Positions 1 through 34,490 of a DNA stretch of 34,490 nucleotides are shown piece after piece (position 1 is the first letter of the stretch; every line of letters starts with the position of its first letter). The stretch is from Caldisericota bacterium (GTDB taxonomy: Bacteria; Caldisericota; Caldisericia; Caldisericales; Caldisericaceae). The stretch lies in NCBI GenBank assembly GCA_034717215.1, contig JAYELD010000093.1, positions 1 to 34,490 of the forward strand. Direction: 5' to 3'. The notes under the pieces are model-generated. The model did no database searches. It was not told where the DNA came from and saw only the letters and a list, made by a program, of their open reading frames with translations. The translations under genes were made by a program, and so were the position numbers.

Positions 1-27
1 CGGCGTTATTCCACACGCCCGCTAATT

Positions 28-1365
28 TTAAATCTCCGGAAGATTTTTTATTGCTCTTTCTATCTCCTCTTCAGGATATTCGTAATCATGCAGCTCTCCA
101 TTAAAATATGCATCGTATGCTGCAAGATCAAAGTGTCCGTGCCCGGAGAAATTAAATACAATTACATCATTTTTTGTTGCCTTTTTTGCTTCTTCAGCCA
201 CTGCTTTTATTGCATGATTTGTCTCAGGCGCAGGGAGGATCCCTTCTGTTCTTGCAAAGAGAACGCCTACTCCAAAAACTTCCCTTTGATAGTAAGCCTG
301 CGCTTCAAGCAAGTTTAATTTTTTTAAGAGACTCAAGATAGGCGAATCTCCATGATACCTCAACCCCCCGGCATGAATAGTAGGAGGAACAAATGAACTA
401 CCAAGCGTAAACATTTTAAAAAGAGGGGTAACCTTACCAGTATCACCGTAATCATACCTGTACTTTCCTTTAGTAAATGTAGGACAAGCTTTTGGTTCAA
501 CTGCAATAAAACGAATATTTTCTCCATTAAGTTTCCTTGGAAGAAATGGCAACATAAATCCACCAAAGTTACTTCCACCGCCAACACACCCAATCAAAAT
601 CGTAGGTTTTACATCTGCCTTGTTAAGTTGCTTCTCCGTTTCAAGCCCTATAATAGTCTGGTGAAGTAAAACATGGTTTGCTACACTTCCCATTGCGTAT
701 TTTACATCACTATGAGTTGCTGCATCCTCAACTGCTTCAGATATTGCAATCCCCAAGCTGCCAGAAGTTCCAGGGAACTCTTCTCGCATTTTTCTCCCAA
801 TCTGCGTCATATCCGTTGGGGATGAGTAACACTTTCCACCCCAGGTTTCCATTAGAGACTTCCTGTATGGTTTCTGTTCATAGCTTACCTTTACCATATA
901 AACTTTAACTTCAACTCCAAGCTGAGCTCCGGCAAATGAAAGCGCCGACCCCCACTGTCCCGCACCTGTTTCAGTAACAAGTTTTTTTATACCTTCTCTC
1001 TTGTTGTAGTATGCCTGTGCAAGTGCAGTATTTGGTTTATGGGACCCTGGAGGCGAAACAGACTCATTTTTGTAAAATATCTTTGCCTTTGTACCAATTG
1101 CCTTTTCAAAATTTTCAGCACGTACAAGAGGAGTTGGACGCCACATTGCATAAGCTTCCAATAACTCTTTCGGAATGTCAATAAAGTGCTTATCAGACAT
1201 TTCCTGTTTCACACACTCCTTTGAAAAAACCCGCTCAAGTTGTTCTGGCCTTACTGGCTGTTTCGTCTCAGGGTCGATGGGCGGTGGTAGAGGCTCAGGA
1301 AGGTCAGGTAATGCATTGTACCACCTTTTTGGCAGTTCATTTTCATTCAATAATACTTTCTTCAT
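28..1365 (-). CDS. trpB2: TrpB2-type tryptophan synthase beta chain (PLP-dependent)
   Basis: 445 aa, the length and N-terminal style of the TrpB2 branch of tryptophan synthase beta, which joins indole and serine to make tryptophan in the cytoplasm. Visible motifs: the PLP-lysine segment GSHKPNTA (K110), ETGAGQWGS at 132-140, and the phosphate-binding glycine loop GGGSN at 262-266. A GGAGG site lies six bases before the ATG. No trpA or other trp gene is adjacent, so it is an orphan copy; TrpB2 enzymes are often found this way and may salvage free indole or work with a distant TrpA. The 200-nt leader upstream encodes a Trp-rich peptide and an attenuator, which supports a real role in tryptophan supply. 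The 27 bases between its stop and the window edge hold no recognisable feature. Family assignment is confident; TrpB2 versus TrpB1 rests on the extended N-terminus and motif wording. Confidence 0.93.
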
Positions 1366-1402
1366 TTCTTTCCTCCTTATCTAAATTTTTAAAACAGAAA
1401 AT

Positions 1403-1430
1403 AAAAAAGGCCTCGTTTCCGAGGCCTTTT
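1403..1430 (-). terminator. Attenuator terminator (regions 3:4) ahead of trpB2
   Basis: On the minus strand AAAAGGCCTCG (1430-1420), a GAAA tetraloop, CGAGGCC and a run of six T form a textbook intrinsic terminator 38 nt before the trpB2 ATG. It sits inside the leader transcript, after the leader-peptide stop, so it is an attenuator rather than the end of another gene. A second, competing pairing for its 5' arm exists upstream (see the attenuator entry). Confidence 0.88.
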
Positions 1431-1505
1431 AAACAAATTATAGTTATGTTACGTGCGGGCTAAGCAGTATCCAAATAAACCCCGGAAGATTTTATGTCTT
1501 CGAGG
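1419..1505 (-). promoter_or_regulatory. Ribosome-mediated trp attenuator (regions 1-2-3)
   Basis: Read by eye on the minus strand. Region 1 (CCTCGAAGA, 1505-1497) pairs with region 2 (TCTT at 1489-1486 plus CGGGG at 1484-1480, one bulged C), loop of seven. Region 2 (CCGGGGTTT, 1485-1477) can instead pair with region 3 (AGGCCTCGG, 1427-1419) through nine pairs, three of them G-U; this blocks the 3:4 terminator. Region 1 starts within two codons of the last Trp codon, so a ribosome stalled for lack of charged tRNA-Trp would cover it, release region 2 and allow 2:3 antitermination. This is the layout of the enterobacterial trp attenuator. The pairing is seen; regulation is inferred. Confidence 0.75.
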
Positions 1506-1561
1506 CACCACCACATCCAACTAAAAAAATTCTTAGAACTGCTTACCTTTATTTTTTCCAT
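1460..1561 (-). CDS. trpL: Tryptophan leader peptide, 33 aa
   Basis: Short ORF too small for most gene finders. ATG at 1561, TAG at 1460-1462; the peptide begins MEKIK and carries W15-M16-W17-W18, three Trp codons in four, then CLEDIK and ends YLDTA. Such Trp clustering is very unlikely by chance in a low-GC intergenic region and is the hallmark of attenuator leader peptides. It lies between a good promoter and the attenuator terminator of trpB2. No Shine-Dalgarno sequence precedes the ATG, and the predicted transcript start falls within three bases of it, so it may be translated from a leaderless mRNA. An 8-bp perfect pairing (TAAGCAGT 1545-1538 with ACTGCTTA 1468-1461) encloses the whole attenuator core. 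The peptide itself probably has no function beyond sensing Trp-tRNA. Confidence 0.8.
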   Translation of the reverse strand: MEKIKVSSSKNFFSWMWWCLEDIKSSGVYLDTA

Positions 1562-1570
1562 TTGATGAAC

Positions 1571-1598
1571 ATTTTAATAAGAAAAATTCGTTTGTCAA
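1571..1598 (-). promoter_or_regulatory. Promoter of trpL-trpB2
   Basis: Minus strand -35 TTGACA (1598-1593, perfect) and -10 TAAAAT (1576-1571, five of six), spacer 16. Seven bases beyond the -10 is about 1564-1562, immediately before the leader-peptide ATG. Confidence 0.75.
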
Positions 1599-1620
1599 GA
1601 AAAATCTCTATAAAATTTTT

Positions 1621-1654
1621 AAAAAAACAGAGCCCGTCATAAAACCGGGCTCTG
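1621..1654 (-). terminator. Terminator of the aminotransferase gene
   Basis: Minus strand: CAGAGCCCG (1654-1646), nine-base loop, CGGGCTCTG (1636-1628), then seven T. It begins 22 nt after the aminotransferase stop and separates it from the trpB2 promoter. Confidence 0.88.
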
Positions 1655-1676
1655 TGCTATACTTTATTTATATTTT

Positions 1677-2981
1677 CTACTTTGTTACTGTTCCAATTGC
1701 TCTATCAAGTACATCCAATCCTTCGTTTAGCTGTTCGTCAGTAATCACAAGTGGGATAAGAAAACGAATAACGTTACCATGAATCCCCGCTCCTGCAAGA
1801 ATTAATCCATTCTTCATTGCTTCCTGGATTACAGCTTTTGCAGTATCGCTATCTGGCTCCCACGTATCTCTATCTTTAATAAACTCTATTGCCCTAAGTG
1901 CGCTAATGCCTCTTGTTTCTCCTATTGCTGGATATTTTTTCTTTATTTCATTAAGCCGTTTTTTAATGATGCCTCCAAGGTATACTGCCCTCTCCAGCAA
2001 ATGCTCTTCTTCGATAATATTTATCACCTCAATCCCTGCCCTACAAGCTAGTGGATTTCCACCAAATGTGCTTCCAATAGAACTATTCGGTAAACTATCA
2101 AAATATTTTTTATTTCCAACAACTGCTGACAGAGGAAGTCCTGCTGCAATAGATTTACCTAAAGAAATGAGATCTGGAATAACATTCCAATTTTGTATGG
2201 CAAAAAGCTTTCCTGTTCTCCCATACCCGCTCTGCACTTCATCTGCAACAAACATAATGCCATACTTTTCAGTTACTCGCCGTATTTCTTCTAAGAATCC
2301 TTCAGGTGGAATATTAAATCCGCCTTCTCCCTGAATTGGCTCAATGACAACTGCTGCAATATTTTCTGGACATACATGGTCTTTCAGAATTTGTTCAAAA
2401 TCACTAACCTTTAGTTTATTCACATGAGAATTCGGGAAAGGTAATCTGTAAACTTCTGACGCAAAAGGACCGTAAATATACTTGTATGGCATTGCTCTAT
2501 GAGTCATTGTCATTGTCAAAAGAGTTCTGCCATGGAAAGCATAATCAAACACAACAATTCCTTTTCTCTTTGTAACACCTTTAGCAATCTTCACTGCATT
2601 TTCAACAGCTTCTGCGCCACTATTAAAGAACCCTACTTGTTTTTCAAAATCTCCCGGAGCTCTCTCTGCAATCATCTTTGCAAGATCCGCAAACGGTTCG
2701 TACGGCACCGCTGTGAAATCAGTGTGAAGATATTTTTCCACCTGGTCTTTAATGGCATTTACAACTTTTTCGGGCGTATGACCGACAGTAAGACATCCCC
2801 AACCGCCAGTGAAATCAATAAACTTATTACCATCTACATCTTCTATAACGGCACCATGACCTTTTTTTGCATAAAATGACGCCAGAGAACCCATCGTGGA
2901 AGCAACATATTTTGCCCTTTTTTCTTCAATAATTCTACTCTTTGGACCGGGAATTTCAGTTTTGATTAAAATGCTGCCCAT
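1677..2981 (-). CDS. gabT: Class III aminotransferase, 4-aminobutyrate-type
   Basis: 434 aa PLP enzyme of the acetyl-ornithine/GABA aminotransferase fold, moving an omega-amino group to 2-oxoglutarate in the cytoplasm. Visible: NSGAEAVENA near 120 (phosphate contact), the FHGRT segment at 149-153, IEPIQGEGG at 213-221, the PLP aspartate D247 in VADEVQSGYGRTGK, the Schiff-base lysine K276 in SLGKSI, and GSTFGGNPLAC. Length and motif wording fit the GabT branch better than ornithine or acetyl-ornithine enzymes, but related omega-amino acid transaminases (beta-alanine, 5-aminovalerate, lysine) cannot be excluded. AGGAG lies eight or nine bases before the ATG. It is transcribed alone, divergent from ptb-buk; 4-aminobutyrate or 5-aminovalerate degradation feeding acyl-CoA to Ptb-Buk would link the two, which is inference. 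Confidence 0.85.
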   Translation of the reverse strand: MGSILIKTEIPGPKSRIIEEKRAKYVASTMGSLASFYAKKGHGAVIEDVDGNKFIDFTGGWGCLTVGHTPEKVVNAIKDQVEKYLHTDFTAVPYEPFADLAKMIAERAPGDFEKQVGFFNSGAEAVENAVKIAKGVTKRKGIVVFDYAFHGRTLLTMTMTHRAMPYKYIYGPFASEVYRLPFPNSHVNKLKVSDFEQILKDHVCPENIAAVVIEPIQGEGGFNIPPEGFLEEIRRVTEKYGIMFVADEVQSGYGRTGKLFAIQNWNVIPDLISLGKSIAAGLPLSAVVGNKKYFDSLPNSSIGSTFGGNPLACRAGIEVINIIEEEHLLERAVYLGGIIKKRLNEIKKKYPAIGETRGISALRAIEFIKDRDTWEPDSDTAKAVIQEAMKNGLILAGAGIHGNVIRFLIPLVITDEQLNEGLDVLDRAIGTVTK

Positions 2982-3034
2982 ATTTTCATCTCCTTTTTTT
3001 ATATGTCTATTTATTAGTTAAATTCCACATCAAG

Positions 3035-3060
3035 ATTATCAAAAGATATAATAAAGTCAA
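3035..3060 (-). promoter_or_regulatory. Possible promoter of the aminotransferase gene
   Basis: Minus strand TTGACT (3060-3055) is a good -35. The -10 is unclear: GATAAT (3040-3035) is a good match but only 14 nt away, and TAATCT at 16 nt is a poor match. Confidence 0.35.
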
Positions 3061-3115
3061 CACCTATATAAAATTTTTTAAAACATAATTTTTTACAATA
3101 ATATACCAATAATAC

Positions 3116-3144
3116 TTGGAAAAAATAGCATTTCTTATTACAAT
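3116..3144 (+). promoter_or_regulatory. Promoter of ptb-buk
   Basis: TTGGAA (3116-3121), 17-nt spacer, TACAAT (3139-3144), giving a transcript start near 3151. A strong AAGGAAGG ribosome binding site follows before the ptb ATG at 3169. Confidence 0.6.
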
Positions 3145-3168
3145 TCATTAAGAAAGGAAGGCGCAAAA

Positions 3169-4083
3169 ATGGAAATAAAAAAAATAGATGACATAGTAAA
3201 AATAGTAGAAGGAAGGCCTAAAAAAAGAGTAGCAATAGCGTTTGGCGAAGATTTTCACAGTTTACAGGCAGCTGAAAAGGGGATAAAAGAAGGGATGTTT
3301 AATGTAATAAATTTTGTAAGAAAAACCAAAGTAGAAGAGATAGCGCAAAAAAACAATATTGATACATCTCTTATGGAAATTGTTAATGTAGAAGACGATG
3401 ACAAAGCAATAAAACTTGCTGTTAAAGCTGTGAGAGAAGGAAGAGCAGATATTTTAATGAAGGGAATTGTAAGCTCTTCAAAATACCTCAAGGGAATACT
3501 AAATAAGGAATACGGGCTTTTGCCAGAAGGAAAATTACTCTCCAATGCGGCTTTTATTGAAGTGCCTACTTATCACAAACTTCTTATTGTGTCTGATCCA
3601 GGAGTCATTATCAAGCCAACTTTAGAAATGAAGATTCAGCAGGTTAAATACTGCGTGGATGTTGCAATAAAAATCGGGATAAAAAACCCGAAAGTTGCTA
3701 TACTATCCGCAGTAGAAACAGTAAATCCAAAGATGGAATCCACAATAGATGCTGCAATTATCGCACAGATGAACAGACGTGGACAGATTAAAAACTGTAC
3801 CATCGACGGGCCATTGTCAATGGATCTTGCCGTATCGAAAGTAGCAGCTGAAATAAAAAAGGTAGATTCGAAAGTAGCAGGAGACGCAGACATCCTCATA
3901 TTCCCAAATATAGAAACAGGAAATGTTTTCTACAAATGCGCTACAAAGCTCCTTAATGCAAAAACAGCTGCCGTTCTGCTTGGAACAACAGCACCATGTA
4001 TTCTGCCGTCCAGGGGAGATACCACAGAAATAAAATTCTATTCGCTAATCGTTGCTTCAGCAATGGCTGGAGAGAACAAATGA
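3169..4083 (+). CDS. ptb: Phosphate butyryltransferase
   Basis: 304 aa, the normal length for Ptb (phosphate acetyl/butyryl-transferase family). It converts butyryl-CoA, or a branched or similar acyl-CoA, plus phosphate to acyl-phosphate in the cytoplasm. Recognised from the overall pattern: IVEGRPKKRVAIAFGED start, the ADILMKGIVSSSKYLKGILN segment, SDPGVIIKPTLEMK, and the C-terminal GNVFYKCATKLLNAKTAAVLLGTTAPCILPSRGDT block typical of Ptb. The ATGA overlap with the butyrate kinase gene downstream confirms the pair. Together they conserve the thioester energy as ATP. True substrate range (butyrate, isobutyrate, isovalerate) cannot be read from sequence. Confidence 0.92.
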   Translation: MEIKKIDDIVKIVEGRPKKRVAIAFGEDFHSLQAAEKGIKEGMFNVINFVRKTKVEEIAQKNNIDTSLMEIVNVEDDDKAIKLAVKAVREGRADILMKGIVSSSKYLKGILNKEYGLLPEGKLLSNAAFIEVPTYHKLLIVSDPGVIIKPTLEMKIQQVKYCVDVAIKIGIKNPKVAILSAVETVNPKMESTIDAAIIAQMNRRGQIKNCTIDGPLSMDLAVSKVAAEIKKVDSKVAGDADILIFPNIETGNVFYKCATKLLNAKTAAVLLGTTAPCILPSRGDTTEIKFYSLIVASAMAGENK

Positions 4084-5144
4084 AAATTCTCGTCATAAAT
4101 CCAGGTTCTACATCCACAAAAATAAGTATATTCGAGGATAAAAAAGAAGTTTATAAAGAAAAACTCGATCACCAAAAAGAAGAAATTGCGAAATTCCCCC
4201 ATATACCAGACCAGTTTGAATTCAGAAAACAAATTGTTTTAAATGCACTCAAAAAAGCTAGATTCAACTTAAATGATTTTGATGCAATTGGTGCAAGAGG
4301 AGGCAATACGCACCCCCTTGAATCAGGGACATACAGGGTTAATGAAAAAATGATTGAAGACCTTATGGGCTTGCAATACGGGGAGCATGCATCAAACCTT
4401 GGAGCACCACTCGCTTATACACTTGCAAACGAAGTAGGAATCCCCGCATTCATTGTTGACCCAGTTATTGTGGATGAAATGCAGCTTGTTGCGAAAGTTA
4501 CCGGACTTAAAGGCATTGAAAGAAGAGCAAAAGATCATCCATTAAATCAGAAAGCAGCAGCAAGAGAAGCAGCAAAGAAATTAGGTATCACATACGGCGA
4601 AGGAAATTTTATTGTAGCACACTTAGGTGGCGGCATATCCGTTGCTTCACACAAAAAGGGAAGAATAATTGATGTAAACGATGCTTTAAACGGTGATGGG
4701 CCATTTTCACCAGAGCGCGCGGGAGATCTGCCAAATATTGCAGTTGTTGATATGTGCTTCTCAGGAAAATATACAAAAGAAGAAATCAAAAAATCCCTTG
4801 CAGGTAAAGGCGGGCTTGTTTCTCACCTTGAGACAAATTCATTAATAAAAGTAGAAAAGATGATTGCAGATGGCAACAAATATGCAAAACTGGTATTTGA
4901 TGCCATGGTCTACCAGATTGCAAAAGAAATAGGGAAACACGCCACAGTAATGAGGGGGGAAGTAGATGCAATTGTGCTTACGGGTGGACTTGCCAATTCA
5001 GAGCAACTTATAAACGGTATAAAAGAATATGTAACCTTTATTGCCCCTCTGTTTGTATATCCCGGCGAGCACGAAATGGAAGCAATTGCACGAGGTGTAA
5101 GAAGAGTATTAGAAAACAAAGAAAAAGCAAAAGAATACAGTTAG
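4080..5144 (+). CDS. buk: Butyrate kinase
   Basis: 354 aa from the ATG at 4080, which overlaps the ptb stop as ATGA and has GGAGAG a few bases upstream; an in-frame extension to 3996 runs inside ptb and is not credible. Acetate/butyrate kinase (ASKHA) fold: the N-terminal phosphate-1 motif VINPGSTSTKISIFED, GARGG, the HLGGGISVASHKKGR phosphate-2 region, DVNDALNGDGPFSPERAGDLP, and the adenosine motif VLTGGLANS. It makes ATP from butyryl-phosphate and ADP, the energy-yielding end of butyrate (or branched-chain acid) formation. No clear intrinsic terminator with a T-run follows. Confidence 0.94.
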   Translation: MKILVINPGSTSTKISIFEDKKEVYKEKLDHQKEEIAKFPHIPDQFEFRKQIVLNALKKARFNLNDFDAIGARGGNTHPLESGTYRVNEKMIEDLMGLQYGEHASNLGAPLAYTLANEVGIPAFIVDPVIVDEMQLVAKVTGLKGIERRAKDHPLNQKAAAREAAKKLGITYGEGNFIVAHLGGGISVASHKKGRIIDVNDALNGDGPFSPERAGDLPNIAVVDMCFSGKYTKEEIKKSLAGKGGLVSHLETNSLIKVEKMIADGNKYAKLVFDAMVYQIAKEIGKHATVMRGEVDAIVLTGGLANSEQLINGIKEYVTFIAPLFVYPGEHEMEAIARGVRRVLENKEKAKEYS

Positions 5145-5425
5145 AATATTATTAAATAGCAGCTTATTTTCAAAAAAAATTATCTATCACTTATTTCATT
5201 TGTAAAAAAATAAATGAATATCAAAAAATAACATAAGTACTGTCACAAATGGCGAAACAACAGAGTAATCTCGGTCATTTCAAAGGAATACAGTTTATCA
5301 AATCTTGTTCTTATCTTACAATAAACTCAAAAGTATTTCTTTGGTTACAGCAAAACAAAGAATGCCACTTAAAAGGCTAACGAAATATCTAACTAAAAAT
5401 AATACAAAAAATATTTAAAATTCTT

Positions 5426-5494
5426 ATGAAAATCATGGAAAATTTTCCGACTTATGGATCTAAATATATGAGAGAAGAAGTTTTTGATAGATAA
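5426..5494 (+). CDS. Tiny ORF, 22 aa, doubtful
   Basis: ATG to TAA, peptide begins MKIMENFPTY and ends REEVFDR. No ribosome binding site is visible upstream, so it may be chance or a fragment. The same frame stays open after the stop through 5611, which fits a broken longer gene. Confidence 0.15.
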   Translation: MKIMENFPTYGSKYMREEVFDR

Positions 5495-5516
5495 TGTAGC
5501 AGAAAGAAATGCGGAA

Positions 5517-5552
5517 AAGGAAAACTTTATTTGAGGGAGGTGGCACAAGTGA
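5517..5552 (+). repeat. Degenerate direct repeat, copy 1 (with 5820-5855)
   Basis: AAGGAAAACTTTATTTGAGG is followed by a GAGG-type site; the second copy 303 nt downstream reads AAGGAAACTTTATTTAAAGG. Each copy ends in a Shine-Dalgarno-like run and a start codon about eight bases on. Confidence 0.5.
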
Positions 5553-5611
5553 ATGTAAAAATATTGAATAAAAAGATAAATGTAAAAGTTATTCAAAAAA
5601 TAGCGGTTTAA
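5549..5611 (+). CDS. Tiny ORF, 20 aa, basic peptide
   Basis: GTG start preceded by GAGGGAGG at eight-base spacing; the peptide reads MNVKILNKKI and continues to KIAV, lysine-rich with alternating hydrophobics. No family recognised. The ribosome binding site is good, but the frame upstream is also open to 5495, so it may be the tail of a decayed gene. Confidence 0.25.
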   Translation: MNVKILNKKINVKVIQKIAV

Positions 5612-5621
5612 AGAGGCATTT

Positions 5622-5684
5622 ATGAGAATAACAGAAAAAAGTCCGAAAGTTCTCTTAAAAAAACGGAACTTTTTTGCAAGTTAG
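5622..5684 (+). CDS. Tiny ORF, 20 aa, basic peptide
   Basis: ATG preceded by AGAGG, starting ten bases after the preceding tiny ORF ends; the peptide begins MRITEKSPKV and ends NFFAS. An imperfect hairpin (AAAAAAGTCCG 5635-5645 with CGGAACTTTTTT 5664-5675) lies inside it, which could equally be a weak terminator. No family recognised. Confidence 0.22.
   Translation: MRITEKSPKVLLKKRNFFAS
5635..5675 (+). terminator. Possible weak terminator hairpin
   Basis: AAAAAAGTCCG pairs with CGGAACTTTTTT (one bulge) across an 18-nt loop; the T-run is inside the stem rather than after it, so termination strength is doubtful. Confidence 0.25.
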
Positions 5685-5711
5685 GTGTCTAATATATAGA
5701 AGGAGAATTTT

Positions 5712-5757
5712 TTAAAAGGCGATAATAAAAAATGAAGAAAAGGTGATCATCGTATAT
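5712..5757 (+). repeat. Degenerate direct repeat, copy A (with 6005-6050)
   Basis: TTAAAAGGCGATAATAAAAA followed by AAGGTGATCATCGTAT resembles TTAAAAGGCAAAAATAAAAA followed by AAGGAGATCATACTAT 293 nt downstream, roughly three quarters identical by eye. The downstream copy is the ribosome-binding leader of the 6049 gene, so copy A may be the leader of a lost paralogue. Confidence 0.5.
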
Positions 5758-5797
5758 TGTGAGGAGCTTGGGAAACGAGTGAAGTAGCAATCCCGAC
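5754..5797 (+). repeat. Possible degenerate REP-like element
   Basis: ATTGTGAGGAGC...GAAACGAGTGAAGTAGCAATCCCG resembles the widespread intergenic element of the form ATTGCGAGGAGC...CGACGAAGCAATCTCG seen in many bacterial genomes. A second degraded candidate is at 5240-5277 (CTGTCACAAATGGCGAAAC...AGTAATCTCGGTCATT). Resemblance only; one window cannot prove a family. Confidence 0.3.
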
Positions 5798-5819
5798 TTT
5801 AACAAACAGACATTATTTT

Positions 5820-5855
5820 AAGGAAACTTTATTTAAAGGAGGCAGTGCAGTATGA
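5820..5855 (+). repeat. Degenerate direct repeat, copy 2 (with 5517-5552)
   Basis: AAGGAAACTTTATTTAAAGG followed by AGGCAGTGCAGTATGA. The AAAGGAGG site here precedes an ATG after nine bases that opens only a five-codon ORF (5852-5869). Confidence 0.5.
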
Positions 5856-5868
5856 GAGTCATAAGCTG

Positions 5869-5961
5869 ATGAATAAAAGGCAAATTGAGGATTATCTTGT
5901 ACAGAAGCCGGTAACAACTGAGCGAAAATTGTGCAAAGAGGAAAAAGGTATAAAATATTAA
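5869..5961 (+). CDS. Tiny ORF, 30 aa
   Basis: ATG overlaps (TGATG) the stop of a five-codon ORF that begins at 5852 behind a strong AAAGGAGG site, an arrangement that would allow translational coupling. The peptide starts MNKRQIEDYL and ends EEKGIKY; charged, no membrane segment, no family recognised. It may be a remnant of a longer gene. Confidence 0.25.
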   Translation: MNKRQIEDYLVQKPVTTERKLCKEEKGIKY

Positions 5962-6048
5962 AAAAGAATCAGAGGCAAGAAGAAAAGAGTTTTTATTAAT
6001 TGTCTTAAAAGGCAAAAATAAAAAATTATACAAGGAGATCATACTATA

Positions 6049-6474
6049 ATGAAGAATATTACAAAAGAAGTTAGGCCTTTGCAAGTTGTTAAAATGACTC
6101 TCTCAATTCTAATAATAGTAATTTTTGGGCTGAATTTATTCTCCACACAGAGTGTTTCTTCAGCTTCTTATTATCCAACAACTCCAATTGTATTTTCCAA
6201 CATAAGCGATAAGTCAGGAGATTATCCTGCTGTCTGTTATTCTACCACAAAAAATGGTTACAATGTGAACGGACATATCTATGTAAAATTCCAAGATCTT
6301 GCTACTCCTCTTGGTGCGGCTTACACAGTTGTTTCAGGACCTACATATGTACTTACGATAAATGGCCAGAGCAACTATTTTTATCCATCGTCAACTACCT
6401 CATACTCTCAAATCTATTATACAATACTCGATAAATCTAATAACCAAACGACTACATACTACGCGTTGCAATAA
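6049..6474 (+). CDS. Small secreted protein with stalk-like (copper amine oxidase N-like) domain
   Basis: 141 aa. A hydrophobic stretch at about 17-33 followed by SSAS suggests a Sec signal peptide cleaved near residue 39, so the product is exported. The remaining segment is rich in Tyr, Ser and Thr; GHIYVKFQDLATPLGA at about 75-90 followed by YVLTINGQ resembles the 'copper amine oxidase N-terminal' stalk repeat (typical form: YVPLRxLAExLGA, then VTI), a surface-associated module also present twice in the protein at the right edge. AAGGAG precedes the ATG by 11 bases. It is the only plus-strand gene between buk and the right edge and its end overlaps the end of the convergent DUF1667 gene by 23 nt. 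Exact function unknown. Confidence 0.7.
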   Translation: MKNITKEVRPLQVVKMTLSILIIVIFGLNLFSTQSVSSASYYPTTPIVFSNISDKSGDYPAVCYSTTKNGYNVNGHIYVKFQDLATPLGAAYTVVSGPTYVLTINGQSNYFYPSSTTSYSQIYYTILDKSNNQTTTYYALQ

Positions 6475-6805
6475 TGTTTACTTTAGTTCCGGCAATATTT
6501 TTCACAATAACTTTGTACATTTTGACAGGGGCATTAATTTCAATTTTTGCAATATCTTCCATTATTACGGGGATGAGTCTTTTGGGAATAGGCTTGTCGG
6601 TACGCACAGGAAGCATGTTAAATTCTGCACCTTCTATTCTCACAGTCGTTGTAAGTACACGCAGAGGTTCCTCCAGTTCCTGAACAACAAATTCTTTTCC
6701 TCGCGCACACTTATTCCCTTTCAGTGAAATTATTTTGCCTTTTTCTTCTTCGGCATCAATCTCACAACCCATAGGGCATATAACGCAAGTAAAGTGCTTT
6801 ATCAT
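6452..6805 (-). CDS. DUF1667 protein, partner of FAD oxidoreductase
   Basis: 117 aa, close to the usual length of the DUF1667 family, found next to GlpA/HcnB-like flavoproteins in Thermotoga and Clostridia. Cysteines at the N-terminus (CVICPMGC) and GNKCARGKEF near 33 form a Cys-rich cluster that could hold a metal or Fe-S centre; this resembles the N-terminus of molybdopterin oxidoreductases. ATGA overlap with the preceding FAD oxidoreductase shows co-translation. It is the last gene of the operon beginning at 14943, and its stop lies inside the end of the convergent secreted-protein gene. Likely an electron-transfer or assembly subunit of the neighbouring enzyme; biochemical role not established. 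Confidence 0.85.
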   Translation of the reverse strand: MIKHFTCVICPMGCEIDAEEEKGKIISLKGNKCARGKEFVVQELEEPLRVLTTTVRIEGAEFNMLPVRTDKPIPKRLIPVIMEDIAKIEINAPVKMYKVIVKNIAGTKVNIIATRSM

Positions 6806-8043
6806 TCCTTCACCTCTTTTATGGAAACGGTAATGTCGTCTTTTACTGATAAAAGTTTATCTTTTAATATCTTAATTCTTATCATCTCATTTGGACGGGC
6901 ATAAAATCTCCTCATCTTCATATTCAACGGTTGTATTTCAATATCAACGGTTTTTTCTATCCATTTTTTTGAACGAAAAAATATAACAAGATCATCCCTA
7001 TACGAATACATCTGAGGAAAAAGTATCCCTACATTTTTGCCGGGAAGTATATTAATAAATTTTTTGTTTTCCCATTTTTCTTTTGCAAACTCTGCAGCAT
7101 TTTTGCCTGCAATTACCCCTGTTTCAGCAACATAATCGACAAGGTCAAACACAACAGATACATTGCCGGAAGAAAAAATGCCAAGAACTGATGTTTCCAT
7201 TGTTTCTGTCATAACAGGCCCTTTTGTGTTAGAGGAAATTTCAATATTGGCTTCTTTTGAAAGCTCATTTTCAGGGATAAGCCCCACTGATAAAAGCAGT
7301 GTATCGCATTTAACAAATTCTTCTGTTCCCTTTATCGGTTGCATCTTGCCATCTACCTTTGCAACAATAACACCGGTAACCCTATCCTTTCCTTTTATCT
7401 CCATCACGGTATGGGAAAGGTAAAGCGGAATATCAAAATCATTCAGGCATTGTACGATATTTCTTTTAAGGCCACCCGGGTGATTCATAATTTCATATAC
7501 GCCTTTTACTTTTGCACCTTCCAGTGTAAGTCGCCTTGCCATAATAAGTCCAATATCTCCCGAACCAAGAATAACTACTTCCTTTCCTGGCAAATATCCA
7601 TCAATATTAATAAATCGCTGCGCCACACCAGCAGTATATATGCCTGCAGGACGGGTGCCAGGTATAACAAGATTGCCTCTGGCACGCTCGCGGCATCCCA
7701 TTGCAAGAACAATACTTTTTGAGTCGATGTTAAACACTCCGTGCTTAGAATTTACAGCCGTGATTGTGCGATCTTTTGAAAGGTGGATTGCCATAGTGTC
7801 AAGCATATAATCAACACCCTCTTTATTTATATCATCTATTAGCCGCTCTGCATACTCCGGCCCTGTAAGGTCTTTTTTAAATAGTTCAAGACCAAAACCA
7901 TTATGGATACATTGTTTTAATATTCCCCCCAACTCATCTTCTCTCTCAAGTATCAACACTCTTTTTGCACCGTTTCTTTTTGCAAAAAGAGCAGAAACAA
8001 GTCCTCCGGGGCCTCCTCCAATTACTGTTACATCAGCTTTCAA
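6802..8043 (-). CDS. FAD/NAD-dependent oxidoreductase (HcnB/GlpB-like)
   Basis: 413 aa two-dinucleotide-binding flavoprotein: FAD site GGGPGG at 9-14, ERE at the end of the second strand, and an NAD(P) site GSGDIG near 160 followed by a GNVS segment near 310. This is the family of the second subunit of opine/proline-type oxidases and of the oxidoreductase paired with G3P dehydrogenase and DUF1667 in Thermotoga-like operons. Starts with TTG at 8043, with GAGGAGG seven bases upstream. That site lies within the end of the truncated alcohol dehydrogenase, so the two are fused back to back. Probably passes electrons between the GlpA-like subunit and NAD or another carrier (inference). Confidence 0.85.
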   Translation of the reverse strand: MKADVTVIGGGPGGLVSALFAKRNGAKRVLILEREDELGGILKQCIHNGFGLELFKKDLTGPEYAERLIDDINKEGVDYMLDTMAIHLSKDRTITAVNSKHGVFNIDSKSIVLAMGCRERARGNLVIPGTRPAGIYTAGVAQRFINIDGYLPGKEVVILGSGDIGLIMARRLTLEGAKVKGVYEIMNHPGGLKRNIVQCLNDFDIPLYLSHTVMEIKGKDRVTGVIVAKVDGKMQPIKGTEEFVKCDTLLLSVGLIPENELSKEANIEISSNTKGPVMTETMETSVLGIFSSGNVSVVFDLVDYVAETGVIAGKNAAEFAKEKWENKKFINILPGKNVGILFPQMYSYRDDLVIFFRSKKWIEKTVDIEIQPLNMKMRRFYARPNEMIRIKILKDKLLSVKDDITVSIKEVKE

Positions 8044-8354
8044 TGCACTTCCTCCTCAATCGCAATAAATCCATCGCAGCTATTTTTCTCATATAGGTCT
8101 GCAATTTTATTTACAACACCCACTGAAGAATCCTGTGGAACTTCATTAAAAATACCTCCAACTTCAACACCGTTTTCCTTCAACCCATTTACAACATACT
8201 CCACAAGCCCTAATTTCTCAATTACTTCATCCGTCACAATAAGTGGCTTTTTTACGCTCATATCTTCCAATTCTACACTAAAATCAGAAGCTACTCCCTC
8301 ACCAAAGATAATTTTAGTTGGTACATAAAACTGAAAAAATTCTGATAAACCCAT
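8040..8354 (-). pseudogene. Truncated iron-containing alcohol dehydrogenase (N-terminal quarter only)
   Basis: 104 aa from ATG at 8354, which has AAAGGAGG five bases upstream; the longer in-frame start at 8375 lacks a site. FYVPTKIIFGEG and KPLIVTD are typical of the group III iron-dependent alcohol dehydrogenase N-terminus, and NEVPQDSSV...CDGFIAI leads to where the family has the NAD-binding GGGS motif. Here the protein instead reads EEEVH and stops: the codons GAG GAG GAA are the ribosome binding site of the next gene. About 280 residues, with all metal ligands, are missing compared with a normal length near 385. A deletion joining the gene directly to the next RBS explains this best. The fragment cannot be a dehydrogenase; its RBS and stop-start overlap keep the operon intact. 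Confidence 0.8.
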
Positions 8355-8355
8355 A

Positions 8356-9912
8356 TCATCCTCCTTTCTTTTCATACCACTTTGTAATATCGTATATTTT
8401 GTGATACAATCCCTTTAATGATGGATAAACATTTTTATACACTTCATTAAACAATCTATTGTATATTTCTACATTCTTTGGAATAGGAATGAATTTCTCT
8501 TCAGGTCTAACCATATTTGCTACCGCTGTTTCAAAACTTTCATATATACCCAGAGCAATAGATGCATCTATTGCAGCACCAAGAGCAGAAAGGTGTGGTG
8601 TATGTATTCTCATTGTGGGAAGATTAAACACATCAGCAGTAATTTGCATAATCTCATCACTTTCGGATCCTCCTCCTCCAACACGCAATTCTTCAACTTT
8701 TGTACCTGAATATTTTTGCATAATTTCCATAAGCCGTTTTACCTCATAAGCAATCCCTTCGATGATAGCCCTGTAGACATGTACTCTCGTATGGTTGCCA
8801 GAAAATCCTATAATTGCACCTTTTGAGTGCGGATCGAATGCAAATGGTGACCAATAGGGTTGCAGAATTAATCCATCTGAACCAGGAGGAATTTCACTCA
8901 TTTCTTTATCAAGTAAATTCTCAGGCGAAATGCCCATTTTTTCTGTCTGTTCTTCTTCATGTTTTGCAAATTCTTTTCTAAACCAGGATACCATCCAGTA
9001 CCCTCTCCCTACAAATCCTTCAAGAGCCCATTTGTCAGGCACAGCACTACCCCATGTAAAAAAATCCATCCTGGGATGTGTCACATATTTTTTACTAAAC
9101 ATCTCAATCACTGCTGCTGTGCCATAACTTACCTCTGCAATATCACAACCTATACCACCTGCCCCAAGCAGCTCTGATTGCTTGTCCCCCGCACCAATAA
9201 TGATAGGAAGCCCTTCCTTCACTCCAAAATCTTTTGCCCCTGTTTTTGATACGTGTCCTGCAATATCTGTAGGAGAGACAAGATCTGGAAGTTTTTTCCT
9301 TTCTACTCCAAATACTTTATAAACAAGCGGATTTTTGTGCCAGGCAAGCTGCTTTAAATCAATTGGAAAAAGTCCTACAATCATTGAAGAACAATCTTTA
9401 AATTCCCCTGTAAGAGCATAGAATATGTGCGATGAAACGGTAAGAAACTTATAAGTTTTTCTATAATTTTCTGGCTCGTGCTTGCGAAGCCAGTTGAACT
9501 TTGATCGTCTTTGGTATTTTTTAAGTGTCTCCTCCATACCTCCTATCTTTATAAATAATCTTCCTATTCCACCCGGAAGGGACAAACCATCCGTCTTTCT
9601 TTCATCAAGCCAGGTAATCGCAGGACGAATTACTTTACCATTTCTATCCACAGGGATAATAGTGCTTCTATGAGTTGTGATAGAAATAGCAACAAAATCA
9701 TCTTCTAACACACCAGAATCTTTTACTGCTTTTTTTGTCACTTTTTTTACGATTGATAAATATTGTTCGGCGTCTTGCTCGGCAAAATCAGGCTGTACAG
9801 AAAAATATGGCGTTACGGAGTGCATTCCTTTAGATATTTCATTTCCCTTTTCATCAAATACAAATGCCTTGATATTTTGAGTCCCTCCGTCAACCACAAT
9901 AAAATATTTCAT
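8356..9912 (-). CDS. FGGY-family carbohydrate kinase
   Basis: 518 aa from ATG at 9912 (GGGGGAG upstream, ATGA overlap with the GlpA-like gene); longer in-frame starts run into that gene. ASKHA fold sugar/polyol kinase: N-terminal phosphate loop VVDGGTQNIKAFVFD, TTHRSTIIPVD and ITWLDER in domain I, GAGDKQSELLGAG mid-protein, and the FGGY signature region GGGGSESDEIMQITADVFNLP near 435-455. It phosphorylates a sugar or polyol with ATP in the cytoplasm. Placement between GlpA-like and dehydrogenase genes suggests a glycerol-like or short polyol substrate, but the wording is nearer xylulokinase-type FGGY proteins than classical glycerol kinase, so glpK is not assigned. Confidence 0.88.
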   Translation of the reverse strand: MKYFIVVDGGTQNIKAFVFDEKGNEISKGMHSVTPYFSVQPDFAEQDAEQYLSIVKKVTKKAVKDSGVLEDDFVAISITTHRSTIIPVDRNGKVIRPAITWLDERKTDGLSLPGGIGRLFIKIGGMEETLKKYQRRSKFNWLRKHEPENYRKTYKFLTVSSHIFYALTGEFKDCSSMIVGLFPIDLKQLAWHKNPLVYKVFGVERKKLPDLVSPTDIAGHVSKTGAKDFGVKEGLPIIIGAGDKQSELLGAGGIGCDIAEVSYGTAAVIEMFSKKYVTHPRMDFFTWGSAVPDKWALEGFVGRGYWMVSWFRKEFAKHEEEQTEKMGISPENLLDKEMSEIPPGSDGLILQPYWSPFAFDPHSKGAIIGFSGNHTRVHVYRAIIEGIAYEVKRLMEIMQKYSGTKVEELRVGGGGSESDEIMQITADVFNLPTMRIHTPHLSALGAAIDASIALGIYESFETAVANMVRPEEKFIPIPKNVEIYNRLFNEVYKNVYPSLKGLYHKIYDITKWYEKKGG

Positions 9913-11633
9913 TTCTCCCCCTTTTTTGTTTTTCCATCCAGAATAAATGATTTTTCTCCGTTTTTTGTAATACGTTCCTTCTTTAATTTTTTTTCTTGCT
10001 CTATTATATCCATCACCCTTGGCAAACAAAAGCCACCCTGACATCTTCCCATACCTGCCCGCGTCCTTCTTTTTATCGCATCAACACTTTCTACCGGAAT
10101 ACTATTATGCAATACATTAACAATTTCTTTTTCACTTACATGCTCGCACCTGCAAATAATATGGCCATGCAAAGAATCCTCTTTTACGCGTTTGATAATC
10201 TCGCTTTCGTCCGTTTCGGAAAATGGTTTAAATCTTTTCCTTACAGGATTAAACTCATTTTTTACATCAGGATTCAATTCATCCCTCACAATTTCATACA
10301 CCCTCTCGGCTATAGCAGGCGCAGAGGCGAGACCCGGAGATTGTATACCAGCTACATGAATCAAACCTTTTATTTTTTGTGATGGCTCGATAATAAAATC
10401 TTCCTTAAACGTCGCAGCCCTCGCTCCTGCAAAATATGTAATAATTTTATCCTTGCTTGCCTTAGGATATTCTGGTTTAAGACGCGAAAGAATAGGCACA
10501 AATTTTTCAAAAAGTCCGTTTATGTCTCCCAAAGTTGTTGCAGTATCCTCCCTATCTTCTACTTCGCAGGCAGTAGGACCAAGTTGGAGATTACCGTCAA
10601 TTGTAGGAATAAAACCACCACCTTTTGAGCGCGGGTTTCTATTTTTTCTCATGCTAAAGCTACCCAGTACCGTCTTCATGGGTTGGTAAGTTTTATCAAA
10701 AATAATCGTTGCTCCCATTCTGGGATGGATTGTAAAAAACCTATCTCCTGCAAATTCAGCAATCTTATCAGCGTATAAACCAGCAGCATTAATTAAGCAA
10801 TGCGTTTTGATGGTACCCTGCGTCGTTTCCACTGCTTTAACAAAGCTATTCTCAGTACATACCCCGATAACAGAAGTTTCAAGGAATAATTTTACCCCAT
10901 TACTTATAGCATTTTCCATATAAGCAATAGTCAATTCAAATGGGGATATAATACCTGTATTCCATACAAGCAGGCCCTTTTTTATATGCTGTGCAAGTCC
11001 GGGCTCTACTTTATCTAATTCTTCCCTATTTAAAATCTTTGACGGAGGGTCCCTATGCCACTTGACTAAACTATGAAGTGCAAAAAGCATTAACTCTTCC
11101 TTTAAATTCTCGCCAACGATAAGTGTGCCTATCCTCTTAAACGGAATGTCAAGTTCGACTGCAACTTTATCGAACATTGCATTGCCCTTATAATTCATCT
11201 CCCACCTTAACGTGCCGCGCTTTGTTAAAAATGCAGGATGAATCATACCATTGTTATGTGCGGTTTGGTCAACACCAATATCGCTGTGCCTCTCCAGTAC
11301 GGCTATACTCAAATTAAATTTGGATAATTCTCGTGCAATTGCTGCACCTATCACTCCTGCTCCAACAATTACTACATCAAACTCTATTCCATTAAGTTTG
11401 TCTGAAACTTTTTCAGAAAATATAATTTTCTTTTCCAGTGGGTAATGTAAATTCGAAACAACTCCTCTAAATTGATTAAAAGAAGCAGCAATAAACCCAG
11501 CTTTAAGTGATTTATCGTATGAAGAAACATTGCCATTTAGATAAACAGCATTATCAATAATTCTTACTTCTACTTTTTCTTTATTCTCTTTGAAAATTCT
11601 GTAGTTGATTTCTTTAGAAAGTTTATTATTCAA
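9909..11633 (-). CDS. GlpA-like FAD-dependent dehydrogenase with N-terminal BON-like domain
   Basis: 574 aa from the TTG at 11633, six bases after AGGAG; an ATG at 11639 abuts that site directly and is less likely. Residue numbers here count from the ATG. Residues 21-66 (VRIIDNAVYLNGNVSSYDKS...FRGVVSNLHY) look like a BON domain. The DAO fold follows with FAD site GAGVIG at 93-98, then NAAG and GATIIF segments and AGIQSPGLASAPA. The C-terminus has a BFD-type [2Fe-2S] site: C496, C498, C533 and C538 (CRC...CQGGFC). This matches anaerobic glycerol-3-phosphate dehydrogenase subunit A and relatives apart from the N-terminal extension. It likely oxidises a phosphorylated or hydroxy substrate and passes electrons through the GlpC-like partner. 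Substrate not certain. Confidence 0.85.
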   Translation of the reverse strand: MNNKLSKEINYRIFKENKEKVEVRIIDNAVYLNGNVSSYDKSLKAGFIAASFNQFRGVVSNLHYPLEKKIIFSEKVSDKLNGIEFDVVIVGAGVIGAAIARELSKFNLSIAVLERHSDIGVDQTAHNNGMIHPAFLTKRGTLRWEMNYKGNAMFDKVAVELDIPFKRIGTLIVGENLKEELMLFALHSLVKWHRDPPSKILNREELDKVEPGLAQHIKKGLLVWNTGIISPFELTIAYMENAISNGVKLFLETSVIGVCTENSFVKAVETTQGTIKTHCLINAAGLYADKIAEFAGDRFFTIHPRMGATIIFDKTYQPMKTVLGSFSMRKNRNPRSKGGGFIPTIDGNLQLGPTACEVEDREDTATTLGDINGLFEKFVPILSRLKPEYPKASKDKIITYFAGARAATFKEDFIIEPSQKIKGLIHVAGIQSPGLASAPAIAERVYEIVRDELNPDVKNEFNPVRKRFKPFSETDESEIIKRVKEDSLHGHIICRCEHVSEKEIVNVLHNSIPVESVDAIKRRTRAGMGRCQGGFCLPRVMDIIEQEKKLKKERITKNGEKSFILDGKTKKGEK

Positions 11634-12684
11634 GTGCATCTCCTATAATTTCTACGATATCCTTCATTTGAAGAGACTTTAATACATCTTTACAGGTAGG
11701 ACAAGCAGAAACATACTCTGGTGCTTTTGTTGCTTTAAGCTCATTTTCTCTCATACTGCTTATTGCATCACGCGTATTTCCATCGCCGACTTTTGTTTTT
11801 CCACCACAACAATGTGCATCCTTTTCAGTATAAGCTGGTTCAAGTAAAGAGTATCCGATATTTTTTAAAATTGCTCTCGGCGTTTCTAATATATCAAGGT
11901 CTTTTGCAAGAATACATGGATCATGATATGTAATGGATTTATTTTCAACTTTTTTAAGCGATAGCTTGCCGTCATCAATAAGCTCTTTGGTAAACGTTAA
12001 AACATGCACAATGTCAACACCTATATCTACTCCAACTTCTGCATAATGTTTTTTCATTATTTTAATACATGTCGGACAGTTTGTTATGATCCGTTTAACT
12101 CCTTTTTCTTTAATGAGTTTTTCCATTTGCTCTGCTTTTTCCTTAAATCCATCCATATCTCCCGCAAAAAAGAGTGGCGCACCGCAACAAATATCGCCAC
12201 CACCAAACTCCTTTACATCTACGTGCGCTTGATTTAGAATTTTCTCAGTTGCAGAAAGAATATTCTTATCCTTAAAAGTATTACAGGAGACAAAAAACCC
12301 TATCTCTCCTTCCCCCTTATCGATCGTTTCCCTTTCACCGCTTGGATTGCCAAACCTGTTAAAATTCTCAAGCACCTCCCCTACAAGAGAAGGCACGAAA
12401 CCTTTTTCAAATGCAATGTTACGCTCATTTGCAATGAAATCTCTTATGTCAAAGTCGACATATTGGCAATTTACAACACAACTTCCACAAAGAGCACACT
12501 GGAATATAGTATCAAAAAATCCATCTTTGTCCTCAAGTAAATCTTTCTTGCTGTAAAGTATAAGGCGCGCCTTTTTCTGTGGAGTAAATGCTTCATTACC
12601 TGTTGCAAGGTAAACAGGGCAACTAAATTTGCACATATTTGGACACATTGAACACTCTATTAATCTATTTAACTGCTTCTTCAT
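11626..12684 (-). CDS. GlpC-like Fe-S protein with two CCG domains
   Basis: 352 aa from ATG at 12684 (GGAGGG five bases upstream); the start at 12699 lacks a site. Two N-terminal ferredoxin-type clusters: CSMCPNMCKFSC at 11-22 and CALCGSCVVNC near 63-73. Two CCG (heterodisulfide-reductase-like) domains follow, seen as ICCGAP...NCPTC and HCCGGKT...ACPTC. This architecture is that of GlpC, the membrane-linking electron-transfer subunit of anaerobic G3P dehydrogenase, and of GlcF/LldE. It overlaps the upstream oxidase gene by 20 nt and the downstream GlpA-like gene by a few nt, so the three proteins are very likely one complex. Electron acceptor (quinone or other) unknown. Confidence 0.88.
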   Translation of the reverse strand: MKKQLNRLIECSMCPNMCKFSCPVYLATGNEAFTPQKKARLILYSKKDLLEDKDGFFDTIFQCALCGSCVVNCQYVDFDIRDFIANERNIAFEKGFVPSLVGEVLENFNRFGNPSGERETIDKGEGEIGFFVSCNTFKDKNILSATEKILNQAHVDVKEFGGGDICCGAPLFFAGDMDGFKEKAEQMEKLIKEKGVKRIITNCPTCIKIMKKHYAEVGVDIGVDIVHVLTFTKELIDDGKLSLKKVENKSITYHDPCILAKDLDILETPRAILKNIGYSLLEPAYTEKDAHCCGGKTKVGDGNTRDAISSMRENELKATKAPEYVSACPTCKDVLKSLQMKDIVEIIGDALE

Positions 12685-14242
12685 CTTTTCCCTCCACAAG
12701 TTTTCCAGGATTAAAAATATGATTTTTATCTACTGCATTTATCACATCTTTCATTAATTTTTCGCCTGCAATTCCAAGCTCCTTTTGCATAAATGGCTTC
12801 CGCAAAAAGCCTATTCCGTGATGATGGCTTATAGAGCCATTATGGCGTAGAGTCGTTTCCATCGCGGCTGTCCACGTATCCTCATAATATTTTAACTGGT
12901 CTTTTGGAAACCCTGCAAATGTAATATACAAACAAGCTGATTCAGGATAAAAGTGCGAATAATGTCCAGAAACGGACACTGCTCCTTTTACGTTTGACAT
13001 AGACACAATGATATCATTATAGAGTGCGGGAGCATCCGTAAATAAAGACACTACTTCAATTGTATCCACAATCCCTCCGTTTCGTAATATTGTGGGGCCC
13101 AGATGCACATCAAACCGTTTACTAAGCCATATGTCAACTGGTTTTGCGCCGATAGAAATACCATTATACTCTTCTGCCTTTTTTTTAATTACTCTATCTT
13201 CCAGGAATACAAAATCCTCATCCCCTTCGGAAATAAAAATTACTGCGACTTTGCCCGCAAGTTTTTCCATTCCCTCAAAACTTATTTTATTCTTTGATTC
13301 ATTTAATATGCTTAAAACTTTTGGAGAAACTTTTCCTTTTAGAATTTTGCTTGCAATACCAAAAGCTTGTCGATATGTGTCGCGCTTAGACACAACGCCA
13401 AAGTAACGTTCAGTTTCGTCCTTATCAAAAATCCTTACCACAGCAGGCTTTGCATCTGTCTGAACAACTTCTCTTACCATATCAAGTGCTGTTTCAACAG
13501 AATCAAATGCAAAACTGTTTTTAACAACTTTCTCTGGTGTTTTATGCACAGAAAGATATACCTCCGTAATAATCCCTATTGTACCTTCAGAACCAAGAAA
13601 AATATGTTTTAGAGAAGGTCCTGTAGATTTTCTTGATACTGGCTTTATGCGAAGAATCTCCCCGTCAGGCAATACTGCTGTAAGTCCCAGCAACATATCT
13701 TCAATCTTTCCGTATTTTGTAGAAAACTGCCCAGCAGCACGCGTTGAGACCCAACCTCCAACAGTAGAACAAGGAATGGATTGTGGAATGTTCCCCAATG
13801 AATAACCCTTATAATTCAATTCTTTCTCTAAATTTGTACCGATGATTCCAGATTCAAATACAGCAACCTGTGAAACTTCGTCAAGAGAAATAAATTTATT
13901 CATCCGCTGCGTGTTTAATATAATACTTCCATTAAACGGAATTGCCGCACCAAGTACACCTGAACCTCCACCAAATGGAGTAATCTGCACGTGATATTTA
14001 TTTGCAAGTCTTACAACTTTTTGAACCTCTTCTGTATTTTTCGGGGAAACCACAGCGGATGGAATGACAGGAATTTCACCAAACTGAGTTTTATAAACAC
14101 CGTAAAGCCAATAATCCACGCTGTATGAGATAAGGTCTCTTTCTTTTTCTGAGACATATTTTTCACCTACAATACGCTTCACTTCTTCAATAAATTCATA
14201 AGGAATGTCTTTACCTTTTGATAAAAAACTCTTTACATTCAA
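12665..14242 (-). CDS. FAD-linked oxidase, AGPS/GlcD family
   Basis: 525 aa. FAD-binding type 4 (PCMH) domain with the pyrophosphate loop PFGGGSGVLGAA at 89-100, STVGGWVSTRAAGQFSTKYG and GSEGTIGIITE; the C-terminal cap contains SHHHGIG at about 472-478 and ends with FNPGK. The His triplet is characteristic of alkyl-dihydroxyacetonephosphate synthases, while GlcD/LldD-type hydroxyacid dehydrogenases share the rest. The start is TTG at 14242, overlapping the GntR stop (TTGA). With GlpC-like and GlpA-like partners it may be a flavin subunit oxidising a 2-hydroxy acid or phosphorylated polyol; true ether-lipid synthesis is possible but no other ether-lipid gene is here. Confidence 0.8.
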   Translation of the reverse strand: MNVKSFLSKGKDIPYEFIEEVKRIVGEKYVSEKERDLISYSVDYWLYGVYKTQFGEIPVIPSAVVSPKNTEEVQKVVRLANKYHVQITPFGGGSGVLGAAIPFNGSIILNTQRMNKFISLDEVSQVAVFESGIIGTNLEKELNYKGYSLGNIPQSIPCSTVGGWVSTRAAGQFSTKYGKIEDMLLGLTAVLPDGEILRIKPVSRKSTGPSLKHIFLGSEGTIGIITEVYLSVHKTPEKVVKNSFAFDSVETALDMVREVVQTDAKPAVVRIFDKDETERYFGVVSKRDTYRQAFGIASKILKGKVSPKVLSILNESKNKISFEGMEKLAGKVAVIFISEGDEDFVFLEDRVIKKKAEEYNGISIGAKPVDIWLSKRFDVHLGPTILRNGGIVDTIEVVSLFTDAPALYNDIIVSMSNVKGAVSVSGHYSHFYPESACLYITFAGFPKDQLKYYEDTWTAAMETTLRHNGSISHHHGIGFLRKPFMQKELGIAGEKLMKDVINAVDKNHIFNPGKLVEGKDEEAVK

Positions 14243-14943
14243 ATCCTCACCTCACTTTTAAATGAATATAAATCAGCCCTTGCACTAAAAATAAGGTAAT
14301 AAATTGGTTTATTGTAGTTAAACCATGTACGGTTAATACTGAGCATTGGTGTTTCTTTTTTTAGCAAAAGAAGCTTCATCTCTTCTTTTGTGGAGATTCT
14401 CGAAGAAATTCCTTGATTAATCCGTGTCACCGGAATCTTACATTTATGCACAATAATCTGGTAATAAGAACCTTTAAAATTATATTTGTTTAAACAATCA
14501 AACAAATCAACTGGAAAATAAGAATCTTCGATTGCAAAAGATTGTTCATCAGTAAAACGTATTCTTCTTGTGTATAGAACCTTTTCTGCTTTCAGTGTTT
14601 CTATCGCTACCTTTGGCGGGTGGTTTAGAATCTTTTTGTTGATAAGTTTGTCTCCTGGTCTTACTCCTCTTGCTTCAAGCTCTACAGTAAAGCTCGCCAT
14701 AGGCTCTATTGGATCCATGGGATATTTCCGTACAACAAATGCTCCCACTCCTTGCTTTTTATGTATATATCCAAGCCGTTCAAGTTCTATCACTGCTCTT
14801 CTTGCCGTTTCTCTACCAACTTTAAATTCATTTCTTAGATTTCGTTCGGAAGGAAGAAGAGTGTCTAAATTGTATTTTCCTTCTTCTATTCTTCTCACAA
14901 GCTCGTTTCGCAACTTAATATAAAGTGGTATTCCATCTTTCAT
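14239..14943 (-). CDS. GntR-family (HutC/UTRA) transcription regulator
   Basis: 234 aa. N-terminal winged helix-turn-helix of about 70 residues (PLYIKLRNELVRRIEEGKY...LPSERNLRNEFKVGRETARRAVIELERLGYI...GVGAFV) followed by a UTRA effector domain from about 85 to 230 (RIRFTDEQSFAIEDSYFP, and the FNYNKPIYYLIFSARADLYSF end). It heads the flavoprotein operon and probably represses it and itself until the pathway's substrate or a phosphorylated intermediate binds the UTRA domain. The perfect palindrome just upstream of its gene is the expected operator. Confidence 0.92.
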   Translation of the reverse strand: MKDGIPLYIKLRNELVRRIEEGKYNLDTLLPSERNLRNEFKVGRETARRAVIELERLGYIHKKQGVGAFVVRKYPMDPIEPMASFTVELEARGVRPGDKLINKKILNHPPKVAIETLKAEKVLYTRRIRFTDEQSFAIEDSYFPVDLFDCLNKYNFKGSYYQIIVHKCKIPVTRINQGISSRISTKEEMKLLLLKKETPMLSINRTWFNYNKPIYYLIFSARADLYSFKSEVRI

Positions 14944-14955
14944 TTTTTTCTCCCC

Positions 14956-14973
14956 TATACGGATATCCGTATA
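14956..14973. promoter_or_regulatory. Operator: perfect 18-bp palindrome
   Basis: TATACGGATATCCGTATA is a perfect inverted repeat located 13 bases before the GntR ATG and starting two bases after the -10 box, so a bound dimer would cover the transcription start. Its size and AT-flanked symmetry match HutC-type GntR operators. No second copy was noticed in the window. Confidence 0.75.
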
Positions 14974-14974
14974 A

Positions 14975-15002
14975 GTTATAATATAAAAAAGGAATATTGC
15001 AA
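14975..15002 (-). promoter_or_regulatory. Promoter of the GntR-flavoprotein operon
   Basis: Minus strand -35 TTGCAA (15002-14997), 16-nt spacer, -10 TATAAC (14980-14975). Predicted start near 14968 lies within the operator palindrome. Confidence 0.6.
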
Positions 15003-15025
15003 ATTGATAATAATTTTGTAGGAAA

Positions 15026-15054
15026 CAAAAAGAGCTGAATGCTTTACATTCAGC
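15026..15054 (-). terminator. Terminator of the importer operon
   Basis: Minus strand GCTGAATG (15054-15047), five-base loop, CATTCAGC (15041-15034), then TCTTTTTG. It lies just after the last permease gene and before the GntR promoter. Confidence 0.85.
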
Positions 15055-15085
15055 CCTAATCTATCTTTAATCTGACTACTATATA

Positions 15086-16021
15086 TTATTCTCTTCTGTA
15101 CGGTTTGAGAAGTGCAGAAGGATATGATGCGTTCCTTGCTGTAAAGATAAGCACTACAATTGTAAGGATATATGGCATCATTAAGAAGTACTGGAAAGGA
15201 ATATTTATGGCAGTTCCCTGTAATCTCAATCCCAGCGCATCGACGCCACCAAATAGAAGTGCTCCCCAAAATATTCTTGAAGGGATCCAGTTAGCAAAGA
15301 TAACTAATGCTATAGCAACCCATCCTCTTCCCGCAACAATATCAAATATAAACATATTAAATTGTGCAAGAGTAAAGAATGCACCACTCATACCCATCAA
15401 CGACCCTCCTACCATAAGAGCAATATAACGCATTTTATATACATCTACTCCAACTGCATCTGCAGCTTCTGGATTCTCGCCCACGGATCGCAAAGACAAA
15501 CCAAATGAAGTTTTAAAGAAAATATATCCGGACACAATAACAAGTATAACGGCAATATACGTTAAAGCATACTGGTTAAATAAGATAGGACCTAAAAATG
15601 GTATTTTCCATAACCCAGGGATTTTCAAAGTATCAAATGCTGTGATAGTTGGAGGAATTGTTGGAGAACCAATTATTGCCCTGTACACATAATAAGCAAG
15701 ACCGCTTGCAAAAATTGTAATACCTAACCCAGAAACATGCTGGTTCAACCCTAATGTTACGGTAAGGAACGCCATAAGCAATCCAAATAAAAGCCCAGAA
15801 AGTGTTGCAGCGAATACACCAAGCCATAAACTGTGGGTAAAATAAGTAGTAACAAAACCTGCTAATGCACCGAATATCATGATACCTTCAATTCCAAGAT
15901 TAAGGATCCCGGAACGCTCAGAAAAAGCTTCTCCTAGCGTTGCAAGTATTAAAGGGGTTGCCATTCTTATCGTAGATGCAAAAAATCCTACCAGAAACGA
16001 TGATGTAAAGAAATTGTTCAT
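15086..16021 (-). CDS. BMP-type ABC transporter permease, second subunit
   Basis: 311 aa, strongly hydrophobic with about eight to ten membrane segments, in the BPD_transp_2 fold of nucleoside/simple-sugar importers (YufQ/NupQ-like). Recognised from the start (RMATPLILATLGEAFSERSGILNLGIEGIMIFGA) and the cytoplasmic coupling segment GLSLRSVGENPEAADAVGVDVYKMR. ATGA overlap with the preceding permease and AGGAGGGG before the ATG show co-translation. It forms a heterodimeric channel with that permease, powered by the ATPase upstream; the BMP lipoprotein captures the substrate outside. Nucleoside, nucleobase or related ligand is most likely. Confidence 0.9.
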   Translation of the reverse strand: MNNFFTSSFLVGFFASTIRMATPLILATLGEAFSERSGILNLGIEGIMIFGALAGFVTTYFTHSLWLGVFAATLSGLLFGLLMAFLTVTLGLNQHVSGLGITIFASGLAYYVYRAIIGSPTIPPTITAFDTLKIPGLWKIPFLGPILFNQYALTYIAVILVIVSGYIFFKTSFGLSLRSVGENPEAADAVGVDVYKMRYIALMVGGSLMGMSGAFFTLAQFNMFIFDIVAGRGWVAIALVIFANWIPSRIFWGALLFGGVDALGLRLQGTAINIPFQYFLMMPYILTIVVLIFTARNASYPSALLKPYRRE

Positions 16022-17088
16022 TTTCCCCTCCTGATACTTATTTTATATTCAAATAAAAGCAACATCGCAAGCATAACAATTAGGGTTATCCCTTGAATTA
16101 CATCTGCAATGTATGGTGGTATACCTACGCTTCTACTCATCATTTGAGCTCCCGTAATAATAACAGAAAAATATATAGCCGCAAATAGCACACCAAAAGG
16201 ATTAAGTCCTCCAAGCATGGCAATAACTATACCACTGTATCCGTAGCCAGGAGAAAGATTGTGAATAAGATGATAGTGCACTCCAGCAACTTCGCTAACG
16301 CCCGCAAGCCCTGCTATTCCACCACTTAGAACTGAAGCAATAATAATAGTTTTTAATGTGTTAATACCAAGAAAATTGGCAGCTTTAGGGTTTGATCCCG
16401 TTGCCCTGATCTCAAATCCAAGTTTCGTTTTTTTAACAATAAAATATGCCACAAAAACTACAGCAACAGCAATTAAAAAGCCAATATGTACTCGCGAGCG
16501 GGGAATTAATTGCATAAGCTGTGCATTTTCTGCAATATTAACTGACTCTGGGTATTGTGACACTGGATGTCTCCAGGGTCCTTCTAGAATTGCGCTAACA
16601 AAATATATCATAATATAGTTCATAAGAAGCGTGGTAACAACATCATCTACTTTAAACTTAGCTTTGAGATAAGCAGGAATAAAAGACCACACTCCACCGC
16701 CTACAAATCCTGCAACAATTACAAGTAAAACATAAAAAACTGGAGGAAGATTAAAATTTTGTATACCAACCCATGTAGCAAGCAGTGCTCCTGCATAAAG
16801 CTGCCCCTCTGCGCCAATGTTCCAGTATTTTGCAAGAAACGCAATCGATACGGCGATCCCAGTCAAAATAAGCGGAGTTGCCTTAACAAGCATTTCCAAA
16901 AATGCAAACTTCGTCCCAAGCCCGCCATAGAAAAGATAATAAAAAGCTGTAAACGGATTTTTCCGGAGGATCAACAAAAAAATAGAAGAAATTGCAAGAG
17001 ATATAATTACCGCCAGAATTGGCATTAATATTCTAAACCACCATGGAGGAGGTGTTCTTTTTTCCAACTTAAAGCTAATTAGATTCAT
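16018..17088 (-). CDS. BMP-type ABC transporter permease, first subunit
   Basis: 356 aa integral membrane protein, YufP/NupP-like. One N-terminal membrane segment, then TPLILTGIAVSIAFLAKYWNIGAEGQLYAGALLATWVG, typical of this permease family, and the EAA-like coupling loop GFEIRATGSNPKAANFLGIN. Overlaps the ATPase gene upstream by 14 nt and the second permease by ATGA. Longer than its partner because of the N-terminal extension, as is usual for this pair. Substrate as discussed for the lipoprotein. Confidence 0.9.
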   Translation of the reverse strand: MNLISFKLEKRTPPPWWFRILMPILAVIISLAISSIFLLILRKNPFTAFYYLFYGGLGTKFAFLEMLVKATPLILTGIAVSIAFLAKYWNIGAEGQLYAGALLATWVGIQNFNLPPVFYVLLVIVAGFVGGGVWSFIPAYLKAKFKVDDVVTTLLMNYIMIYFVSAILEGPWRHPVSQYPESVNIAENAQLMQLIPRSRVHIGFLIAVAVVFVAYFIVKKTKLGFEIRATGSNPKAANFLGINTLKTIIIASVLSGGIAGLAGVSEVAGVHYHLIHNLSPGYGYSGIVIAMLGGLNPFGVLFAAIYFSVIITGAQMMSRSVGIPPYIADVIQGITLIVMLAMLLLFEYKISIRRGK

Positions 17089-18607
17089 GGAGACCTCCCA
17101 TTCTTGTGCCTGTCATCATTAGCCCAAGTTCCTCTATAGTAAGATCTTTCCTGTCCAATATACCCATGATTTCTCCTTCGTACACCACAAGAACTCTATC
17201 GCTTAGCATTAGTATTTCATCAAGATCTTCTGATATAAGAAGAATCCCAACGCCATTTGCCCTCGCGCTAAGTAGTTTAGTATGTATATATTCTGCAGCC
17301 CCTACATCTAATCCCCGTATTGGCTGAGATGCTATTATAAACTCGGGATTCCTTGAAAGAACTCTTCCAAGTATCACTTTTTGCAAATTGCCACCAGAAA
17401 GCGTCCTGGTTGTCGTATAAATACTGGGAGTTTTGACATCATATTCTTTTATTATTCTTTCTGCGAATTCTTTAACTGGAGAATAGTTTACCAAAAATCC
17501 ACTTGATAATGGCTTTTTGTCATAAGATTCAACCATAAGATTTTCGAATACGGGAAGATCTAATATGAGACCTTCTTCCATCCTGTCTTCTGGAATTCTT
17601 CCTATCCCGAGGTTAATAATCTCTTTTGGTTTTTTACCTGTTATTTCTTTGCCTTTAAAAATAATTCTACCGTCTGTATTTTCTCTTACCCCGCAAAGAA
17701 CACCTTCTAATTCGCGCTGTCCATTACCAGATACCCCTGCTACTCCAAGAATTTCTCCACTTCTCACCTCAAACGATATTCCCTTTAATGCCTCTATTCC
17801 TTTATCATTAAGAGCATGCAAATTCTGCGCTATGAGAAGTGGCTCTCCTCTTTCTGAGATTTCTTTTTTCTCAATAATTTCTAGTACTTCCCTTCCAACC
17901 ATCAATCTCGCAAGTTCTTTCTTAGTTGTATCTTTTTTGTTTTTCTCCCCTGTGAGTATGCCGTTTCTCAAAATAACGATTCTATCGCTTATCTCCATAA
18001 CTTCACCTAATTTATGTGAAATAAAAACAACGCTTTTCCCTTCTTTTGTTAATAATCTCAACGTATCAAACAAATTTTCTGCTTCTTGTGGAGTCAAAAC
18101 TGCGGTAGGTTCGTCAAGTATGAGCACATCAATGTTCCGATAAAGTGCTTTTATAATTTCTGCTCGCTGCTTTTCTCCTACGGATAACTGCCAGATTTTT
18201 GCATCTGGATTAACCTCTAGTCCATACTTTTTTGATAACGATATAAGGTCTTTTTTTGCTGACTCAAGATCAATTTCTATGCCTTTTGAAGGAGGCAATC
18301 CCAGTATAACATTCTCTGTTACAGTGAATGATTTTACTAAAGTAAAATGCTGGTGCACCATACCTATCCCAAGGGATATCGCATCTTTGGGAGACTCTAT
18401 ATCAACCTTTTTACCTTTTACATAGATTTTGCCGCTATCCATAGAATACATCCCGTACAAAATTTTCATTAGAGTTGTTTTGCCAGCGCCGTTTTCTCCA
18501 AGAAGAGTTACTACTTCACCTTTATAAATATCAAAATCAATATCATTATTTGCAACTGTATGCAAAAAGGTTTTTCTGATATTTCTCATCTCCACAACTT
18601 TTTCCAT
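17075..18607 (-). CDS. ABC transporter ATPase, two-domain (YufO-like)
   Basis: 510 aa from the ATG at 18607 (GAGGTG upstream); a GTG six bases earlier is in frame. Two ATP-binding cassettes. The first has Walker A GENGAGKTT at about 37-45, signature LSVGEKQRAEI and Walker B LILDEPTAVLTPQE. The second has a degenerate Walker A (GVSGNGQREL), signature LSGGNLQK and a changed Walker B region (FIIASQPIRGLDVGA, with Q where the acid and proline pattern differs). The degenerate second site is normal for this family. It energises the two permeases downstream. A perfect palindrome lies between it and the lipoprotein gene. Confidence 0.9.
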   Translation of the reverse strand: MEKVVEMRNIRKTFLHTVANNDIDFDIYKGEVVTLLGENGAGKTTLMKILYGMYSMDSGKIYVKGKKVDIESPKDAISLGIGMVHQHFTLVKSFTVTENVILGLPPSKGIEIDLESAKKDLISLSKKYGLEVNPDAKIWQLSVGEKQRAEIIKALYRNIDVLILDEPTAVLTPQEAENLFDTLRLLTKEGKSVVFISHKLGEVMEISDRIVILRNGILTGEKNKKDTTKKELARLMVGREVLEIIEKKEISERGEPLLIAQNLHALNDKGIEALKGISFEVRSGEILGVAGVSGNGQRELEGVLCGVRENTDGRIIFKGKEITGKKPKEIINLGIGRIPEDRMEEGLILDLPVFENLMVESYDKKPLSSGFLVNYSPVKEFAERIIKEYDVKTPSIYTTTRTLSGGNLQKVILGRVLSRNPEFIIASQPIRGLDVGAAEYIHTKLLSARANGVGILLISEDLDEILMLSDRVLVVYEGEIMGILDRKDLTIEELGLMMTGTRMGGLHESN

Positions 18608-18625
18608 GCTCACCTCACGCTAATA

Positions 18626-18661
18626 CCAATTGAGCACAGGAAATTTCCTGTGCTCAATTGG
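18626..18661. repeat. Perfect 36-bp palindrome in the lipoprotein-ATPase gap
   Basis: Left half CCAATTGAGCACAGGAAA is followed directly by its exact reverse complement, with no spacer. It lies between the BMP gene stop and the ATPase start on an operon transcript. No T-run follows on either strand, so it is not a standard terminator; it may stabilise the upstream lipoprotein mRNA or partly terminate, giving more binding protein than transporter. Confidence 0.85.
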
Positions 18662-18679
18662 TTCTCTGTTAATTACTAA

Positions 18680-19693
18680 TTAGTCTCCTTTTGGAGTTGA
18701 TTCATCTACTGAAACTCTAAATGTTCCATCTAGAATTTCTTGTTCTTTATTTTTAACCATTTCAATAATATCTGCAGGGAGCGTATCTTCAAAACCATAG
18801 AAAGGAGCAAGATAAGCGCCACCTTTGCCCATCATTGACCAATCCTTAAGATCCTGGGCTTGATAAGCTCCGAGTTTAATAGACTCTACCAGGTATTTAA
18901 CTGTTGGGAACATATTCCAGATAGGTCCGGTAATTACTGTTTCAGGAGCAAGTAAATTTTGATCCTGCATATTACCAATAGCATAAACATCTCTTTCTTT
19001 ACAGGCATCAATAACACCATATCTTTCTGCATAAAGAACATCTGCTCCAGCATCTATCTGTGCCATTGCAGCTTCTTTTGCCTTTGGTGGATCGAACCAG
19101 CATCCAATAAATGAAACCTTTACTTTCACATCCGGATTTACTTCCTTTGCACCTTCTATAAACGCATTTACAATTCTATTTACTTCAGGAACAGGAACAC
19201 CGCCCACAACACCAAGAATATTAGTTGTTGTAATCTTACCTGCGATCATACCTGCAAGATATGCTGGCTCATGAATCCAATCATCAAATACCGAGAAATT
19301 TGGTTCAGCAAGTCCTCCACCAGAACCAAATGCAAAAGCAATTTCCGGATAATCTTTAGCCACTCTTCTTACGGCATCTTCAGCACCAAAAGCATCGCCC
19401 ATAATAAGGTCGAATCCTTTGTCTGCATATTCTCTCACCACTCTTTCAAAATCAGATGAACTTATATTTTCTGCCCATTCATAATCAACATCAAGCTCAT
19501 CTCTCGCCTTTAAAAGTGCTTCGTGTATACAACCATCCCATGGTTCTTCAATAGGCGTTGCAAAAATAGAAGCTACTTTTAATTTCGTTTCTTCTGGTTT
19601 TTCCTCAGGTGCAGCTTCTGGCGCACAACCAGAAATTACAAGCGCAAGCACCATAAATAACACTAAACCCATTAAAATACTTTTTCTTTTCAC
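18680..19693 (-). CDS. BMP-family substrate-binding lipoprotein
   Basis: 337 aa. Lipoprotein signal with lipobox ISGC (Cys at about 23) and an acidic, Pro/Ala/Glu-rich linker, so it is anchored outside the membrane. The fold is the PnrA/Med/BMP type: KVASIFATPIEEPWDGCIHEALLKA, FERVVREYADKGFDLIMGDAFGAEDAVRRVA, FAFGSGGG, GMIAGKITTTNILGVVGG, and IDAGADVLYAERYG. Members bind purine nucleosides or related compounds. GTG start with GGAGG upstream. The nearby molybdenum hydroxylase and deaminase-like amidohydrolase suggest a purine or pyrimidine base or another N-heterocycle. The normal aromatic residues of the ligand pocket cannot be judged by eye. Confidence 0.88.
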   Translation of the reverse strand: MKRKSILMGLVLFMVLALVISGCAPEAAPEEKPEETKLKVASIFATPIEEPWDGCIHEALLKARDELDVDYEWAENISSSDFERVVREYADKGFDLIMGDAFGAEDAVRRVAKDYPEIAFAFGSGGGLAEPNFSVFDDWIHEPAYLAGMIAGKITTTNILGVVGGVPVPEVNRIVNAFIEGAKEVNPDVKVKVSFIGCWFDPPKAKEAAMAQIDAGADVLYAERYGVIDACKERDVYAIGNMQDQNLLAPETVITGPIWNMFPTVKYLVESIKLGAYQAQDLKDWSMMGKGGAYLAPFYGFEDTLPADIIEMVKNKEQEILDGTFRVSVDESTPKGD

Positions 19694-19720
19694 GTTCTTC
19701 CTCCTTTTTTATTTAACTAC

Positions 19721-20953
19721 TTAAATAAGATACTTTTCACGGTTAACAAGCTTGCCGTGACTTATCACATAGAGAGGCTCATCGTGATTACGTATTGCCT
19801 CTCTCACACTGTTTTCCCTTAGCACGACAAAATTTGCCTGTGCTCCTTCTTTTAACATAAAGTTCTTTAGCCCAATTGACTTTGCCGCATCAACAGTAAC
19901 CATATCATACAGTTTCTCCATATCTTCGCGAGAGGTCATCCACAATATGTGAGAAGAAAGAAATACTACTTCTAATAAATTGTTTCTGCCATATGGATAA
20001 TATGCATCTGATATGTCGTCCTGCCCAAGAACTACAAGCACTCCAGCATCAAGAAGCTCTCTAATGCGAGCATGTAAAGGACCTGTATGAGGGTCACTTA
20101 CAACTCCCATCTCTGCCTTTTTTAAAAGAGCAATGACTTTCTGTAAATAAGGACCTGGATACATTGACATCGCTCTTGCATGGTGTGCAAGGCTTCTACC
20201 AAAACGATTTTCTTGAATCGTTTTTACAGCAAGCATTTCCAGTGTTCTAAGGCCTGGGTCTCCTGCATCATCTACAAGCATAGAAATATCCTTATCATAT
20301 TTGTTGGCAATTTCAAACATTGCATCAATGTGAGTTTGCTCGTCCTCTTCGGTAAACTCTATCCAGGGTATTCCGCCAACAACATCTGCTCCCATTTTTA
20401 TTGCTTCTTCGATAAGTTCTTTTGCACCGAATTCTCTTACAACTCCATCCTGAGGGAACGCAACAATTTGCAATTCCACTACATCTTTAAACTCTTCTTT
20501 TGCCTTTAGTAACGCTTTAATTCCTTCAAGTTTAGCCTTGTTATCAACATCTGCAAATGCTCTAATATGGGTTACCCCGTTCAATGCTGCAAGTTTCATT
20601 GAACGCCTCACATTTTCGATAATCCACTCCTCGGCATATTTTTCCTTAATCTTGGAAGCCAACTCAATAGCGTTCATTGCTTTACCCATACCTGCTTCGT
20701 GATAATCTTTAAGTGCTTCTTCATCCATCATTTCAAGGGTATATACTTTACACAGGTGAAGGTGTGTATTTATAAACGACTCTGTTGCCAGTTTTCCACT
20801 TGCATCAATTTCCTTTTCACCTTTTCCGCTTAACTTCTCTCCTATGCTTGTGATTAGTCCGTCTTTAACGCCAATATCCACAAGTGTTTCGGAAAGTCCT
20901 CTTGTACGTGCATTTCGCACTACAAGGTCAAATTCTTTTACTTCTCCTTCCAT
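19721..20953 (-). CDS. Amidohydrolase, cytosine-deaminase-like, altered metal site
   Basis: 410 aa from the ATG at 20953 (a TTG at 20956 is also possible; GGAGGAG lies upstream). TIM-barrel amidohydrolase like CodA: HLH metal motif at 64-66, GADVVGGIPWIEFT in place of the CodA GAIPHFEFT segment, HHARAM near 258, and GQDDISDAYYPYGRNN with the conserved Asp. Aligned by eye to E. coli CodA, the HCDE segment reads LVDD here: the metal His is Leu and the catalytic Glu is Asp. The gene lies between the molybdenum hydroxylase and the importer genes and probably acts in the cytoplasm on the imported ring compound. Deamination of cytosine itself is doubtful. Confidence 0.8.
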   Translation of the reverse strand: MEGEVKEFDLVVRNARTRGLSETLVDIGVKDGLITSIGEKLSGKGEKEIDASGKLATESFINTHLHLCKVYTLEMMDEEALKDYHEAGMGKAMNAIELASKIKEKYAEEWIIENVRRSMKLAALNGVTHIRAFADVDNKAKLEGIKALLKAKEEFKDVVELQIVAFPQDGVVREFGAKELIEEAIKMGADVVGGIPWIEFTEEDEQTHIDAMFEIANKYDKDISMLVDDAGDPGLRTLEMLAVKTIQENRFGRSLAHHARAMSMYPGPYLQKVIALLKKAEMGVVSDPHTGPLHARIRELLDAGVLVVLGQDDISDAYYPYGRNNLLEVVFLSSHILWMTSREDMEKLYDMVTVDAAKSIGLKNFMLKEGAQANFVVLRENSVREAIRNHDEPLYVISHGKLVNREKYLI

Positions 20954-20975
20954 CAAATTATTTCTCCTCCTTTCT

Positions 20976-21506
20976 TTATTCCTTCATATATTCTCTTGCA
21001 AGTTTTGCTGCTCTTTCAAAATCTTTTTTATCCTGTTTCGCATAACTTTCATTTTTTTGTACAAGTTTTGCTGCATTAAAAATAGATTCGTAACCCGTGC
21101 ACCTGCAAAGATGTTTACTAAGAACCTCTTTTAGCCTGTCGTTAGAAACATCAGGCTCTTTACTAAATAAAGCGTATAATTCCATAACAATCCCTGGTGT
21201 ACAAAACCCGCACTGCACTGCATTTGCATCCACAAATGCCTGCTGGATGGGGTGTAGTTTTTTCCCGTTAGCCAAGCCCTCTATTGTAAGAATATTTGCT
21301 CCTTCGAGTGTTTTAAATAAAACCTTACAGCTCCTAACAGCTTCTCCGCTTACAACTACCGTACAAGCACCGCAAACCCCGTAGCCACAACCAAACTTTG
21401 TTCCCGTAAGGCCCATTCTGTCTCTTAGAACATAAAGAAGTGTATCACCTTCTTCAAAATAAATTGTTTCTTTTTTTCCGTTCAGCATAAGTGTGATATT
21501 TTTCAT
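20976..21506 (-). CDS. Molybdenum hydroxylase [2Fe-2S] subunit (XdhC/CoxS-like)
   Basis: 176 aa, the usual size of the small subunit of xanthine dehydrogenase-family enzymes. First cluster ligands C40, C45, C48 and C60 (GCGYGVCGACTV), second cluster C99, C102, C134 and C136 (QCGFCTPG and HLCRCTGY). It relays electrons from the molybdenum site. GGAGG precedes the ATG; its start overlaps the large-subunit stop (TAATG). The C-terminal tail after about 160 is charged. No FAD subunit gene is adjacent, so electrons may leave through ferredoxin or another acceptor. Confidence 0.94.
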   Translation of the reverse strand: MKNITLMLNGKKETIYFEEGDTLLYVLRDRMGLTGTKFGCGYGVCGACTVVVSGEAVRSCKVLFKTLEGANILTIEGLANGKKLHPIQQAFVDANAVQCGFCTPGIVMELYALFSKEPDVSNDRLKEVLSKHLCRCTGYESIFNAAKLVQKNESYAKQDKKDFERAAKLAREYMKE

Positions 21507-23842
21507 TACCGCACCTCCGTGTCTCCATCAATTACAGCTTTAATCTTATCTGGTGTAAGCGGGATTTCGTAGAAATCATAACCAATTGCATCGTAGATTG
21601 CATTCAATATGGCAGGAGCTACTCCCACCATTGGATGTTCTCCTATTCCTCGTGCTCCAAATGGCCCTATTTCATCATGAGTTTCTACAAACTCTATCGT
21701 CTGTTTCCCGGGCATATCATAAATTGTTGGCAGTTTATACTGCAACAGGTTGGCATTAACTAATTTTCCGTTTTTATCAAATTTTATTTCTTCCATAAGA
21801 GTCTCGCCAATACCCATAACAACACCGCCTACAACCTGCCCTCTGGCATTAGAGGGGTTTATTACTCTCCCTATGTCAATAGAGGTAGCAAAGTTATCAA
21901 TAATAACCTTACCCGTTTTCTTTTCGATCCGAAGTTCACACCCTTGAACCCCCATTGTATAACTCACGCCTGTCCTTCCCATTCCAGTTTCTGGATCTGG
22001 ATTTTGAGCACCTGGCAATCTAAAATCGCTTGACACCTGAACAACATCACCAATTGTTGTTCCGTCTTTCGTAATATAACCACGGCAAATCTTGCTGACA
22101 GGAACTTTTACATCTGGATATGATCTGTCATAAACATAATTACCGTCATATTCAAGCACACCAACATCCCTATGCAGTACTAAAGCCGCATTTTTCTTCA
22201 ACATCTCGATTGCTTTATTTGCAGCTTTTATTATGGCGTTACCTCCCTGGAATGTAAACATGGACCCCACTGTTTGCCACTCCCATGGCGAAAATTGTGT
22301 ATCAATTTCGTTGTAAACTCTAACTTTTTCTAATGGCAGTTTTAATGCTTCTGCAGCAATCTGCCTTACAAGGATAAAGAGCCCTTGCCCGACATCAGCA
22401 CCAGCCATATTAACAGAAACACTTCCATCAACATTAAATTTTATATGGCATCCTTTGGCTGCAAATGTTGGAGCCTTTGGAGATTTAATCAGCCCAGCAA
22501 TACCTCTTCCATAGTAATAATTTTCATCTTCTTTTGGTTTTTCTTTGTAAAATATCGCTCTTTCCACATTATCAATACATTTATACAGGTTCCCATCACT
22601 CTTCTTCATCGTTTCCCCTACAACGTTTGATTTACCTACAGAAAGAAAATTTTTCTTTCTGATATCAATCGGAGACATATGTAATTTGCGAGCAACAATA
22701 TCCACAAGACGCTCAAGAGCAAACTGTATTTCAGGATGTCCGTAGGCTCGCAACGCTCCAACTGGTGGGGTATTTGTATAAACAGAGTATCCAGTTACGT
22801 CAGCATTAGGAAATTCGTAAACTCCGCTCGCAGATTGTGTTGCAACGATTAATACATTCGATCCTGTATCTGCGTATGCCCCCGTAGATAAGTACAGTTT
22901 TGCTTCCATGGCAGTAAATGTGCCATTTTTCTTTGCTCCAATTTTCATTTTTGTTCTTATGCCTCGTCCTAAAAACGTACTTGTAAAATCTTCCTGTCTT
23001 GAGACTTTCAATTTTATTGGATGCCCAGGAGCAAAGCTTGCGATATATGCAATAAGCGGACCTAACGAAGGATCGGATTTATAACCAAAACACCCTCCTA
23101 TGTATGGCACATGAACCCTCACATCACTTATAGGAAGATCAAATAAATTTGCAACTTCCTCTCTTACGGCAAAAGATCCCACATTGGATGTCCAAATTTC
23201 AATTGTATTATCCATTCTGAAGAGAGCTATTGCGCCATGTACTTCAATGGCTGCCGATGACATAAGCGGAAAATTAAACTCTCTTTCTACTACAACGTCT
23301 GCCTCTTTAAATCCTTTGACAGCATCACCTTTTTTTATCCTATAATGCACAGCAATGTTTGTTTTTGGTATTGGTTCATAAAGAGGAGATACATGAAAAT
23401 ATTCATCACTATTTTCATGTATAAGGCATGCATCCTCTTTGATTGCTTCCATTGCATTTGTGTAGACTGGAAGTGGTTCATATTCAACTTTTATTTTTTT
23501 AAGTGCCTCTCGTGCATGTTTTTCAGTATCAGCTACAACTGCTGCCACTGCATCGCCAATATGACGAACTTTATCCACAGCCATAGGCATCATATCTTTT
23601 ATACAATCACCATAATGTTTTTTCCATTCCTTACCTGTTATAACTTTATACACGCCAAGCATTTTTTCAGCTTCTACTGTATCGATAGATAAAATCTTAG
23701 CGTGAGCATATTTTGGACGTAATATTTGAGCATGAAGCATCCCGGGAAGCTTGATGTCATCAATGAATATAGCCTCCCCGGTTACTCTCTCTAAGACATC
23801 AGGGCGATATTTAACATCTTTGCCAATATGTTTAAGGCTCAT
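21506..23842 (-). CDS. Molybdenum hydroxylase large (MoCo) subunit, xanthine dehydrogenase family
   Basis: 778 aa from the ATG at 23842, with GGTGG five bases upstream; a longer in-frame start lies in the promoter. The N-terminal aldehyde oxidase a/b hammerhead (RVTGEAIFIDDIKLPGMLHAQILR) is followed by the Mo-binding domain: GGCFGYKSD, GALRAYGHPE, GADVGQG and the catalytic glutamate E735 in GIGEHPMVG. The enzyme hydroxylates a purine, aldehyde or N-heterocycle with water. The usual GGGFGGK reads GGCFGYK, and EVHGA stands where QEHF/EPHG is common, so substrate may differ from xanthine. First gene of the operon, with a near-consensus promoter just upstream. Confidence 0.9.
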   Translation of the reverse strand: MSLKHIGKDVKYRPDVLERVTGEAIFIDDIKLPGMLHAQILRPKYAHAKILSIDTVEAEKMLGVYKVITGKEWKKHYGDCIKDMMPMAVDKVRHIGDAVAAVVADTEKHAREALKKIKVEYEPLPVYTNAMEAIKEDACLIHENSDEYFHVSPLYEPIPKTNIAVHYRIKKGDAVKGFKEADVVVEREFNFPLMSSAAIEVHGAIALFRMDNTIEIWTSNVGSFAVREEVANLFDLPISDVRVHVPYIGGCFGYKSDPSLGPLIAYIASFAPGHPIKLKVSRQEDFTSTFLGRGIRTKMKIGAKKNGTFTAMEAKLYLSTGAYADTGSNVLIVATQSASGVYEFPNADVTGYSVYTNTPPVGALRAYGHPEIQFALERLVDIVARKLHMSPIDIRKKNFLSVGKSNVVGETMKKSDGNLYKCIDNVERAIFYKEKPKEDENYYYGRGIAGLIKSPKAPTFAAKGCHIKFNVDGSVSVNMAGADVGQGLFILVRQIAAEALKLPLEKVRVYNEIDTQFSPWEWQTVGSMFTFQGGNAIIKAANKAIEMLKKNAALVLHRDVGVLEYDGNYVYDRSYPDVKVPVSKICRGYITKDGTTIGDVVQVSSDFRLPGAQNPDPETGMGRTGVSYTMGVQGCELRIEKKTGKVIIDNFATSIDIGRVINPSNARGQVVGGVVMGIGETLMEEIKFDKNGKLVNANLLQYKLPTIYDMPGKQTIEFVETHDEIGPFGARGIGEHPMVGVAPAILNAIYDAIGYDFYEIPLTPDKIKAVIDGDTEVR

Positions 23843-23886
23843 TTGGTCCACCTTCCCGAAGCATTTTGAATTTGAATATAAATTTA

Positions 23887-23914
23887 TTATATATAAAAAA
23901 ATTGCGCAGTCAAG
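23887..23914 (-). promoter_or_regulatory. Promoter of the hydroxylase-importer operon
   Basis: Minus strand -35 TTGACT (23914-23909), 16-nt spacer, -10 TATAAT (23892-23887, perfect). Start expected near 23880, giving a leader under 40 nt; no room for a riboswitch. Confidence 0.75.
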
Positions 23915-23956
23915 GAAATTAATCACACCTTTTTAATAAGACCAAAGAAACAGAGC

Positions 23957-23986
23957 AAATAGACGCTAAATAAAAAGCGTCTATTT
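23957..23986. terminator. Hairpin after mnmE, probable terminator
   Basis: AAATAGACGCT (23957-23967) pairs perfectly with AGCGTCTATTT (23976-23986) across eight bases. It is 70 nt past the mnmE stop and just upstream of the next promoter. The T-run is short on the minus strand, so efficiency is uncertain. Confidence 0.55.
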
Positions 23987-24055
23987 ATTTCAATTAGAAA
24001 GCTTATGTAAAAACCAGCGTAAAAACTAGATTTAGCAAACATAGATACTAAAAAA

Positions 24056-25402
24056 CTATTTACCTATACAAAAACGCGAAAAAATTGTATCAAGAATTTC
24101 CATTGAAACTTCTTCTCCAGTGAGTATTCCAAGCAAAATAATTGCTTCTTTTAGTTCTTCCGAAACAAGTTCGTTTCTGCCTGAGATTACAAGCTCTTTT
24201 GCCTTTTTAAGATGCTTGACTGCATCCTTTAAACAGTTCTTTTCTCTCTCTGTTGTGATAAGGGAAGTCTCTATCTCTTTGGGAAGGATTTTATCATAGA
24301 TTATCTGTTCAAGAACCTTAATGCCTTTCTTTTTAAGCGCAGAAATTTGAATAATATCTTCATTATTAAATAAACTTTTTAGCTCTTTTATTGTAAGTCT
24401 CGCAGGAAGATCTGTTTTATTTAATACAATAATACGATCCTTTCCGTCTGTAAGTTTGGCAAATTTTTTGTCTTCTGCCGTAAGCATTTCACTTGCATCA
24501 AACATAAAAAGTATAATATCTCCCCGTTGAATTGCTTTTACGCTTCTTTCTTTCCCTAAAACTTCAATAACCTCTTTGGTTTCTCTTACTCCTGCCGTAT
24601 CGATAAATCGAACAGGAATACCAAAAAAATCTATCATCTCTTCTACCGTATCCCTTGTTGTCCCCGGAATTTCACTAACAATGGCTCTATCGAATTTTAA
24701 AAGAGCATTAAGCAGTGTAGATTTCCCAACATTTGTCCTTCCTGCAATCACAACCTTTGTCCCTTCTTCAATTCTTTTTCCTGTTTTGTATGTTGAAAGA
24801 AGCGATTTGATGAGATTAAGAACATCGGTAATCTGCTTATCAAGTTGGCCAGTACTTAGTGTCTCTACATCAAATGGAAAATCTATTGCTCCCTCTATGG
24901 CTGAGATAGTATAAAGTAACCTCTTTTTTATCTCGAATATCTTATCGCTTATTCCACCAAAAAGTCTGCCTGATGCAACCTTTAACGCCTTCTCTGTTTT
25001 TGCTTCAATCAATTCAATTACTGCTTCAGCTTCAATAAGATCTAGCTTGTCATTAAGAAAAGCACGCTTTGTAAATTCTCCTCTTTCCGCAAGACGTGCA
25101 CCAAGTCGAATGAGGATTTTAACCACTAACTCAAGATTCTTTACTCCGCCATGCATCTGAATTTCCAAAACATCCTCTCCCGTATAGGAATGTGGGGATT
25201 TAAAGTAAATGGCAATACCTGTATCGATACGCTCTTTCGTAATTGGATTAAAAATATACCCATTATAAACTGTTCTGGGGCTTTTAATAGTTGTAGAAAA
25301 AACTTTCTGCCCTATAAAAAAAGTGGTGGGACCTGAAAGCCTCACCACTCCTATCCCGCCCAAACCTTTTGGCGTAGAAATTGCTACAATTGTATCATTC
25401 AC
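24056..25402 (-). CDS. mnmE: tRNA modification GTPase MnmE
   Basis: 448 aa, typical length. It acts with MnmG to modify U34 of tRNAs (cmnm5U). N-terminal folate-binding domain (DTIVAISTPKGLGGIGVVRLSG), then G domain with G1 GRTNVGKST at 221-229, the GTTRD switch (PGTTRDTVEE), DTAG, and NKTD; the C-terminus ends with the conserved CIGK (Cys445). The start overlaps the khpB stop by four bases (ATGA-type). Last gene of the rpmH operon. Confidence 0.97.
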   Translation of the reverse strand: MNDTIVAISTPKGLGGIGVVRLSGPTTFFIGQKVFSTTIKSPRTVYNGYIFNPITKERIDTGIAIYFKSPHSYTGEDVLEIQMHGGVKNLELVVKILIRLGARLAERGEFTKRAFLNDKLDLIEAEAVIELIEAKTEKALKVASGRLFGGISDKIFEIKKRLLYTISAIEGAIDFPFDVETLSTGQLDKQITDVLNLIKSLLSTYKTGKRIEEGTKVVIAGRTNVGKSTLLNALLKFDRAIVSEIPGTTRDTVEEMIDFFGIPVRFIDTAGVRETKEVIEVLGKERSVKAIQRGDIILFMFDASEMLTAEDKKFAKLTDGKDRIIVLNKTDLPARLTIKELKSLFNNEDIIQISALKKKGIKVLEQIIYDKILPKEIETSLITTEREKNCLKDAVKHLKKAKELVISGRNELVSEELKEAIILLGILTGEEVSMEILDTIFSRFCIGK

Positions 25403-25848
25403 TTTTTTAAATCAACTACAACATGCCTTCTTGGCTCTTTCCCCTCACTATGTGTCCAAATATTAGGATAGTTATGCAGAGCCATATGAATAGTTTTTCT
25501 AGCAGAGGCAGACATCGGTTTAAGAGAAACAGGCTCCTTTAATCTCTTTGCACGTAGTGCTGCATTTAAGGCAACAGTCTTAAGCATTTCTATTTGTCTC
25601 GACTTGTACCCATTAATATCTAACATAACCATTGGAAAATTTCTATCCTCTTTGTGTGCATATATATTCAATATATACTGAAGGGAACGCAGAACAATCC
25701 CTTCTTTCCCTATAAAGAGTCCTGGATTAGAAAGTCCTTCTATGTTAACATAGAAGTTTCCATATTTTTTTTCTATAACAACGGACGGATTTTCCTCTGC
25801 CGCCTTAAAAAAACTTTCAAGAAAATTGTTTATTTCTCGTTCTTCCAT
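25399..25848 (-). CDS. khpB: KhpB/Jag RNA-binding protein, short form
   Basis: 149 aa from the ATG at 25848, one base after the yidC stop; longer in-frame starts lie within yidC. KH-II domain with the RNA-binding loop GLFIGKEG at about 45-52, then an R3H domain (SASARKTIHMALHNYPNIWTHSEGKEPRRHVVV). It lacks the N-terminal Jag_N domain present in most Gram-positive Jag proteins, so it is about 60 residues shorter. KhpB binds RNA with KhpA and its gene commonly follows yidC. Assignment is firm from the two domains and context. Confidence 0.9.
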   Translation of the reverse strand: MEEREINNFLESFFKAAEENPSVVIEKKYGNFYVNIEGLSNPGLFIGKEGIVLRSLQYILNIYAHKEDRNFPMVMLDINGYKSRQIEMLKTVALNAALRAKRLKEPVSLKPMSASARKTIHMALHNYPNIWTHSEGKEPRRHVVVDLKK

Positions 25849-25849
25849 A

Positions 25850-26974
25850 TTATTTTTCTTCTTTGCCTTTTTTAGGAATTTCCTGTGTTGCTCGTGCAAG
25901 ATGCTTTAAAATATATAGTTGTTCTCCCGCCTGAACAAATGAGAATGTAATCCAGTAGAGAAGCAGTGATGGAGACCACTTAATCGACCATACTGCAAAA
26001 ATAACCGGCAAGAAATACATCATCATTTTCATGTTCTGGTCTTGCACCTGTCCTGGCATTTGTGAAGTTTTGCTCTGAACAAACATAGAAACAAGAACAA
26101 GTACTGACATAATGTAATATGTATCAGGAGTATTTAAATTACTAAGCCAGAGGAAACGCTCAAGGTTAAACGGTGCATAATTAGTAAGCGAACCAAATAA
26201 AACAAGAAGCAGCGGCCACTGCACAAGTAGCGGTAGACACCCTCCAAACATACTCACATTATGCTCTTTATAGAGTTTCATTGTTTCTTGGTTTGCTTTT
26301 TGAGGGTCACCTTTATACTTCTTTTGAATCTTTTTAATTTCAGGCTGGAGTTTTGTCATTCCTGCAGTAGATTTAAATTGTTTTTTTGTTAACGGGTGTG
26401 TAAGAAGCTTAAGCAACAACGTAACAAGAATAATAGCAAGTCCGTAATTATAAGTAAACTTGTGTAAAAATTCAATAGTGTCTCTCATAGCCTTATAAAA
26501 TTTATTCGGAGCAACAAGACCGATGATCCCATTCTTTGTGATTGTTTGTAATAATGCGCCGTTATTATCCTTATAACTCACCTGGACTGTCACAGGGTAT
26601 GCTCTCGCATCAATATAATCGTAAGAAGTAATTGTAAATGTAGCTGTTACCGCTTTCCCAGATTCAATAATAGCAGTGTTGGCTATTTCTTTTACATCGA
26701 CTTCTCTTGTCCCCTTCCATAATTCAAAGGGTGATAGGTCAGAACGGTTGTCAATTGAAATAAGTTTTACTTTCACATCAGAAATAAAATCAGTTGTATT
26801 GTTCGTAATACGGACTGAAAGAGGAATATTTTCCATAGGCCTTCCTCTCCCTGCAATTTGTACAATCACACCAGATTCAGTCACATCCGGAAAACTTACT
26901 CCACCAGCACATCCTGTAATAAAAATTGAAAACATAAGCATTCCAATTAAAATTAAAAATACTTTCTTTTTCAT
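25850..26974 (-). CDS. yidC: Membrane insertase YidC, lipoprotein with Ig-like external domain
   Basis: 374 aa. Signal peptide with lipobox ITGC (Cys22). Residues about 30-150 form a beta-rich external domain (ENIPLSVRITNNTTDFISDVKVKLISI; VTATFTITSYDY) that looks like a CARDB/Ig-like fold, not the proteobacterial P1 domain. The conserved insertase core follows from about 170: five membrane segments, LLLKLLTHPLTKKQ (Lys where most have Arg in the first core segment), KLQPEIKKIQKKYKGDPQKANQETMKLYKEH, and GGCLPLLVQWPLLLVLF. It inserts proteins into the membrane with or without Sec. Its stop is one base from the khpB ATG. Confidence 0.93.
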   Translation of the reverse strand: MKKKVFLILIGMLMFSIFITGCAGGVSFPDVTESGVIVQIAGRGRPMENIPLSVRITNNTTDFISDVKVKLISIDNRSDLSPFELWKGTREVDVKEIANTAIIESGKAVTATFTITSYDYIDARAYPVTVQVSYKDNNGALLQTITKNGIIGLVAPNKFYKAMRDTIEFLHKFTYNYGLAIILVTLLLKLLTHPLTKKQFKSTAGMTKLQPEIKKIQKKYKGDPQKANQETMKLYKEHNVSMFGGCLPLLVQWPLLLVLFGSLTNYAPFNLERFLWLSNLNTPDTYYIMSVLVLVSMFVQSKTSQMPGQVQDQNMKMMMYFLPVIFAVWSIKWSPSLLLYWITFSFVQAGEQLYILKHLARATQEIPKKGKEEK

Positions 26975-26983
26975 GTATCCTCC

Positions 26984-27193
26984 TTATGGGACAGGGTCGT
27001 TTCCTCCAGGGAAAAAAGGATTACATCGCAAAACTCTTTTTACTGCAAGCCATCCACCCCTCTTTACCCCATATTTTTCAACTGCTTGAACTGCATAATC
27101 AGAGCAAGTCGGGATAAAACGGCATGTCGGTGGTTTTAACGGTGAAATATAACGTCTATAAAATTTAAGAGCGAAGAGTAAAAAAGTTTTCAT
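26984..27193 (-). CDS. yidD: Membrane protein insertion efficiency factor YidD
   Basis: 69 aa, standard length. [32 protein letters not shown] and RCNPFFPGG are the family hallmarks, with the two Cys before the SDYA motif. Overlaps rnpA by ATGA and precedes yidC by nine bases. Peripheral membrane protein assisting YidC-dependent insertion. Confidence 0.95.
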
Positions 27194-27513
27194 TCCTTAC
27201 ACTCCTTTCTTAAAATCCCTGACAAATCTATTAAAACATCCTGCATTTTAACAGTTGTTATACTTTTCTTTGCAACAATGACATAACTTCTATCCTTCAA
27301 TAGTTTATCCTCAATTTTTAAAAACGATTCTCTCATTAATCGTTTCGCTCTATTCCGCTCTACAGCATTCCCTACTTTTTTAGATGTAATAAATCCAACT
27401 TTCCCTTGTGTTCGATTCGAAACAAACACAACAACAAAATGCCCAAAGTATTTCTTTGAGTTTTCCAGTACATCTTTAAAGTCTTTCCCTTTAAGCCTTT
27501 CCCACAATTTCAA
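27190..27513 (-). CDS. rnpA: Ribonuclease P protein component
   Basis: 107 aa. Basic, with the RNR signature [12 protein letters not shown] at about 53-64 and the [13 protein letters not shown] strand. It binds RNase P RNA for tRNA 5' maturation. The only in-frame start near the expected N-terminus is a TTG two bases after the rpmH stop, with no clear ribosome binding site, so translation is probably coupled to rpmH. Confidence 0.95.
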
Positions 27514-27514
27514 T

Positions 27515-27649
27515 CTATACTGAAAGCTTTATCCTGCTTTTTGTTCTTCTTCTGTTTAAAATTCTTCTGCCGCCAGGCGATTTCATCCTTTTCCTGAATC
27601 CCAAATGTCTGGCACGTTTCTTATTATGCGGTTTATAATTTATCCTCAT
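27515..27649 (-). CDS. rpmH: Ribosomal protein bL34
   Basis: 44 aa, too short for most ORF lists. The peptide begins MRINYKPHNKKRARHLGF, contains FRKRMKSPGGRRILNRRR and ends RIKLSV, the classic L34 pattern of a highly basic large-subunit protein. AAGGAGG lies five bases before the ATG at 27649. First gene of the rpmH-rnpA-yidD-yidC-khpB-mnmE operon. Confidence 0.97.
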   Translation of the reverse strand: MRINYKPHNKKRARHLGFRKRMKSPGGRRILNRRRTKSRIKLSV

Positions 27650-27676
27650 AAAAACCTCCTTAAAATTTCACATCTT

Positions 27677-27704
27677 ACTATATCAAAACTTTAATAATAG
27701 TCAA
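27677..27704 (-). promoter_or_regulatory. Promoter of the rpmH operon
   Basis: Minus strand -35 TTGACT (27704-27699), 16-nt spacer, -10 TATAGT (27682-27677), giving a start near 27670 and a short leader with AAGGAGG. Confidence 0.75.
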
Positions 27705-27720
27705 CCATTTTTTCTCCAGT

Positions 27721-28278
27721 TTAGTCCTTCATCTTGCAAACAGGGCAAAGTGGGCCCTCGCCTTTAAACAAAGTACCACATTTCTTGCACATCTTATACC
27801 CTAACTGTCCTTTTAACCTCTCATTTTTTTTATAAAAGGTAAGTAGTTCAACATATTTCTCTTTAAGCTCTTTCTCGACCTTTAACCTATCCGCTACAGA
27901 TTTTACCCAATCAATGTCGCTTTGTGTAAGTTTTATATCCTGATAAGAAAGATATTCATCTTCTTTGGTTCTTTCCCTTACCTTCTTTTGTATTTGTGAT
28001 ACTAATTTAAATTTAATATTTTTGATTGGTGAATCTGGGATACTTTCGTTAATTTTCTTTAGTATATCCGTTTTCATGAATGTAAGTTCTCGCATAAATA
28101 ATGGGCTTATCACTCCTATAAAAATTGTATTTTCTTTATAAAAAATAGGCGTTGTATAGTTGGAAAGTTTTTCACCAACAATCTCGCCCCACTTTAAAAG
28201 CGCAAGATTTCCTTTAATTTTGACATAAATTTGCTTTTTTTGAAGAACGCTGTCTAAAATATATTTAAGAGTATTCAT
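27721..28278 (-). CDS. DUF721 (DciA-like) protein with C-terminal zinc ribbon
   Basis: 185 aa. The N-terminal ~95 residues match DUF721: WGEIVGEKLSNYTTPIFYKENTIFIGVISPLFMRELTFMK, a KH-like fold shared by DciA, the ancestral loader of the replicative helicase. The middle is charged and helical, and the C-terminus adds a four-Cys zinc ribbon (C164, C167, C178, C181; CKKCGTLF...LCPVC). ATGA overlap with recF and position after dnaA-dnaN-recF agree with a role in replication initiation. The zinc ribbon is not part of classical DciA and could bind DNA or protein. Confidence 0.82.
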   Translation of the reverse strand: MNTLKYILDSVLQKKQIYVKIKGNLALLKWGEIVGEKLSNYTTPIFYKENTIFIGVISPLFMRELTFMKTDILKKINESIPDSPIKNIKFKLVSQIQKKVRERTKEDEYLSYQDIKLTQSDIDWVKSVADRLKVEKELKEKYVELLTFYKKNERLKGQLGYKMCKKCGTLFKGEGPLCPVCKMKD

Positions 28279-29312
28279 AATGAAATAATCTTTGCTTTAT
28301 CGAGTACGGCCTCAGGAATAATATTTAAATTCAGGGTTGTTAAAAATATTTGTCCATCTTCTGTCATTCTTAAAACATTGTCGCGGCGTGTTTCATCAAG
28401 ATCAGAAAAAAAATCATCCATTAAAAGTATTGGTTCTTCCCCTCTTTTCTCTTTAATAGATTCCTTTTCTACAAAGCGCATTGCAAAGGCTATACTATAT
28501 GCCTCGCCTAAAGAACTAAACTCTCTTGCCTGGATGCCATCCATTAAAATTTCTAATTCATCAAGGTGCGGCCCAAAAAGTGTTCGTTTCCTTTGTATTT
28601 CGGTATTTTCCATCCCATTCTTTAATAACTTTTCTGTTGGAGATGGGTTATAAATAAACTCTATTTTTACATTTTTATTAGAAATTTTATAAAAGTTTTT
28701 TTGTACAATATCATTAAGTGAGGAAACAACTTCTTTTCTCTTCTGCTGTATTACTCGTCCTACCGGAATAATCTTATTGGATAAAATAGACAAGAGTTCT
28801 CTAGATATAGCCGTACTTTTAAGTACGGCGTTTCTTTGGTATAAAAGAGTATAATAATTCGATAATTCGGAATAATATGTGGAATCCGTAAAAATTAACC
28901 AGTGGTTTAAAAAATTTCTCCTTTTTTTAGGACCGCCTTTTATAATATCCACTACTTTATAATTTAGAAAAATAACTGGAAGCATTCCTATAATTTCAAA
29001 AAATCCTTTTGCTTTTTTATAGTTTAACTGTATTTCTTTTTTTCCATTTCCAATTAAAATATCGATATTTTTTTCCCTTAAGCTATCCTGAAAAATAAGG
29101 GAGATAAAAAAATACTGTTTATTAAAACTCACACAATTTAACAGATGGCTAGTAATAAAGGATTTCCCTGAAGATGCTAAATATATCGACTCAAGTATTG
29201 TTGTTTTCCCAGTACTGTTTTTCCCAGTAATAATATTAAAAAGGGGAGAAAAATTAAACTCGCTTTTTTCAAAAGACCTAAAATTCTCAATATGAAGAGA
29301 ACTAATTTCCAT
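28275..29312 (-). CDS. recF: DNA repair ATPase RecF
   Basis: 345 aa SMC-like ABC ATPase loading RecA at gaps with RecO/RecR. LHIENFRSFEKSEFNFSPLFNIITGKNSTGKTTILESIY carries Walker A (30-38); the signature lies in EFSSLGEAYSIAFAMRF near 265 and Walker B in ILLMDDFFSDLD near 300. Some positions differ from the usual (GKNSTGKT instead of GxNGxGKT; SLGEA instead of SQGQ), but order, length and context are typical. TAATG overlap with dnaN and ATGA overlap with the DUF721 gene. Confidence 0.94.
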   Translation of the reverse strand: MEISSLHIENFRSFEKSEFNFSPLFNIITGKNSTGKTTILESIYLASSGKSFITSHLLNCVSFNKQYFFISLIFQDSLREKNIDILIGNGKKEIQLNYKKAKGFFEIIGMLPVIFLNYKVVDIIKGGPKKRRNFLNHWLIFTDSTYYSELSNYYTLLYQRNAVLKSTAISRELLSILSNKIIPVGRVIQQKRKEVVSSLNDIVQKNFYKISNKNVKIEFIYNPSPTEKLLKNGMENTEIQRKRTLFGPHLDELEILMDGIQAREFSSLGEAYSIAFAMRFVEKESIKEKRGEEPILLMDDFFSDLDETRRDNVLRMTEDGQIFLTTLNLNIIPEAVLDKAKIISL

Positions 29313-30427
29313 TAAATTGTTGTAGTCTTCTTTTGCGGCATAATAATATAAAGATATAAATCATCACTTTTACCCTTAATTTTAATGGGATGTAAGGGAC
29401 TGTTCATTTCAAACACTACTATATCATCATTTATGTGGGTTATGCCGTTAATTAGTTTTTCTCCATGAAGTATTATAGAAAGTTCTGCGGTTCCCTCAAA
29501 TTTGACACTCTCTTTTCCCTCACTTATTTCTGGTAGCACAGCCTCTATATTTAGATTGCCTGCTGAAAATGTTAAAACTATTTTCTTTGTGCTACTTCTT
29601 GCAAGTACTTCTACTCTATCTAAAGCAGGTAAGAGTTCATCTTTACGCACTTCTGCGTAAAATTCATCTTCTCTGGGAATAATAGCTTCATAGGGAGGGA
29701 ATGAGCCGTTTATAAGTAAGGATATAATATTAATATTGGGTGTATTAAAAGAAATTTGGTTTTTATTAGATATAATATCAATAATTTCTTCTTTTATTTC
29801 AACTTTATTTAAAATATCCAACGCTTTCCATGGGATAATAAATAATTCCTCTTGAACCCCCTCAACTGGAAAGTTACTAAATGCAAGACATGTACTATCT
29901 GTAGCTACAAATCTAAGATTATTATCTTTAGAATCAAATAGTATTCCCTTGAACTCCTTTCTGCTTTCTTCTCTTTTAGATGCAGCAAATATTGTATTTT
30001 CAGTAAGTTTTTTTAGTATTTTCATAGGAATAGTTATCTTTATTTTTTCCTCTATTTCTGGAAGAAGAGCAAACGCATTTGCGTTAAAACAATTAAATTT
30101 ATACTCTGACGTTCTCTGTTTTATTACACCCTTATCACTACTAACTAAAATTTCTGTCTGTTCTTCATTATTAAACTTTGAAATTATTTCTCTTAGTAAA
30201 GCAAATGGTAATACTGTTTCTTTGGGTTCGTCAGGTTCAATTTCTACATTTCCCTTAACCGTATTTTTAATTCCCTGCTCAAGGTTTGTAGTAATAAAAG
30301 TAATATTGTTACCATTAATGCGTATCAGTACGTTACTTAGAATAGGGTCTATTGATTTGGGAGAAATTACTTTTCCCACATTGTTTAAGGCTGTCAAAAA
30401 TTCCTTATTTAGTAGTTTTATTTTCAT
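29312..30427 (-). CDS. dnaN: DNA polymerase III beta sliding clamp
   Basis: 371 aa from ATG at 30427, eight bases after AAGGAG; a GTG at 30436 is inside that spacing. Three-domain clamp: N-terminal MKIKLLNKEFLTALNNVGKVI, VLPFALLREIISKF at the first domain end, AFSNFPVE...IIPWKALDILNK in domain 2, and a C-terminal YLYIIMPQ close to the usual MPMR ending of the protein-binding pocket. The ring tethers Pol III to DNA. TAATG overlap with recF. Confidence 0.95.
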   Translation of the reverse strand: MKIKLLNKEFLTALNNVGKVISPKSIDPILSNVLIRINGNNITFITTNLEQGIKNTVKGNVEIEPDEPKETVLPFALLREIISKFNNEEQTEILVSSDKGVIKQRTSEYKFNCFNANAFALLPEIEEKIKITIPMKILKKLTENTIFAASKREESRKEFKGILFDSKDNNLRFVATDSTCLAFSNFPVEGVQEELFIIPWKALDILNKVEIKEEIIDIISNKNQISFNTPNINIISLLINGSFPPYEAIIPREDEFYAEVRKDELLPALDRVEVLARSSTKKIVLTFSAGNLNIEAVLPEISEGKESVKFEGTAELSIILHGEKLINGITHINDDIVVFEMNSPLHPIKIKGKSDDLYLYIIMPQKKTTTI

Positions 30428-30428
30428 C

Positions 30429-30648
30429 TTATCCACTCCTTTATTTTTATTATTTTACTCTTTAATATTTAAAATATAATAATAGTAATAATAATGTGCT
30501 GCATTATGTGTAAATGTTTATTCTATATAGGTTTTTATTAAAAAATGCTGTTTATATGTTTGTTGGTAAGTTTTAATCTTTTCAACACTATCAACAGGAT
30601 AAAACTTATCCACAAAAAAAATTATCTTTTCTACATAGTTTTCCACAG
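30429..30648. other. dnaA-dnaN intergenic region, candidate oriC
   Basis: 220 nt, very AT-rich. One perfect DnaA box TTATCCACA at 30606-30614, flanked three bases away by an inverted near-box (ACAGGATAA, 30594-30602), plus TTTTCCACA at 30639-30647 (one mismatch) and TTATCCACT at 30429-30437 (one mismatch, over the dnaN ribosome binding site). An AT stretch at about 30450-30500, ending in triplet runs (AATAATAGTAATAATAATG), could be the unwinding element. The spacer upstream of dnaA lacks a perfect box. Box clustering is seen; origin activity is inferred. Confidence 0.5.
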
Positions 30649-31959
30649 TTAATTCCCAGTTTTAATTTTTTTTGTAATATCTTCTATTAATGCTTTCATC
30701 GTCTCTTGTTTTTCAGCTTCTTTTCCTATCTTAGCGCAAGCATGCATTACTGTAGTATGGTCTCTTCCACCAAAGGAACTTCCAATCAACGGTAAAGAGG
30801 AATCTGTAAGTTGTCTTGCAAGGTACATTGCAATTTGTCTTGGTATTACAATATCCTGTGATCTTTTTCTTTCATCTAATGCGGCTCCAGGGGTATTGAA
30901 ATATTCCGAAACAACTTTTTTAATCCTCTTTATTGTAATAGGTTCGTTGTTAGTCTGAATTACGCTTGATAATATTTTTGTTGCAAACGAAAGAGTAATT
31001 TCTTCATTTGTCAACGATGCAGATGCAACTAACCTGACTAATGCTCCCTCTAATTCACGGATATTGGAAAAGATGTTCTTTGCTGTATAAAAAAGAACGT
31101 CATCGGGCACGCTAATATTTTCTAGCTCTGCTTTCTTTTTTAAGATTGCCACCCTTGTTTCAAAGTCTGGAGGCTGTATATCGGCTACAAGACCCCATTC
31201 AAAACGGGTTAAAAGCCTTTCCTGGAGGGTTGCTATTTCTTTTGGAAGACAATCGGATGTAATCACGACCTGTTTGCCTGCATCGTGTAATGAATTAAAT
31301 GTATGAAAAAATTCTTCTTGTGTGCGTTCTTTACCTGCAAGGAATTGAATATCATCAATAAGCAATACGTCTACAGAACGGTACTGTTTGTGAAAACGGT
31401 CTATCAGCTGGCTGTTGCTACGCGCATTTTGGATAGCATAAATTACTTCGTTTGTAAATTTTTCTGTGGTAGTATAAATGATTTTCAAGTCACTAAAGTT
31501 TTTTAATAAGTAATGAGAAATTGCCTGCAAAAGGTGTGTTTTCCCCAGACCTACTCCTCCATATATATATAAAGGGTTATATGCTGTACCCGGGTTTTTG
31601 GCTACAGCCGTAGAGGCTGCATAAGCGAGCTTGTTCCCACCTCCAACAACAAAGTTTTCAAAAGAGTAGCGCTTTTTTAGAGTCAAGTTATTAATAACGA
31701 TTTTCTGCGGAGGCTCTTCCCCCCTTTTTCCCACAACAATTTCTACTTTTACATCTTTATTTTTTAACCCCGAAAGGGTACTTTCGATGAGAGATTTGTA
31801 TTTTGTTTCCAGCCATTCTTTTACAAACTCCGATGGAGCATTTAGTGTAACTGTGTTAGCTGTTTCTTTTTCAAGTTCAACTTTGCGAAACCATGTTTCA
31901 AATGTTGGCACACTAAGATGTTCTTTTAATTCGTTTAATGCTTTTTTCCATATATTCAT
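30649..31959 (-). CDS. dnaA: Chromosomal replication initiator DnaA
   Basis: 436 aa. Domain I at the N-terminus (IWKKALNELKEHLSVPTFETWFRKVEL), a short linker near 75-95, AAA+ domain III with Walker A GGVGLGKT at 134-141, Walker B LLIDDIQF at 199-206 and the FNSLHDAGKQ sensor region, and domain IV with the DnaA-box-binding signature GRDHTTVMHACAKI near 405. Length is normal for a short-domain-II DnaA. It has a GGATGGGG site before the ATG. First gene of dnaA-dnaN-recF-DUF721 with a 212-nt gap to dnaN containing DnaA boxes. Confidence 0.98.
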   Translation of the reverse strand: MNIWKKALNELKEHLSVPTFETWFRKVELEKETANTVTLNAPSEFVKEWLETKYKSLIESTLSGLKNKDVKVEIVVGKRGEEPPQKIVINNLTLKKRYSFENFVVGGGNKLAYAASTAVAKNPGTAYNPLYIYGGVGLGKTHLLQAISHYLLKNFSDLKIIYTTTEKFTNEVIYAIQNARSNSQLIDRFHKQYRSVDVLLIDDIQFLAGKERTQEEFFHTFNSLHDAGKQVVITSDCLPKEIATLQERLLTRFEWGLVADIQPPDFETRVAILKKKAELENISVPDDVLFYTAKNIFSNIRELEGALVRLVASASLTNEEITLSFATKILSSVIQTNNEPITIKRIKKVVSEYFNTPGAALDERKRSQDIVIPRQIAMYLARQLTDSSLPLIGSSFGGRDHTTVMHACAKIGKEAEKQETMKALIEDITKKIKTGN

Positions 31960-31987
31960 ATATACCCCATCCCTTTAGTTACATTTT

Positions 31988-32008
31988 ATTATACAGGTAA
32001 GTGGAAAA
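31988..32008 (-). promoter_or_regulatory. dnaA promoter with DnaA-box-like site
   Basis: Minus strand -10 TATAAT (31993-31988, perfect); the -35 is poor. TTTTCCACT (32008-32000), two mismatches from a DnaA box, lies just upstream of the -10 and could serve autoregulation. The remainder of the 31960-32154 spacer is very AT-rich with nothing else recognised. Confidence 0.45.
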
Positions 32009-32151
32009 AAATAAACATCTCTAAAAATTTATTAAATAAAATTTTTTTCTTACTGTTTTTAAAAATAATGATAATAAAATTATTTAGTTTTCTCTTTCTG
32101 GTTTAAATTTGTAAAATTATTTTCCGAAGTTTAAAAAGTAAAGTTTTAATG

Positions 32152-32182
32152 AAAAAAGGCGCGGGGTTTTCCCCGCGCCTTT
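32152..32182 (-). terminator. Terminator of the Fn3-repeat protein gene
   Basis: Minus strand AAAGGCGCGGGG (32182-32171), AAAA loop, CCCCGCGCCTTT (32166-32155), then more T; a 12-bp perfect stem, by far the strongest hairpin in the window. Confidence 0.92.
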
Positions 32183-32208
32183 AAGGCTTATAAATCTTTT
32201 TTAATTAA

Positions 32209-34490
32209 TTACGGTTTTGGGTAGGTTATTTTTATTTCTCTTCTAACTCCTTCCCATTCTACAAGGCAACCAAGATTTTCTGTAACAAATCGGATTGGGA
32301 GCATTGTTCTATCATTTATAATGATTGGTTTCACATTGTGATTATCGTTATCTATCCATTCCCCCGTTCCATTGACTTTTGCCTTTGGATTATCTATCCA
32401 TAGTTCAATTATTGTACTTTTAAAATTTATTGTAACTTTTCTTGCTGTTCCATCCCAGCTGATCGCTCCCCCTAAACCTTCAACAATTGCTCTAATCGGG
32501 ACAACTGTTCTTGACCATTCTGTAATAATAACGGGCTTTGTACCTCTACCCGGGTCTATTTCCTGTTCCACTTCATTTATATACATATTAGGATTATCAA
32601 TGTACAAGCGTATTATTATCTGTTCTATTTTAGGTGGAGTTGTAGCAGAAACTTCATTAGAATAGTCAGAGAACCCCAGAGAGCTATATGCCCTTACCCT
32701 GTAATAATAAGTTGTGTTGGGTAGAAGGAATATATTGTCGTAGGAAGTAATGTCAGTCCCAACGGTTGCAAGAACAGAATATGTCCCACCAGCTTCTTTT
32801 CTTTCTATCTTAAACCCATCTTCATTATCACTGTTATCTGTCCAGGTTAATGATATTTCACTGCTGCTTTCAGCTGTTGCTGAAAGCCCGATTGGAGCAG
32901 AAGGAACGGTTCCACATACGGGAGTTGTAATAGTAGTTTCATTTGAATAAGCCGAGTCACCAATACTATTTGTTGCTTTTACTCTATAATAGTATGTCGT
33001 TTCGGCAGATACAGATGTGTCTGAATAAGATTCAGTATCAGGAGCAAGTGAAGTTTCAATTGCCGAATACGTTCCACCGGCTTCTTTTCTCTCTATAATA
33101 TAATTTTCTTCATTGTCAGCGTTGTCAGTCCAGTTTAGTGAGATTTCGTTACAGGAAGCTGCTGCCAGTAAAAGTGAAGTTGGTGCGGCTGGTGCTGTAC
33201 CCGCTGCGGGTGTTGTAGCATGTGCTTCATCAGAATAGACAGAATCTCCGATTGTGTTGTATGCTCTTATTCTATAGTAGTATGTCGTTTCAGGAGAGAC
33301 TGTTGTATCAGAATATGTCGTTGCATCTGCCAAAGCCGTATCAATCTCGGCAAATGTCCCACCAGCTTCTTTTCTTTCTATCTTAAACCCATCTTCATTA
33401 TCACTGTTATCTGTCCAGGTTAATGATATTTCACTGCTGCTTTCAGCTGTTGCTGAAAGCCCGATTGGAGCAGAAGGAACGGTTCCACATACGGGAGTTG
33501 TAATAGTAGTTTCATTTGAATAAGCCGAGTCACCAATACTATTTGTTGCTTTTACTCTATAATAGTATGTCGTTTCGGCAGATACAGATGTGTCTGAATA
33601 AGATTCAGTATCAGGAGCAAGTGAAGTTTCAATTGCCGAATACGTTCCACCGGCTTCTTTTCTCTCTATAATATAATTTTCTTCATTGTCAGCGTTGTCA
33701 GTCCAGTTTAGTGAGATTTCGTTACAGGAAGCTGCTGCCAGTAAAAGTGAAGTTGGTGCGGCTGGTGCTGTACCCGCTGCGGGTGTTGTAGTATTTGTAA
33801 CATTAGATGATGTTGATTCATTGGAACCATTCCTTACCTTAATTAAGAACCAGTACTGTGTCTCGGGAGAAAGACTCGAAACGGTTAAATTAGATGCAGT
33901 TGCGGTAAATGCTCCTATACCGGAGAAAGATGAGCCATCTGTACTTTCACTTGCCACAATTTGTACTGCGTTTGAATCGACCGGATGGTCCCAATCAAGC
34001 CTTATAGAAGTTGAAGAAAGTGCTGTTGCGGTAAGCCCTGTTGGTGGTGCAAGAGCATATGCGATTTTTGTTACACCTGATGTGGAAACCCCGCTTGCAT
34101 TATAAGCCATTACCTTGTATGTATGTGCTCTGTAATCCGGTACTGTAATTGACGTGCTGAGTGTGTTGTTATTGGTTATTGTTTTAACGACTGTCCAGAG
34201 TAAGAACATACCTGTGCTTTTCTCATAAATTTTATATCCGGCGCATTGTTTGGTATGATTCCACGTCATGTAAACGGTTTTTCCGATAGCATTAGCCGTG
34301 AAACTTGTTGGTGGGGCAGAATAAGTAAGCAATGTAGCAGAGGAAGATCCTAGTGAATAATCATCGTAAGTACTGTCATCTCTCCTTGCTCGCACCCAGT
34401 AGACATATGTTGTATTTGGTTGCGCCGTTGTATCAACCCAAGAAGTTTTAGTCCAGGGTACTGTTGCTATAGGGGTTAGCGCAAAACCTC
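32209..34490 (-). CDS. Fibronectin type III repeat protein with C-terminal stalk domains, 5' end outside window
   Basis: Partial: the frame is open to the right edge, with 759 residues visible; an internal GTG at 34395 is inside an Fn3 module (the peptide before it reads TTYVYWV) and is not a start. Six complete Fn3 modules and part of a seventh are visible (PPTGLTATALSSTSIRLDWD; TTYYYRVKATNSIGDSAYSN and variants). The last ~140 residues hold two copper-amine-oxidase-N-like stalk repeats (VVPIRAIVEGLGGAISWDG; MLPIRFVTENLGCLVEWEG). Such proteins are exported and surface-attached; the export signal would lie beyond the edge. Two modules are duplicated with 438 bp of identical DNA. Likely role in adhesion, S-layer association or extracellular polymer binding; no catalytic domain is visible. 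Confidence 0.85.
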   Translation of the reverse strand, partial: GFALTPIATVPWTKTSWVDTTAQPNTTYVYWVRARRDDSTYDDYSLGSSSATLLTYSAPPTSFTANAIGKTVYMTWNHTKQCAGYKIYEKSTGMFLLWTVVKTITNNNTLSTSITVPDYRAHTYKVMAYNASGVSTSGVTKIAYALAPPTGLTATALSSTSIRLDWDHPVDSNAVQIVASESTDGSSFSGIGAFTATASNLTVSSLSPETQYWFLIKVRNGSNESTSSNVTNTTTPAAGTAPAAPTSLLLAAASCNEISLNWTDNADNEENYIIERKEAGGTYSAIETSLAPDTESYSDTSVSAETTYYYRVKATNSIGDSAYSNETTITTPVCGTVPSAPIGLSATAESSSEISLTWTDNSDNEDGFKIERKEAGGTFAEIDTALADATTYSDTTVSPETTYYYRIRAYNTIGDSVYSDEAHATTPAAGTAPAAPTSLLLAAASCNEISLNWTDNADNEENYIIERKEAGGTYSAIETSLAPDTESYSDTSVSAETTYYYRVKATNSIGDSAYSNETTITTPVCGTVPSAPIGLSATAESSSEISLTWTDNSDNEDGFKIERKEAGGTYSVLATVGTDITSYDNIFLLPNTTYYYRVRAYSSLGFSDYSNEVSATTPPKIEQIIIRLYIDNPNMYINEVEQEIDPGRGTKPVIITEWSRTVVPIRAIVEGLGGAISWDGTARKVTINFKSTIIELWIDNPKAKVNGTGEWIDNDNHNVKPIIINDRTMLPIRFVTENLGCLVEWEGVRREIKITYPKP
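32781..33218. repeat. 438-bp identical direct repeat, copy 1 (with 33354-33791)
   Basis: Compared base by base, 32781-33218 and 33354-33791 are identical with an offset of 573 bp (191 codons, two Fn3 modules). The modules between and beyond differ. Confidence 0.92.
33354..33791. repeat. 438-bp identical direct repeat, copy 2
   Basis: Second copy of the in-frame Fn3 duplication. Identity at synonymous positions implies recent duplication or gene conversion. Confidence 0.92.

Follow-up and report, generated by a model that had tools for sequence, protein, structure and literature searches.

The window analysed here, meaning the whole 34,490-nt stretch of DNA from Caldisericota bacterium (GCA_034717215.1, contig JAYELD010000093.1, positions 1-34,490 of the forward strand), has a GC content of 37% and belongs to a genome estimated to be 96% complete, in a family (Caldisericaceae) represented by 18 genomes within a phylum set of 54. 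Near its left edge, on the minus strand, lies trpB2, whose product scores above cut-off against both TIGR01415 (643 bits, cut-off 519) and NF009057 (700 bits), has solved TrpB chains (6hul, 4qys, 6hte) as structural relatives and finds its closest relatives in Caldisericota MAGs (91, 84, 81, and 78% identity). A promoter, a leader open reading frame (ORF), a terminator and then the trpB2 ATG follow one another within 1600-1366 of the minus strand, as listed here:

1571..1598, minus: predicted sigma-70-type promoter, TTGACA-16-TAAAAT, 11/12 consensus matches; the -10 box ends 9 nt upstream of the leader ATG
1460..1561, minus: predicted leaderless ORF for a 33-aa leader peptide; all 8 species retain its ATG, reading frame, WxWW motif and a stop past region 2
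1508..1519, minus: putative regulatory codons UGG AUG UGG UGG (W15 M16 W17 W18); WxWW invariant in 8 species (x = M, S, Y, A)
1497..1506, minus: region 1, starting 1 nt past the last Trp codon (from sequence)
1477..1489, minus: region 2, within the ORF, partner of region 1 or 3 (pairing counts and shuffles)
1417..1430, minus: region 3, partner of region 2 (antiterminator) or 4 (terminator); 2:3 with 97% of cells paired
1403..1415, minus: region 4 and U run, 3:4 being the predicted intrinsic terminator (terminator scan; 96% of cells paired)
1372..1378, minus: Shine-Dalgarno AAGGAGG of trpB2 (from sequence)
1457..1548, minus: accessory long-range stem, 1548-1532 with 1475-1457 over the leader stop codon, enclosing the Trp codons and 1:2
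28..1365, minus: trpB2, TrpB-like PLP enzyme, the putatively regulated gene (TIGR01415, NF009057)

Elsewhere in the window, genes read from the sequence as dnaA, dnaN, recF, rnpA, yidC, jag-like and mnmE (24056-31959) form an origin-region set, which would put some 30 kb between trpB2 and the likely origin of replication; a large protein of fibronectin-type-III-like character, whose internal repeats are nearly identical (32209-34488), extends past the window edge.

The leader ORF (1561-1460, minus strand) translates as MEKIKVSSSKNFFSWMWWCLEDIKSSGVYLDTA followed by a stop, and this 33-aa peptide with W15-M16-W17-W18, as well as the 1:2 pairing (1505-1497 with 1489-1480) and the terminator 3:4 (1430-1403), was located just where a first-pass annotation of this DNA had placed it. 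Region 1 (CCUCGAAGA, 1505-1497), which the same annotation had put close behind the last Trp codon, starts 1 nt after the W18 codon and pairs with UCUUCCGGGG (1489-1480) in region 2. The core of 2:3 (CCGGGGUUU, 1485-1477, with AGGCCUCGG, 1427-1419) also lies in the position first given, but the full duplex is longer, at 11 pairs (UUCCGGGGUUU with AAGGCCUCGGAA), because it includes part of the terminator loop. The terminator hairpin itself (1430-1405, U run to 1403) stands 37 nt upstream of the trpB2 ATG, has a calculated strength of -18 kcal/mol and was the one site found by a terminator scan, vs. 0.3 expected; the folding stability of the leader as a whole is not unusual (z -1.7). No Rfam family, Trp_leader included, scored above its gathering threshold in the window, and no T-box match (RF00230) was found there; sub-threshold matches to STnc40 and Phe_leader reflect the terminator hairpin only and were set aside.

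Two features absent from the first-pass annotation concern the start of this ORF and its extent. Since the -10 box ends only 7–10 nt before the ATG in the eight leaders compared and in a congener that lacks the gene (nine leaders in total), the transcript 5' end is expected about 0–4 nt from the ATG and the leader ORF is, from the predicted promoter position, predicted to be leaderless. The same layout occurs in none of the 24 other ORFs of the window, most of which have a Shine-Dalgarno sequence. Furthermore, regions 1 and 2 both lie within the leader ORF in all species compared.

Conservation of the leader in Caldisericaceae

A trpB2 gene is present in 7 of the 18 family genomes, and a leader with WxWW precedes it in all seven as well as in one further contig (L005, labelled Thermotogae, with a TrpB2 protein 83% identical), i.e., in 8/8 cases. 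The motif reads WMWW in five of these leaders and WSWW, WYWW and WAWWW in the others, and the residues outside it are mostly variable. In all eight, region 1 sits immediately behind the Trp codons, a position that suits masking by a ribosome stalled there.

Base pairing was counted in hand-cut blocks of regions 1-4 from these eight sequences, and, given that the sequences share ancestry and that the structure guided the cutting of the blocks, the resulting counts are to be read as supports rather than probabilities: 97% of cells are paired for 2:3, 96% for 3:4 and 90% for 1:2. Four pairs of 3:4 changed on both sides (covariation score reached by 0/500 shuffles), as did two pairs of 2:3 (UA to CG and GC to AU; score equalled by 3/500 shuffles). 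For all three pairings, shifting the partners by 1–3 columns caused a sharp drop in pairing. Compared with dinucleotide shuffles of its own spacer, the 2:3 duplex gave p values of 0.002–0.012 in seven of the eight species and 0.06 in the eighth; the corresponding range for 1:2 was 0.003–0.7, with weak results in L002 and L006. Thus, the covariation anticipated by the first-pass annotation was borne out by both-sided changes in 2:3 and 3:4 and did not rise above shuffles in 1:2; its other concern, homologous leaders devoid of Trp codons or covariation, was answered by the retention of WxWW and the pairings in all eight Caldisericaceae leaders. The accessory stem (codons 5-10 with the stop-codon region) beats shuffles in five of the eight species and is absent in the other three, and was accordingly rejected as a general part of the leader.

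A covariance model based on these eight sequences matched the seven trpB2 genomes and one additional genome, G020, with E values of 1e-10 or better, and nothing comparable was found among the 54 genomes; weak matches elsewhere in the phylum (L110, L111, L113) proved to be ordinary terminators without Trp codons. G020 (L105:1371-1700), an 80% complete genome of the same genus, carries an intact leader, and trpB2 was not found in it. Its sequence departs just past the AAGG of the Shine-Dalgarno, and its U run, TTTTAAATTTT, is interrupted. Judging by this one sequence, it is apparently an orphaned attenuator, a leader left behind after the loss of trpB2.

The missing trp pathway and control of trpB2 in other lineages

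The description of this trpB2 as an orphan in the first-pass annotation held up well. No trpA above cut-off was detected in any of the 54 phylum genomes, and neither trpC (IGPS) nor a TrpE-type chorismate-binding enzyme in any of the 18 family genomes, while all 14 control genomes were positive. TrpB enzymes convert indole and serine to tryptophan; in combination with this chemistry, the absence of trpA, trpC and a TrpE-type gene from the family makes indole salvage the likely role of TrpB2, which is probably an indole-salvage enzyme. Matches to PF01212 were not accepted as an indole source: they include a 347-aa protein of threonine-aldolase rather than tryptophanase size, the others in the family being many weak PLP-fold matches. 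The role of orphan TrpB2 is a matter of dispute, a serine deaminase activity having been proposed and found to be poor, with no other role identified (PMC1854888).

Across lineages, orthologous trpB2 genes are preceded by three Trp-responsive arrangements: a Trp-codon leader ORF, a T-box or a trpR gene. With a criterion of three W in six residues applied outside the family, Trp-codon leaders were found in 26 of 28 Syntrophia-class cases (shuffles predicting 0.1) and in 10 of 21 cases in a Bacteroidota order (0 expected), as well as at KSB1, Calditrichota, and Neomarinimicrobiota loci. Most of the Syntrophia-class leaders look leaderless as well, and they share with the window leader a W-rich ORF, a TTGACA promoter, an ATG shortly past the -10 box and the orthologous gene; they differ in their short peptides with WWW/WWWW near the end, in RNA sequence and in having two terminator-like hairpins. 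This RNA (L011, L012, L017, L029, L042, L059, L081, L154-L183) is conserved, with a GGTGTGAGACCG/CGGTTTCACACC pairing and the two hairpins in tandem, and the representatives tested had no Rfam match. The Prolixibacteraceae leaders (L022, L023, L024, L030, L032, L034, L036) show a conserved YGKEWxWRNVKME with synonymous third-base changes, a pattern of peptide-level constraint that makes them candidate sensors acting through the nascent chain and not simply by counting Trp codons.

Upstream of trpB2 in a second Caldisericota family (L087, L088, L089) lies a T-box whose specifier position reads UGG; it would sense tRNA-Trp ahead of the same gene but, unlike the window leader, by direct binding of the tRNA and with no leader peptide. 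A trpR gene, confirmed by Pfam, is located 29–61 nt upstream of trpB2 in Calditrichota, Spirochaetes, Chitinispirillia, and others (L037, L038, L043, L047, L052, L056, L058, L061, L069, L071, L076). A separate observation comes from another Caldisericota family (L091:1-1500), where a trpB1-type gene without trpA follows a leader reading ...HTFCWWWTELH with a strong 2:3 as part of a strong antiterminator/terminator pair.

Folding states and the proposed switch

The first-pass annotation had proposed to fold the leader masked and free. When the stretch that a ribosome stalled at the last Trp codon would cover is masked in RNA made up to region 4, 2:3 is the minimum-energy fold in all eight species. 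For the window leader at transcript lengths of 148–150, the calculated P(2:3) is 1.0 in the stalled state vs. 0.44 falling to 0.01 in the free state, in which P(1:2) rises from 0.55 to 0.96. The same calculation applied to the E. coli K-12 trp leader as a positive control gave P(2:3) of 0.7 stalled vs. 0.3 falling to 0.1 free. With region 4 fully made, every state of the window leader favors 3:4 at equilibrium, and hence the switch must be kinetic; 3:4 also prevails at the end of the E. coli calculation.

Taken together, these sequence features make it highly probable that the leader is a ribosome-mediated transcription attenuator, which senses charged tRNA-Trp and controls a single gene, trpB2. 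In the mechanism that we infer, transcription would begin 0–4 nt upstream of the leader ATG, and the leaderless ORF would thus be loaded by a ribosome at once. Under a shortage of Trp-tRNA, this ribosome would stall on WxWW and cover region 1, 2:3 would pair before the synthesis of region 4 and RNA polymerase would continue into trpB2. With ample Trp-tRNA, the ribosome would pass through region 2, and 1:2 would refold behind it or region 2 would remain occupied, in either case precluding 2:3, which would likewise fail to form if the ORF were untranslated; without 2:3, the 3:4 terminator would form and transcription would end. The ample-Trp state is harder to read here than in E. coli, as the stop codon lies past region 2 and a ribosome terminating there would leave all but the end of this region uncovered. 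The product of the gene would then make tryptophan from serine and indole, the latter having to be supplied externally.

The 1:2/2:3/3:4 geometry would equally suit a ligand-gated switch, and the extra long-range stem in five of the eight species could be taken in the same sense. That a riboswitch binding Trp or indole, or else an RNA-binding protein resembling TRAP, flips 2:3/3:4 next to an incidental short ORF is nevertheless quite unlikely, given that the ORF has retained its start, frame, stop and WxWW despite variation at most other residues, that the promoter-ATG spacing is constant at 7–10 nt, that no Rfam family matches and that a Trp-codon ORF is the sole common feature of otherwise unrelated leaders of orthologous genes.

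It is very improbable that the hairpin does no more than terminate transcription constitutively or give rise to a small RNA, with trpB2 read through at a fixed rate: a terminator of that sort would have no use for 2:3, whereas every relative retains this pairing next to Trp codons, with compensatory changes. This holds in spite of the strength of the terminator (-18 kcal/mol) and of a precedent in S. meliloti, where the leader RNA produced by attenuation, and the peptide as well, are capable of acting in trans (PMC7298713). Finally, the peptide itself might function as a small protein, or act as an arrest peptide in response to free Trp or indole, as its length, beyond that of a minimal leader, and the peptide-level conservation of a Bacteroidota trpB2 leader may suggest; the poor conservation of Caldisericaceae residues outside WxWW, with those past the motif constrained by RNA pairing, renders this exceedingly improbable. 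The ribosome-mediated attenuator thus remains the preferred reading.

Relation to known attenuators and implications

The window leader is most probably a known type of device with unusual details, in a little-studied phylum. It shares with E. coli trpL-trpE the Trp-codon leader ORF, the three pairings and the behavior in state calculations. The E. coli leader differs in preceding a full biosynthetic operon, in its 14-aa peptide with tandem WW and in having region 2 past the stop codon, as compared with a single orphan gene, a 33-aa ORF predicted to be leaderless and a region 2 inside this ORF. A leaderless leader ORF, only predicted in the window, is also a feature of the Sinorhizobium meliloti trpLE(G) attenuator, where the 5' end of the rnTrpL transcript coincides with the ORF ATG (PMC7298713); that attenuator controls trpE(G) and is of unrelated sequence and phylum. 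Attenuation has been predicted for Corynebacterium and Streptomyces trp operons, including C. diphtheriae trpB2A (PMC1262725), and clues of leader-peptide attenuation upstream of amino acid operons were described in Flavobacterium (PMC9723704). The C. diphtheriae case is alike in that the predicted attenuator lies upstream of a gene called trpB2, and unlike in being actinobacterial, with trpA in the operon and other trp genes in the genome. The C. diphtheriae trpB2 may fall outside the TIGR01415 family.

The first-pass annotation had considered attenuation of a lone trpB2 unexpected in a low-GC lineage more usually under TRAP or T-box control. This surprise was partly misplaced: the host is a member of Caldisericota and not a Firmicute, TRAP or T-box control would not be expected there by default, C. 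diphtheriae trpB2A provides a precedent (PMC1262725) and Trp-codon trpB2 leaders are common in other phyla. In the literature searched, which covered few subscription papers, we found no description of trpB2 leaders in Caldisericota or deltaproteobacteria and no report of ribosome-mediated trp attenuation in Caldisericota.

On grounds that we regard as evenly balanced, Trp-codon attenuators on orphan trpB2, often leaderless, may represent a widespread way of controlling indole salvage that has evolved repeatedly, apart from the classical trp operons, in Caldisericota, Bacteroidota, the Syntrophia class and other groups, and in which a T-box or TrpR can take the place of the attenuator on the same gene. 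The occurrence of three unrelated Trp-responsive devices across lineages, together with a family that has no other Trp route, speaks for indole salvage and opens this role to testing.

Overall, the leader described here would extend ribosome-mediated trp attenuation to Caldisericota, in a form whose leader ORF is predicted to be leaderless. As read from the DNA, a tryptophan-codon-rich leader would decide on making the lone enzyme that turns indole into tryptophan, in organisms with no other tryptophan route. If true, a widespread Trp-responsive control of trpB2 would fix the disputed role of TrpB2 as tryptophan supply.

Follow-up and report, generated by a model that had tools for sequence, protein, structure and literature searches.

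Can an amidohydrolase of the cytosine deaminase type lose one of the histidines expected to hold its metal and still be a working enzyme, and if so on what kind of compound would it act? The question is raised by a gene at 19721..20956 on the minus strand of the window, by which we mean the whole 34,490-nucleotide stretch of Caldisericota DNA analysed here; its motifs, the genes of its apparent operon and the promoter- and terminator-like sites given below also lie on this strand. The gene encodes 410-411 amino acids, depending on whether translation starts at TTG (20954-20956) or ATG (20951-20953), and ends with a stop codon at 19721-19723. Both by fold and by overall sequence its product, which we call the LVDD protein after its β5 motif, belongs to the CodA/AtzC branch of the amidohydrolase superfamily. 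It matches PF07969 (Amidohydro_3) at 134.1 bits, above the cut-off of 29.7, its best PDB sequence match is AtzC (E 2.6e-55) with cytosine deaminases next, and it is 30% identical to E. coli CodA by BLASTP. An AlphaFold2 model built with 23 sequences (pLDDT 90.6, pTM 0.91) superposes closely on CodA (3g77, Z 53.3, rmsd 2.2, 390 aligned residues; 3o7u, TM 0.89) and on AtzC (5akq, Z 52.9, rmsd 2.0, 394 aligned residues; 4cqb, TM 0.89). The structural matches listed for this model included no uronate isomerase or D-aminoacylase, an observation that excludes neither. We rejected an ordinary cytosine deaminase as the identity of the protein, as the HxDE motif is absent and all three cytosine deaminase models miss their cut-offs (NF005748, 265.1 bits against 438; NF006685, 229.7 against 483; NF005759, 110.9 against 403).

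The first-pass annotation had described a CodA-like enzyme without the β5 metal ligand, reading LVDD where CodA has HCDE, and the alignments to CodA and AtzC bear this out. In a BLASTP alignment that runs through β5 without a gap the CodA stretch DVHCDE becomes SMLVDD, with LVDD at 20267..20278 at the end of β5; Leu227 falls on CodA His214 and AtzC His217, Asp230 on CodA Glu217 and AtzC Asp220, and Asp229 (by HMMER) on AtzC His219. In the model β5 spans residues 223-227, so that Leu227 is the last residue of the strand, where the metal ligand is expected, while β6 spans 255-258 and a further strand 284-287. As the same annotation held, the other predicted metal-site residues are kept: the β1 HxH pair of predicted ligands His65 and His67 (20756..20764, within the HLHL motif at 20753-20764), the β6 histidine His259, which lies in LAHH (20180..20191) beside an extra His258 and aligns to CodA His246 and AtzC His249, and the predicted ligand Asp313 in the β8 motif GQDD (20015..20026), which aligns to CodA Asp313 and AtzC Asp303. 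The crystal structures of AtzC are described as holding zinc through His60, His62, His217 and Asp303, with His249 catalytic and not a ligand (PMC4577212). Because the CodA and AtzC alignments, the modelled strand and a superposition over about 390 residues all agree, we consider the β5 histidine truly missing. Misalignment as the cause of LVDD was rejected, since both alignments are free of gaps from before β5 to β6 and since the modelled β5 ends at Leu227; a sequencing error was likewise rejected, as all 28 non-redundant subfamily members agree at this position.

That subfamily emerged from a set of 56 proteins, for which 98 collected copies were filtered by coverage and length (300 residues), freed of contained copies and merged at 98% identity. 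The set omits the copy of genome G009, a fragment of 175 residues where a contig ends, but takes in the longest part of a broken copy in G010, and the β5 residue was read leaving aside distant matches in G378, G128, G190 and G327 and second matches without a locus. At β5 the 56 non-redundant proteins have Leu in 28, His in 27 and Gln in one. A subfamily sharing LVDD, for which the first-pass annotation had suggested looking, thus exists: Leu is present in 28/28 of its members, which are 58-100% identical to the window protein, compared with 25-39% for the other proteins (hereafter the cousins). In a maximum likelihood tree (LG+C20+F+G4 by PMSF, midpoint-rooted for drawing and with several long-branched outgroup rows) a branch supported at 100/100 separates the Leu group from the rest and recurs in 100% of 200 bootstrap trees. 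The group needs a single change on this tree, a value as low as which was reached in 0/500 label shuffles, and has one origin there.

Comparison of the two halves of this set reveals that the change at β5 does not stand alone. The β1 histidines are His in 27/27 Leu-clade members with sequence there and in 28/28 cousins. At the β3 position, where the cousins carry the His of RTHVD (His in 26/28), the LVDD protein has Phe134 (20555..20557), and the Leu clade has Phe in 25/28 and Leu in 3/28; this second histidine loss does not figure in the first-pass annotation. The change from CodA IPHFEF to IPWIEF (20354..20371), also read correctly from the start, introduces Trp198, found in 28/28 Leu-clade members and 0/28 cousins. 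The Gln of CodA FPQEG is kept as Gln169 in 28/28 Leu-clade members, which may hint at the type of substrate, its counterparts AtzC Gln160 and CodA Gln156 being listed among the conserved active-site residues (PMC4577212), and the Trp of CodA DPWYP is Tyr in the LVDD protein. The Glu-to-Asp exchange at the fourth motif position had been put forward as a sign of altered chemistry, and here we part from that proposal: AtzC also has Asp there (alone among the 28 cousins), which makes the exchange less remarkable and by itself no evidence. The unusual part is the loss of the β5 histidine together with that of β3, and not Glu-to-Asp.

The remainder of the conservation pattern suggests a protein under constraint. 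LAHH is common to the Leu clade (LAQH occurs once), as is a β7 stretch of the form [ST]DPxTGP lacking the long CodA loop. In a 17-row alignment H65, H67, K70, D229, D230, H259 and D313 are invariant, and the invariant histidines are 65, 67, 209, 258, 259, 295, 336 and 391. Four orthologues, 93-95% identical to the window protein, occur in records named Caldiserica or Caldisericota, and dN/dS lies between 0.064 and 0.115 in 10/10 pairs formed by the window gene and four close relatives, so the LVDD protein is under purifying selection. Leu-clade records are named as Caldisericota, Thermotogota, Chloroflexota, Bacillota and Armatimonadota, with Marinitoga lauensis (Thermotogota) the only isolate among the named ones. 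Among plasmid records, 546 had matches, all below 60% identity and so none of them close to the Leu clade (the β5 residue was read in nine of these matches plus AtzC); a literature search by titles and abstract openings found nothing naming the clade. The G010 copy (L092, G010:C1:178643-179826) is broken by a stop and a frame break, and its genome has no close relatives of the XdhA and BMP partners described below.

What then of the metal? Amidohydrolases have been sorted into nine ligand-based subtypes and four metal classes that include metal-independent ones (PMC12017989), and AtzC is called subtype III (PMC4577212), the ligand set of which is HxH at β1, His at β5 and Asp at β8. With Leu227 at β5 this defining feature fails, and the LVDD protein is therefore not to be filed as subtype III, CodA or AtzC, although it probably works like these enzymes. 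Subtype V (the D-aminoacylase type) is described as having a Cys/His/His β-site (PMC12017989); compared with that description only, the β5 histidine is absent, and Cys69 is replaced by Asp in 2/27 Leu-clade members with sequence there. An altered active site is well supported by the alignments. In the mechanism that we favour, the α-site metal centre (HxH, β5 His and β8 Asp) would be reduced to His65, His67 and Asp313, with Leu227 in place of the β5 ligand. One more coordination position would then be free for water or the substrate, and His259 together with Asp230 would be left for proton transfer.

The Leu clade may instead have replaced the ligand. The shortened β7 stretch DPHTGPLH (20072..20095) provides Asp288 and His295, each found in 28/28 Leu-clade members and at the aligned position in 0/28 cousins, and the extra β6 histidine His258 is present in 27/28 members and 0/28 cousins; being specific to the clade, all three are candidate substitutes. 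The β7 stretch is rebuilt in exactly this clade, and Asp288 directly follows the modelled strand 284-287; Asp288 and His295 are the best candidates, although the β7 deletion makes the alignment around them less sure. Their exclusive occurrence in the Leu clade weakens the three-ligand reading and strengthens one in which the site is complete through Asp288, His295, His258 or a shifted His259 and the enzyme hydrolyses a new substrate by the usual subtype III chemistry. In one member (L074), however, Gln replaces His258, and the AtzC counterpart of His259 is described as catalytic rather than as a ligand (PMC4577212). On balance we regard a completed site as possible but somewhat unlikely.

Two further explanations depart from metal-dependent hydrolysis. 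The amidohydrolase superfamily has a non-hydrolytic member in uronate isomerase, and the Leu clade might likewise catalyse a different class of reaction, as an isomerase, decarboxylase, lyase or metal-independent amidohydrolase, the last of these being an accepted subset (PMC12017989). We find this distinctly unlikely, given that HxH, the β6 His, the β8 Asp and the carboxylate at the Glu217 position are all kept. Less probable still is an inactive homologue retained as a binding or regulatory protein: a first-shell ligand has indeed been lost, but the other active-site residues are invariant across records of five phyla with dN/dS near 0.1, and the gene often stays in an apparent catabolic operon. 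Since an entire branch of the family has this change fixed, and its genes often stand beside those of a molybdenum enzyme and an uptake system, the LVDD protein is probably a working enzyme, and the case for an active metal-dependent hydrolase is moderate.

These neighbours are seen clearly in the window. Reading along the minus strand, the amidohydrolase gene is preceded by genes for an XdhA-like molybdopterin subunit (21506..23926; NF043082, 485.5 bits, below the cut-off of 780, with the GIGE motif present) and an XdhC-like iron-sulphur subunit of a molybdenum hydroxylase (20976..21506; NF043084, 166.6 bits, below 217). It is followed by genes for a BMP-family substrate-binding lipoprotein (18680..19693; NF047927, 87.4 bits, cut-off 400), an ABC transporter ATPase (17075..18613; NF047930, 445, cut-off 670) and two permeases (permease 2, 16018..17088, NF047929, 187.1, cut-off 400; permease 1, 15086..16021, NF047928, 239.6, cut-off 465), after which comes a terminator-like hairpin (15031..15057). 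With gaps of -14 to 66 bases this order makes an apparent operon, MnmE lying 129 bases upstream of the set. The listed XdhA reading frame opens with GTG, but Met29 at 23842 is probably the start, because in close relatives either a stop falls at residue 22 or 28 of the listed frame or the alignment begins no earlier than residue 23. A promoter-like TTGACT-16-TATAAT (23886..23913, 11/12 by consensus match only) lies upstream of this likely start; such sites are rarer in the region than in shuffles (21 compared with 30.8), which makes it weak evidence, while terminator-like sites are more frequent (13 compared with 6.4). Between the BMP and ATPase genes a hairpin of 17 bp with a 4-base loop (18625..18662, no strand assigned) may reduce read-through and thereby favour synthesis of the binding protein. 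Beside the operon, 24056-31959 holds a cluster of the replication-origin type (MnmE, Jag, YidC, DciA-like, RecF-like, DnaN and DnaA). On its other side, 6802-14943 encodes a GntR regulator, GlcD-like and Fe-S proteins, a glycerol-3-phosphate oxidase-like FAD protein, an FGGY kinase and an FAD oxidoreductase, and looks like a separate polyol or hydroxy-acid catabolic operon.

The same partners recur with the Leu enzyme in other genomes. Whole-genome searches were made in 20 Leu-positive genomes (all those recognised among 386) and in 27 Leu-negative ones chosen by hand from the other 366. Relatives of XdhA at 57% identity or more were present in 15/20 Leu-positive and 0/27 Leu-negative genomes, and of BMP at 64% or more in 14/20 and 0/27 respectively, counts that are not independent events because the genomes are related. 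Four genomes (G019, G023, G027 and G035) carry the BMP gene unlinked on another contig. We also counted by hand 29 non-redundant loci, comprising the 20 genomes (the window's own included) and nine named records. In 18 of these the immediate neighbour is a Xdh subunit gene, in 20 such a gene occurs within the fetched flank, and a BMP gene of at least 53% identity is adjacent in 11. The contigs of the G001 and G035 loci end with only XdhC in view; the Xdh pieces of L053 are two genes off, and those of L055 stand on the other strand at a distance of about 5 kb. The nine loci without a Xdh neighbour include one on a 3.2-kb contig (L051); in three (L054, L056 and L057) none of the examined flanking genes is of relevance; and L048 and L085 have no Xdh neighbour and instead a tungsten-type AFOR gene and a PF04199 'cyclase' gene nearby. 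The 'cyclase' gene recurs near the LVDD gene or its HVDE cousin L094 (L085, L048, L049 and L094). Strict dependence on these partners is contradicted by G019, which has lost the adjacent Xdh pair, and by G007, which has an intact Leu enzyme and neither close partner (XdhA or BMP). The Leu enzymes nevertheless form a conserved CodA/AtzC-like clade without the β5 ligand, often in an operon-like arrangement with a molybdenum hydroxylase and an importer.

In the model that we prefer, the amidohydrolase would be made together with the XdhA-XdhC molybdenum hydroxylase and the BMP-type ABC importer. A purine-like N-heterocycle, either a base or a nucleoside, would enter through the importer and have its ring hydroxylated or reduced by the molybdenum enzyme, after which the LVDD enzyme would hydrolyse a ring amide or an exocyclic amine. 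Support for a purine-like compound comes from genes in several places. In Marinitoga lauensis the Leu-enzyme gene is preceded by pieces of XdhA, by a PALP enzyme and by an 8-oxoguanine deaminase (593.6 bits, cut-off 532), and L085 has a nucleoside phosphorylase-family gene near its Leu-enzyme gene. We searched the window's own genome for the reductive urate pathway members SsnA, HyuA, YgfK/UacX, YgeW/UacY, YgeY and YgeX, of which YgeX and YgeY were compared with the fetched stretches only. One contig (L121, G000:C53:1-11715) encodes SsnA (619.1 bits, cut-off 444), adenine deaminase (607.2, cut-off 472.5), an allantoinase/hydantoinase-like protein (382.7, over the allantoinase cut-off of 357.85) and a fragment resembling YgeW (36% by BLAST, with no NCBIfam match at the strict limit). 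Another (L122, G000:C130:1-19000) encodes 8-oxoguanine deaminase (607.6, cut-off 532), XDH subunits, a GltD-like protein and a PreA/UacX-like DHO_dh protein (419 bits, cut-off 335), UacX being described as a DHO_dh protein in that pathway (PMC12507026). The genome further encodes an FTCD_C protein and gives four matches to PNP_UDP_1.

As several of these enzymes match the reductive urate pathway, the host probably degrades purines anaerobically. All of them are on other contigs than the LVDD gene, and the known steps of the pathway are described as already having other enzymes (PMC12507026). With these steps filled and the LVDD module separate and equipped with its own molybdenum enzyme, the operon may act on a different purine or another N-heterocycle. 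The gene neighbours point to a purine-like N-heterocycle with weak to moderate strength, and none of creatinine, isoguanine, hydantoin-like or cytosine-like compounds is specifically favoured. We also considered the role of a xanthine amidohydrolase ('xanthinase'), the gene for which was reported in 2012 as not locatable in C. acidurici (PMC3519856); its gene cluster is stated to have been identified since, with reference to Tong et al. 2023 (PMC12507026).

The Xdh pair itself may not be a purine enzyme, since the window has no FAD subunit and the pair falls below every curated cut-off listed. An XdhA-XdhC pair lacking an FAD subunit, or an AFOR in its place as in L048 and L085, would fit aldehyde oxidation, and the AFOR of these two loci would fit an aldehyde substrate as well. 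The best NCBIfam models for the transporter are moreover those of a putative B6 ABC transporter, and XdhA scores higher against glyceraldehyde dehydrogenase (392.5 bits) than against some xanthine dehydrogenase models (378.4 and 262.2). It is therefore conceivable that what the module oxidises is not a purine but an aldehyde or a pyridine of the vitamin B6 type, with the amidohydrolase opening the resulting lactone or lactam. However, all four transporter subunits are far below the B6 cut-offs (87-445 against 400-670 bits), XdhA scores best against NF043082, followed by 4-hydroxybenzoyl-CoA reductase at 465.3, with the aldehyde models lower (392.5 and 348.3) and all of these matches below cut-off, and the neighbour in Marinitoga is an 8-oxoguanine deaminase. 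We consider an aldehyde or B6-like substrate unlikely.

Taken together, the reading that we prefer is an active hydrolase with an altered metal site (HxH and Asp) that acts after molybdenum hydroxylation of an imported purine-like N-heterocycle; in all its parts we give it a chance a little short of even. The broader proposition combines a metal centre outside the CodA/AtzC pattern, and perhaps outside the standard subtypes, in an enzyme that would be active with either HxH and Asp or a site rebuilt from β7, with a single origin, joined to the loss of the β5 and β3 histidines, and an undescribed step, ring-opening or deaminating, downstream of molybdenum hydroxylation in the anaerobic catabolism of purines or other N-heterocycles in at least five phyla. 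As a whole we hold it only tentatively. The classification of amidohydrolases rests on metal ligands, one of which in CodA and AtzC is the β5 histidine; the Leu clade is a test of how few ligands, or which substitutes, such a metal site needs, and it is liable to misannotation as cytosine deaminase. If breakdown of purines or other N-heterocycles proves to be its role, it would represent a step that is still uncharacterised in Caldisericota, Thermotogota, Anaerolineae and similar lineages, and would offer a ready module of molybdenum hydroxylase, hydrolase and importer for substrate discovery.

Among known systems AtzC (PDB 4CQB, 5AKQ and 2QT3) shares the fold of the LVDD protein and most of its active-site residues, with His60/His62 corresponding to His65/His67, Lys65 to Lys70, His249 to His259, Asp303 to Asp313 and Asp220 to Asp230. 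It differs where its zinc ligand His217, in DYHIHD at β5, becomes Leu227 in SMLVDD, where His219 becomes Asp229, and where the RTHVD His becomes Phe. CodA (PDB 1K6W and 3O7U) similarly shares the fold, HxH, the β6 His, the β8 Asp and the Gln of FPQEG, and differs in having HCDE (HxDE with His214 and Glu217) for LVDD, IPHFEF for IPWIEF, GHDD for GQDD and a longer β7 loop. A paralogue in the window's own genome (L003, G000:C138) and the cousins L077 and L078, at 35-39% identity, have the full motif: they keep HxHxDK together with GQD (L077 and L078) or AQD (L003), and differ from the LVDD protein in H[VI]D[EQ] at β5 and RTHVD or RGHVD at β3. A parallel to the double loss is a QVDE protein (L035, G084, L035:1501-2712), in which both the β5 and the β3 histidines are Gln (the latter in RTQVD). 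It lacks the Trp198, LAHH and DPxTGP stretches of the Leu clade and is placed apart from it on the tree, on a long branch of unsure position, and its loss of both histidines is apparently independent. As to the operon, the importer is closest to the putative B6 ABC transporter of NCBIfam, all four subunits falling short of its cut-offs, and its pairing with an amidohydrolase resembles one on the atrazine plasmid pADP-1 (L099), where, close to atzD, an amidohydrolase family gene immediately adjoins a set of BMP-type ABC transporter genes.
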